Assembly: GCF_003086295.3 (NCBI RefSeq)
Contig: NC_092040.1
Coordinates: forward strand, 2,914,001 to 2,978,000
Direction of reading: 5' to 3'
Length of the DNA: 64,000 bases
Source of the DNA: Arachis hypogaea
Lineage: Eukaryota > Streptophyta > Magnoliopsida > Fabales > Fabaceae
Each line of letters starts with the position of its first letter. Positions within the stretch are counted from its first letter, which is position 1. The translations under genes and the position numbers were made by a program. Shown here in pieces: positions 1 through 64,000 of the stretch. The notes under the pieces were generated by a model, which was not told where the DNA came from, searched no databases, and worked only from the letters and a program-made list of their open reading frames with translations.

Positions 1-14
1 GATGTGTATTACAG

Positions 15-3000
15 GACCCTGATGATACTCTGAAGCGAAAGACTTTTGAATTGCTATATAAAATGACCAAGTCCTCCAATGTCGAAGTGATCGTTGACCG
101 CATGGTTGACTACATGATCAGCATAAGTGATGACCATTATAAAACCTATATAGCATCTCGTTGTGTGGAACTTGCTGAGCAATTTGCTCCAAGTAATCAT
201 TGGTTTATACAGGTATATCAAAACGTTGCTTTCATATTATTGATTATGCAACTTTTTTTGTTTAAAATGTAAACTTTAACAATAATTCTATGATAGTCGA
301 TAACATGTGGTATCTTGATTTTGTAGACCATGAATAAAGTTTTTGAGCATGCCGGAGATCTTGTGAACATTAAGGTGGCACATAATCTAATGAGGTTGAT
401 TGCTGAAGGGTTTGGAGAGGATGATGATGCTACAGATAGCCAGTTGAGATCATCTGCTGTATGTTTATTGTTGTAGTTGCACAGTTAATTCAGTAAGTCC
501 ATCACGAAATTGTGGGATGTGCATATTACTGAATGAAATCTGTTTTGTGTAGGTTGAATCATATTTGCGCATTATTGGAGAGCCAAAGCTTCCATCCATG
601 TTTCTTCAGGTACTTCCTCTCCCACTTATGTTGAGTTTTCCCTTTTTTGTAGCCTGCCAACCTGTTTGTTGAATGATGTTAATCCCTGATTGCAGGTCAT
701 CTGTTGGGTTCTGGGTGAGTACGGCACAGCTGATGGAAAACATTCTGCTTCATATATCAGTGGAAAGTTATGTGACATTGCAGAAGCATATTCAAATGAT
801 GAAACTGTTAAGGTATTTACTAAAATTCAGCTTTTTGCTAATAAGGCAGGAAAATTCAAAGTATTTTTTACTCGGTTTTGATACTGGATCTGGATGACTA
901 GTTTCTTTCCATTTTATGGTTTATTTATTTATTGACATCAATATCATTCTTGCATGCTATCAATTTGAAATTAGGAATAACAGGGGAAATTATAGTGAAG
1001 CATCCTGTTTTATCAGGAAATTAATAAATAAATAAAAGCATCCTATTTTCTGTTGTGAAATTAGTCAAATTATATTACCTTCATTAGTATTTTCTCCTTT
1101 CTTTGCCCTACTTACTGTCTTGAATCATATCTCGATGTGCTCTATTCCAACTATGATCATCAAGAATCCCGTACTATAGTTTACTTCTGTAAGAGCTTAA
1201 ATGCTTGTTTGTAACTTAGGGTTAGTACTTTATATTAATGAGTAGGATGTCAGTATAATTAGTTAGAACTACATGCACAGACAGGCATTATGTTTTGTGC
1301 ATTTTGATTGTATGAGTTGGTGAGAATACAACAATTTTCCCTTGGATATGCTCACCTATATGGACAATCATTTTATTAAATATATGCTAGCTGTTTCATT
1401 GTTAATTTGTTATGTTGAGTTCATGGATAAGATGGGATGTTTTAGCACTGTTCACAGCTGTTTGGCATCTATTATGACTGGCCCTTCACATGTTTACATG
1501 TCATGGAACTCCAGGATTAATTTATTTGATGATGATGTTTTCTGCATAAAATTTGGTATATCATACAACTTCCTTTATCTTGTTCCTTCTATTGGATCCA
1601 TCTTATGCTTTTCTCTAATATACATCAGTGTATTAAAACTGCTTGCAGACGTTTGAATTGGGACTAATTTATTGCTTTTGTGAAGGCATATGCAATTTCA
1701 GCATTAATGAAAATTTATGCTTTTGAAGTAGCAGCTGGGAGGAAAGTGGATATGCTACCTGAGGTATGTGTGGAAAGACTCGAAAAGTTATGATGTATAC
1801 TTGATTTTTCTTTGAATTACCTGGAATTTTTCTCTTCATCTATGTATATTTATGAATTTGTGAGCATGTTCGCTTTGATGAATTATATAGTCCACAAGAT
1901 AATCAAGCTCAAACTATTGACTCTGACTAAAGATACTTGTTTTTCACTATACTATAATTGACAGATTTCTTTCAAAATGTCTTCAAAATCCTGTTTGTGA
2001 CTAGTACAGGTTGATGCTGAAATTTTGCTAATACATGATGGCAAGCTTAACGTTCTCCTGTCTACTTGCAGTGTCAATCTTTTATTGAAGAATTATTAGC
2101 ATCTCACTCAACAGATTTGCAGCAACGTGCTTATGAATTGCAAGCCGTTGTTGGTTTGGATGCACAAGCTGTTCAAGCAATATTGCCACGAGACACAAGA
2201 TGTGAAGAAATTGAGGTTATTTCTTATTATATAATCTTCTATATCAGTTTAAGATAATATTTTGTGTGTTTTCATCTACAATGAGCACTGGAAAACTTGG
2301 CTATAATGAGTCTAGGATTATGTAAAAGCCACATGATGAACATGTGCTTAATTGAAAAACTCGCCCATATCTTGGAGCATATATGACATATGAGCCAAGC
2401 TTGTTTTATTGCAAATGGATTGACATAACTGAATGTATCAGCCAGCTGGTTATAGGAATATACAAAACCAGTTCTGTTTTTGCCTAAGGAAACCTTTGCT
2501 ATATAAAATGGAAACAAATCTCTAATATTGATCCATTATAAAAACTATGTTGGAAGCATATGCAACACAGCCTGGTCGTCACAAAGTGGTTTTATCACCT
2601 TGATATATTGAGATCACATAACAATTTGCATTCCTTATTGTACACATAATCATGAGAGGGTGAGCTTTGATGCACTGTTAAGGCTGCTACTTAATGATTT
2701 AGAAGTCACATGCTCAGATCTTGGAAACAGCCTCTCCTCCGACGAGGGGAAATGTGGCATACATCTACCTTCCCCAAATATCATTAGGTGGGAGCCTCTT
2801 GCACTGAGCCACCTTTTGTTGTACAGTGTACACATGCTCATCTTTTTGTAAATTGTAACATTGATGTGCTTGAGAGCTATGCATGCTTTTTTTTTTTGGT
2901 ACTCCTAGATTATTGACACACTGAATCTTATATGCAGGTTGATAAGGACCTTTCTTTCCTCAATGGTTATGTAGATCAAGCAATAGAAAAGGGTGCTCAG

Positions 3001-3969
3001 CCTTACATTGCTGAGGATGAGCGTAATGGGATGGGTAATGTGAGCAACCTCAGAAGCCAAGACCAACATGAATCGATACAGCATGGTCTGAGATTTGAGG
3101 CATATGAACTTCCAAAGCCTCCAATGCAATCAAAAGTTGATCCAGTTTCATCAACAGATGTTGTTCCAGTACCTGAGGCATTATCTTATAGGGAGACCCA
3201 TCCCATATCATCAGTGGGATCGACATCAGAGGCTGGGTCATCAGAGCTTAAGCTACGTCTTGATGGTGTTCAGAAGAAGTGGGGTAGGCCAACTTATTCA
3301 ACTCCAACATCATCTACCACGAATTCTCCTTCCGAAAAACCTGCAAATGGTGCTAGCCATGTGGATAGTGCAACAGCTTCCTATTCAAAGTCACGTGATA
3401 GTCAGAATACAAAAAAGACAGAGATTGATCCAGAAAAGCAGAAGCTTGCTGCTTCATTGTTTGGTGGATCATCACAACCTGAGAGAAGATCATCCACTGG
3501 TCATAAGGCTTCAAGATCTAGTGGTGGTGCTGCAGATGGATCTCGCGGATCTAAAGCTGTGGAGAAAACGATTCAACAACCACCGCCTCCAGATTTGCTC
3601 GACTTCAGTGATGAACCAACTGTTACTAGTGCCCTTCCTTCCGTTGATCCCTTCAAGCAATTGGAAGGACTTCTTGACTCAAGCATGAGTTCTACAACAA
3701 ACCATAATGCAGGTACTGCCACTATTGCACCTGATATTATGTCACTCTATGGAGACAGTACTGCAAGTCAGGATAGTTTAGATATTTTTCATGGGTTGTC
3801 GACTGAACCTACTGGGGCTACTAGTGGAGAAACAACTGTGACAACTTTGCCGCAATCTGTGAAGGGTCCAAACGCTAAAGATGCCTTGGAGAAGGATGCA
3901 TTAGTGAGGCAGATGGGGGTGAACCCTACTAGTCAAAATCCCAACTTGTTCAGGGACTTGCTTGGCTAA
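15..3969 (+). CDS. AP4E: AP-4 complex subunit epsilon, C-terminal 585 residues (partial, runs off left edge)
   Basis: Large subunit of the heterotetrameric AP-4 adaptor, which in plants sorts cargo (for example vacuolar sorting receptors) at the trans-Golgi network. Seven exons: 15-212, 327-458, 553-609, 696-812, 1686-1763, 2072-2215, 2938-3969. All introns are GT-AG and all exon lengths are multiples of three, so every junction is phase 0 and the frame stays open to TAA at 3967-3969. The first six exons encode adaptin-type helical repeats (ISDDHYKTYIASRCVELAEQ; IIGEPKLPSMFLQVICWVLGE). The last exon is a long Ser/Thr/Pro-rich hinge and tail with an acidic dileucine-like DLLDF motif and the terminus NPNLFRDLLG. 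I see no folded ear domain in the tail. From memory the full-length plant protein is about 940 residues, so roughly the first 350 lie outside the window. Identity rests on the conserved adaptin blocks and tail; epsilon rather than another large adaptin is well supported but not searched. Confidence 0.9.
2655..2825 (+). mobile_element. Au-like tRNA-derived SINE in AP4E intron 6
   Basis: A tRNA-like head (A-box-like TTAAGGCTGCTAC near 2678; degenerate B box GCTCAGATCTT near 2711) is followed by GGAAACAGCCTCTC, a CCTTCCCCAAAT block and GTGGGAGCCTCTTGCACTGA, ending in CACCTTTTGTTG. These blocks, in this order, resemble the widespread plant Au SINE family as I remember it. The copy is degenerate, has no clear target duplication that I can see, and lies inside the 722-bp last intron, so it should be neutral to the protein. 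Confidence 0.6.
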
Positions 3970-6900
3970 TCTGATTACAGAGCTAATTCTAATTGTGAAT
4001 CATTATGCTTGAGGATAGTTTATGTCCTAAAATGATGGCAGAACCAGGTAAAGACTTTGTACCCAGAAGACTAGCATTTGTGGTAATCAAATGCAGGAGG
4101 ATCGACTTGCCGCATCCTGGTTTTGGGCCACTGAGAACTTGGAGGAAGGGTAATGTTGTGCACGATCATTTCATTGTTCTTCACCACAAAGTTGGGGGTC
4201 ATCTTTGTTTTGAAAAATCTGTACTTTGTTAAGAAATATTTTTGTGCATTTTTCTATGTCCATATAATGGATTTCCAACAATGAGAAGCTTGATACTGCG
4301 GTCAATAATATCAGTTTGATGTGTATGAATGGCACTTGAAAGTGATACGAGGATAGGTTCGTGTATTCCTTTTTTTTTTTTTCCTTTTTTAAACCCCCAT
4401 GTACCCATCACCCCATTTTTATCCCTTTTTTTTTCGCCTTACAAGTGTTTCTTTCTGTCTTCCTTTCTTCCCCCCTCCTGAGGTTTCGTTGAGTCCTGTT
4501 TATCCGATCCAGTTGCAAGGATTTTTTTTTTCACCTTCTTAGCTAGTCTCAATTATGATGTGGTATTTTTGTCATTTTTTTCATGACAAAAAAAAAGAGT
4601 TGGTTTTTCATTTTATAGAAGGTAACATTAGCTTGCTTTTATAATGTATAGTCCGTTCAGATGATTGCAAGATAGATCTGAATGATACATACAAAGAATT
4701 TTACACATTCATCTAGTTATATTCATACGTTTAGATGACTTTTGAAGTAGTAGATTTGAAAATTAATTACTTTCGGTAACATACATGATATGTAAAACTC
4801 CTTTATATTGTTAATGCTTAAAAATTAAAATTTAAAAAAAAAATATGAAAAGGATAAAATTCAAATTAAATTATCACCATTCTCTTTATATATAGATATA
4901 AATAATAAAATATTTCTCTTTCTATCAAGCAAATATGTAATATTTTCAATATTTGATTGTAAAGTTAATACTTTACAATATTTATGATAAAAAAATTAAT
5001 TGAAATAATTGTATGTAAGACTAAGACTAAATTAAATAAAAATAGAATCAAATAATTATTTTTTTTATCTCAATCAACTTTTAAAGAAAAACATTATTTA
5101 GTTATCCACATACATCACATTGTTTACAAAGGGAAATATCCATCAATCAATCAATCCTTGCTAGAATAGAACTCCAAATTGAAACGAAGAATTCTAACAC
5201 CTTTTCATATGATAGCTGTTGCGAAGACCCTGATCAAAGGAATATTTCTTTCTGAATAGGATATCATTCTTAGGGTTAGACAATAATACATATATATCAC
5301 TTTCAGTGGTTTAAAATGGCAGTGATGAAAAGCAAAGTAGCTCTTGTCATTCTCAGCTAGTGTTCACATTCTTTAACCGCTCCACAGTGTGCATGAATCA
5401 TCATATGGTGGATTCCATATTCAACAATCAGTAATCACATATTCTTTTTTCTAATATAATATTAACTGAATGAATCAATGAATGGAAAAAAAAAGTGCAC
5501 TTCAATTCTTTGCTTGCTTCATTATATGAAAAATTTATGTGTTGTGTTATGTAATAGGCCATATTCATCATTATTATGGATGAAATTTAATTATGTTGTT
5601 TAACTATAATATATATGTAAGTATAAGAATATATAATATATTCAATATTAGATTTAGTTTAATAATCAATATTACAATTAAAATTTGATCAACTTTGGTT
5701 CATAATATTTGTAATAGTAGGTATAATAACTCTTTATGTTATCTAGATGTAATTCTAAAAATATTATTTAAAAAATAAACCAAAGTTACATTTTTATTAA
5801 TAACTTTGATGGTTTGTTTCGACAAGTGTACCAAAACAAAGTGATGAATATGAATATTCGAAACAGTGCCAACTTACTGATGTTAATGGAGTGTTGCATC
5901 TGCACCATCTAATCCTAAGCTAGTTGAATTAACAGTCCTATATATGAATTTAATTTTAATTCGTATAAAATAGTTTTATATGTATATCTAATTACACGTC
6001 GTCATATTGTAAATAGTCATCTAAAAAAATAAATGTGATTTCGTATAAAACGTTTTATATTGTAATGTATCAAAATTAAACTTTATATATGTTGTTCTCT
6101 GCTGTCCGAATCACACCATAAATAAATCCACTTAATTAATTAAACTATTCTTCCTAATTCATCACTTTTTCAAAATGCTTCTGGACATTTGTCATGTGCA
6201 TGTTATTCAAGTAAGTTTCGTGTCGAATTAAAAATATGCTCTTAAAGAAATGAGATAACTTTCATTTCTTAAATTAATCTTGAAATTTAGTTAGACATAT
6301 TTATTTTAGTTACATTTGTAATAGAATAAGCATAACAAACTAATTTTATTTAATTAATTAATATAAAATAGTTTTTTAATTTAAAATTTATAGTTTAAAA
6401 TTAAAAATTAAAAATTAAATATTTAAGATTTAAAACTTTTGACACAAAAAATATTTTAAAAAATTTGTTAATATTAACTAAAAGAAATTGTCTTTCTAAT
6501 TGAATTCTTTGTACTATTAAATAGGTTGAACTCTGTAATAATAAATTATAACATATTTTAAATTTAAGTAAAATTAAAGTAACTATTCATACGAAGATAT
6601 CTTTAAGCAATGATAATAGTTAAAACTATTCATACAAAGATATCTTTACGTGAATAATTAACCACTTAAAATTATAACATAAAATTTTTATTATTAGCTA
6701 GCTAGAGAGTTCTCTCCCAAAAATTAAATTAAACTCCCTAAAAACATTTGAATACATTAAAACTAAATTAATAAAATTGGTGAAATTGAATCTACTTTAT
6801 GTGCATCTAAATTTTGAGTGTAGTAGTTGTAGGTGGAGGAACTAAAAATGAATCTTTTCAATTTTTTTATTTAATTATTTAGTAAAATAATATAATTTTT

Positions 6901-7774
6901 TATTTTATATTTTTTAAATGAAATTAAAAAACATGTGAAATAAAATATTAATTAGTGAGATATCATACTTTATTAAATAATTAAAAAAATTAAAAAGATC
7001 TAATCCCGAAGGAACTATATATACGTGCCAAATGTTAATTTCTTGCAACACATGTGCACATCACATTCCTTTATAAGTAGTCTAAATATGAATACTAATA
7101 GTGACAGACATAAACATAAAAATAGTTGCGGTTACAGCACGTTATATAATTAGTTTAGCTAACATCATTGCTTCATCACAGTACAACGTACGAACAATCC
7201 ACTAAGATTAATTTCAATCATTTTCAATTTTCAATTTAGATTCCACCACCCACTACTTCATACATACTTAGGACCATTGTTGCATATTATGAAAATCTTT
7301 CTTCCTTAATTTCTGACCTCTCGTCTTCTCTAATGTGCCTACCCTAGCTGCATACACACTGTAAATTATTACATCATTCCTTTCATCTAAAAAATGTGAT
7401 GACAGAATAGAAGTAGGGCTAAGATAGATTTGGGACTAGAAATACATTGTAAGAACCATCATATTTAAGGATCCATGGACTAACAATATCAAATTGGATC
7501 AAGACTTTGTTTAATATTATACTACAATTAAATGGGTAGGTATAACTAGTTTGTTAGGTTATGTCTAGTTTTGAGAATATGATAAAATAAGACACTGAAA
7601 ATAAAATATAAAAGATAAAAACATAAAAATTAGTATTTTTATATTTTGTTTTGTAATAAATTAAAATAAATTGTAAAGGAAAGCGATTTTAAAAAATCTC
7701 ATCAGGACATTTTGAAAATAATTTTTTAAATAAGAAAGGAAAGCGATTTTATTTACATCAATTATATAATATTT
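3970..7774. other. AP4E 3' UTR, then gene-free AT-rich DNA
   Basis: About the first 250-500 bases after the AP4E stop have near-genic composition and are presumably the 3' UTR; I cannot place the cleavage site. After about 4500 the DNA is AT-rich with poly(T) and poly(A) tracts and stop codons in every frame. A short direct repeat (CATACGAAGATATCTTTA-like, near 6589 and 6634) is the only local structure I noted. I see no gene. Confidence 0.6.
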
Positions 7775-8352
7775 GAGAGCCACTTAGATAAAGATGTCTA
7801 AAACGTCTTTTTTTAAAGATGTCTAAAACGTCTTTTTTTTAAAGATGTTTTTTAATAATTAAAATTTAGCACGTATAATCAATGACACCGTGTTAATTTT
7901 TATCAAAATTATGCTAGACAAATTAATTTGATCGAAAAAATAGTAAACCAAACTTTGAACTCATCTAAATTAATATTATTTTTCATAAAAAATAACTACA
8001 ATATTCCTATTATAGAAAATGGTTAAAATATTCTTATTATATATTAATTTTGAAAATTCTAAATTCTAGTTTTTTTTTTCTGCCGTGATAAGGTTAGGAT
8101 TTAGAATTTTTTTAATATATATCTATAATAGGGATATTTTAGTTATATTTTATAATACGGATATTATAGTAATTTTTTATAAAAAAATATTAATTTAGAT
8201 CGGTCCAAAATTAATTTATTAGTTTTTCGGCTAAACTGATTTGTCCTGTCTAATTTTAATAAAATAACACAATTTAATTGGTCACATGGGTTAAATTTTA
8301 ATTATTAAAAATATAAAAAAAATATTTTTGACATTTTTATTTGAGTGGGTCT
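7775..8352. mobile_element. Foldback MITE, MULE-like, with perfect 9-bp target duplication
   Basis: The segment is bounded by the identical 9-mer ataatattt at 7766-7774 and 8353-8361. Its ends are imperfect inverted repeats (left GAGAGCCACTTAGATAAAGA; right, read on the other strand, AGACCCACTCAAATAAAAAT). Most of the 578 bp folds back: the left-arm region around 7850-7990 is matched by the complement of about 8150-8330. It has no coding capacity. A 9-bp duplication with long terminal inverted repeats is the Mutator-like signature. A small tandem duplication (AAAGATGTCTAAAACGTCTT, twice) lies near the left end. Confidence 0.75.
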
Positions 8353-10046
8353 ATAATATTTTGATAAGAAAATCGTTTTCTGTTATTTCAAAAATTTATT
8401 TTTTGTAAAATTTTAAAAAATTAATATCCTTTGGAGCGATTTCATAGCTATAAGTTATTTTAATATGAAATCGTTAGCAACCCGTATACAATTTAACATT
8501 TTTAGTGTTATGAAAATGAAATTGTTAGGGAGATTTCCCATTGTTATGTTTTTTTAATTTGGAAAAGTTGGAATTCAATCCAAGCGATTTGTTCAAACGA
8601 AAAATTTTAAACCCGCAGTATTGGTTCTCTTCTTCATTTGTCCCTTTTCTTCTTTTTTTTTTTTTGTCCAAAATTTTCTTTATTCTTCTTGTTTATTGAG
8701 TAAGAGTAACCAAGAGAATTATTGAGAGAGAAAAAAAATGGATGATAGTATTTGTTTAAAAGTGTATTATAAATATTTTTAATATAATAAACAAAATATT
8801 AAATGATATACCCGTTATAAATTGATTATACGTTATAATTTGGCTATAAACGTTACAAATCAAAAATAAAAAAAAGTAAGAGATTGATCTAAGATTACTT
8901 TTTAAAAGAATTTATTATTCACACACTAATTTAAGTTTCGGAATATTTTTTACAGAAATTTATTTTATTGAAACCGAAATATAACTCATTCTGTTCGAAG
9001 ATTGAGAGAGGAACACATGGCTAAAAACTATATCAAAAGTCAATTTACACAAAAACATTAAATAAAACAATAATCACGGCAACAATACACAATAACACTG
9101 TTATATTATCAACATAATAAAAAAAGGAAAAATATATGGAACCAACTAATAATCAGTTAAAAATGAAACAACATAATTAATTATAATTAGTTTTATTAAT
9201 TTATAATTTAATTTGTTTTTTAAATTATTGTCGATCACATTCAAAATACGAGGGAAGATACGCTAGTGATAAAAGAGGAGAGAATCACGGAACAGATGCT
9301 TTGATCATTCATTAGTTGGTTTTATATAATTAATTATGTTTTATTAATGCGTAACACATTAAACATAAAAATTATATCCAAAATCATCCAATTTACAAGA
9401 AAAAGAAACATCCGTGTGCCTATAGAGTTGGTTCCCTAGCATTGTTGTAAAAAAAATTCTAGTATCATCAGAAAATAATATTACAAAAAAAATAAAAATT
9501 TAAATAATTACCTGTATAAAATACTAAAGATATTAAATAATTTAATTTTTAGGATAAAATATATCTCTAACTATTTGTTTTTTTTTTCTCTTCGCCATCT
9601 CCTCTCATGACTTTTTTTTTTAAAATCTATTTCTCTCTATATTTTAAAACAGAGAAGAGTGAATTCAATAAAGTGAGAAAGGCTACTCATGATAATGGGA
9701 AAATAAAAACTGTTACTATCGATTTCATGTAGCTAGGTAGCAACAAATCGCTCCTAGCTATTTTTAGTATAGGGTACATGTAATTTCATCTCATATGTAT
9801 CTAATACACCCTAGAAGCCAATATATTCATAATTTATTTTTTTTATATATCATATCAAAATAAATTATCAGTATATATGAACATCTTAATTAAAAAATAA
9901 TTTAAAATAAATTGATTAAAATATATTAACAATTCACAATAACACAATATAAATTTTATGTAAAGATATTATTATTGAAGTATTTAGTTATATTAATAAT
10001 TAATATTTATCAATCGAAATTAAAATAAAAACTCACACATGAAAAG

Positions 10047-10049
<3 letters not shown>
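8353..10049. other. Gene-free AT-rich intergenic DNA
   Basis: Short repeats of an AAGCGATTT/AAATCG-type phrase occur near 7680-8590 on both sides of the MITE. Otherwise this is low-complexity AT-rich sequence without an ORF of interest. Confidence 0.6.

Positions 10050-10084
<35 letters not shown>
10050..10084. repeat. (TA)n microsatellite
   Basis: Uninterrupted alternating TA, about 35 bp, directly left of the foldback element at 10088. Confidence 0.95.
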
Positions 10085-10087
<3 letters not shown>

Positions 10088-10432
10088 TAATTTTGTCTTG
10101 AAATTTGACAAAAATTTTAAAAATATTCCTAAATTTTATTTTGTTTCAATTTTGTCCCAAAAATTTTGGATTTACATTAAATATACCATCGACGGTTAGA
10201 TTTTTAAAAAATTTAAGACCAATCTAACAATAATACATGAAAGTTATGCTTAATTTGCTTGCGTTGATGGTTATTTTTATAAAATTGTTGTTGAATCGAT
10301 CTTAAATTTTTTGAAAAATTAGCCGTCAAGATATATTTGATGCAAATCGAAAACTTTTGAAACAAAATTGAAACAAAATAGAATTTAGGAATATTTTTAA
10401 AATTTTTGTCAAATTTTAGAGATAAAAAATAT
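10088..10432. mobile_element. Foldback MITE inserted in a TA tract
   Basis: About 345 bp with long imperfect inverted arms: AAATTTGACAAAAATTTT near the left end is matched by the complement of AAAATTTTTGTCAAATTTT near the right, and a CGACGG..TTTTTAAAAAATTTAAGA block pairs with its complement in the other arm. There is no coding capacity. (TA)n tracts flank both sides, so the target duplication is probably a TA-rich string that cannot be resolved. Confidence 0.65.
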
Positions 10433-10438
10433 ACTTTC

Positions 10439-10443
<5 letters not shown>

Positions 10444-10521
<78 letters not shown>
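10444..10521. repeat. (TA)n microsatellite
   Basis: About 78 bp of alternating TA, directly right of the foldback element. Confidence 0.95.
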
Positions 10522-10523
<2 letters not shown>

Positions 10524-10643
10524 TGAGTTCTATGATGTCTTTATTATGATGTCTAAATTACCTAACTTTCTTTTTAAAATAAAAAATAAAATATTTAAAA
10601 TAAAAAATAAATCATATAAAATTAATAAAAAATTATTTATTTA

Positions 10644-10648
<5 letters not shown>

Positions 10649-10684
<36 letters not shown>
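10649..10684. repeat. (TA)n microsatellite
   Basis: About 36 bp of alternating TA. The gene-free DNA from here to 11482 contains only a chance 63-codon ORF at 10707-10898 with no recognisable domain. Confidence 0.95.
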
Positions 10685-10687
<3 letters not shown>

Positions 10688-11482
10688 AGCTATAAAGAGA
10701 ATAATTGTGTATAGCTGTCACAGATTTGAATTTTACCATAGTGATATGAGATGGATCATTGATGTATCAACGTCATACAATTATGTCATAACAACATCAA
10801 ACAACATACATTTGCCACGTGGTTTCTTGTTAACACACTTGCGGGCTTCTGAGTCAGCAATTTTGGCTAAGATTTTCCAATTTATGCCAAAGTCCTAATG
10901 TACATACTTTTTTCTTTCATTTCTTAAGAAAAAGAAAATGATCTATTTGAAAGTGATACATCAATATAGATGATTGGAATTGGACCACTTTATATGAAGC
11001 TAAGCTTTACTTAATTCATCCTTCTTTTTCCCCCTTTTTGTCATTAATTCTATTGTGCCCTATGTTGCTCTGTAAGCCATTAGCCTCTTATTTAATCAAT
11101 CACTTTTAGTTTAAATTTAAATCATTTATTTTATTTATATTATCAAGATTATTATTATTATTTTGGGTGTTTTAAAAGAATTACATTAAATATGTTATCT
11201 AACCAATTATTTATGTAGTTACATATTTTTGTTAATTTAGCAATATATGATTAAATATCTATATAAAATTTTTTAAAAACAATACACATAGATTAACCAC
11301 ATCATAAAATGGGAAAGATATAAATTAAAGTTTTTGATAGTAATGATGATGAGTGGAGCAAGACTTTGTGTCTCTTTCAATAGTACTCATCTGTTTGTTG
11401 ATCTATCACTAACAGTATTTATTTGACATATATATTGATATTTAATTTAAAACTACTTAATTATGATAATGGTTAAACGATA

Positions 11483-11631
11483 AAAAAAATTTAAGTGTAT
11501 CAAAAATATTGATATTTTAATTATTTTAATCGTTGATTTTAATTAATATATATTATATATATTTTTTATAATTTATATCAATGATTAAAATAATTGGAAT
11601 ACGAGTGTTTTTAATATACTTAAAATTCTTC
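11483..11631. mobile_element. Short palindromic MITE (family 1, copy 1)
   Basis: The 149 bp is flanked by the identical 10-mer ttaaacgata at 11473-11482 and 11632-11641. The terminal inverted repeats read AATTTAAGTGTATCAAAAAT at the left and, on the complement, AATTTTAAGTATATTAAAAA at the right. It folds back around a TA-rich centre. A second member of the same family is at 61216-61365. Confidence 0.75.
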
Positions 11632-11641
11632 TTAAACGATA

Positions 11642-13027
11642 TAGGTACTTACAAAACTACTTTCTACGTGTGAGATCGATAAGAACTAATTTGACCAACG
11701 ACTGTTTGTATATTTAATTTATAGTTTCTTTGAAATATTGCAATATTATATAATTCTTTAATTAAAAAGTTATACTCATTATATTCAATAATAAAATATA
11801 TAAAAATTAATTTGATTATCAAATTATTAATTTATTTCTCCGTTTAAGTAAATATTAAATATTTGAATTACTATCTTATATATACAATAATTCGTATGCC
11901 AATAACTAACTTCTAAATGAAGCTCTAATTAATGACAAATTAGTTATTACTAGTTAGAATAAAGAATATTGTAAAAAAATAATTATATAAATAAAAAAAA
12001 TAAACTACTAAAATAGTTCTTGATTTTTGAAAACATATACAAAAATAACCCTATTTTTGATAATGATAAAAAAATATTTTTAAAATATTTTAAAATATAA
12101 TAAAAATAACTAAAAATAATTTTTTTATAAGTGACAATTAATTATTGTATTTAGAAAATTATTTATATAGTTAATCTAAATTTTTATAAAAATATTTAAA
12201 TTATTATTTCAAAATATATTAAAATTCAATCTAAAATTTTTTAAAAGTATCGACAAAAAATAGCAAAACTAATTTTGGCATAAAATTACTAAATTTTAGA
12301 AATAATAATATTTTATTTTTTAAATTATATTTATAAAAAATTGTATCAAAATTTAATGTATAAGACTGTGTTTATTTATAAATACAGGATACTGAAATAG
12401 ACTCATAGAAATATAAAATTGTGTTTGACAAATAAAATATAGATAGAGACACAAAATTAATATATTTAATATATATTTAAGAATTATAAATTTATATAAA
12501 AATAGTACAAAAAATAGTACCTTAATTTACTTGAGATATGAATCAAATGATTATATATATATATATATATTACCTTTTATATAAGTAAGCACATACCAAC
12601 TAGAAATAATGTATTTAGTATATTTTTAAAGATTATAAATTTATATAAAAATGGTACAAAAATAGTACTTTAATTTACACGAAGTATAAATCAAATTATT
12701 ATATTCGTCGATGTTATCCTTCATGTAAGTAAGTACATACTGACTAAAAATAACAAAATGACATAAATAGACACAAATTAAATCTTGCGAAAAGATAGAA
12801 ACAGATTGAATAAATTTCTCTCATATTATCCTCCAACTTTTTTACATGTGTTGAATCATTGAAATACGAATCTAGACTGAAAGTATATATAAGTTAAAAA
12901 ATTGAAAAAACACAGATAAAGATAATAGAGACAGCTTCTGACCACTCATTGACATGTGTTAAATGCCATTGAAATATGAACGAATCTGGATTGAAAGTAT
13001 AGATAAGTTGAGAAATTAAAGAAAGCA
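11642..13027. other. Gene-free repeat-bearing DNA
   Basis: Contains two copies of a roughly 130-bp phrase (TTATATAAAAATGGTACAAA ... AAGTAAGCACATAC) at about 12484-12590 and 12615-12760, which recur at 15.3, 17.4 and 46.2 kb. Copies of a CATTGAAATATGAA-type phrase lie near 12850 and 12970. No gene is seen. Confidence 0.6.
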
Positions 13028-13570
13028 CAAATAAAAATTTGTATGCGAGTTGCAACTTGAATTTGGCTATTTAATAAGAATAATAGTATATGATTATATG
13101 ATCTTTTGGATAGCTACCAAGAAAATTTGATATTTTCTGCTCTTTTATTTTAGTGTTTGTTTGGACATTGAAAATATCAAACTTTTATGAATAAGAGCTG
13201 GGCGTAGTTTAACGAGTTAGCCAGTCAAAATGGTTTAATATTACTGTAAAATAATATAACATAGACAAATTATTGAAAAACGTACTCTCTTCTTATCATT
13301 TGTTTATTAGTTCAATATGTCTGAAATATTGACTAAATTTGTCCAAAAATTTTGGCTTTATTAAAAAAGAATCTCAGTTATTATTGAGACTATCAAAAAC
13401 TAGATTATATATTCATGATCACATTCTTAATTTATAGGTAGGAATATTCAATTGAAATGGTATCAAAACACTTTTTTAATAACAAATTAACAAATATTAT
13501 GTACCAAAAAATCTTGATATTTTTTACTCTTTTATTTTAGTATTTGTTTGGACATAAAAATATCAAACTG
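13028..13570 (-). repeat. Inverted partial copy of the CP12-upstream/LTR-associated repeat
   Basis: Read on the minus strand this stretch matches 26030-26580 and 31290-31625, including the phrases AAGATCATATAATCATATAC, ATGGTATCAAAACAC-type and AATATTTCAGACAT. It carries about one and a bit of the roughly 400-bp internal repeat units and lacks the adjoining LTR, so it is a truncated, inverted copy. Confidence 0.7.
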
Positions 13571-13989
13571 AGACAGATTTTAATCACTTATTAACATATG
13601 TTAAATGACATTGAAATATGAACCTAAACCGAAAACATATATAAGTTGAGAAATTTGAAAAACACGGCTAAAGATCTAATTTTTCTCAAATTTATTTTAT
13701 TTATTTTTAATATATAATTATTATTTATTTATTTTTATCTAATTTTTCAAAATAAAAAATAATTTATAATATAGTATTAAAATTTTAATTTTTTTATAAT
13801 AAAAATTAAAATTTTTAGTACTTATTTTTTTTAAAATAAAAATAAATTTTTTTTTATTACAAGCCGAATTTCTTGACAATATAGGCATGTATTTGTATTT
13901 GCTCTGGATACATGCACACTAAAATAGTACATGACAATATATATATCTATGAAGTATGAACCAAACATATATATTTGATTGGCAATAAT

Positions 13990-14120
13990 GTTAGGAAGAA
14001 GAAAAATAAAAAAATGTCAGAATTTATCTTATTTAATATTTATTAATTATCATAATAAATAATAAATATTAAATAAAATAAATTATAATTATTTTTGATT
14101 AATTTTTTTTATTATCAAAT
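13990..14120. mobile_element. Small palindromic MITE-like element (family 3, copy 1)
   Basis: Contains AATATTTATTAATTATCATA followed by its near-complement AATAAATATTAAATAAAATA. The same arrangement occurs at 37881-37998 in a CYP707A intron, which marks it as a dispersed element. Confidence 0.5.
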
Positions 14121-14858
14121 ATTTTTATTTGATTATTATAGATAGAATTCATGTTATTTGCTAATATATTTAGCACATGTTATGAGACTTATGATAAGAG
14201 GGCATGTAAATGGAAAAGGAAAAAGAGTAAAGTAAAGTCCTGTGTTTTCATTGAGTATGAATACAATAATTATAACATAAACTAATTAAAGAGATTTAAC
14301 TCTAGTGATATAGAAGACTGTAATACTTTCTGTAAATAATATATTCAAAATTACTTTACACACGTACACATAATTATATTCTAAATTTTTATAACATTAA
14401 ATTATTTAAAAATATTGCTTCACAGCATATTTCAACAATATCTTAAATGCTTATAATAATAAAAATGTGCTTCATTTTCAGCTTAGCCCCCTCAACGCAA
14501 AATTTCTGACTTTGGTTCCGAATAAGATTAAACTTAGTTTACCCCTATTCTAGTTAACCAATGAATTAATCATGATATAAAAATCAATCTGATTGGTCAA
14601 GTTATTAATTTATTTATCTATATTAAGGGTTTGAATTACTGTTTTGTAGATACAATAACTCGTTTGTCAATAATAACTTTTAAATGAAGTTTCAATTAAT
14701 AACAAATTAATCTTTACTAGTTGGATTAAAAAAAAGCCATAAAAAAATAAACTATATAAATAAAAAAGACAATAAATAAATTAATTATTATATTTCATTT
14801 ATTTATTATATTTCTTTTAATTAATTGTGTTAAATTAAAATATTATAATAATTAAAAC

Positions 14859-14859
<1 letters not shown>

Positions 14860-14910
<51 letters not shown>
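14860..14910. repeat. (TTA)n microsatellite
   Basis: About 17 uninterrupted TTA/ATT units. Confidence 0.95.
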
Positions 14911-17900
14911 CTTTGTTGACATATTAGTTTCGGTCACTTATTAATATATGCTAAATGTCATTGAAATATAAACTTAGCCGAAAAGTATATATAAATTGAA
15001 AAACTGGAAAAATACGGATAAAGATCTAATTTTTTTTAGATTTATTTTTAATATATAATTATTATTCATGTATTTTTATCTAATCTTTTAAAGATTTTAA
15101 AAAATAATTTATAATATAATATTAAAATTTTAATTTTCTTACAATAAAAAATAAATTTAAATTTAAGTTTTTATTACTCATTTTTTAAAAATAAAAATAA
15201 AATTTTTTTATTACAAGACGAATTTCTTGACAAGATAAGCCTGTATATGTATTTGCTCAGAATACATGCACACAAAAGTATAGTATATATCTTATCTATG
15301 AAGTATGAGCCAAACATATATATTTGATTATTAATATTTTTTTAATTATAAATTTATATAAAAATGGTACAAATTAAAAAATAGTACTTTAATTTACACG
15401 AGGTATGAATCAAATTATTATATATGTTGATGTTACCTTTCATGTAAGTAAGCACATATCAGATCAGAAATAAAAGAGCGATATAAATAGAGATAGATTG
15501 ACTGTCATATTATCCTGCAACTTACCTGTTACAAAAATAAATACATAGTAATCTAAAAATAAATAATATTATTTTATAAAATTATACATAGGTATGTTCT
15601 ATGCATATAACTAGAGTATTACTAAGAGAAATGTATCACTTGAAAATATACTTGTTAAATAAGAATTTATAGATATGCTCTGTGCATGCACGTAGTTACA
15701 TAACTGGAGTATTATCAAGAGAGACCAATATATATATAATAAGTTCTTACAAATATTACTTTTAAAAAGATTCTTATTTCTTGAATAGCTAAATCAGAAC
15801 AAAGATATAAAGCTTATATAATGAATTTGATATGAACAAAATCTTAAAAAAATTAAACAATATTCATATAAAAATAGAGAAGAAAAATAAACTGATATAA
15901 ACTAAAGTAAATTTGAATAGCTGAATGTATATTGTAGAGCTGAATTACTTTATACACGGACACATCTAAATTGTTATAATATTAAATTATTTTAAAATAT
16001 TGCATCACAGCTTATTTCAATAATATCTTAAATGCTTATATTAATAAAAATGTGCTTCGTTTTCAGCTTGGCCCCTCAACGCAAAATTTCTGACTTTGGT
16101 TTTGAATAAGATTCAAGTTAGCTTACACGTATTTTAGTTAACCAGTGAATTAACAGCTAAGTACCATTAACACGAGTTTCCTTCTTTAGTTGCAGTGCCG
16201 TATTGTTTCAATAATATTTGTTTTTTTCTTTGATTTATGATAGTGTATATTAAGAAAAGTATAATACATTACAGAACTACTTCAAAATTGAATTGCAGCT
16301 AGTTACATGCATTTTAAATAGAACAAATTTTGATCCATCTTAGAATTGATGTTTTGACCTTAAATTACATATATAGTATTGTCGGAAAATATCTTTCTTA
16401 GTGACGAAAATATATTTTGGTCTTTGCTGATTACAATTTTATTTTATTTTTAATTTTTTTTTGTCACAACAACTTAAGGAATTACGTTTTATTATAGACC
16501 AATGAATAAAAATGATGGTTAAAAGTAAATTAACATATTATTCCTTTTGATTGAGCAAGGTGAGTCTAAAATTGAGAATAATTGTAGGATTAATCATACG
16601 AGCGAATCTTGTTACTTATTATCGAAAAATTAAAATACTTACAAATTTTAAATGTTTTTATTAAAAAATATTAAGTGATTATTATTTTTTTTATTTTTAT
16701 CTTATATTTAAGTTAACAATGCAATAATTAGTTTTTTATTTTTTACATTAAAAATATTGATTTTCTAGTCTTTATTTATTATATTTCTTTTAATTATTTG
16801 TGTTAAATTAAAATAATATAATAATTATAATTTTTTATTTTTATATATTATTATTATTATTATTTTGTCTCTGTTAAGAGACAAATTCTGGTCATTTACC
16901 GATGACATGTGTTAAATGTCATTGAAATATGAACCTGGACTAAAAGTATAGATAAGTTAAGAAATTAGAAAAGTACGGATAAAGATAACAGAAATAGATT
17001 TTGAGTCACTTATTGACATGTGCTAAATGCCATTAAAATATGAATCTAGACTGAAAACATATATAAACTGACAAATTAAAGAAACACAGATAAGAATTTA
17101 ATTTTTCTCAAATTTATTTATTTATTTATAATATATAATTATTATTTATTTTTTATTTAATTTTTTAAAATTTAAAATAAGTAATTTATAATATAGTATT
17201 GAAATTTTAATTTTCTTATAATAAAAACTAAATTTAAATTTTTATTACTCATTTTTTTAAAATAAAAATAAATTTTTTTTATTACAAGCCGAATTTCTTG
17301 ACAATATAGGCATGTATATGTATTTGCTCTAAATACATACTCACTAAAGTAGTATATGATATTGATATCTTGTCTATGAAGTAAGAACCAAACATATATT
17401 ATATATATTTGATTATTAATAATTTATTTTTTTAAGAATTATAAATTTATATAAAAATGGTACAAAAAATAGTACTTTAATTTATACTATGTATGAATTA
17501 AATTATTATATATATTGATATTATCTTTTATGTAAGTAAGCACATACAGATTAGAAATAACAAAATGACACAAATAAAAAGAGATTAAATAAATTTTTAT
17601 CATATATTATCCTATAATTTACCTACAAAAATAAATACATAGTAATCTAGAAGTAAATAATACTATTTTATAAAATTATACATAATAACATAGAAGTATA
17701 TCTGTTGAATAGGAATTCATAAGTATGTTCTATATATGCATACATCTACTTACATAATTAAAGTATTACCAAGAGAAATACCACTTGAAAATATATATAC
17801 CTGTTGAATAAAGATTTATAGGAATGGTTTGTTTAGAAACCTTTTGTGTTAAGTATAGATATGTCTTAAAATTTTAAAATGTGTCAGAATTTTATTGTTA

Positions 17901-18246
17901 ATTTTATTTGAGACCAATATATATAATAAGTTCTCAAAAATATTACTTTTAAAAAAGATTCTTATTTTTTGAGTAGCTAAATCAGGAAAAAAAATAAGGC
18001 TTATAAGTTATAATTTATTTGATATGAACAAAATCTTAAAAAGAATATTCATATAAAAATAGAGAAGAAAAATAAACTGATATAAACTAAAGTAAATTTG
18101 AATAGCTGAATGTACATTGTATAGCTGAATTACTTTATACACGAACACAATTATATTCTAAATTGTTATGACATTAAATTATTTAAAAATATTGCTTCAA
18201 TTCACAGCTTATTTCAATAATATCTTAAATATTTATAATAATAAAA

Positions 18247-18735
18247 GGAGATCACTTCGATAAGAATATTAAAAATGTCTTTTTTTTAAGGCGTTTACAT
18301 GTATCATAATATTATTTGATATTTTTATTAAATCAGTTAATAATTTATTTTTTAATAAATCAAAACAAAATTAATTTATTGTAGCAACAATAATAAATTC
18401 AATTGTCTGCATTATAATTATTAGACCCAATTTGATCTGATCGATTTATACAATTTAAATCGAATCATGTTTAAATTTTTTATAAAAAGACAAATAAATC
18501 TCTTATTTTTATTTAAAAACAAAAAAAATTATAATACAATAGGTTATGTAAATTAATCGGTTCGACCGGATCTGATAATAATTGAATTTATTGTTATTAT
18601 TATAAAAAATATCAATTTTATTTTAGTTTATTAAAAAATTTAAAAATAACTAATTCATTAATACATTCAATAATATTTCACACATAAATGCTTTTACAAA
18701 AAGATGTTTGACGTGTTTTTATAAAAGTATCTTCC
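18247..18735. mobile_element. Foldback MITE, MULE-like, with perfect 9-bp target duplication
   Basis: Bounded by ataataaaa at 18238-18246 and 18736-18744. Left end GGAGATCACTTCGATAAGAA; right end on the complement GGAAGATACTTTTATAAAAA. Long arms pair, for example CAATAATAAATTCAATTGTC near 18389 against the complement of the stretch near 18570-18590. The 489-bp insert splits a repeat phrase that is continuous at 14451-14475 and 16027-16051, so the empty site is known. No coding capacity. Confidence 0.8.
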
Positions 18736-18912
18736 ATAATAAAAATGTGTTTCATTTTCAGCTTGGCCCCTCAACGCAAAATTTCTGACTTTGGTTCTGA
18801 ACAAGATTCAAATTAGCTTACACGTAATTTAGTTAACCAATGAATTAATCATGATATAGCTAGATGCCATTAACATGAGTTTCCTTCTTTAGTTTGCAGT
18901 GCCGTCTTGTTT

Positions 18913-19573
18913 GATTTATACAGAAACTTCTTTCTGATCCTAAACTTTCAAACTTTATTTATTAATTAACAGCTCAGAAGTTCAACTTTTCACCAAGGCC
19001 CCCACAACCCATCAATTTTTTCCTCAACTTCAAACAATAAAAGCGGTGACCGAGAAGGAAGGTTGAGAACAACTTATGAGTATTTTTTTTTTAATTTCGA
19101 CATGGTTCGAATTTTTTGTGTATAAGTTTGTTGGATTTATTTATTACTAAGTATGAATAGTATAAAAAATTAGTCCTATATTAAAAAATTAAAAATAAAT
19201 AATTTATAAAATAAGAAATTTATTAATTTAGTTATTTAAGATTTAGTTCTCTCGTTCAATTTCTTTTCAAAATTTTTTTGATAGTCGAAAACTTTTTATA
19301 ATGGTCCAATAACAATATTTTATTATGATATATGTTTATTTTGTTCTTTTCATTTTGTATTTTCTATTTTATTTATAAAAAAACACTTTTTTGTTTTTTC
19401 CTTTAGTGTTACCCCATTATACGACTATGTGATATATTTGTGGAAAGTTTTTTATTATCAAAGAGACTATCACTAAGAAGACTCAAGAAAAGGAACTAAG
19501 TAAAAAATACTATATAAAAAAATATAAAGAATCTCTAATTTTGTAAACTCTTGGCTTCGACTTTTCTTATTAT

Positions 19574-19633
<60 letters not shown>

Positions 19634-20357
19634 GAAAGGAAACGAAAGAAGCATATACAAAAAATTAAGATTTATAAATTTATAATTACATAAATTTATT
19701 AAAGATGATTACATAAATTTATAAATTTCAAGAATTAAACAAATTATTCATTAATTTATTGTTTAACTAAGATTTATATAACAATTATTTCATCCAAAAA
19801 ACATAAACAACAATATTGGAAGTAATACAAAATTTTATTAATACATTGAAAAAAATATAAACATAAATCTACAAGTGATTCTCTACGCAAAAATATTAAG
19901 TTGATGAAAATTGCTAATTATTACTGTCTAAATTAGTTGTCAATTTGGTATATGTATTGTCATAATTTAAACCATCAACTTTATTTTTTACAACGTTGTT
20001 GTTTATGTCCTTTTGCTAAAGACATGTTATCTTCTTATGTCTTTTTATCTGGCAAACACTACAACATTGTCGCTTCTTCTTAGATAGTTGTCTTGAGTCT
20101 ATATTAATTTGATGCACATATAGATTGCTACTTTTAGCCATACTTAACTAGGGTTGCTTATTACCTTCATTTGCAGCCTTGTTAGATTAGTACATCTTCA
20201 TAATAATGTTACGTATTTCTTCAAATTTTTCAGGGACTTTAGTTGCAACAGCAGTCAATTGTTTAAAAAATTCCATCAAGACACTTTGACGACTAATAAC
20301 ACTAACATTCTTGGTAAACCCACTTGCATTATTGAATGCTGATTTCACCTTCTTTGT
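18913..20357. other. Gene-free DNA with a long TA tract
   Basis: AT-rich with no ORF of interest. A (TA)n microsatellite lies at 19578-19629. The right part probably belongs to the 3' end of the FAR1-like transposon whose coding remains begin at 20358. Confidence 0.6.
19578..19629. repeat. (TA)n microsatellite
   Basis: About 52 bp of alternating TA. Confidence 0.95.
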
Positions 20358-22020
20358 CTATCTATCCAACACTAATGACCAAGGAATCTTACAAATATCT
20401 CTGTCAATCAGAACTTTCACAATATGTTTGCAAGGAATTTTAAATGACTCCATTCTTAAACAAGAACACGTGAAGATCATTCTTTCTTGACGAAATTCAA
20501 CCATCCACAAAAAATTGGGCCTCCTATGCTTACGCACAATGTACTTTGAGCAATTATCGTTATTCTCTATGTTTAGCACCTGCATTGATCTAGCTCTAGA
20601 AAAAAATGACTAAAATAATAGAAATATCTCATAAGTGTATACCTCGACAACAAATCTTTCTAGCATCTTTATATAAGTCTGCATCACAGACACCCCACAT
20701 GTAGATACATGATCAACATTAATTTCTTTAAAGCGCAAGTGTGCAACACACTTTTGAAAATGCTCTACAAAACTTGTCAAATCTTACCGCAACCCTACAT
20801 ACTTTGACACAACTGAGTGTAAACCTTCACATCTTGAGATAGTTCTAAAATCAGCAAAAAACTTACCTTTTATATATGCAGTAGTCCATATATGCTTCTC
20901 TTCATACATGCTTTTCACCCAAGACTTATCCTCAACGCCAAATTTTTCAATTAGTTGAACCCACTTATGCTTAAACACGAAAATCTCGTAGTCTTCCAAC
21001 ATGATTTTTCTAAATTTAGATGTAAATCATGGATTTTCAATATTACTAGACACATTTCGAATAAGGTGTTTAGAGCATAATCTATGTCTGGCATCAAAAA
21101 ATACATCTCTTACTACATTCCTAATCGCCATGGTCCCATAAGGTATTATTGAGATCAGGGTCTTACCCTTCATTGCAAACATGAGTTGACGCAAAAGTCA
21201 AATATATATATTAATAGTTTCGTCCATAATTAATGTGACAGCAAAAATAATTATTTGGTTGTGGTGGTTAATCCCGCTGAATATGACTAATTGACAACTA
21301 TATTTGTTCTTTTTGTATGTGACATCAAAATCAATAACATTCTCGAAGAGTTGGTAGTTTAGTTGACTAATCCCATCATACCAGAACAAGTTACGTAACA
21401 AACCTCTTGAATCATGACATGCCTTGAAATATAATTGTGGATCCTTTAAACGCATATCCTCCAACTTCTTCAACACCTGCATCACTAGGAACTTGACGCC
21501 TTTGTCGAGCAATTTCATTCTACACATCTCTAGGACCATAACCAACAAATTCATACCTGCCTACTTAACTAACCAGAAGATCAAATATTTGTGAAGTGCT
21601 AATCCCAGACTTCAACATGTTCATCATTTGCATAATATCTATCTCTGACATTTTTCTATGGATAGACAACATAGCACTGAATTGTGTATCCAATAGATCA
21701 TGGTTGTGTTCGTCAGAGAAATAAAAAATATGCTACCTTTGAGTTTCAAGTATAAATTTAACTTCCATTCAGACTTCACACTCAGTTCTTGTTTTTAATC
21801 CAAACTCCTTCTTCCTATTTTTCATCATATAATACTTTTTTTTCCTAAACCTTTGCTGATGATATAAAAACTTTTATTTGTAAATATCGCCAAGCGTATG
21901 AAGGTCATGGGATAAATCATCATAACTTATATGTACCATCTTTGCCAAGTCACGCTACTTAGCCACCGACATCCAAGTTACCCAGCGAGCAGTATAAGTT
22001 GATTCACAATTAAGTCCACA
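20358..22020 (-). pseudogene. Decayed FAR1/FHY3-family (MULE) transposase
   Basis: Read on the minus strand, conserved FAR1-family blocks appear in the right order but in pieces broken by stops and frameshifts. At about 21550-21900 there is the end of a FAR1-type DNA-binding region (FSDEHNHDLLD). At 21198-21554 lies the transposase core (LFWYDGISQLNYQLFENV, then FDVTYKKNKYSCQLVIFSG, holding the first catalytic Asp). At about 21003-21197 follows KGKTLISIIPYGTMAIRN and later RHRLCSKHLIRN. At 20784-21002 the core continues. At 20358-20585 is a SWIM zinc finger (CSCLRMESFKIPCKH). In active relatives the second block normally reads TDGD.AM, so the second catalytic Asp is lost here. I read this as a dead transposon gene rather than a domesticated FRS gene, because no frame is open across the domains. 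Confidence 0.85.
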
Positions 22021-22726
22021 AGTCTCTGTAAAGTTTGAGAATTGAATTTAAATTTAAATTGAGTATCATTCTTTTGCACAGTGCAAGAAATACTCCTCAT
22101 GGACAAAGAGCATACATCTTAGTTAATTATTATAGTTTCATCATCATGATCCAAATCATAGAATTAGCATAATCATCTTCACACTTAGGCTCATGGCATC
22201 ATCTTAATCATCATAAATCATAATAAGTGTAAAGTCCCATAATGGAGACAAAAAACTTTTATCTCATGAAACACTTGGCCTTGACATTCATAAACTTTTT
22301 CAATAAAACTTCCATAAGATGAGGCTTTGTGTCTAACCTAGGAAAAACTTTTTTTTAGGACACTTTACCATACTACTATGTTTATAAATCATGTTTCCAT
22401 CTTGGCTTTAAAGTACTTTTCATATTAATCAAGTCACTATAAATAATTTTTGATATAGATGAAGTCTTTTTTCTTAAATCCTTAACCATTGACCTTTGAA
22501 CAAGAAGTACATAACATGATTTGTGGATTATAAAAATCCTCTATAATGCACTCTCATGCTTATTTTGGTAGCACTTATATGACATCACTAAGGTTTCATG
22601 GGTATTATATTAATTTGACACTTAGAGAATGATCCTAAAACATTAGAATACCAATTCTACTTGAAATCAGTGTTTTCTGCAGCAAATCATATCTCTAACT
22701 TAGAGACCCGATTCTTCAGATGCTTT
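22021..22726. other. 5' flank of the FAR1-like element
   Basis: No coding block is recognised. The part at about 22596-22726 is repeated, with about 85-90 percent identity by eye, at 28652-28812 (shared phrases CAATTCTACTTGAAATCAGT and GACACTTAGA), so it belongs to a dispersed element, probably the same transposon. Confidence 0.55.
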
Positions 22727-23844
22727 ATTTATTATTATTTTTTTGAAGAGTAAACAAGCTCAACACACTAAGTGGATCATACAAGAGACAAAACATAAAC
22801 TTAAGCAACACCTATGTCATCTCCGACAAAGCCATCAACAATATAGATTGCTTTTGTACCATTCCTTTTAACAGCAAAACGACCTAGCAACACAATCCAC
22901 TATATCTGTTGACTTGTTCTAAAAAATGAACTCGTTCCTACATAGCCAGATATTCCATATAATTGAGAAGAACCCCATTAACCATATTTTCTGCGCATAT
23001 TTCCTCAAAGACATTGTCCTCCAGCTTTTAAAGTGCTCTTTTATGGACGGATGCCCCATGCACGACCCATGTAAGTAATCCACGCGCACCACACCTGCCA
23101 TGCATACTCACACGTAACAAACAAATGTTGTACAGTCTCCATTTTTTTTACACATAACACAGATATTATCACTTTGTTCAATGATACCCAATCTACTCAA
23201 TCGATCCTTTGTATTAACTAGACCTACAAGCACAAACCAAGTAAACAACTCTACTCGGGAGCAATAGACCTTTCTAGATTCCATTTGTTAACTTGTAGCT
23301 GAGAATATCTTCCGTCCAATACCTGCACAAATGATTTAATAGTATGAACGTCTTCCTTATCAAATTTTCACACTACTCTATCTTGTGCGCCTTCTATCAA
23401 TCTCACAGCTTGCAAGGTATCTAGAAGTTGGTTCAAACTGTCAGTCTCCCATTGGTGAAGTTACCTCCTCCACTGAAAATTTCATACCCACTCTATCTCA
23501 TCCCAAAACCTACCGTCCCCAATTACGGATCCTTTGTTATTTGAAATCAAGTAGAGCCTTGAAAAGGAGTCTTTCAGCTTTTCCGGCTGTAGCCATGTAT
23601 CTTTCTAAAATCTGGTTGATCTGCCATTACCTACTTCCATAGCCAGACCGTCAATCATCTTTTGTCTAACATGTTGCTCTTTAATTTATAAGTGACAAAT
23701 ATCTCTCTCCGGACCTCCTTTTGTTGGTATAGTTTGAGTAGACAATAACTGTCCAGGATTTAGATTATTGCAGGAGCACACAACCTTCTTTCACAAAGGA
23801 TAATCCTCCTTAGAAAATCTCCACCACCACTTAAACAATAAAGT
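22727..23844 (-). mobile_element. 5'-truncated L1-type LINE with target duplication gatgcttt
   Basis: The insert lies between gatgcttt at 22719-22726 and gatgcttt at 23845-23852. On the minus strand it ends in a short A-rich/TAA-rich tail (CAAAAAAATAATAATAAAT), as plant LINEs do. Minus-strand coding remains match the C-terminal zinc-binding region of plant LINE reverse transcriptases: LFTWFVLVGLVNTKDRLSRL, then CVMCKK, then at 22919-23101 the block WNIWLCRNEFIF. Frames are broken and the RT core is absent, so this is a dead 1.1-kb tail fragment. The related sequence at 28652-28860 lacks the insert. Confidence 0.85.
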
Positions 23845-23852
23845 GATGCTTT

Positions 23853-24397
23853 GTTCCCAGAGATACTATTGATTCAAGACTCTCCAATGCTATTAAAATA
23901 TTATTAGAATAAAAATGCTACTTGTACAACAAAATTCAGTCTTTGGTCAACCTTTAATATTATTTAATTATTTTTTAATTAAAACATATTCCTATTTGTT
24001 AAGATACACATTTATATTTAAGATTAATTTAAATTTTAAAAACTAAAATTTCTCTAACTTTCTACCCACTTCATAGTTAGTTATTATTTCATTCTTCTAT
24101 GTTTCTTCTCTCTCTGTAATACGATTTTCTTCTTTCTTCTATTCTGTTGTAATATTCCAATTCAAATATGCAAAAAAAAGATTCAAGGTCGGTGCATTTA
24201 GAACAAAATTAATCCCTTACTTATTGCACCTTTGATAAAATGCAGGATCTATTTTACGATTTTTTAGTGACAAATGGTTGAATATAATTATATACAAAAA
24301 CTATTTTTAATACTATAACAAACTCTAACAAATTGAATGACATAACTTAGAATTTTCAAAAGATTCAGAATGGTCGTAATTTCTTTTTCAATTGTAA
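23853..24397. other. Gene-free DNA right of the LINE
   Basis: At 23853-23908 it continues the dispersed element (AGATACTATTGATTCAAGAC), shared with 28817-28861. After that it is AT-rich without a gene. Confidence 0.55.
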
Positions 24398-24660
24398 TAC
24401 ATCTAAAATTATTAAAGTTATACAAAAAAATATTTTTGAAACACATCCAAAATTATAAATCTAAAATTTAACTTTAGACATTAAAAAATAATTATAACAC
24501 ATCTAAAATTATGAAGTTATACAAAAAATATTTTTGAAACACATCCAAAATCATAAATCTAAAATTTAAATTTAATCATTAAAAAATAATTATAACACAT
24601 CTAAAATTATGAAGTTATACAGAAAATATTTTTGAAACACTTCCAAAATACAGAAATTGT
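24398..24660. repeat. Tandem repeat of about 99 bp, 2.6 copies
   Basis: The phrase ACATCTAAAATTAT ... ATATTTTTGAAACACATCCA recurs at about 24398, 24499 and 24597, with a few substitutions per unit. Confidence 0.8.
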
Positions 24661-24799
24661 ACATGCAAAAATAATTTAACATTGCAATATATATAAAATT
24701 CTTATCAGGCCATTTTATTTGATTTTTTATTTCAAAAAAATAAAAATATATACAGAATAATAAAAAAATAATAGTGTCAAAGACACATCCAAACCTTAG

Positions 24800-25000
24800 G
24801 TAAGTTTTCAGCGTGGACGAACGGCGACGTTGATGCGGATGAATGGCGACAAAGAGGAGGAAGGTGGCAACGAAGATGAACGCGGAAGAGGAAGGTGGCG
24901 CGGATGAACGGCAGCGGAGGATGACTTCTTTGGGTTTTCGATGTGCGCCTCTGAGTTTTCGATGTGCGCCTTTGGGTTTTGAACGTGGGACAAACATGAC
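24800..25000. other. Short GC-rich island with internal repeats, unknown
   Basis: About 200 bp of markedly higher GC within AT-rich DNA. It contains a 2-3 copy repeat of TTTTCGATGTGCGCCT and repeated GATGAA(C/T)GGC phrases. Minus-strand ORFs begin here (MFVPRSKPKG..., with a repeated GAHRK) but run straight into hydrophobic low-complexity sequence and resemble nothing I know. Such islands often sit inside non-autonomous transposons, but I cannot delimit one. Confidence 0.35.
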
Positions 25001-25159
25001 TTGAGTGTTTTGTACGAACTTAGTTAATAATTAAATGGTTTAAGGTTTATTTTAGAATTTTAAAATTAAAATTTTAAATTTTAAATAATTTAATTTTTAG
25101 ATATGTATTTAAATTATAATATATTAATAATTAATAATTAAATGCATTAAATCTTAAAC

Positions 25160-25213
25160 AGAAATTTAAAATTTAAAATTTAAAATTTAAAATTTAAAAT
25201 TTAAATTTAAATT
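25160..25213. repeat. (AAATTTA)n simple repeat
   Basis: About seven successive copies of an AAATTT/TAAAATT motif. Confidence 0.85.
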
Positions 25214-25361
25214 TTATTTAATTTATATTTTGAATGTGTATTTAATTTTAAAAAGACACTAAATTTATTTATAATTTTTAGATATGTTTGTTTTAATTTT
25301 TTTAAATTATTGTAATAAAAGGCTGAATATTATACCATTTTTAAAGGATACCTAGTTGAAT

Positions 25362-25552
25362 TGTTATTAGAGTTCTTAGTAGTTGAAAGTTAAATTAGTA
25401 ATGACTAGTAGTTAGTAGATACATATTTATGAGATTAGTTGGTAATATCTTATAAATAGAGTGACTCTTGTATCATATATCAACAACTTTAATATAACAA
25501 CTTTATATATAATATTATTTTCTTATTCTACTCTTTTTCCAGAAATTTAACA
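25362..25552 (+). mobile_element. Short LTR (copy A) of a retroelement
   Basis: About 190 bp beginning TGTTATTAGAG and ending AACA. It contains a TATA-like TATAAATAGAGTG near 25452 and is followed at once by TGGTATCAGA, the start of a primer-binding site for initiator tRNA-Met. A second copy in the same orientation is at 29742-29921. The short length suggests a small or non-autonomous (TRIM-like) or Copia-related element; no polyprotein is present. Confidence 0.65.
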
Positions 25553-26712
25553 TGGTATCAGACCCATCTTAAAGAGTATAAGCCATTAGTGTAAAACCAG
25601 ATACACAATCATTGGCTTATCTTTTTTTAGCCAACTCTCATAGGCCAATTAGTATATAATATTTGTCAATTTGCTATGTAAAGAAGTGTTTTGATACTAT
25701 TTCAATTAAACACTCCTACCTATGCACTAAAAATGTGATCATGAATATATAATGTCGTATTTGGTAGTCCCAATAATAACTAAAATTCATTCCCAATAAA
25801 ATCGAAATTCTTTGACAAATTTAATCAATATTTCAGACATGTCGAATTAATAAATAAGTGATAGAAAGAGAATACATTTTTTAACAAATTGTCTATATTA
25901 TTTTACGACAAATATTAGACCATTTAGTTGGCTCACCCGCTAAACTACGCCCGCTCTTATTCATGAAATTTTGATATTTTTCACCTCCAAACAAACACTA
26001 AAATAAAAGAGTAGAAAATATCAAAATTTTTTGGTACATAATATTTGTTAATTTGCTATGTAAAAAGTGTTTGATACTATTTCAATTGAACACTCCTATC
26101 TATAAATTAAGAATGTGATAATGAATATATAATCTAATTTTTGGTAGTCTCGATAGTAACTGAGATTCCTTCTCAATAAAGCCAATTAAAAATGTGATAA
26201 TGAATATATAATCTAATTTTTTGTAGTCCCAATAATAACTGAGATTTCTTCTCAATAAAATCGAATTTTTTTTGACAAATTTAGTCAATATTTCAGACAT
26301 GTTTGAACTAATAAATAAACGATAAAAAAAGAGTACGCTTTTCAACAATTTGTCTATATTATTCTACGATAAATATTAGACTATATGGTTGGCTAACTCG
26401 CTAAACTACACCCGGCTCTTACCCATAAAAATTTGATATTTTCAATGTTCTAACAAACACTAAAATAAAAGAGCAGAAAATATCAAGCTTTCTTGGTGGC
26501 TATCCCAAAGATCATATAATCATATACTATTATTCTTATTAAATGGCCAAATTCAAGTTATAACTCGCATACAAATTAAATATCACGAACCCACGTAAAA
26601 ACAAAGATCTAGAAATATCATTTATTTTTTCAAAAAAAATATCTTTCTCATCATTAAAAAAATGAAAAAAAATCAAACCTTAACTGTGCTTTGGTAACAA
26701 TTGGATCACACA
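25553..26712 (+). repeat. Internal region behind LTR A, with two tandem units of about 400 bp
   Basis: Starts with the tRNA-Met-type primer site (25553-25562). It contains two successive units (about 25660-26030 and 26031-26500) that share GAATGTGATAATGAATATAT-type, AATATTTCAGACATG and CAAACAAACACTAAAATAAA phrases. A 65-bp stretch is further duplicated near 26110-26250. The tail at 26505-26712 matches the sequence directly upstream of CP12 (31573-31775). No coding capacity is seen. Confidence 0.6.
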
Positions 26713-27831
26713 CAGTGACGGATTCATAAAATTTTAAGAGTGAGGGCAAAAATATATATATTAAAATAAATTTTAGTAAATATTATTAATTATATGAAGA
26801 TACAAAAATTAAAAAAAGTTAGTGAATAGTTTCATTCTTAAAATGCTATTTATTTTATATAATTTATAAAAAAAATATTTCTAAAACTTGAACTTAAAAT
26901 ATTTTAATTAAATTATAGATACCTTATTATCCTAACTAATTTTTTATACATATTTAATAATAAAAGACTGAATTAATTAGCATATTAGTGCCTAATGATA
27001 CTCTAGGATTTATAATTTGAAACTAGAATTATATATAAATAATAGAAAAATTAAATCTGTATATAAAAGTATGTTTATATAAAATAACAGAAACATAATT
27101 CACAATTTTTTTTTAAAATAATTAAATTTGTTATATATTTTTTAATTTAATTTTGATATAGTGTTAGACGAAAGATTTTATGCATCTGCTTAATTATGTA
27201 TTGTAATTAAAATATTTTTTTATTACTATTTCTAAAAATAAAAAAATATTCTAAAATAGTAAATTAATCAATTTATTTTAAAATTTTTATACACAACAAA
27301 AGTACATATAATAGAACAAAAGATAAAAAATAAGTAATAAAAATAAATAAATTAAGAATAAAATAAAATATATAAAATCATGAAAAAAATAAAATATTAG
27401 ATTAATACCTAAACTATAATTGTTTGAATTAAAATTTGTAATTAAAAATATCAAAAAGAGAAACAATAAAATTAGAAGACACATAGAGTCATGGAGAGCT
27501 ATATAAAAAAAATAAAAAATAAAAAATTTATTTTTCGATGAAGAGAAGATGACCATTAGACAAGAAATAGAAAAAAAGTTGAAAATATAAAAATAAGAAG
27601 AGGCTTTAAGGGAATAAAGGAGTGACGACACAAGAATTAAATTTGATTAGGTTAAATAATAATCAAAATGATAGAAAAATAAAAAAGTAAATTTGGAACT
27701 TTAGCTAATTGAGTTTAATTTATTTGTAGTGGGGTCATTTAAAATTTGAAATGGGGGCATATTATATATAACTATATTTTTAAAAAAAATTAAAAACACC
27801 ATGGGGCAATGTCTGGTCTAGTGCGCACCAT
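26713..27831 (+). mobile_element. hAT-like non-autonomous element, copy 1 (right end unclear)
   Basis: Begins CAGTGACGGATTCATAAAAT, the usual start of a hAT-type element. The interior (about 27280-27640) matches the better-bounded element at 30504-31283, with shared phrases AGATTAATACCTAAA, AAAAATATCAAAAAGAGAAA and GAAGAGAAGATGACCATTAG. The right terminus is degenerate (ATGGGGCAATGTCTGG near 27800), and no target duplication can be shown. Confidence 0.6.
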
Positions 27832-27912
27832 ATTAAGTTAGTAAGTTACCGCAAAACACCGCAGGATACGCCGCCCGAACCACCTTTGCCGGGAAGATTT
27901 TCGATGCTTCAC

Positions 27913-28651
27913 CTTAATGGGTCTCTCATCTTATAAACTGCTCACTCTTCCTTACTTTCTTTGATGTGGGACTAACTTCATACACTCCTCATACTTGTAA
28001 CACTAACAATCTCTCCCTCAAGTGTGAATCTTCACATCAAGCATCAACTCCCATCTAGCTCCTCCACCAACCAGAATGAAGAACAAGATAAGAGGAACAC
28101 GCAGTTTAAATTTCAAGCCGATCCAACAATGAACAAATAAGAAACTGCCATTTGAAATTTATTGCTTTGCATAAAAATGGAAATTCTGTTTTTTTCTCTT
28201 CTCTCTCATTTTGGTGGCTACACTCTTTCTCTCAAAAGACCTCAAAATCTTATTAAGGTTGTGGCACAATGGGTGCAAAGTGACACCCTCAAAATGTTGG
28301 GCTTGGACCTCACAAAGGAGAGAAAACCCAACAAATCTCCCCCTTCTCGACAAGGTAGAGGCCCTCGTTATTCCGGCAATCAAACAACATGTTTACAACA
28401 TGTTTGTTTCAAACTTATCTCTTGACAATACTTTTGTCATCATATCAGCACTTTGGCTATCACACAACAACACATAACGGATTTCGGGGAGGAATCAAGT
28501 GAGAGAACATAAGATGAGAAGACACCACATCCAACTCAAAACCTTAAGATAGTAACTTAATGGGTCTCTCATCTTATAAACTCCTCATTCTTCTTTACTT
28601 TCTTTGATGTAGGACTAACTTCATACACTCCTTACACTTGCAACACTAACA
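27913..28651 (-). mobile_element. Element with 96-bp terminal direct repeats (TRIM-like)
   Basis: Direct repeats at 27913-28008 and 28556-28651 share CTTAATGGGTCTCTCATCTT, GGACTAACTTCATACACTCC-type and AACACTAACA. On the minus strand each starts TGTTAGTGTT and contains TCCCACATCAAAG or TCCTACATCAAAG and a TATAAGATGAG, a layout common at plant LTR starts. The interior has a second LTR-like start (TGTTGGGTTTTCTCTCC, minus strand, near 28338). No coding region exists. The ORFs at 28162-28477 are low-quality and mutually overlapping, so I leave them out. Confidence 0.45.
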
Positions 28652-28861
28652 ATGACATCACTAAGATTTCTTGGGTACTGCGTTAATTTGACACTTAGAA
28701 AATGATCGTAAAACATTAGAGTACCAATTCTACTTGAAATCAGTGTTTTTTGCATTCTATAGTGAAGCAAATCTTATTTCTAACCTAGAGAGCCGATTAT
28801 TCGGATGTTTTGTTCCAGAGATACTATTGATTCAAGACTCTCCAATGCTATTAAAATATTA
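28652..28861. repeat. Second copy of the FAR1-element flank, without the LINE
   Basis: Matches 22596-22726 joined directly to 23853-23900. It is therefore the pre-insertion form of the site occupied by the LINE at 22727. It continues at 29726-29741 beyond the MITE. Confidence 0.8.
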
Positions 28862-29725
28862 AGGTTAACCACTAAAAATGTCTCTAAATTATTCAAACGC
28901 TGACAAAAAATGCACTCGAATTTTACTATCGACAAAAATTTCTTTAAATAATTTAAAAACACAACAACAATACCCAACAGTAAATATATATTTTCAAAAA
29001 ATGCCTTAAAAATTGAATTTTGATGTAATTTTTTACAAGCATAATTAAAAAAAAAGAGATATTATTATTCTTAAAATTTGGTAATTTTTTCTAATTATAT
29101 ATATTTTTTGTGATTTCTTAAAAGTATTATTAGTTGTTAACAAAAAAATTACAAAAAAATATATACTTAAGAAAAATTACCAAATTTTAAGGATAATAAT
29201 ATCTCTTTTTTTAATCATATTTACAAAATAATGTATCAAAATTCAATCTCATATATTTTTTGAGAAATACATATTTAATGTTAGATAATCTTGCAAAAAA
29301 AATAACATTAAATATGTATTTCTCAAAAAATACATTAGAGATTGAACTTTGATGCAATTTTTTGCAAGCATGATTAGAAAAATGTGATATTATTATTCTT
29401 AAAATTTATTAATTTTTTTTAAGTATATATTATTTTGTGATTTTTTAAAAGTATTATTGGTTGTTAACAAAAAAAATTATAAAAAATATATACTTAACGA
29501 AAAATTACCAATTTTTATGTATAATAATATCTTATTTTAATAATCATTCTTGCAAAAAATTGTATCAAAATTCAATCTCTAAAGTATTTTTTAAAAATAT
29601 ATATTTACTGTTGGATATTGTTGTTGTGTCTTAAAATTACTTGAAGGCATTTTTGTCGAGAGTAAGATTCGATTGTATTTTTGTTAGCGTTTAAATAATT
29701 TGGAGGCATTTTTTGTGGTTAGCCC
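28862..29725. mobile_element. Foldback MITE, MULE-like, with perfect 9-bp target duplication
   Basis: Flanked by aaaatatta at 28853-28861 and 29726-29734. The related locus at 23893-23908 has this site uninterrupted. The ends are inverted repeats (GGTTAACCACTAAAAATG at the left; complement of the right end GGGCTAACCACAAAAAATG), extending about 170 bp. Inside, the arms themselves contain nested inverted repeats around CAAGCATAATTA and GTTGTTAACAAAAAA, so the 864 bp can fold in several ways. No coding capacity. Confidence 0.8.
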
Positions 29726-29741
29726 AAAATATTATTAGAAT

Positions 29742-29921
29742 TGTTAGCAGATGGGAGTTAAATTAGTAATGACTAGTAGTTAGTAGATGGATATTTATGA
29801 GATTAGTTAATAATATTCCTATAAATAGAGTGACTCTTGTATCATGTAACAACAATTTCAATCTAACAACTTTACATATAATATTTTTTTTTTGTTCAGC
29901 TCTTTTTTCATAAATTTAATA
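29742..29921 (+). mobile_element. Short LTR (copy B) with tRNA-Met-type primer site
   Basis: Same sequence as 25362-25552 at about 85 percent by eye (GACTAGTAGTTAGTAGATGG, TATAAATAGAGTGACTCTTG), followed at 29922 by TAGTATCAGAG, a decayed primer site. It is inserted in the FAR1-element copy right after ...TTAGAAT. The region behind it repeats the interior behind LTR A. Confidence 0.65.
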
Positions 29922-31775
29922 TAGTATCAGAGTCATGGTATCTTTCTTAAAGAGGACAAGCCATTAGTATAAAACCAAATAGACCATCATTGGCTTATAA
30001 AACCAAATAGACCAAATCTACCAATTGATATATAATATTTGTCAATTTGTTATGTAAAGAAGTGTTTTGGTACTATTTCAATTGAACACTCCTACCTATA
30101 AACTAAGAATGTAATAATGAATATATAATTTAGTAGTTGGTAGTCTCAATAGTAACAGAGATTCTTTCCTAGTAAAACCGAAATTCTTTGGCAAATTTAA
30201 TCAATATTTCAGATATGTTGAATTAATAAATAAGTGATAGGAAGAGAGTACGTTTTTTAACCATTTGTCTACGTTATTTTAGGACAAATATTAGACTAAT
30301 TGGCCGACTAACCCAGTAAACTAAGCCCCTTATTACTTATGGAAGTCTGATATTTTTACGTCCAAACAAATACTCGAATAAAAAAAACAGAAAATATCAA
30401 GATTTTTTGGTATATAATATTTGTTGATTTGTTATGTCAAAAAGTGTTTTGATATTATTTTAATTGAACACTCATACCTATAAACTAAGAATGTGACAAT
30501 GAACAGTGACGTAGTCAGAAAATTTATGCTAGGAAGATAAAATAGTATACATTATTATCAAAAAATATATTAATTTAAATTAAAAAATAAAAGTACACAT
30601 TAATTATTTGAATACAAAAACAAAAAACAAAATTACATATAATAAAATAGAATGAAAGATATGTTTTTAAATATTTTTTATTATTATTTTTATAAATAAA
30701 AAATATATTTTAAATTAGTGAATTGATCAATTAACTTTAGAAATTTATATGCAACATAATTATATATAATAAAATAGAACGAAAGATAAACAAATAAATA
30801 ATAAGGTTCACTAAATTGAGAATAAAATAAAATATATAAATTTATCAAGAGAATAAAAAATTAGATTAATACCTAAATTATAAATATTTAAATTAAAATT
30901 TCTAATTGAAAATATCAAAAAGAGAAACAATGAAATTAAAAGATACATAGAGTCATAAAAGAGTTATATAAAAAATAGAAAATTTAAAATTTATCTTTTA
31001 TAAAGAGAAGATGACCATTAGAAAAGGAATAAAAAAAGAAGATTGAAACTAATAAAGAGGATTTAAGAGAATAAAAAAGTGATGACGGTTGAAATTTGAA
31101 AATAGAAAAAAACTAAATTTAAAATTAAAATGATAGAAAAAAAGTAAATTTAAGACTTTAAATAATTGAAATAAATTTATTTATAATTGAATTATTTAAA
31201 ATTTAAAATGGGAATATATTATATATATATATATATAAGAGAGGGGTAAATGTTCCTCAGGATACTATATGGGTCCGACCCTGATAATGAATATATATAA
31301 TCTAGTTTTTGATAGTCTCAATGGTAACTGAGATTCTTTTTTCTGTAAAGTCGACATTTTTGACCAAATTTAGTCAATATTTTAGACATGTTGAACTAAT
31401 TAACAAGTGATAAAGAGAGAGTACATTTTATAATAATTTGTCTACATTAGATAACTGACTGACCCGCTAAATTATGTCCGCTCTTACTCATAGAAATTTG
31501 ATATTTTTAATGTTCAAACAAACATTAAAATAAAAGAGTAGAAAATATCAAACTGTTTTTGTGGCTATCCAAAAGATCATATAATCATATACTATTATTC
31601 TCATTAAATGGCCAAATTCAAGTTGCAACTTACATACAAATTAAATATTACGAACTCACATCAAAACAAAGATCCAGAAATATCAATTTTTTTTTCAAAA
31701 AAAATATCTTTCTCATTATAAAGAAAATGAGAAAAGAATCTAACCTTACGTGTGCTTGGTAACAATTGGATCACA
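29922..31775 (+). repeat. Internal region behind LTR B, reaching the CP12 promoter
   Basis: Homologous to 25553-26712 but interrupted by the hAT-like element at 30504-31283. Its last 200 bp (31573-31775) form the DNA immediately upstream of CP12. No coding region. Confidence 0.6.
30504..31283. mobile_element. hAT-like non-autonomous element with 8-bp target duplication
   Basis: 780 bp. Left flank acaatgaa (30496-30503) and right flank ataatgaa (31284-31291) differ by one base. Ends are CAGTGACGTAGTC and, on the complement, CAGGGTCGGACCC. CAG(T/G)G termini with an 8-bp duplication are the hAT signature. It splits a phrase (GAATGTGA[T/C]AATGAATATA) that is uninterrupted in the related units at 25733 and 26110. 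No ORF. Confidence 0.8.
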
Positions 31776-31886
31776 CTGGATAAGAAATATGTGTTCACGA
31801 ATCCTCACCATCCTCACTTATACAATGATCTCCTTATACCCTATTTCATTTATTAAACCTCATCTTCATTTGTAACAAAAAAATTT

Positions 31887-31893
31887 TATAAAC
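31887..31893 (+). promoter_or_regulatory. Possible TATA box of CP12
   Basis: TATAAAC lies about 60 bp before the CP12 start codon, which would give a 5' UTR of about 30 nt. It is the best candidate, but AT-rich DNA makes chance matches likely. Confidence 0.35.
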
Positions 31894-31950
31894 ACTACTT
31901 AAATATCTCAACAAGTACCAAGAAAGAAGAATAAAAGAAACAGAAGAAAG

Positions 31951-32349
31951 ATGACAACAATTTTTACTATGACCCTCTCAAGTCCTACTAGAGTAATTGC
32001 CAAGGGAGTACAGACGCCTCTAAAGACTCAAACAATCAAGTTTTCACCCATATTCAAGCTCAACAAGAGGTGGCCTGGTTTAATTGGGTCGGGCCGATCA
32101 TCTTCGATCCAACCTGTTCGTGCAGCCCCGGATAAAATATCAGAAAAGGTAGAGAAGAGCATAAAGGATGCCGAGGAGAGCTGCACCGATAACCCGACCA
32201 GCAATGAGTGTGCAGTTGCTTGGGATGAGGTAGAGGAGCTGAGCGCGGCGGCGAGTCATGCGAGAGACAAAAAGAAAGATTCGGACCCGCTTGAGAATTA
32301 CTGCAAGGATAATCTAGAAACTGATGAGTGCCGCACCTATGATAATTGA
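31951..32349 (+). CDS. CP12: Calvin cycle protein CP12, chloroplastic
   Basis: A small, largely disordered chloroplast stroma protein that in the dark, when its cysteines are oxidised, binds GAPDH and then phosphoribulokinase and holds both inactive. The 132-residue product has an N-terminal transit peptide rich in Ser/Thr/Lys (about residues 1-57). The mature protein has both redox pairs (C78/C87 and C118/C127), the core motif AWDEVEEL (90-97) and the C-terminal GAPDH-binding tail ENYCKDNLETDECRTYDN. The length fits the family (about 124-134 residues). It is a single intronless exon, as expected. Which paralogue (CP12-1/2/3) it is cannot be decided here, but the tail is of the canonical CP12-1/2 type. 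Confidence 0.96.
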   Translation: MTTIFTMTLSSPTRVIAKGVQTPLKTQTIKFSPIFKLNKRWPGLIGSGRSSSIQPVRAAPDKISEKVEKSIKDAEESCTDNPTSNECAVAWDEVEELSAAASHARDKKKDSDPLENYCKDNLETDECRTYDN

Positions 32350-32395
32350 TGAGGAGGGCGCTTTCATTTCAGAGTCTGTTAGGTTCAAAGATATA

Positions 32396-32401
32396 AATAA
32401 A
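32396..32401 (+). terminator. Probable CP12 poly(A) signal
   Basis: AATAAA, 47 bp after the CP12 stop codon. Confidence 0.5.
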
Positions 32402-34234
32402 GAATGATATCAATCTTTTTATGTAATTGTTTTTAAATTTCTGTTACATGCATGAGTTGAACAGATACCATGTACTCTTAATTAATTGTTTGTATTGAAG
32501 CATGATAAACGAGATTATTCCATATAGCATATAACCTAGCTAAGTTGTTCTTATCATTTGTCATTTGTGGGGTTTACTAATTGATGTACTCTTAATTAAA
32601 TCATAACATTTTCATTCATTAAAAAATTTCAAATTATTAACGGTTTTAATGTATTAAATTATTTTTTTAAAAAAAGTTATCTTTATTTTTGTGAAAAAAA
32701 ATTAAGTTTTGATTGAGGTGCACTCTACTATATAGATTGGAGTGGTATAGAGAGAATATAAATTTCTTTTATAGTTATTTTTTATTATCTTATTGTTATT
32801 CAAAATGTGGATTTTACCTTTATCAATTTCTCTTTCATCATATTAAAGGAAACATCTGTAAAATTACATCTGTACCTTATAATTCACCTTTGATTAATAG
32901 TAAGATGGAATGAGAGGATGATAATAATATTCATGATGTTGGTGGTATGGTTACGAAGGCTGTAAGAAAACTTGGTGGAAATAGGATGACACTAGCAAAA
33001 TTGATTGTTTGGACGATATTAAATTAATAAAAATTGTTTTAGTATATTTTGTAAATTTTTAATAATAAAAATAAAAACACTAAAAAAATATTTTTTTAAT
33101 TATAATTTATATTTTTTTAAAAAAATAATTTTTACATAATAAATAGTCAAAAAATACTTTTATTTTATTTTACTTAAATATAATTGATAAATAAAAAAAT
33201 TATATAAAATATCTAAACATAAAATTATTTTTATTTTTATAAAAAATTATTAATTTTTTTTTTAAAAAAATATCCTCAAAACAGGCCCTTAATCAATGGA
33301 GTCAAATCTGTATTAAGCTTCCTACTTTTGTTCACTTACACCTAATACATGTGGAGGTTGAAAATATGATATATAACTATGAGCGACATATATATGCATG
33401 TTCACAAGCATGTCTGGAAACACCAAGTCACTAAATGCACAAAATTCTGAAACCATGAAATAAAGGGTTGTTTGTCTTGTTACAAATATATAGCTATTAT
33501 TTGGATCTGTTGACAAAGCTTAATTAGTAATTACCAAAAGTTGAAAAATCGAACCACTTATTTAACCAATAAAATTAAAAATTTAAAGATAATTAAAATT
33601 TATCTAATGTTCAATTAGATATAATAAAATAATATATATTATTTATTTTAAAAAAGTAATTTTGTGTATTTTATTATTTTAAACATATTTGTTGAGTTTG
33701 AAAAACTCTAAATTATTATGATGATCAAATATTAATTAAAAAGAAATTAAAATACAAAATTGTTAACTTAATTGTATTGTAATGATAATTTGGTTAATTA
33801 ACAATTTTGTTGTGTACAGATTTTGTGACTGGACCAAAAATTAAACAAAACCAATGTAATGATAATATTCAGCTTTGTGCAAAAAATGCTATATGATATG
33901 TGGTTTAATTATTACTATGTTAATTGGGCCAGAAAATTATTGAACAAGCCCTTGTTACTAGACCAACAAGGCTTGGTCCGAATTGAAAAGAAAGAAAGAA
34001 AGGGTAGTGCATGTTTGGTTCGGTTACCCACTCCCCTCTTTGGATGGAATTCAAATTTATGAACTTGCTTTAATTGCATTGGTAATGTGAAAGAGAAAAT
34101 GCAAGTAATTTGATGGCATTAATTGATTTCACACGTTACAAGGTATGGGGGGAGGGAAGTGGATAATTAACTCATTTTAATTTCTTCCTTTACTTCCATT
34201 GAAAGCTTTTCACTTTTTTCTTTTTTTACATTAG
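32402..34234. other. Gene-free DNA between CP12 and a candidate small gene
   Basis: AT-rich. I see no recognisable gene; the short ORFs here (for example 32713-32913 and 33859-34062) have no domain or codon pattern that supports them. GC rises from about 33940 onward. Confidence 0.5.
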
Positions 34235-34652
34235 GTCACTTCACTGACAGGGAAGAAGTTTGTAGATGCAAGCTATCAGAGGAAGAAGAACAGAAACTAT
34301 GAAGAAGCAAGCGGCCAAGGTGATAATGGCCCTTGCAAAAAGATCTACAGTTGGCATGGCTGAGATCTTTACCACTAAAGGTAAGATGTGATGAAGACGT
34401 CTCAATATTTCCATGCCCAAAAATGGTAGCAATCTATTTCGGTCAGAGAAGAAGATCCCTGTGGTATGGCTCGTTTCTACTTTTTGTTCATCCATCACAG
34501 AAGGCAGCTACTGTAGCTACGTGGAGGAGGAAGTAAAAGTGGAGCAGATGGAGCTGTCAAGGATCAAGTGTTCATCAAGGGTTAGAAATTTTTCTTGGGG
34601 ACCAAGTCAAGATGGAAGGCTCAGATTGATGAAGCTTGATGAGAATGGATGA
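34235..34652 (+). other. Candidate small gene or transcribed region, product unknown
   Basis: This stretch is richer in GC than its surroundings, lacks repeat-family matches in the window, and begins after a strong polypyrimidine acceptor-like signal (TTTTTTTACATTAG at 34221-34234). One reading starts at ATG 34266 (directly preceded by in-frame TAG), uses a GTAAG donor at 34381 and a TCAG acceptor at 34446 (66-nt intron), and ends at TGA 34650-34652. It gives a basic 106-residue product starting MQAIRGRRTETMKKQAAKV. Another open frame from 34235 gives VTSLTGKKFVDASY... and stops at about 34353. The minus-strand 85-codon ORF at 34241-34498 has a hydrophobic stretch. These readings exclude one another, and I recognise none of them. 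Confidence 0.3.
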
Positions 34653-36467
34653 GAGAGAGGTAATTGCATGTTGGTTGTTGCTTTCGGTTCCCTTTCTCCT
34701 CTCTCTGTCCGTACCGGTTTGATGATTGAAGAAGAAGAAGTTGGTTCGGTTGAACCGTTTCAACCTTGGAAGCTTCCCGTTCTATAATAAGGGTGAACGG
34801 CCAAGGCTTGAGACAATGAGAGAAAGCACAGAGTTCTCATAGCTACCCAAGCTAATAGAAGTTCTTCTCATTCAATGTGTTTCATTTTGTATTTTCTTTA
34901 GTTTTGTCTGTCTTGAGTCTCATGGTGGAAAAGGCAAACAGTGTGAGGTTTGTAAGAAAAAACCAATGAACAGAAAAAGGCAGAGTGTACAAAATTAAAG
35001 AAAAAGTCATAGATGTCCTAGAGGTCCTTTGTACATCTGTGTTGTGTATCATGATTATGTGAGAATCCCCTTGCAAGTTGGGTTAGCACTTAGCAGTTGA
35101 AAGCTTGGTAGGTGACCAAGCCAAGTTCAGGATTGAGAATAAATTTTGGACTTGTCCCGGATAAGAAATGGTAGTTCTTAGGGAGAATTGGTGTCTGTAA
35201 TATGCATGATTATAGTGTAATTTCATCATTGTTGTGATGGAGACTGAATGTAGACTATATTGCACTTAGCAGCTAAACTAGGATACTTCTTGATGGGATT
35301 CTCTCTTTCTCTTCTACTCCATTTCTGATTCTGTTGCGAAGGAGACAAAATTAAAAAATATCTCCTCATTGGTTACGAAACAAAAAAAAATATTTCTTGA
35401 CTAGTAACGAGACAAAAGGCAGAAATATCTCTTAAAAGTATTCTTAAAAGGCAGAAAGTATTACTGTGAGAAAAAGAGCTAAGATTCAATCCTCCCCTTT
35501 TTTTAGCCACTGATAACCATCAATATTAACCACTAAAAATTTATGACAACTCAATTAATTTACCATTGTTTTACCAATACATTTAATAATTTTTTATATT
35601 AAACCAAACTAATTTGTTGATTGATTTTTGATAAATCTGATCGAACTAATCAGTTCAGTATGATTCTTAAAATCATGCTAAATACCAAATGATCAATTGG
35701 GCATAGAAAAAATCTTATATTGTAAAAGAGGTTCATATAAATTTTTTATTATAATTATTGGTTTATTTTCACATTTATCCTTATATATCCTACTTAGGTA
35801 TAAATATTATGAAAAACTAATAGATAGATTAGCATTTTTCTCTTAAAAACAGTTGGAATTGTGTCTTTTTTTTTTTTGTTAGACCAAATCTCATTTAATT
35901 TGTAGTTGAAATAGCTCGGATGTATCTTTTTTTCCTCATAATTTTGTTTGAATATTAGGACTTATATAAAAATAAAATTTTCCAAAAGGTTTGACAAAAT
36001 CTATACGTGTATTTTAGCTGCTCAAATTGACCGGGAAAATTTGATAATAGTTTCAAGTAATGCATCTGCAAAAGTCTAATAAGAAACAAAAGAATAAATG
36101 AATGATTGATTGATTGATTGATTTAAAGAACACAAGCAAAGGATCAAGTGCGAAGCAGCATCTGCTGAATACTTCTCATATTCTTGAAAGTTGAAAAGAT
36201 CGACGTGTGTTGAAATATTCAATATTTAGTATTGACTTCAAAATAATTTGATGCATGTTTGCAAGATGGGAAGCATGTATTTTTCATTGTCATTCCCCTT
36301 TTTTTTTCCTTTTTAATTTTTCATTTTAGTAAAGATATATATTATGATGGATGAAGTGTCATCATTGGACCAATAATTGAACATAATAATAGGAGTAATA
36401 ATTTATGAACCACACAATGCTCTGTGCTTTCCTTCAACTCAACTTAAACTTAGAACCAAATCTTCAC

Positions 36468-36531
<64 letters not shown>

Positions 36532-36901
36532 TTGGCCTTGCGGCATGGCTTTGGATCAAACTAGTTAGTTGAATTCATCAATACAATCTAATGAAATTAT
36601 TAAAAAAAAAAAAGAGAAAAATGAAAAGAACTCAATACTATGTACACTTGAGATCCCTATTTTCTATGAGGTCCTAAAAGACATGACCCTTTGGATCTGT
36701 TCTTAGGCCAAAAAGAAAGGAAGTGTTTTTGAATGTCTCTTCCTTGTTTTGGTTTTAAGCATGGTCTTGGTCTCTTCTTTCACCAATTTCCTCTCTTGAA
36801 AAGTTGAAACCAATTTTGAGAGTTTTATAGTCACCCTTTTCTCCATATTTAGAAATTTGGCACAAAATTAGGAATTATTTGGATCTTGTTTTGTTGATAT
36901 G
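34653..36901. other. Gene-free DNA downstream of CYP707A
   Basis: The left part (to about 35300) has near-genic composition and may be UTR or decayed coding sequence. The rest is AT-rich. No domain is recognised in any frame. Confidence 0.5.
36470..36532. repeat. (TTA)n microsatellite
   Basis: About 20 uninterrupted TTA units, roughly 370 bp beyond the CYP707A stop codon. It creates a spurious poly-Leu ORF. Confidence 0.95.
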
Positions 36902-39593
36902 CTACTTCTTGGGATATAAGGTTATGGGTAACCCATTTTTGGGCATGGCAAAAGGACCATATTGAATCCCATTCTTTGCACCTAAAACAGACCACCTACA
37001 AATAATGACAAAAACAAATCACATTTTAGGAACATTGTAAACACATACTTGTTATTATTATTGAAAAGATGTTACTAGTAATAAAATTAATTTTTTTTTT
37101 AAATTACCAACCTGTACTTTGTGGTGAGATGATGTAGAAGCACCAAGATCTCTAACTTGGCCAATTCATTCCCAGGACACATGTGGATCCCACTGCCAAA
37201 TGGCATAAAGGTATTGGCTTTTGGAGAAACCTGGCAAAATAATAATAAAAAAAGAAATCTTTTTATGGTCTGTAAAAAATAAAAAATAATAACAATATAA
37301 AATGTGGTAGGTAATTGAGTATTGATAATGCAATATTACCTCAAATCTTGAAGGATCAAACTTCTCTGGTTCTTTGAAATGATTAGGGCTATGGTGTATG
37401 TTTCTGAAGAGTGGTAACACTTTCCAACCTTTTGGTATAAGATACCCTGAAGGAAAATAATTCCAAACAAAGAATCTGTTAGTCTAAAATTATAAAAATG
37501 GAAAAGAAAAAAGAAAAAGAAAAAAAAGGGTATTGACCTTGATATTCCACATCTTCAACTGCTTCTCTAAAAGTAAAAGACAAAATAGATGCAACTCTTA
37601 GAGTCTCTTGTATGACCCTTGAAGTTATTGGCATCTTCTTGGTATCTTCCCAATTCAGACCCTTCTCATCACCACTTTCTTCCTTTCTCTTCACTATGGA
37701 CTCTTGCTCCTCCTGTAAACCCCACACAAAAATTAAAAACCAAAACTAAATAAATTTATAAAGAGTAAGATGGATGATTTTTTTTATCCCAATTAATTTT
37801 GAGATTCATGTTTTCATAAATTCTCTTAATTTTTTTCCATAATTTTGTATCTTATAAGATCTTTGCACAGATAATATTAAGGAGACAAAAAAACAGTCCG
37901 AATTTATTTTATTTAGTATTTATTAATTATCGCAATAATTAATAAATATTAAATAAGACAAGTTATAACTATTTTTTTACTGATTTTCTTTAGTTACCAA
38001 AAATTTTTCACTATAATAATGAAATCTTTTTTCTTTTTGGTTTTTACCAATTTGAAGATCCTTTCTCTTATAACCAATGATACTTCTACTTGAGTAGGAT
38101 AATTGGAAAAAGAAAACATGTAGATAGGGTAAGAAAGTTGCATCTTGCATGGATATGATATAAAAGAGTGGGACCCAAGAAAGAAGAACACTTACTGTGA
38201 CAGCTTGAAGGACAGTGGGATTTTCACCAAGGTACTTCACAATCCACGTCAGCACAGTAGCTGTGGTATCACGAGCTGCAAAAATAACTCCAATTATGTT
38301 ATCTGTTATTTGCTCGTCGGTGAGTCCAGCCTTCTCCTCCATGAATGAACCAAGCAAGTCTTTGTGTTCTTTCTTCTTCTCTCTCCTATTCAATATTATC
38401 TCACCCACGATCTTCGCTATTTCCTTCCTTGCTTTCATTGCTTTGTTGAACAGCGTCCCTGGAAGGTTAATTGGCATTGAATTGTACCCTTTTTCGAGTT
38501 TGTAGTAGCACCGTTTTAGATCCTCTCTGTAGTGGATTTCGTCCTTGCCGAAGATTGAAAGCAGAGCAACGTTGAAGGTGTACTGCAATCAATCATAAAG
38601 AAAAAAAATTTAATTTTGATGAATACCCATTGTTTCTTTTGCTCTAAAGCTTAGAACTTTACAAGAAATTAGGAAAGAGAATAGCTCTTGATCCCACTTT
38701 TTGGTTACAAACCAAAAGCACTCTTAAGAGAGAGAAAGAGGGAACATGATAATGATGGTTTTCTATGAATTTTGTGAATTTTTTTTTTTATTTTTCAAGG
38801 AATCTCACGATACCAGCAAAATTCGAACCCTGGGCACTTGTTTGGCACTTGTTTGGCACGAACAAGTGGATTCGAGAATTTGGTGTTTAATGTCAACAAA
38901 ACATGACTTTTAGAGAAACAGGGGAAACAGAGGAACTCTGTTTTTTTGGTAACAGAGGAATGAAGTGAAGTGAGTGGTACTTACTGTTTTCATTTCAAGG
39001 AAAGTAGTGATCAAACGTCCTTGGCAAGAGGTGAGGGAATGTTGGGCAATGGATTCAATGTCGGTTATGATGTTTTTGATGGCTTCAGGCATGACGGTTC
39101 GAAGAACAAGCCTCCTCAAGTTAGCATGGTACTCTCCTTGATGGAAGAAAATTGCTTGCTTCCCTAACATCCTCTCTTTGCTCGCCGGGAACGTTGGCTT
39201 GAACAATTGAGCTTTGTTTAGAACAAATTTCGCTGCCTCTGGGCTCGAAATCATAACACATGGACACCCCAAAATGTTGGACTTGAACATAGAACCATAC
39301 CTATTATCATAAACAAATATATGTTTTAGGTTAACAACTTCACATGCAAGTAACTATAAACTAGTACTAGTGTTGTGTTAATAAGGAATGAACCTTTTGA
39401 TTTTGTCGGCAAAGAAAACATTTGGGTCTTGAGAATACATTTGAAAAGTTTCACCTATGTATGGCCAACCCATGGAGCCAGGTGGGAGTGGCAAGTATCT
39501 TCGTTTGGAAGCAAAATAGGGTTTCATGAAGATTCTAAATAGAACAATGGAGAGCAAAGAAGCCAAGATGCATAACATGGTACTTAGTTCCAT
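36902..39593 (-). CDS. CYP707A: Abscisic acid 8'-hydroxylase (cytochrome P450 CYP707A), complete
   Basis: ER-bound P450 that hydroxylates abscisic acid at C-8', the committed step of its breakdown to phaseic acid. Exons on the minus strand, in order: 39593-39394, 39300-38985, 38582-38196, 37712-37538, 37446-37340, 37230-37112, 36995-36902. All introns are GT-AG and the joined frame is open for 465 residues, the usual length. Visible landmarks: N-terminal membrane anchor (about 4-22), LPLPPGS hinge, [17 protein letters not shown]-helix AARDTT (274-279), ExxR as ETLR (337-340), PSRF, and heme loop [11 protein letters not shown] with the Cys ligand at 413. The last exon starts at the upstream acceptor TTTGTAG, because only that keeps the frame into [17 protein letters not shown]. 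No lesion is seen. Subclade (A1 to A4) not decided. Confidence 0.95.
37881..37998. mobile_element. Small palindromic MITE-like element in CYP707A intron 3 (family 3, copy 2)
   Basis: GTATTTATTAATTATCGCAA is followed by AATTAATAAATATTAAATAA, matching the element at 13990-14120. It lies wholly between exon 3 (ends 38196) and exon 4 (starts 37712). Confidence 0.5.
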
Positions 39594-39724
39594 TTTTGTG
39601 TTAATAATAATAATAATACTAAATAGTTTTGAGTAATGGAGGCTTGCTTGTTATTGATAAGAAGAAGATGAATGATGAAATATTGATTGATGGATGTGTG
39701 AGTGAGAGTTGAAACATTTTGAGG

Positions 39725-39732
39725 TATTTATA
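39725..39732 (-). promoter_or_regulatory. TATA box of CYP707A
   Basis: TATAAATA on the minus strand, about 130 bp before the start codon. That allows a 5' UTR of about 100 nt. Confidence 0.7.
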
Positions 39733-39966
39733 GGCTGGTTCGGTTTGAAAGAGTTATTTACTAATAATAATACTAAATTTGATGAGTGATATGAAGTAGG
39801 AAGAGAGGGGGAAGGAAGAAAAAAAAAAAAAAAAAGAGGAAGGAGGCTTTCAATTACAGCTCGATTTCCACACACGGAATCTCTGATTCCAGCTCATTCA
39901 AGTATTTGTATTTGGTCTAATTTAATTTTAATCTTGAAAGGAAGAGATAGAAAGAGAAAGAGTGAG

Positions 39967-39972
39967 CACGTG
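39967..39972. promoter_or_regulatory. G-box / ABRE-like site upstream of CYP707A
   Basis: CACGTG inside GCACGTGTC, about 240 bp upstream of the TATA box. ACGTG cores bind bZIP (ABF/AREB) and bHLH factors; CYP707A genes are known to be induced by ABA, so an ABRE fits. Function is inferred. Confidence 0.4.
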
Positions 39973-40032
39973 TCAGAAGAGTGTATAGTAATATTAGTAA
40001 TGGATATTAAGAGGTTAAAGAGTTGGGTTGAC

Positions 40033-40060
40033 CGTATGTGTATGTGTATGTGTATGTATG
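40033..40060. repeat. (GTATGT)n short tandem repeat
   Basis: Four to five successive GTATGT units. Confidence 0.8.
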
Positions 40061-41501
40061 GTGTGGCCTGAGATATGATATCTTATGATATTGCTGTATC
40101 TACTTATTGGGAAAAGGGAACTTACCCTACTTCCTAAGGAACCAAATTCTAGAGAACACCATAAATAGATTTTTAATTTTTAAATAAAAAATAAATAAAT
40201 TTTTTAATTAATTAAAAATATAAAAATAATTTTATATTTTTTTAAAAAATATATTTATCTTTATATATTTTAAAAAAATTAAATATTTTGATATTAAAAA
40301 AAATATTTTTATATTTTTAATTAGTCAAAATTTATTTGTTCCGAATTAAAAAGTCAAATTTATTTATCTTTTCTTAAATATATATTACTTGTATCATTCA
40401 TTCTTTTAAAAGTATTACTTTAGGTATATCTTTTTTTTTTTACTTTTAAATGCAGAATAAACAGATTGAAAAGAAAATAATGTTTAAATTTCAATATTTT
40501 TGTTTTTTTTGTTTTAATAAATTTCATATTGAATACTTTGATTTTTAACAATTTTTATTATTTTATAAGTCTTTAAAAATTATTTTTATCAAATAGATTA
40601 ATTATTCTGTCGCTTTTAATTAAACTTTTAAAATATATTATAAAATAAATTAATCCCTTTTAAGACAATAAAAAGATCAAAATCATAATTTTAAAAACTA
40701 CTTCTATATAATAAAAATTTATTGGATAATACATTGGTGTCCGACTTAAAATTTATTAAGAAGTAATTTAATTTTTTTTAAATATCATCTTATATTCTAG
40801 ATACAATTATAAAATATAAAAAATATATAAATAAATTTCTGATTATTAATTATATATAAAATAATCTATGTAAGAAAAGAGAAAACAGAAAAAAAAGAGA
40901 TAATCTCAATACTGAAGCAACTTTTAAAAAGAATAAAAACAAAATAAAAAAAACTTAAAAGAGTAATTTTTCAGCATTAAAAGAATAATTTATTTTATAA
41001 AATATCATCTTATATTCTAAATACTATTATAAAATATAAAAAATATATAAATAATTTTTTTATCATTAATTATATATATATATAATAACCTATGCAAGAA
41101 GAGAAAAGACAGACATAAACAAAAAAAACCTCAATACTGAAGTAACCTTTAAAATAAATAAATAAAGCCAAAAAGAACTTGAAAGAGCAATCTTTCCAGT
41201 GTTGCTTCAATTTTCCTTTTCCGTACCATGTGGATTCTGTCATTTTTTTAAGTTGTGATGCATGCAATGCTTAATTCTTTGAATTGATTCTTTGCTATGT
41301 TTCTCTTTCTTTAATTTAATTTAATTTTCTCTCCTCACTACTCAATCAAACTTTCTGCCTAACCTTACCTTCCCTCCCTTGCAACTCATCTTACGGCACA
41401 AAAACAATAAAATCTACTTTATGTTTTTAACTAATCCGAGGTTTATTAGGTCAACATTATATTTGTTATATGTATATGTTTAATTATTACCTTCAAATTT
41501 A

Positions 41502-41503
<2 letters not shown>
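40061..41503. repeat. Gene-free DNA with two copies of a 300-bp AT-rich repeat
   Basis: Copies at about 40628-40935 and 40970-41170 share AAATATCATCTTATATTCTA, AATATATAAATAA and GAGATAATCTCAATACTGAAG-type phrases. A third copy is at about 42660-43070. No gene is seen. Confidence 0.6.

Positions 41504-41578
<75 letters not shown>
41504..41578. repeat. (TA)n microsatellite
   Basis: About 75 bp of alternating TA. Confidence 0.95.
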
Positions 41579-41582
<4 letters not shown>

Positions 41583-41631
41583 ACAAATTAAAGAGAAGTA
41601 GTAGAAGAATTTTCTTGTATATATATTTTAT

Positions 41632-41773
41632 GGTGGAAACTCAGGTGCAGTCGATTTCACGTAAAGTTGATATCTAAAAGTCGTTAGATGATTTGACTAA
41701 TTTGACTAAATTTTTATCTAACAATTCTGAAGTATCAACTTCACGTGAAGTCGACTTCATCTGAGTTTTCACC
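41632..41773. mobile_element. Palindromic MITE (family 2, copy 1)
   Basis: 142 bp. Ends are GGTGGAAACTCAGGTGCAGT and, on the complement, GGTGAAAACTCAGATGAAGT. The centre carries GTCGTTAGATGATTTGACTA. Flanking 9-mers atattttat and gtattttgt differ at two positions. A second member is at 58502-58644. Confidence 0.8.
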
Positions 41774-43739
41774 GTATTTTGTTGTTTGAACAATTCAAAT
41801 AGTGTGTATATATGGAGTAGGTTTGATGGTTTTAAGTTGATCCTTTCACATTAATTAATGAGGTTGGCAGCACCAACATTAAACTAACAAAATTCATTCA
41901 ATAAGAATGTAAAGCAGAAAGAGTCTTCAGCCCTAATGGTAATGGATGGTCCCCAAAACAATAACTTTCTGTTTCCTCTTAGTGAATACTCATTTATGTA
42001 TTTATTTCTTTAAATACTTTTTTAACAGATATTGTTACTATTGAATGTATAATAAATATAACTATTTATATATCTTTTTTTTTATTTAAATAAATTATTG
42101 CTCCAACAACTTACAATAATATATACCTGTCCTTTGAAAAAAAAAATACTACATGACTAATAAAATTTATTATTTTTTATATTTAACTAACAAAAATATT
42201 TTTATACTAAATTTAAATTATAAATCCTAATCTTGGATACTAACTCTTAAAACGATAAAGTTCTACCCTCTAAATCTAAAAAAAATAACATTAAACTAAC
42301 AATAAATAATACAAATTTAAAATATTTATTTATTTTCAGAGCATACAAAAAAAATTTCAATCAAATATTGGAATTATATTCATGCATGAAACTAATTTAG
42401 GATCTATCACAACCGGAAACCAAGGAGAAATTAATACTTAGCTGTGTAGAAAATAATTTTTTCCTAGTATAATTATAATTTTTTTAATTTATTGATAAGA
42501 ATATAATTAAAGTAAAACCTAAATAATTGTATCGAGGTATCAAGGGCATACAAGATGCAACTATGGTAAAGAGTTTTCATAACAAGTATATTTAATTTGT
42601 TAGTATTCTCGAAATTAATGCAAGTACTGAATTAAAAAAATAAATTTTTAACAAATATTATTGTAAGATAATTAAATTTTAAATATATTATTATAAAATA
42701 AATTAGTCTCTTTTAAAACAATAAAAAAATAAAAGTCATAATTTAAAAAAATACTTTTATATAATAAAAATTTATTGAATAATATATTAGCATCCGACTT
42801 GAAATTTAATTGAGAACTAAATCAATTTAAATATTTTTTTTCGTAAAATATCATCTTATCTTTTAGATATAATTATAAAAAATATATATAAGAAATATAT
42901 AAATAATTTTTTTGTTATTAATTGTATAAAATAATTTATACAAGAAAAGAAGAAACAGATAGAAGAAAGAGATAATCTCAATATTGAAGTGATTTTTAAA
43001 AAAGACAAAAGACAAAGATAAAAGATAAATCTAAAAAAAATTAAAAATAATTTTTTAGTGTTGTCTTAATTATAGTCATAGAACTATTTATTTCAAAAGT
43101 TTAAAGTTAAAAAAAATTATTAAGATAAATAATTATATCTCTAATCGATATTAGAGATTATTAATAAAATTATAAGTAATGTGTTTTATTTTTTTATAAA
43201 AAAAATAGATGTAGCTTGTTGATTTTGTTAAATATGATTAACTTGATTGGTAAATTATTTTTTAAATTTTTAATTATTTATAAAAAATAAAAAATACAAA
43301 GTATTGCTTACTTAATAAGAAAGTTTTACAGATATTAAAAATATTTACAAACTTTTGACTGACGAAAATTTAACTTGACATTTTGTTATCCAATTATCTT
43401 ATATATTTTACAGGGTTAAATTAAATGATTTTTTTAAATCTCTAACATTTTAAGAAAAAATAAACTTTTATTAATCCATTGGTAGACGTAAAGTACATTT
43501 CAACAAAAAATTCTGAATAACTGATATATTTTGAGCATGATCACATGAAATTTTATCTTTTTTAGAGACTTAATGTAAAAGATTTATATGTATTGATTAT
43601 TATAAAGAGTCAGAGACACAGTAATTAAACATAATCTACACCATCCTTTTTATCAGTTATATTTATATATAAACATTTGAAGACATAGTATATATATAAT
43701 GTTATCTTGTCACTTTAATTATATTAACGGTATATCTGT
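41774..43739. repeat. Gene-free DNA with dispersed repeat copies
   Basis: Holds the third copy of the 300-bp repeat (about 42660-43070) and a 90-bp phrase at 42529-42618 (GTATCGAGGTATCAAGGGC) that recurs at 62704-62799. No gene is seen. Confidence 0.55.
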
Positions 43740-44150
43740 CATGTATTACAGCTTGATATTTGACATGTTTACATGTTGTAATTAATCATATATTACGTGT
43801 CAATGTCAATTTAAGATGACATATTAAAACAATTAACAGAAATTTTAAAATGAAATAAGATGACAATCAGATTGTGAGAATGATTATGATAGTAAATAGA
43901 GTGGAAGATTTCAAGAAAATTCAACAGCATCATTTGGCCAAGTTCATCTGCAATAGATTAAGATATGAACAATTAAAATTTTCAAATTGTTTATGTTGTG
44001 GTGGATTCAAAATCTAAGGATAACTAAAAATGATTTTTGGAACATTTATATAAAAATTTGGGTAACTATAAGGTATATGGTTAAAACTTCATTAATAACG
44101 GTTGATTTGGATAACTAGAAGTGCACTTATAAATTCTGACCGTTTTAGGC
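43740..44150. repeat. Direct repeat of about 400 bp, copy 1
   Basis: Shares TTACGTGTCAATGTCAATTT-type, GAATGATTATGATAGTAAAT, AATTCAACAGCA and GTGGTGGATTCA phrases with about 45505-45905 in the same orientation. Non-coding. Confidence 0.7.
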
Positions 44151-44894
44151 TTATCAAATGAATATTAATTATGTGTAAAAAAAAATGAAGAGAATGAAGA
44201 AGAATTTTTTTTTCATCCTGGGTTAGGATTCTTAAGATTTAAAGAAATTAAAAAAGGAAAAGAATGAATAGTAATTTTATTATATCCTTTTTTTTATATT
44301 TATTTTAACAAATTTAATAATGTAATAATTTTATTTTTTATTATTATCCTAAATTGGTCACATTATACAATACTCTGCTACCTAATCTCTACCATAAAAA
44401 ATTATTCAGATCACAAAAGATAGAATTGGTAACAAAATCACAAAAGATAGAATTGGTAACAAAATTTTATTTTTAATGTGTATAAATAATTTATTAAAAA
44501 ATTTAAAAATATATCTGTATTCTATATAAAAATTCGAGCGTACTTTTATCTATTTTTTTAATTATTTTTTCAAATTATTTAATTATTATAATATAATGTC
44601 AAATATATTCATACAAATGAGTAGTAATCAAGAATAATATTTCAAACATGTTAATATCGAATTTGATCATAGTCATCAGTTGCCATAAGACACCCGCAAC
44701 AATAATTTATATAATTATAACTCAAATATCAAATATGTCAACTACGAACTTGTTGAAGTGCTAAGGATTTCAAGCACAACGATTTGAATTTGACTTTGAT
44801 GCGTAGGAATCGAAAATATTTTTTTCTTTTAATTTATATAATGTACCTCAAGATATATGATTTCAACGTCAGATATATCCGTATATGATACTAT

Positions 44895-46915
44895 ATATTC
44901 AGAAAAGTATAATAGATTATAAGAATTTTAAAATTGAATTGCAGCTAGTTACATGCATTTTAAACTGAACAAATTTTGATCCATCTTAGAATTGATGTTT
45001 TGACTTTAAATTACATATATAGTATTGTAGGAGGATAGTCCTTAATAATAAAAATATCTTTAATAATAACTGATTTTATTTTATTCTTTAATTCTTTATT
45101 ATAAGAAGATGGTTAAAAATATATTAATGTATTACTCTTTCTGATCGAATAAAGTGAGTCTAAAATTGAGAATAATTATAGGATTAGTCATGTGAATCTT
45201 TTTACTTATATATTATCAACAAGTTAAAATACTTTTAAAAAAATTTAAACGTGTTTTAATTAAAAAAATATTAAGTGATTATTATTTTTTATTTTTATTT
45301 TATATTTAAGTTAACAATAATTAATTTTTTATTTTTTGCATTAAAATATTGATTCTCTAGTTTTTATTTATTTATTATATTTTTTAGTTATTTGTGTTAA
45401 ATTAAAATATTATAATAATTACAACTTTTTTAATTTTTATAAATTATAATTATTATTTTGTCTCTGTTAAGAGACAAATTCTGATCATTCAAAATATAAA
45501 TTTAAAAATTCATCTTGATATTTTACACTTTTACATGCTGCACATGACATATACACGTGACGAAATTGATGACATACTACGTGTCAATATCAATTTAAGG
45601 TGACATACTGAATAACTAACAGAAATTTTAAAATGAAGTAAGATGATAATTTAACTCTGAGAATGATTATGATAGTAAATAGAATGGAAAACCTAGTAAA
45701 ATTCAACAGCACTATTTGACCAAGTTTATCTGCAATAAATCAAGATATGAACAATTAATTTTTTTAAATTGCTTATGCTGTGGTGGATTCAGAATGACTT
45801 GGACAACTATAAGATATATGGTTGAAACTTCATTAATAACTTTTAATTTGGATAACTAAAAATACATTTGCAGATTCTAGTAGCTTCAAACTTATTTTGT
45901 ATCACTCTTAGAGGTTGCAGACCAAAAAAACAGATCCACAATTGACTTGGAATACATACATAATAAGAATGATTTTATATAAGTAAGTGAACATATAAAT
46001 GGAAAAGAAAAAAGAGTGAAATTCAGTTCTATATGTTTTCAATGAGTATGAATAATATGAGCACGGTAAGAGAGGTGCTTGTATATATAAACAACACATT
46101 ATCAATTAATTATAACATAAACTAATTAAAGAGATTTAACTCTAGTTATATAAAAGACTAAAATACTTTCTGTACATATAAATAACCTTTTCTTAAGGAT
46201 TATAAATTTATATAAAAATGGCACAAAAAATAATACTTTAATTTACACTAGCTATGAATCAAATTATTATATATGTTAGATGTTATCTTGTGTATCATCT
46301 TATCCTGCAGTTTATCTACAGAAATATATAAAAGTAAATAATACTATTTGTGTGAATAGAAATTTATACTATCCTGCCAATACAATTCCTTCATGTTTTG
46401 AGGTCCATAAATCATTTGAAGAATAACAATCCACTCCAATGATGTCCACCTGACAAAGACAGAGATAAGGGCTAGAGTCATGTAAATCAAATAGTAGTAA
46501 ATATGCAACATTGACCCAAGACAAGTACCTCTCCTCTCCCAACTGGAAATACTATAACCACATGATAAATAATTTTTACTTTTTACCTCTATACACACAC
46601 TTATATGTCAGCAGTTTTTATCTTTTACGGATACAAATAATCATCTTGATGTATTAAAAGTTAGTACTTACATAAATAGAATATTATCAGAGTGTCTAAA
46701 TTTTATTGTTAATTTTAGTTGAGAACAATATATATAATAAGTTTTCACAAATATTACTTTTAAAAGAATTCTTGTTTCTTGAATAGCTAAATCAGAACAA
46801 AGATATGAGGCTTATAATGAATTTGATATGAACAAAAATATAAAAATTGAGAAGAAAAATAAAGTGATATAAACTAAAGTAAATTTAAATAGCTGAATGT
46901 ACATTGTATTGTATT
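44895..46915. repeat. Partial fourth copy of the 13-18 kb composite repeat, left of the virus
   Basis: 44935-45487 matches 16280-16888 (GTTACATGCATTTTAAA, TTGTCTCTGTTAAGAGACAA). The second copy of the 400-bp repeat lies at 45505-45905. 45990-46190 matches 14205-14345. 46190-46290 matches the B block. 46680-46915 matches 17850-18120 (TAGCTGAATGTACATTGTAT). No gene. Confidence 0.6.
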
Positions 46916-47037
46916 GAAAAGTTATTAGCCTACTTGAAATGACAGAACATTATTTATAACTACAATCATTCTTAACAAACTAAATATAAAAGCCAAGTCT
47001 CTGGTGGCTATGGCTATGGTAACTAGTGGTGGCTAAG

Positions 47038-47064
47038 GTTACACTTTTAATTTAAAAGTGTAAC
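47038..47064. repeat. Perfect 13-bp palindrome at the left edge of the viral insert
   Basis: GTTACACTTTTAA and its complement are separated by one base. MITE/MULE-like phrases (TGGCTATGGTAACTAG, AAAGCGTCACC) surround it, and related ones occur just right of the viral DNA at 54226-54285. Confidence 0.7.
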
Positions 47065-47089
47065 TTTTCATAAAGAAAAGCGTCACCTA

Positions 47090-47509
47090 ATGGAAAAAAG
47101 TAAATTAGAAGATTTAAGAGAAGAAATAATTAAGTTATCAAAATTAATAGATCAAAAATTAATGATTTTAACTAATGTCAACTGTAATGACACCGAATTC
47201 TTAAAATCAATACAAAATGATTTTTCTCAAAATCTTTATTTTACTATAAGTTTTATTGAAGGACTTCAAAAACCTGAAAAAACTTATTTTTCACATGGAA
47301 TTTCTAAAAAATGTTACCATGGAAATGATTCCCCACATCTATATCATACTTTTAACCCACAATTAAATTCTATAGTAGATATGCTTGAAGAAATATTAAC
47401 ATCCATAAAATTTCAAAGAAATAAGGAAAAAGAGAATCCCAAGGAAGAAAATTTCCAAAACATAATTAACATAACAGATTTAAAAGTAAAACCACCACTA
47501 AAATTATGA
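47090..47509 (+). CDS. Viral small ORF upstream of coat protein (139 aa), possibly virion-associated protein
   Basis: Open for 139 residues. The charged N-terminal third has heptad-like spacing (LEDLREEIIKLSKLIDQKL) compatible with a coiled coil, and the tail is Lys/Glu-rich and ends with prolines (KVKPPLKL). Its stop overlaps the coat protein start by 4 nt (ATGA). In caulimoviruses the ORF directly before the coat protein encodes the virion-associated protein, a coiled-coil protein of about this size. Position and composition fit, but I see no diagnostic motif, so this is a placement guess. Confidence 0.5.
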   Translation: MEKSKLEDLREEIIKLSKLIDQKLMILTNVNCNDTEFLKSIQNDFSQNLYFTISFIEGLQKPEKTYFSHGISKKCYHGNDSPHLYHTFNPQLNSIVDMLEEILTSIKFQRNKEKENPKEENFQNIINITDLKVKPPLKL

Positions 47510-48855
47510 ATATTGAAGAAAAATTAGAAGAAGTTACAATGCTTTTTAAACAATTAAAAATGGCTCAAGAAAATAATATTATGGAACATGGGTTTCAAAT
47601 AGAGGAAGAATTAGTAAATTCTGAAAATATAGAAAATGAAGAACACATTCTAGATTATTCAAGTGACGAAGAACCAGCTATTCCAATACAAGTAAAAAAT
47701 GAAGCTGGAACATCTAAGGATAATCAATCTCAATTTAAATGGGAAACAGGTTTTGATAATTATGCTTTTAAAAAAGGGTTTATAAATAAAGATTCAAAAT
47801 ATGCAAAAATACCATCAAAATACGTTCCTAAAATCCAAGAAATGGAAGGAGAAAGAATGCTCGATTTAGACTGCAAAAAGAACGAAAAAGAAATTTTCGA
47901 AAACTGGTTGAATTCCTTCTTATTAGAAGCCTTTACTAATCCAAAACTTGGTGAATTGTCTGGAAGGGACATTTGGAATTACATAGGGTTTCACACTAAA
48001 TGAACTATAAGAGATTATATGACATCAATAGAAAACCAAATAATAGAAGAATTAGAAACAAAAACAACAGCTTATGATAAGATATTATATATAATGATGA
48101 TTCTATATAAAGAATTTTTTGGAAAAAATATTATAGATCATAGACAAGAAGTCTATAATAAAGAATATCAAGAAGCAAAAAACCATTTAGCTAATATTCA
48201 GATATATGATTTATGTAATGTGGAGTCCTATATATGTGAATATAGAATACATTATTACAAACTAAAAGAAGAAGATAAAAATCATTATCTTAGTATGTAC
48301 ATAACAAAACTTCCATATCCTGCTAATGAATTTATAATGGGAAGATTTATAAGAAAAATAAATAGAGGAACAATTGAAAATAATTTTGGTGGAGCAACCT
48401 CTGTTATAAGAGAGGAAATAAAAGAACGTTGTATGCAAGAAGCAACTCAAAAAAGATTTGCAAATATAATCAGAATTTGCTGTCAGGATAATGAGGAGAT
48501 ACCTCAAAAATATGGTCTTAATAAAAATCTTCAAAGAAAAAGAAAATATCAATTTAGAAGAAGAAAATACTATCCAAACTGGAGAAAAAAGAGATATTTT
48601 AGAAAAGAAAATAACAATAGAAACAAAAGACAAAGAAATAACTATTGCCCAAATAAAAAAGAAAATTGTAAATGTTGGTATTGCCAAGAAGAAGGACACT
48701 ACGCAAATGAATGCCCGAAAAAGAAGGATAAAAAGGATCTTACTAAACAAATAGAAATTGCTAAATCTTGTTTCATGGAACCATTAGAAGAATCTGATGA
48801 TAACTTAGACTATATTTTTGAATATGTCTCGGAAACAGACTCAGAGACTGAGTAA
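47506..48855 (+). pseudogene. Viral coat protein ORF, interrupted by one in-frame stop
   Basis: 450 codons in one frame, with a TGA at 48001-48003 (codon 166) splitting it. The front part is acidic (DYSSDEEPAIPI), the middle holds the capsid-like core, then comes a strongly Arg/Lys-rich stretch (about codons 345-385) and a retroviral-type zinc knuckle CWYCQEEGHYANEC (390-403). An acidic C terminus follows. This acidic-core-basic-CCHC-acidic layout is the caulimovirid coat protein pattern. No other lesion is visible. A downstream ATG at 48019 would only give the C-terminal part. Confidence 0.88.
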
Positions 48856-50815
48856 TAATGCTACATTTATTACTATAAAAATAACAGAAAAGTTTATAAA
48901 TGCTTTTATAGATTCTGGGGCAACAGAATGCTTTGCTAGTTCAAGTATAAAACTTGATTGGAAAAAATTAAAGAAACCATTAAAAGTTAGAATAGCTGAC
49001 AAATCAATACATAAAATTGACCAAAAAGCAGAGATGGTTGAAATTTTTATTCAAAATTATAGGTTCATTGTTCCATCTATATATATGTTAGATTCTGGAA
49101 TGGATTTTATCATAGGAAATAACTTTTTAAAGCTATATCATCCATTCATTCAAGAATTAACATATATAGTTTTAAAAGCTCCACACGATTCTTTAATAAA
49201 TCAAAAATCAAAACGTATAAAAATACCAACTACTACTATAGATAAGATCTTAAAGTTTAAAATATTTTCTATATTAGAAACATGTTATTTAAATCTATAC
49301 TTTCAGATAAATATTCCAAAAAATAATCTTGAAATAAAGATAGAAGAACTCTTGGATGAAATTTGTGCTGAAAATCCTTTAGATATTAAAAATACAAATA
49401 ACGAATTAGTAAGCATTAAATTAAAAGATCCCACAAAAGAGATAAATGTTCCAAATAAAATTCCTTATTCCGCGAGAGATAGAGAAGAGTTCTCATTAGA
49501 GTGTAAAGATCTTTTGGAAAAAGGAATTATAAGATTAAGTAAAAGTCCTCATGCGGCTCCAGCTTTTTACGTTGAAAACAATAATGAAATTAAAAGGGGA
49601 AAACGAAGAATGGTAATAAACTATAAGAAAATGAATGAAGCAACTATTGGTGATGCTCATAAACTTCCAAGAAAAGATTCTATTTTAGAAAAAATCAAAG
49701 GAGCAACTTGGTTTTCATCTCTTGATGCAAAATCAGGATATTGGCAACTTCGTTTAGACGAAGAAACAAAGAAATTAACTGCTTTTACTTGCCCGACAAA
49801 GGAATCAACAAGTGTGTTGCTTTATGAATGGAATGTATTACCATTCGGATTAAAGCAAGCCCCAGGTATTTATCAAATATTTATGGAAGAAAATCTAAAA
49901 GAGTTAAATGAATTTGTTCTAGTATACATTGATGATATACTAATTTTTACAAAACAGGATAAAGAAGATCATCTTCAAAAATTATTAATAGTTTTAGAAA
50001 GATGCAAGGAAAAAGGATTAGTTCTTAGTAAAAAGAAAGCAAGAATAGCAAAACAAGAAATAGAGTTCCTTGGATTAATTCTATCTACTCAAGGAAAGCT
50101 AAAACTTCAACCAAATGTTCTAGAAAAGGTAAATTTATTTCCTAATAAAATAGAAGATAGAAAACAATTACAAAGATTTTTAGGGTGTATAAATTATATT
50201 TCTGATCAGGGATTTTTAAAGAATATAACAGAATACACTAAAAGCCTATTTCCAAAAATAAGTACTAAAAAAGTATGGAAATGGGATGAAAAAGATAGCA
50301 TACAAATTCAAAGAATTAAAGAATTATGTGAAAAACTTCCAGAACTTTATATTCCAGAAGAAAATGACTACTTAATAGTAGAAACAGATGCTTCAGACAT
50401 AACCTGGTCAGGATGTCTAAAAGCTAAGAAAGCTATAAAAAGTTTGGAACAAGAAAAAGAATCACTAGATTCTAAATATCCCCCAAAGGAATTACTTTGC
50501 AGGTATATTTCAGGGACTTTTACTCCAACAGAACAGAGATATACTACTCATGAAAGGGAAACTCTAGCAGCAATTAAATCTCTTAAGAAATGGAAAATTG
50601 ATTTACTACCCAAAGAATTTACATTAAGGACAGATTCAAGTTATTTAACAGGTTTCATACGATATAATTTAAAAGTTGATTATAATCATGGACGATTGGT
50701 AAGATGGCAATTATTTTTATTACAATATCCAATAAAAATTGAATATATTAAGGGTGACAAAAATGTTATTGCAGATACATTAACAAAAGAATGGAGTTCG
50801 TCTACAACGCATTAA
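48818..50815 (+). CDS. Viral polyprotein: aspartic protease, reverse transcriptase, RNase H (665 aa, open)
   Basis: Uninterrupted for 665 codons, the usual size for this ORF. In order: aspartic protease active site DSGA (32-35); an RT domain with LDAKSGYWQL, PFGLKQAP and the catalytic YIDD (about 370-373); an RNase H domain with ETDAS (catalytic Asp about 524) and TDSSYL. It overlaps the coat protein ORF by 38 nt and the next ORF by 25 nt. No stop or frameshift is seen; whether every catalytic residue is intact would need an alignment. Presence of RNase H and absence of integrase separate it from a Ty3 element. Confidence 0.95.
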   Translation: MNMSRKQTQRLSNNATFITIKITEKFINAFIDSGATECFASSSIKLDWKKLKKPLKVRIADKSIHKIDQKAEMVEIFIQNYRFIVPSIYMLDSGMDFIIGNNFLKLYHPFIQELTYIVLKAPHDSLINQKSKRIKIPTTTIDKILKFKIFSILETCYLNLYFQINIPKNNLEIKIEELLDEICAENPLDIKNTNNELVSIKLKDPTKEINVPNKIPYSARDREEFSLECKDLLEKGIIRLSKSPHAAPAFYVENNNEIKRGKRRMVINYKKMNEATIGDAHKLPRKDSILEKIKGATWFSSLDAKSGYWQLRLDEETKKLTAFTCPTKESTSVLLYEWNVLPFGLKQAPGIYQIFMEENLKELNEFVLVYIDDILIFTKQDKEDHLQKLLIVLERCKEKGLVLSKKKARIAKQEIEFLGLILSTQGKLKLQPNVLEKVNLFPNKIEDRKQLQRFLGCINYISDQGFLKNITEYTKSLFPKISTKKVWKWDEKDSIQIQRIKELCEKLPELYIPEENDYLIVETDASDITWSGCLKAKKAIKSLEQEKESLDSKYPPKELLCRYISGTFTPTEQRYTTHERETLAAIKSLKKWKIDLLPKEFTLRTDSSYLTGFIRYNLKVDYNHGRLVRWQLFLLQYPIKIEYIKGDKNVIADTLTKEWSSSTTH

Positions 50816-52143
50816 ATCAAAAAATTCAAAAATACGAACAAGAACTCGAAAAATGCAAGCATTGTCAGCAAATAAGGACACAGATCCAATCCCTCAAGAA
50901 GGTCATTGAAGCAATGAAATCAACACAACAACCAAAACCATCAGAGTTCAGCCAGCTAAGCGTGGTGGACAAATCAGGTGAGGAAAAAATTCCAGAAAAT
51001 AAAACAATTGCTGAAATTATCAAAAAATCCACCCAAGATAAAAAATATTATGTAATTTATAATGGCCCCATGAAAGGAGTATATGATGCCTGGGAAAAAG
51101 CAGCACCATTTACATAGCAATCAAGGATAATTCATAAAGGAGGGTTTTTAACACTGGAAGAGGCAAAGGAATCTTTTAGAGAATATGAAGCTCTTCATCC
51201 AGAGCAAACCCTAAAAAGAGCAGATAAAGCTCCAATTCAAACCCAGAGAACAGGGATAATAAGAAACATTCCTACAAGGGCTGAAATCAAGGAAAAGAAA
51301 AGGGTTTGTAGATCAAATCTCAGAGAAACCCTTAACATAGTCTTGAATTGGACTGCAGAAAAAAGGGCGATCTTGGGATATTATCCTATTGCCAAAGAAC
51401 AGCTAACAAAGCTGGTTATATTTCCAGAGGCTTCCCCATCTGACACCTATCAGTTTTTCCAGTATGGATTAATTGATACAATCTTAATTTTTAATGATTT
51501 GAAAATTATTAGTGAGTTTCCTGCAGGATTTATTGATGCAGTAAAAAGATTTAAAAATATGATTGACAACGTAAATCCAAGGGATATATCCCTAAAATTT
51601 ACGAATAGTCAACCTATTTTTAATGAAGAAGAAGAATGCTTGGTTCCAGCACATCAAGTGATCTTCATGTCCGTCTTCCCAGGAAATTTTCAACCAATTG
51701 ATCAAGTTCAAGATTTAACAATCTACAATCATGAAGGAAGACTAGCCAGCACACTAGCAAGGGTCTTCGAAAGAACTCAAAAGATAACAAGGGAATCTCA
51801 CACAAGAATCAATTATAAAAGCAGAAATACTTTGCTTGTGTCCAGTAAAAGGAATGAAATTGAAGAAAGAGAGATGAGACTCTTAGTAGAATTTGAATCA
51901 GCATTCTACAACTTATCTGGACTCTTAGAAAAGCTCCCCGAAGGGATAAAGAGGAATCTCTGCTATTTGATAAAAGACAGAGAAGACCACAAGTGCCAGC
52001 TATGTGTCTCAGAGTTATCTGAAGAAAGCAATAATAAAACGGAATCAACCCACATGATAAAGGAAGAAGACAACGCATCTGAAGGTCACATGATGAAAGA
52101 GGAGGACAGCACATCTGAAGCATCTCTCAACATTATTGCATAG
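50791..52143 (+). pseudogene. Viral transactivator/inclusion body protein ORF, interrupted by one in-frame stop
   Basis: 451 codons in one frame, with a TAG at 51115-51117 (codon 109). Before the stop it has a coiled-coil-like start and the segment YYVIYNGPMKGVYDAWEKA, which resembles the RNase H1-like N-terminal fold found in this protein family. After the stop the frame is open to 52143. Near the C terminus a roughly 14-residue segment is duplicated (HMIKEEDNASEG and HMMKEEDSTSEA). The protein family lets ribosomes reinitiate on the polycistronic viral RNA and forms inclusion bodies. Confidence 0.85.
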
Positions 52144-52300
52144 TGACGTAAGCGCTTAGGTCATAGAGCACCAACAATGTAGCTGGTGCAAGATAATAAA
52201 CAATGACGTAAGCAATGACGTCATAAGAAGGGTAAGGATGGGAATTGTCCATCAGACCCAACCATTATAAATAGGTTGCTTAGGCAATTGTAGAAGGCAT
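52144..52300 (+). promoter_or_regulatory. 35S-like viral promoter
   Basis: Between the transactivator and movement protein ORFs. Three TGACGT motifs (52144, 52204, 52216; as-1-like, bound by TGA-type bZIP factors) precede a TATA box TATAAATA at 52266-52273 by 50-120 bp. An expected start site is near 52297. Position and motif set match the full-length-RNA promoter of caulimovirids. Confidence 0.8.
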
Positions 52301-52484
52301 CAAACAATAGAAAGCAGGAGGCTAAGAGTACTCATATGCTAGGAGAGCAAGGAGGAAGCGGCCGAGGCGATTCTATAGTTTGAAGAAGAATTCCCTTAGG
52401 AAAAACCAATTCTAAACTCCCCTCTGGAGTTAGTATCTACAATCTCCCTTCTGGAGATAAAAACATCTTATGTAAAATATTCTA

Positions 52485-52490
52485 AATAAA
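52485..52490 (+). terminator. Viral poly(A) signal
   Basis: AATAAA about 190 nt downstream of the predicted start of the full-length RNA. Caulimovirids use a signal at this distance, passed once and used on the second round, to give terminally redundant RNA. Confidence 0.6.
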
Positions 52491-52537
52491 GGAAGTTTTT
52501 CTCCAGAAAGGTACGCCTTTATCTTAATCTCATAGTT

Positions 52538-53455
52538 ATGAATTATTTAGAAAGTCTAGAATTAACGGAAGAATCTGATTATTATAGACTATCTGCCTTA
52601 TTAGATAATGAAAAACAAGTTGTTCTAAAAACAGAATTAAATCTCAAATCAAATGAAAATTTTAATAAACAAAATCTTTTAAAAGAAGTTTTTAATAGAA
52701 AAAATATAATATACTATGGAAAAATTCAACTTGAAGCCCCTATAAAGATAAAATCTGCTAATGGAGAACTTGAAATAGCTCTGATAAATGATGAAGAATT
52801 GAGTAAACAGATTGAGAAAATTAAGGATCAACAAAAAAGATCTAAAATTGGATGGATTCATATTAGTACTATACAAGTCTTAATCAAATCCACATACATG
52901 AAAGGAATTAATTCACCAATAAGCTTAGCAATCTGTGACAAAAGAATTACTGATGACCCAATAGATCAAATAATTGGAATTGTTCATGGAAACTTGGCAA
53001 ACGTAAATGTTAAATTCAATGCCCATCTTGGATATGCTATACCTTTATCAACTGAAAATCTTGGAAGATCTATAAGTTTGGCTTATAAATTTCACAGAAA
53101 GAATCTAATGGAACAAGACGATGAACCATTTTCAATTACATATGCAATAAATTATGCTTTAACAAATAGCCATCATAGTATAATATTTAAAAACAGAGAA
53201 AGAATTTATGTCGATGAATTATTTCAGAAAATTGTAAAAACAGAAATACCAAAATATAAAGCTATTGAAAACCCAGTTCTTTTACTAAAAGAACCATCAG
53301 AAAAATTAGTTTCATCGAATTTTCAAATAAGAGAATCCAAAATTAATAGCCCTTTAAGTTTATCTAAGTTAAAGATTAAAGAAGAAAATTCTGAAATAAA
53401 AGAATTAACAAAAAAGGTCGAAAAATTAAATGACACCCTAAACACTAAGTTATGA
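52538..53455 (+). CDS. Viral movement protein (30K superfamily), 305 aa, open
   Basis: Uninterrupted ORF directly after the promoter/leader, the place of the caulimovirid movement protein. The central region (IGWIHISTIQVLIKSTYMKG, then SPISLAICDKRI, then GNLANVNVKFNAHLGYAIPL) has the beta-rich pattern and conserved Asp region of the 30K superfamily that widens plasmodesmata. The C terminus is a charged coiled-coil-like segment. Length is close to relatives. Its stop overlaps the next ORF by 4 nt. Confidence 0.85.
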   Translation: MNYLESLELTEESDYYRLSALLDNEKQVVLKTELNLKSNENFNKQNLLKEVFNRKNIIYYGKIQLEAPIKIKSANGELEIALINDEELSKQIEKIKDQQKRSKIGWIHISTIQVLIKSTYMKGINSPISLAICDKRITDDPIDQIIGIVHGNLANVNVKFNAHLGYAIPLSTENLGRSISLAYKFHRKNLMEQDDEPFSITYAINYALTNSHHSIIFKNRERIYVDELFQKIVKTEIPKYKAIENPVLLLKEPSEKLVSSNFQIRESKINSPLSLSKLKIKEENSEIKELTKKVEKLNDTLNTKL

Positions 53456-53688
53456 CAATAAATAAAGAGAAAATATATGTAACCTATCAAGACAAGAAAC
53501 AAGAGCTCTTTGAAAGAAAAAATCGGTTGAATTATTTACAGTTTTCTGAAATAAATCAAAGAGCATTTGAAACTCTAAAAATAATCTATGACAAATTAAA
53601 AGGAGAAGTTGAAGTGTTAGAAAAATTAATAGAATCTCTAGAAAATAATGATGAATCGATGATAGAATTTGCAGAAATTCTAAGATAA
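53452..53688 (+). CDS. Viral small ORF, 78 aa, unknown
   Basis: Starts within the ATGA overlap with the movement protein stop. Hydrophilic, Glu/Lys-rich, with heptad-like Leu/Ile spacing in the second half (LKGEVEVLEKLIESLE). No motif recognised. The tight coupling suggests translation by reinitiation. Confidence 0.6.
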   Translation: MTINKEKIYVTYQDKKQELFERKNRLNYLQFSEINQRAFETLKIIYDKLKGEVEVLEKLIESLENNDESMIEFAEILR

Positions 53689-53691
53689 CTA

Positions 53692-53884
53692 ATGAAGTAT
53701 ACAAAGATTGAAAGACCAAAAAATAAAATAAAAAGAAAAAGGGCGAAAAAAATTAAAAAGTAAAATAAAGGAATATAAAAGAGAATTAAATAATCTTCAA
53801 TTCGAAATTAATGACCTTATAATAAAAAGGATAGAAATAAGAACGAATATAAACAAGTTGGAGCTAAACTTAAAAAATTTATAA
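53692..53884 (+). pseudogene. Viral small ORF broken by a frameshift
   Basis: Begins 3 nt after the previous stop. The ATG frame stops after 23 codons at 53761-53763, while the next frame stays open from there to TAA at 53882-53884 with similar Lys/Asn/Ile-rich composition. A one-base change in an A-rich run near 53750 explains this. Function unknown. Confidence 0.5.
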
Positions 53885-54112
53885 ATGCCTGGAACACCAT
53901 ATTATGATTTAAAAGAATTAAAGCTGTTAAAAGAAAAAATGGAGAATGAAATTGAAAAATTAAACAGATATTTAAAAACAGGAGAAAGTGAAGAAATAAA
54001 AGAAGTTATTGAGGATTTGAGAAATTATATTAAAGAAAAAGACAAACGGATAAAAGATTTTATATACAATAATCCATGCAAAAAAGAATATTATAAACTA
54101 AAACAAGATTGA
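53885..54112 (+). CDS. Viral small ORF, 75 aa, coiled-coil-like
   Basis: Its ATG directly follows the preceding TAA. The product is Glu/Lys-rich with regular Leu/Ile spacing (LKELKLLKEKMENEIEKL), predicted coiled coil by eye. No motif recognised. Confidence 0.55.
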   Translation: MPGTPYYDLKELKLLKEKMENEIEKLNRYLKTGESEEIKEVIEDLRNYIKEKDKRIKDFIYNNPCKKEYYKLKQD

Positions 54113-54118
54113 AAAATT

Positions 54119-54220
54119 ATGGTCAATACTTTTTATAAAGCACCTATACAAATAGAAATTTCGAAAAAGAAATTAAAAGAAAAATTCAAATTAAAATTTT
54201 TGGTATCAGAGCCAAGTTAA
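54119..54220 (+). CDS. Viral mini-ORF containing the primer-binding site (33 aa)
   Basis: Starts 6 nt after the previous stop and ends at TAA 54218-54220. The tRNA primer-binding site is embedded in its last codons. Soymoviruses, as I recall, have an ORF around this site. It may be a truncated piece of a longer ORF cut at the integration boundary. Confidence 0.4.
   Translation: MVNTFYKAPIQIEISKKKLKEKFKLKFLVSEPS
54201..54213 (+). promoter_or_regulatory. tRNA-Met primer-binding site of the viral genome
   Basis: TGGTATCAGAGCC is complementary to the 3' end of plant initiator tRNA-Met and is the minus-strand DNA start (nucleotide 1) in caulimovirid genomes. It lies at the extreme right end of the recognisable viral DNA. 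Confidence 0.9.
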
Positions 54221-56929
54221 CGATTAAGGGTAACACTTTCTTTTTAAGCAACACTTTTAGTGATACGCTTTCAGTTACCAAATGTCCACAACTAATTGGT
54301 AAACTCCTTTATAGTCACCATAGGTACAATAAGATGATAGGTACCATAGAAGGCACCAAATATAAACTAAATTTCGTTAACTATTTTACAAGAGTTTTTT
54401 GTAACACACGTTTCTGAAAATTCTTTGAATCAAGTTTTAGCCGTAGCTATATTTTCCTTGACCCCTTAAACTAAGTGAAGAACTAGAAATCACCTTCAGT
54501 TTGGTTTTAAACCTATCAAAGAGGTGCAAAGACAATGAAATGTGACATATAACCTTCTTTTATTTATTTAATCTCTCACAAATTGCAAGTTAAGCTCAAA
54601 ATACATACTATGTTTGAGTTGGTGCCAACGCCTTGACCAAAATCTGCATCAGCAAAGTCAGTGGATTTAAAAAATATTGATTGTATCTTTAACATATCTC
54701 AATATTCTCTTCATATATTGACACACTTTGTTGACTAAACACTGCAGGGTTTCATCTAAGTAGAAAGTAGAGCTCAAATTTCGGATTAATCATTCTATTT
54801 CATCTGATTTAGATAATTACTCTTGCATTATTCATCAAACAGTTAGTACTAGTAATTTAAAACGCATTTGACTTTAATTTCTCTAGTTCATTAATTGATG
54901 TCGAAAAAGTCAACCCCTGTGGTCCATATGGATCCTTCTTTCTCTACTTTGTATAAAAGAGTATTAATTATTTAAGAAACCTTGTTTAACACTCTCTATT
55001 AATTAAGACAAGCCACGTAATTTGAACATCAATATTACATATCTAGAATACTATTAATTAAGTTAGCTGAAACATACATCTCCATGTTCTAACTATATAC
55101 TCATAAATTACAATAAAATATTTCAGTATCTTATTATGATTTTACTTTCTACTATTGTCAAACATAAAAATAGACGTGCCTTGTGAAACCATGTTCTTGA
55201 TTTGGTACTTATTGATTAATTTTTAAATTATACTCCACCTTATTATTGGAGTGACGAACGGGTCGAAACCTTGCCGTGCAAGCCACTGAACTAGAGGCAG
55301 AGAACACCTTAGAAATTAAACTAACGCTAACAGAGTAGAAAGCGTTTCAACCAATATTTATCTCATATAACAACTCATCAAAGGACGGGTCCAACTTCAA
55401 AATTGAGTCTAACCAAAATAAATTGAGTCACCTTATATTGGGGCAATACATGAAAAATTAGGCCCTCGTGTTTAAAAAAAGAAGGAAAAAATATTCTAGA
55501 AGCTTTTGTTTTTATATTTAATAAAAAAAATACTTAAACTCTCAATCCATAGTTTAGGTAGGTTTATGTTCTTTACTTCTTTCATTTTTCTCTCTTTGTG
55601 ATATTGGTTTTGTTTATACAATTACCACTTCCCTTCTTGTTTAATTTCTTTTGGTAGGAAAACAAGTTAAGAGAAACATTTTTGATGAGTTTGAAACGGT
55701 TAAAAAGTTTTGAACATAAAATATATGTCATATCAAACCAATTTAAATATAATTAGTCCACTACAGTACTGAACTCCATTTAAGAGTCTATCATTGGTTA
55801 ATAAGTTGTTGCATGCATAAAGTAGAATTCAAACCCCCAACATTTATTTAAGCAAACTAGTGAACTAACTATTAGATCAACTCAACTCGGTTAATAATGA
55901 ATTTTAACTAAATCCATGAAATTGAAAGATGGTATGGCATTTGGCATGTTGTCCATGGTTGGGCCTATAGTGGGCACGTCCGCATGCGCACAACCTTATA
56001 CTTTATTTACAATTAAAAAAGTTTAATAGAAATTCAAAAAGAGAAAATAGATATTAACACTAGATGACAGCGACGCTACAATATTCACTTTTTCATGGAA
56101 TTTTTTAGAATCTCAAATTTTCAGTGTGGAGTGTGGACACTGGACAGTGCATAACACCAAGAAGTAAACAAATATAAATGAATAAAATTGTGTTAGAAAG
56201 TGTATTGTTGTCCCTCCCCTTACGTTGGATAGAAGTGGTCCAAATTAAATGGAGATAATTAATTAGTAGGTTCCAATTTAATTAAAGCTTCCATAAAATG
56301 GTTAATGGCCTTAAAGCTACCTAACTGTCGCAGTTACGTGATGCCTTATGCTAATATGTTGCTAACGCACTTGTTACAAAAATATTTAATTTAAATTTTT
56401 TATATAATAAGAATAATAATCCATATAGAAAATTTGGGTAATTTAATTTAAGTTTTGATTTTTTATCCTTTTTTATATTTCAATAATGAAAATGATATAT
56501 ATGGTCGCGGGTGCACCATGACCTTGTTTTGTGAGATTGCATTATAACCTCAACCTATTTTTAACAATTTGAGTTTAATTAGAGAATAATTATTTTTTGG
56601 CCAAGATCAATATAGTTAATCTCAAATCATATGCCAAGTGAATTTACAGACTAAATTTCGGGATAGAAATCATAAAAATCAGGTATGTATGGTTTTTAGA
56701 TATTTTGTTAATTGATTATCGATAGAATTTTTTTTAATAGAATCATAATTTAACTTGCTTTAGTGAGATGAAATGAGGATTGGTTATGTCATAAAATAAA
56801 AAATAAATTACTGTTAAATTTATAATTTCACAATAAATTTTACTAGCTTGGACTAAAGATACATTTGATATTTATATTGGTCCATAAAATTATATTTGTA
56901 TCTTAATTTAGTTGTAAAAATTTTAATTT
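54221..56929. other. Gene-free DNA right of the viral insert
   Basis: Starts with MITE-like phrases (GGTAACACTTTC, AAGCAACACTTTTAGTGATA, 54226-54285). A phrase at about 55790-55890 (TTGGTTAATAAGTTGTTGCA ... GAACTAACTATTAGATC) recurs at about 60572-60660. No gene is recognised. Confidence 0.55.
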
Positions 56930-56940
56930 GATTAATTTAG

Positions 56941-57148
56941 TTTTTTTTTATCGATGGATTGAATAACCTCAATTCTAGGTTACACAACACATCACTCACG
57001 CTCACACATTACTACTACTAACATAGGTCCACTCACCGACACACTATTACTATTAACATAAGTTCTATATTTCTCACTGAGGATTCGAACCTGGGTGCAA
57101 CTCCCAGCGAAGCACGTGATGCTGCTATTGATCCAAAACCTCGGCTGC
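56941..57148 (-). mobile_element. tRNA-derived SINE with 11-12-bp target duplication
   Basis: Read on the minus strand it starts GCAGCCGAGGTTTTGGATCA, has a pol III B box GGTTCGAATCC about 45 nt further on, and ends in an A-rich run (CGATAAAAAAAAA). gattaatttag occurs at both edges (56930-56940 and 57149-57159), and the match may extend to a 12th base. Length (208 bp), pol III box, A-rich tail and target duplication together define a SINE. Confidence 0.85.
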
Positions 57149-57159
57149 GATTAATTTAG

Positions 57160-58501
57160 TCTTTTAAATTGGTATTCGTAATTCATATTAATTTATGCTC
57201 TATTTCCGATATAGAATTGTTAACGTATTGAAATAGATTAATTATTGTCACACTGAACTCCTTAATGGTTATTTGACGTGGCAATTGAAACTTTTTACCT
57301 TAATTTATTTCCTAAAAAAACCTTTAAAATTTTTAAGAAAAATTATGATTAGGGTTTTAAAGACTTCATAGAGAGCAACTTAAAATAAAAAAAGTTTCAA
57401 TTATCACAATAGATAGTTATTAGAGAGTCAAGTATGACAGCTATTATTAGTCTATTTCAACATGTCGTTAACAATTCTATTACAAAGACAAAACCAAAGA
57501 ATAGCGTAAGTTACAAATGCTAAAGTTGGAATATCAAATTGAGTAAATTAAAATTTTAGAGTCAGATTGAGACACAAGTATAATTTTACTTACCAATTTG
57601 AGTTTTAAACCTTTAAATTAGCATCAATAACTCATATTAATCTCTTGCTTTATTTCTATTATCAAACTGTTAACGACATATTGAAATAGACTAACGACTA
57701 CTACATTAACTCCTTAAAATTTATTTGGTGTAACAATTGAAACTTGTTACTTCAATTTATCACTTAAAATTTTTTAAGTAAAATTATGATTAGAATTCTA
57801 AAAATTTTGTAGAAAGTAAATTAAGGTTAAAAAAAGTTAATAAGTTTTATTATTAACTATTTTTTTTTAGACGGGATATTAACTATTTTAATTTAGAGAG
57901 TTTGATCCTCGCCTATAATTAAATGGATTCATTCTGGTGACAACAACTTTTTTTTTAATCAAAAATAAAAAATTTGAATCTGCGATCTCTTAAGTGAGTA
58001 TGAAGAGACTATATCATTCGAGTTATAACTCATTGACGACAAAATTTTTTTGAGAATTGAATTATTTAAATTAATGCATATTGCATAGAGCAAAGAACAA
58101 TGGACAATGACTATGCAAATGCAACAAACCTGTGATGAGAACCAACGTCAACAACTTGCTCATCTGTCATCTTTTTTTTTTTGGCCCCATAAATAAATAG
58201 GAAAAGGTATAAAATGAAACATTGTAGAGAATTGAGTTGGCCCTCAAAGCTACCAAGTGCATGAACTTGGGAGAATTTGTACGGAACCAAAAATAATGTG
58301 AAGCCAATATTTGTCTAATTAATTAAACGCCGCATGTTGTTGTTGGAGGTAATCAATCATTTAGATGATAGAGACAAAAATATAAGATATTCTTAAACTC
58401 TTGTTAGGTGATTGTGGTATGTATCTTGAAAACAAACATTTTAAGTTAATTCAATTCGAACATATACGCCCGGTTTTTTTTTAGGATTTAACTAATTTGT
58501 A
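57160..58501. other. Gene-free intergenic DNA
   Basis: Two related stretches (about 57190-57480 and 57620-57800) share phrases such as AACGTATTGAAATAGACTAA-like and GTGACAATTGAAACTT-like, suggesting an old direct duplication. A common plant repeat phrase lies near 57970-58040. No gene. Confidence 0.5.
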
Positions 58502-58644
58502 GGTCGAAATTCAGGTGCAGTCGACGTTACGTAAAGTTGATATTTAAGAGTCGTTAGATGATTTAATTGATTTGACTAAATTTTTATCTAACGGATCTCA
58601 GATATTAACTTCACGTGAAATCGACTTCACCTAAGTTTTTATCC
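58502..58644. mobile_element. Palindromic MITE (family 2, copy 2)
   Basis: Same family and length as 41632-41773 (AGTTGATAT, GTCGTTAGATGATTT, TCACGTGAA blocks). It is flanked by taatttgta (58493-58501) and taattttgta (58645-58654), a 9-10-bp duplication with one indel. Confidence 0.8.
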
Positions 58645-61215
58645 TAATTTTGTATTCTCAACATCATTATTAGTAGAAATTTTTTAATTTTTATATCTAT
58701 AAATATATACACAATAAATATATTAAAAACTTAAATTTTATTATTTGTTATAAAAAAATTTCTTAATTTATAACTTTGACATGTTAGTTAAAACTTTTTT
58801 TTTATTAGATGTATGGGCCAGACTAGCTAGTAAATTACAACTTTGTACATGTTTTCAGTTACAACTCCTCTTTGGTCTTTAATTAATTACGAAAAAGTTT
58901 AATTAAATTTAACCCAAGGATTTAATATAATATGCTACTCTCCTTATGGAGAGTAGTTTAGATGCTTTCAATAATGATTGGAGACAACAAAAATTATATA
59001 TCTATTGACAAAACTTTGGTTTAAATAATCAATAATCAATAACCATTTTAAACTTCCACATGTTTAAGTTACTTTGTTTAATTAAAATTCATTAGATTTC
59101 AATTAATAGGCCTCAAATTAAATTAATTTGTATTAATTTTTACATTATCTAAATTTAAAAATCTGATAATTTCTATAATATGACACAATCTTTTATCTCT
59201 TATGTTAGTTCAGTTAATTTAAGTTCACTAATTTCTTGTAACTTACTATGAGATCAGTAAAGTTTTCCTAACAAAATTCTGATCTTTCCGTTCATTTGAC
59301 TAAAATCTAAGAACTCGCCTAAGAAAAACAAAAGTTAAACTAATTAAATCAGCAAACCTAATTATAAATTGAAGAGTTGCACGTGAGAAGAGCATTTAAA
59401 ATATATATAAACTAAGCTAAATATAAAGAAAACAAAATGTATACTCAAAAAACAAAATATCGAGTTTTTAGTTATAATCTAGTAAAATTTAGTTATAATT
59501 TTTATTTTGGGTGGATATTTTTTTGAGTTATATGGATATTTTTTTATTTTGGGTGGATATTTTTTTGAACTGTATGGATGTTTTTTTGCAACAGAGTGTG
59601 GACGGCGCGGTTATGGAAGTGGGAGAGAAGGAAAAAGAATGAAAAATGAAAATAAGTTAGGATTTACTAGTTATTCAAATTTCTATTTTTTGAAATTAAA
59701 AATCCTATTTTTAAATTAAAATCCTTAATTTTGATTAAGTTGTTTAAAAGTTGGCTAATAAAAAGTTGGTCTCCCATAATTTTTCGATTTTAAAATTGTA
59801 AAATACTGATGCAAAAGTGTGAAACGCCTTGTTTTTATCAACATTTAAGTTCTTTACGTTACTATTTAACAAAATAAACTAACAATATCAATGACATAGA
59901 CTAAAATAAACAACTTAACTTTTAAATTTTATAGAATTAAAATTAAAAGATATTAATTTTCTCACGGAAACTTAAATGTTGGATATTTTATAAAAATAAA
60001 CCAAGTTTATTCAAGTCTTTTTTTTAAAGTATTTTTTAAAAGTGTTAAAATTTTTTAAGGAAATTAAGAAGCAGGTTGAATCAATAAATCACTTTTATAA
60101 ATTATGTAATGAAACTGATAAATTAAGAGATTATTTTATCTTTTATCTCTTCTCACATACACATATTATCATACCTAAAATTAAAATTATAAAAAATAGG
60201 ATTAAAGAAGAGTAACATCAAGATATATATTGATTCGGCTATAAAGCGTAATATGACAATTTATGTTCACTCTCTACTTCAATAACGATAAAATTTTTAC
60301 TATAATAAATATTTATTATAAATACCAAGAGACTCTCTTATAATACATTTAAATTATTTTAGACTTATTAGTAATTTATTTATGTGCTAACCCAACCTAA
60401 TTATTAAAGAATACCAAGTGCACTATAAACTCAGTATACTTTTAAAAATCAAACACTAAACAAAAAATTAAATAACTTTTGTGTGAACAATTTTTTTTGT
60501 CTTTTCTATTTTTTAATATAAACTTAATTTTATATAATTAAAAAATATAATTTTTTTTAAAAGTTTGTCATTAGCCAATAAATTATTACATGTACATAAT
60601 GAAATTCAAACTCCGACACTTATTTAAACAGACGAGTGAACTAACCACTTAACTAACCCTTAGTTAGTTGTGCAATTACATATATATGACATGATTCTTG
60701 AAAAAATCTTTCAATCAATTATTATTATAGACTGTTAATTGAATGCTTCTCTTTCTTTGATTCATTCTTAAAAAATTGCCAATTATATAATAAAAATTAA
60801 TATTTAAGAGTGAATATCCCTTCTCTAATATCAAATCTAATCTCATAAAAAATTTTGTTATTTTTTTATTTAATAAAAATATATCACAATAAATATTTAT
60901 TTGTTTTGATATTTATTTGCTAAAAATTATAATTTATCAAATCATTTCGATACTTAAAATATATAATTAATATATTCAATTAATTATATTTTAATTAAAT
61001 ATTTATTATTATTAAAATTATCAGATATTCTCTGAATTTAATAAGTATTATCTTTGCAAACAAAATATTACTTCAAAAGTTTTATAGATTTATTTATAAA
61101 ATGTAAATTAGTCAAAAGATAAACATCAAATAAAAAATATCATAAAATTGGCCTAGTTAATTATTTTAGATAGTGAAACAGCCTCCTAAGCTGCTGATGA
61201 TCCTATATTTCTATA
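58645..61215. other. Gene-free intergenic DNA
   Basis: AT-rich. It contains a two-copy 42-bp tandem at 59501-59586 (TTTTGGGTGGATATTTTTTT), a short GC-rich patch near 59595-59640 and a dispersed phrase at 60572-60660. No gene is recognised. Confidence 0.55.
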
Positions 61216-61365
61216 GAAAGAGTTTTAAGTGTACCAAAAATATTAGTGTTTTAATTATTTTAACCGTTAATTTAAATTATAAAAAATATATATAATATAT
61301 ATTAATTAAAGTCAACAGTTAAAATAAATAGAATACCGGTGTTTTCGGTATATTTAAAATTTTTC
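61216..61365. mobile_element. Short palindromic MITE (family 1, copy 2)
   Basis: 150 bp, same layout as 11483-11631: left AGTTTTAAGTGTACCAAAAA; complement of the right end AAATTTTAAATATACCGAAA. AATTATTTTAACCGTTAATT near the left is paired inside. A clear target duplication is not visible. Confidence 0.7.
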
Positions 61366-62799
61366 CTATACTATACTATATAATAACCTAGCTAACACAT
61401 TAAACAGACACGGTATCAAATTATTGTTTGTACTTAATTATAATTAAGAACTCTAATATAACTAACCAGCATGCAAAGATGCCTTGGCATGCATATAGAT
61501 CTAAGAAATGTTTGACTTTATATTAGGAGAGTCAAAACGTCCAAGTGCGATTGATCGATACATGCTGACTACACTATATATACCAGCCTAGTTAACCAAC
61601 GGCTATGTGATATATATTCCTACTTATATATTTAATTTCCATTTATTAGTTGTCATCACGGAACCAGCAGATATATATGATTAACAAATTTCTACATGTT
61701 AAAAAATTATTTGAACAATAATCAAGCTATAATAGGGGATGCCTCACACACAGAATTGGGGTGTATCTAGAACAGTGATTTTATGATAGAATATCCAAAA
61801 TTTGATATTTGTCAATTTTTTTTTAAAAATATTGGCACAAAAAAATTATATAAAAATTAAAAAAAATTAAAAAACATTATTTTGTGAGAGAATAAATTAA
61901 AAATATAATTATTTATGTATGTTTTTTTATTAGTTTAATTATTTGAGAGAAATAAATTTTTTGATAATTTCTCCATTCAATAATATTGACTTAGATAAAT
62001 TTTGATATCATTTTAAAATTGAATACATCTAATTTAATTTTAAAACCTAGTTTAAGAAATGAAATATATTTCACGTTATATTTATAAATATTATAGAAAT
62101 AGTATTTTTAATATATGTAAGATTTATAATATTAAATTTTATATTTTTTTGTTTATTTTATGTTGAATTTTATATATAATGAAAATTGAATTTTAGATTT
62201 TTTTTTTAGTTATAAAATTTTTGATAATATATCATCATAAAATCAAAACAGATAGATATATGCATAACTAAATGATTATATACTTTACCAGTAATTGTGC
62301 ATTAGCTCATTATTAATGTCATTTTCATGTAGATTTTTTTTTTCACTAGTGATGAAGGAGCATGTGGCGTTGCCAAATGTGCCATGATGGTGTTATTTGA
62401 TTTTTAATTTTTTACGTAACACGCATAAACACGGAAGGATTATTGTTATTATTATAATATTATTGTACATAATAAGCAAATTAAATGTCATTAAACTAAA
62501 CCTTACGTACTGTTTAGATTCCCTTTTGGTACGTACTTACTACGATAAATAATATTTTAGTGGGCGTGAATTTTGTCTCCCCCAATAGTATTTAATAATT
62601 AGTTGGATTTCAAAATTATATATTAATTATCATGACAATATGTTAATAACTAGCTACATATATATTATTGAAATTCTTAAATTCCTTAATCAAAAATCAT
62701 CCATAATTGTATCGTGGTATCAAGGGCGTAGATGCAACTATATGATAAAGAGTTTTCATAACAAGTAGATTTAATTTGTTAGTATTCTCGAAATTAATG
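61366..62799. other. Gene-free intergenic DNA
   Basis: AT-rich. The last 95 bp (62704-62799) match 42529-42618, ending CGAAATTAATG, and mark the target of the LTR element that follows. No gene. Confidence 0.55.
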
Positions 62800-64000
62800 T
62801 GTAATACACGCTTTAACTGAAATTAATTAAATAATAAGTTAAGTAGGAGCGAATATGATTGAAAGATTTGGCAATTGAAATTTGATGATTTAAATATGAT
62901 ATTTGGATTCAGTGAATTTTTTCGAGTCGGAAGACATAGTTTTCTGCGTAAAAGCGCGCAGTGGAATTTTGACCGGCAGTACCGGCTAAGACCTGTCTGG
63001 TACTGCAGCTGAGAAAATTGATTATGAGTAAATATGATTAAGAAATGATGAATTATAATTAGGGGAGGTAGAAATATTTGAAGTGCGATTTAGAGCGCTA
63101 ATCTTAAAGGTTTTGGTCTAAAATTGGGTCAACGGACAAAAATAAGTGAACCGGGCCTAAGTGGGCCCAAGACCCAACATATATAAACATTAGTTACGAG
63201 CATTTCAGCTCATTTTGCCCTAAAGAAGGGGTGTTGGGCGCTGAAATTGGGAAGAGAGAAGATAAGAGAGAAAACCTAACTCTCTTTGATCTTCAAACCA
63301 CCATAACTTGAGCTACGGAGCTCCGATTGACGAGCCGTTTGTGGCCACGCGTCGCTCTTCTCATCCTCTACAATTCTACCTAAGTTTTGTGGTGATTATT
63401 CTATTCATCTCTGTCCAGTTTTTGAAATTCCCCACTGTTACACGTTTTTGGGTAGTTAGTGTTGAAATCTTGTGATTTTGAGTGTTTAGGGATACTCCAA
63501 CATGGATTTCAAGTGGGTTCTATCCCTACTTTATATGGGCTGAGGTAAGAAGTGCTCAAACCCTTGTGATTTGTCATTTTTATGAGCCCTAGGTTGATGT
63601 ATGTATGTGATATTGGTTATGTTAGTGTATTTGGTAACGTTGGTGCACAATTGGGAGATTGGTATTGCTTGAGGAGCTTTGGTGAGATTTGGAGCTAAGG
63701 GTTGGTGGAGGCTTCCATAGAAAAGGCTCAATTGGCTTGGCTACAAGAGGTACGGTTTAAGTTTCATTTAAGTATCGTGTGGTGTGATGAGAATTCCTAG
63801 GCTAGATGCCCCTAGAATTAAGTTTGGGTTGTGTAAATAGTTGGTACTAATATGCATAGTTGGTATGTAATGTGAATTAATGATTGGGTTGAAAATTGTG
63901 TGGCCTTGTATGCTTGGTGTATTGAAAATTTGATGTATTGGATAATGAGTATTGATTTGTGGTTTATGCATTTAAATTGTGAGATTAGGCCAGAGGCCGG
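62800..64000 (+). mobile_element. Start of a long LTR retrotransposon (probably Ty3/gypsy), runs off right edge
   Basis: Sequence continuity with the related locus at 42529-42618 breaks exactly after ...ATTAATG, where TGTAATACACG begins. GC content rises sharply. The stretch has the look of a long plant LTR: a promoter-like TATATAAA at 63180, then a transcribed-leader-like part with GAGCTACGGAGCTCCGATTG and CGAGCCGTTTGTGGCCACGC. No primer site or gag is reached. Superfamily is an inference from LTR style; the element could be larger than the window shows. Confidence 0.6.
63180..63187 (+). promoter_or_regulatory. TATA box within the LTR
   Basis: TATATAAA about 380 bp inside the element, followed by GC-richer sequence; a likely U3/R boundary lies about 30 bp downstream. 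Confidence 0.5.

What the first reader, a model, noticed from the sequence alone, without database searches (positions are those of the whole stretch)
47090..54213. Near genome-length endogenous pararetrovirus with the complete caulimovirid gene set
All recognisable modules of one circular virus genome are present on one strand with native overlaps, and about 7.1 kb shows only three visible inactivating changes. Most plant endogenous pararetroviruses are fragmentary or rearranged; this one is colinear. The small-ORF cluster and primer-site position point to a soymovirus-like lineage, which could be an undescribed member.
Basis: partly seen in the sequence, partly recalled or inferred. Interest (0 to 1): 0.88.

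Follow-up and report, generated by a model that had tools for sequence, protein, structure and literature searches.

The report
Fossil soymovirus in Arachis plant DNA
A peanut-genus plant carries a nearly whole, lightly damaged copy of a plant DNA virus in its own chromosome; it is a well-preserved example of a kind of viral fossil already known from plants, including peanuts.

Summary
About 7.1 kb (near 47,090 to near 54,213, + strand) is one colinear caulimovirid genome in host DNA: a 139-aa ORF, coat protein, protease-RT-RNase H (668 codons open), transactivator, 35S-like promoter region, movement protein, small ORFs and an exact tRNA-Met primer site. In-frame stops break the coat-protein and transactivator genes; a frameshift probably breaks a small ORF. 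The RT-RNase H tree puts it in the soymovirus clade (support 100), sister to Cestrum yellow leaf curling virus (100), at 66.7% amino-acid identity. Neither has ORF VII. It is by inference a separate species. The host is an Arachis species: its CP12 matches A. duranensis at 127 of 132 residues. A published survey lists 391 RT domains of an Arachis-only 'Soymovirus-01'; this is very probably one copy, though sequences could not be compared. It is a good new member of a known kind. The right end lies at or near the primer site, which suggests, without proving, capture of viral DNA opened at its minus-strand nick. Sister copies could not be examined.

The parts
46000..46909 (.). Host DNA left of the element with pieces of a dispersed host repeat
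   Evidence: 46692-46909 matches 17881-18122 and 15730-15936 of the same window at 81-82%; further pieces of 46000-46300 match 12477-17527
46910..47089 (.). Unassigned stretch that should hold the left junction; includes a palindrome of two 16-nt arms (47035-47067)
   Evidence: No second copy in the window apart from its own palindrome; composition does not fix the border; a frame is open from 47051
47090..47509 (+). 139-aa ORF just upstream of CP, no Pfam family above cut-off; viral by its overlap with CP and its codon-position composition
   Evidence: ATG 47090, stop 47507-47509, overlaps CP start 47506; its stop-to-stop frame of 152 codons exceeds the longest of 500 shuffles, 133
47506..48855 (+). 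Coat protein gene, broken by one in-frame stop (48001-48003); coat domain and CX2CX4HX4C zinc finger lie after the stop
   Evidence: Two open pieces in one frame, 47470-48003 and 48004-48855; zf-CCHC 2e-05 and Caulimovir_coat_dom 7.6e-05 on the second piece
48824..50815 (+). Polymerase: aspartic protease, reverse transcriptase, RNase H; open over its whole length (663 aa from the first ATG)
   Evidence: Pfam; alignment; tree
50791..52143 (+). Transactivator (TAV, ORF VI) gene, broken by one in-frame stop (51115-51117) inside the Cauli_VI domain
   Evidence: Two open pieces in one frame; Cauli_VI E 0.0021 on profile positions 1-20 of 44 just before the stop
52144..52537 (+). Intergenic region: TGACG(T/A) motifs at 52144, 52204, 52216, TATA box at 52266, AATAAA at 52195 and 52485; putative 35S-like promoter, leader and polyadenylation signal
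   Evidence: leader folding not unusual
52538..53455 (+). Movement protein, 305 aa, open
   Evidence: Pfam MP 2.1e-39; homologues
53452..53688 (+). Small ORF, 78 aa, its start overlaps the MP stop
   Evidence: no Pfam family above cut-off
53692..53884 (+). Small ORF, probably frameshifted: opens in one frame with a stop at 53761, while the open stretch that ends at 53882-53884 is in another frame
   Evidence: inferred
53885..54112 (+). Small ORF, 75 aa
   Evidence: no Pfam family above cut-off
54119..54220 (+). Short open frame (33 codons) that contains the primer site and ends near the right border
54201..54212 (+). tRNA-Met primer binding site, exact 12 nt, the last recognisable viral feature
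   Evidence: right border by three composition models 54,190-54,236

Best explanation
This is an endogenous soymovirus. Shown: a unit-length or nearly unit-length genome of a caulimovirid that is sister to Cestrum yellow leaf curling virus lies in a contig of an Arachis species. Inferred: viral DNA opened at or near the minus-strand discontinuity beside the primer site was captured by host end-joining repair (these viruses have no integration step of their own), was inherited, and then gathered a few lesions. It is now a defective relic. The coat-protein and transactivator genes are broken; and because the promoter lies inside a single copy, a transcript from it would read the movement protein, small ORFs and primer site and then run out into host DNA, so it could not make a full-length terminally redundant RNA. 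At most it could give partial transcripts or small RNAs.
For: Gene order and domains. RT-RNase H tree of the window plus 48 of the 120 hits listed: soymovirus clade 100, sister to CYLCV 100. MP agrees: the best named virus is CYLCV at 42%. No ORF VII here or in CYLCV. Primer site at or near the right border. Host repeat on the left. Arachis CP12 gene in the same window. A pol cluster of 70 sequences and an MP cluster of 57, whose representatives are each 98% identical to this element over 85% and 95% of the query, host unstated. Published Arachis-only soymovirus cluster.
Against: The left junction is not fixed: composition models put it inside the first ORF or leave it open. No empty site or second copy could be examined, because the genome search was unanswered nine times. 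The element is shorter than the listed soymoviruses (7,535-8,303 bp). Opening at the nick and end joining are not shown: the 8-nt match between the end zones was reached by 163 of 2000 shuffles, so there is no microhomology evidence. CP and transactivator were not placed by trees.
Confidence: 0.93

Rival explanations
1. An assembly join: episomal virus DNA from an infected plant was assembled into the host contig.
For: Pol and MP frames are open and the genome is colinear. Near-identical proteins come from short contigs of unstated origin.
Against: In-frame stops in two essential genes and a probable frameshift are not expected of an infecting virus. Soymovirus RTs are published as multi-copy in Arachis genomes.
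Confidence: 0.04
2. A Ty3/gypsy-type retrotransposon or another LTR element that only resembles a pararetrovirus.
For: Pol matches four Ty3-like proteins (my label, from their integrase-type Pfam domains) at 30-32%.
Against: No direct repeats at the ends; no integrase family in any ORF scanned; movement protein and transactivator domains present; tree.
Confidence: 0.005
3. A variant of the best explanation, not exclusive of it: the copy lost several hundred bases at the left end or in the leader, so it is near-complete by gene count only.
For: 7.1 kb against 8,253 bp for CYLCV and 7,535-8,303 bp for the soymoviruses in one table. From the assumed transcription start to the MP start is only 244 nt, and it does not fold unusually well. 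The left border is not fixed.
Against: MP stop to CP start adds up to about 1.17-1.21 kb here if the left end is at 47,060-47,090, between about 1.05 kb in WCSV-1 and about 1.35 kb in hibiscus soymovirus (my sums). CYLCV also lacks ORF VII, so its absence need not be a deletion.
Confidence: 0.35

Closest known systems
Cestrum yellow leaf curling virus (genus Soymovirus)
   Same: Sister in the RT-RNase H tree with support 100; best named virus for pol (62% over 97% of the query) and MP (42%); no ORF VII
   Different: 66.7% identical in RT-RNase H; 8,253 bp against about 7.1 kb; known as an episomal virus; its small ORFs, CP and transactivator were not compared
'Soymovirus-01' endogenous RT cluster of Arachis (PMC9794742; passages and section 9 seen)
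   Same: Soymovirus RT domains with open frames, 391 sequences, 3 species, genus Arachis only
   Different: The parts I saw describe RT domains, not the genome of this cluster; sequences are in supplements that I could not open, so identity with this element is inferred
Peanut chlorotic streak virus (soymovirus; host from its name)
   Same: Same genus
   Different: 50.9% identical in RT-RNase H and in another branch of the genus: the fossil is not an integrated copy of this virus
Endogenous florendoviruses, and infectious endogenous viruses of banana, petunia and tobacco
   Same: Caulimovirid DNA in plant chromosomes, with end-joining capture proposed (PMC4241990 and PMC10377300, passages)
   Different: Other genera; the infectious ones described are tandem arrays (petunia) or rearranged (banana), whereas this is a single broken copy

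Membership tests
Caulimoviridae | MP, CP, and a polymerase with aspartic protease, RT and RNase H1, without integrase | tested here: met
   Pfam hits on separate ORFs; no integrase family among hits up to E 1. The coat-domain hit is below its curated cut-off; the zinc knuckle is above it
Caulimoviridae | tRNA-Met primer binding site TGGTATCAGAGC | tested here: met
   Exact at 54201-54212; motif as given in PMC6482551
Caulimoviridae | Circular dsDNA genome of 7.1-9.8 kb with strand discontinuities | not testable with these tools
   Length about 7.1 kb is at the lower limit; circular form and nicks need viral DNA
Soymovirus | RT-RNase H falls in the soymovirus clade | tested here: met
   Clade support 100; sister to CYLCV 100
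Soymovirus | Seven or eight separate ORFs, with small ORFs between MP and CP and the primer site in that stretch | tested here: met
   MP, three small ORFs (one probably broken), 139-aa ORF, CP, pol, TAV = eight, plus a short frame over the primer site (definition)
Soymovirus | ORF VII between the intergenic region and MP | tested here: not met
   MP starts 53 nt after the start of the second AATAAA and no frame of 60 codons lies on the + strand between 52,144 and MP. Not a strict criterion: CYLCV, a member, lacks it too
Soymovirus | Isometric virions; episomal infection | not testable with these tools
   Genomic relic only
New soymovirus species | Less than 80% nucleotide identity in RT-RNase H to any named species | tested here: inconclusive
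   Amino-acid identity is at most 66.7% to a named virus in the tree, which implies it, but nucleotide sequences of the named viruses were not at hand; threshold
Soymovirus-01 cluster of Arachis | At least 60% RT identity to the published cluster | not tested
Ty3/gypsy (Metaviridae) | LTRs, integrase, RT among Ty3-like elements | tested here: not met
   No terminal repeats, no integrase, tree

The most novel reading that the evidence does not exclude
The element records how this lineage enters chromosomes: viral DNA is opened at its minus-strand discontinuity beside the primer site and joined end to end as a whole unit, so that the many near-identical copies would share this end and form a young natural series of integrations of one CYLCV-like soymovirus in Arachis, some copies of which may still be intact.
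Probability: 0.2. Interest if true: 0.5.

Novelty: new member of a known kind. Interest (0 to 1): 0.3.

Why it matters
It gives a genome organisation to a lineage that the papers I saw report only as RT domains in Arachis, and it shows that peanut relatives were once infected by a CYLCV-like soymovirus that is not the known peanut soymovirus. Endogenous copies matter in practice: they can confuse virus tests (recalled) and their small RNAs may act against related viruses (discussed in PMC10377300, passage). A near-unit-length copy with one end at or near the primer site makes a simple model of integration testable across sister copies.

Tried and rejected
Ty3/gypsy origin: rejected by gene content and tree. 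Microhomology at the ends: 8 nt shared, reached by 163 of 2000 shuffles, not supported. The two flanks as halves of one inverted-repeat transposon: direct comparison reached by 82 of 500 shuffles, inverted by 11 of 500; suggestive at most, not used. Sharp borders from base composition: 40-nt bins are noisy, with A excess also in a host bin and T excess in a bin inside the element; models agree on the right border only. Extended leader hairpin: z -1.32, 20 of 200 shuffles as good, from a transcription start that I assumed. Methylation decay: CpG observed/expected 0.39 in the element, 0.48 on the left, 0.75 on the right; descriptive only, since the starting value is unknown. Whether the window or its 98% relative is more decayed: 11 differences in 571 residues, 2 where only the window departs from CYLCV, 3 where only the relative does, 6 unresolved; nothing to conclude. 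Relatives in the viral contig collection: none for MP or for the pol alignment. Rfam and tRNA scans of the window: nothing. NCBIfam: nothing of use. Right flank 54.4-64 kb: no Pfam family in 10 of the 14 frames listed. Papers on the genome of an Arachis endogenous soymovirus: the listings and the passages that I opened showed only the RT survey and repeat counts; most listed papers were not opened and the library holds open-licence papers only.
Full report
What is there. From near 47,090 to near 54,213 on the + strand the window holds one colinear caulimovirid genome. Stop-to-stop frames, Pfam scans of each frame as it stands and start codons give, from left to right: an ORF of 139 aa (47,090-47,509) with no Pfam family; the coat-protein gene (47,506-48,855) with a zinc knuckle and the caulimovirus coat domain; the polymerase gene (48,824-50,815; stop-to-stop frame of 668 codons) with caulimovirus protease, reverse transcriptase and RNase H; the transactivator gene (50,791-52,143); an intergenic region; the movement-protein gene (52,538-53,455); a 78-aa ORF (53,452-53,688); a probably frameshifted small ORF (53,692-53,884); a 75-aa ORF (53,885-54,112); and an exact 12-nt tRNA-Met primer site (54,201-54,212) inside a short open frame that ends at 54,220. 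Neighbouring genes overlap by 4, 32, 25 and 4 nt. In 500 mononucleotide shuffles of the element, three forward frames, no open frame exceeded 133 codons, so this is not chance.

Lesions. The coat-protein frame has one in-frame stop at 48,001-48,003, upstream of the coat domain and zinc finger. The transactivator frame has one at 51,115-51,117, inside the Cauli_VI domain. Between 53,692 and 53,884 the open frame changes, which fits a small insertion or deletion, but there is no relative to confirm it. Polymerase and movement protein are open. The residues that I take, from recall, as the catalytic ones of RT (D306, D375, D376) and RNase H (D527, E584, D609, D656) sit in invariant columns of a 19-sequence alignment; the protease aspartate D35 is in a nearly invariant one.

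Regulatory region. Between the transactivator stop and the movement protein lie three TGACG motifs, a TATA box at 52,266 and AATAAA at 52,195 and 52,485. This is what a 35S-type promoter with a terminally redundant pregenomic RNA would show. A start near 52,297 and a redundancy of about 200 nt are my inference; the family range is 35-270 nt (PMC7660458, whole text). The leader so defined folds little better than shuffles (z -1.32, 20 of 200 as good).

What it is. An iqtree2 tree (LG+G4, 1000 ultrafast bootstraps) of 460 RT-RNase H columns, from the window plus 48 sequences that I chose from the 120 hits listed, places the element in a clade of all sampled soymoviruses with support 100, and as sister to Cestrum yellow leaf curling virus with support 100. 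Identities in that region: CYLCV 66.7%, SbCMV 62.0%, Malva soymovirus 61.3%, BRRV 56.3%, PCSV 50.9%, caulimoviruses 43-48%, four Ty3-like proteins 30-32%. Several branch points among the other soymoviruses are weak (70 and below), which does not touch the placement. The movement protein agrees: after two unnamed relatives (98% and 60%) the next hit by E-value is CYLCV at 42%. An independent character also agrees: in the soymovirus table of PMC6482551 only CYLCV has no ORF VII (table and footnote); here the movement protein starts 53 nt after the start of the second AATAAA. CP and transactivator were not placed by trees.

Host. A CP12 gene at 31,951-32,346 encodes a protein identical to A. duranensis CP12 at 127 of 132 residues; the next named hits are 81% (A. 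hypogaea, presumably a paralogue) and 73% (Stylosanthes), among 646 hits, 120 listed. The host is thus an Arachis species, not further determined. The left flank up to 46,909 holds pieces of a dispersed host repeat. With 16 protein queries (nine of the element's own, seven of relatives) no other caulimovirid piece was found in the window at E up to 0.01.

Borders and integration. Three composition models (order 0, 1 and 2) put the right border at 54,236, 54,216 and 54,190, with everything from 54,087 to 54,395 within 2 nats; so the end is at or near the primer site, to within tens of bases. For the left border the same models give 47,387, 47,387 and 47,258 (range 46,762-47,428), inside the 139-aa ORF. 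I still count that ORF as viral, because its 152-codon frame exceeds all shuffles, its codon-position composition is like that of the other viral genes and its end overlaps the CP start; but this is a result against a clean left border. The primer site marks the priming of minus-strand DNA, where caulimovirids have a discontinuity, and their replication has no integration phase. The simplest reading is that DNA opened at this nick was captured by end joining, the mechanism proposed for endogenous caulimovirids in general (PMC4241990 and PMC10377300, passages). This is inference from one copy; no microhomology above chance was found.

What it can still do. The promoter lies inside the single copy, so a transcript from it would cover the movement protein, small ORFs and primer site and then leave the element; coat protein, polymerase and transactivator lie upstream of it. 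With two essential genes broken as well, this copy should not give rise to virus by itself. This is inference from the anatomy.

Completeness. The element is about 7.1 kb; the soymoviruses in the table of PMC6482551, with WCSV-1 itself, are 7,535-8,303 bp. Missing ORF VII explains part of the difference. MP stop to CP start comes to about 1.17-1.21 kb here if the left end is at 47,060-47,090, against about 1.05 kb in WCSV-1 and 1.35 kb in hibiscus soymovirus, so no large loss is needed there; but a deletion at the left end or in the leader cannot be excluded. 'Near genome-length' is the right wording.

How new. PMC9794742 (passages, section 9) reports a cluster 'Soymovirus-01' with 391 open RT domains in three species, genus Arachis only. 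PMC6189423 counts pararetroviral repeats in A. ipaensis (716 + 5,386) and A. duranensis (413 + 1,695) (passage). Clusters whose representatives are 98% identical to this pol and MP hold 70 and 57 sequences of unstated host. So this is very probably one copy of a published multi-copy Arachis lineage. In the listings, and the passages I opened, I saw no description of its genome; these cover open-licence papers only. Verdict: a real, well-preserved new member of a known kind.

Limits. The window's genome could not be searched: nine requests were unanswered. Copy number, ends of sister copies, empty sites and transcription are untested.

Noticed in passing
window 31951-32346 (+): CP12 gene (Calvin cycle regulator) in one open frame, used here to name the host genus.
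   Followed up: yes
window 37980-39353 (-): Exon pieces of a cytochrome P450 gene (Pfam p450; nearest solved structure by sequence for one piece is CYP90B1). It looks to me like the CYP707A (abscisic acid 8'-hydroxylase) group, which is recalled, not tested. It lies about 7.7 kb from the viral element.
   Followed up: partly
window 2917-3969 (+): A 350-codon open frame with no Pfam family that resembles the C-terminal part of a plant AP-4 epsilon adaptor subunit (recalled, not tested).
   Followed up: no
window 21201-21560 (-): Fragment of a MULE transposase (Pfam 5.5e-09).
   Followed up: no
window 46000-46909 and 12477-18122: A dispersed host repeat family with several pieces (81-93% alike) on the left of the element; its class was not determined.
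   Followed up: partly
window 52051-52120: Nearly two tandem copies (1.9, 82% matches) of a 36-nt unit near the 3' end of the transactivator gene, a local in-frame duplication.
   Followed up: no
window 47053-47087 and 54229-54259: Similar inverted stretches on the two sides of the element, reminiscent of transposon ends; similarity reached by 11 of 500 shuffles.
   Followed up: partly
protein hits: Linum perenne carries a large family of caulimovirid movement-protein genes: 106 of the 120 listed hits (165 in all), 37-44% identical to this one.
   Followed up: no
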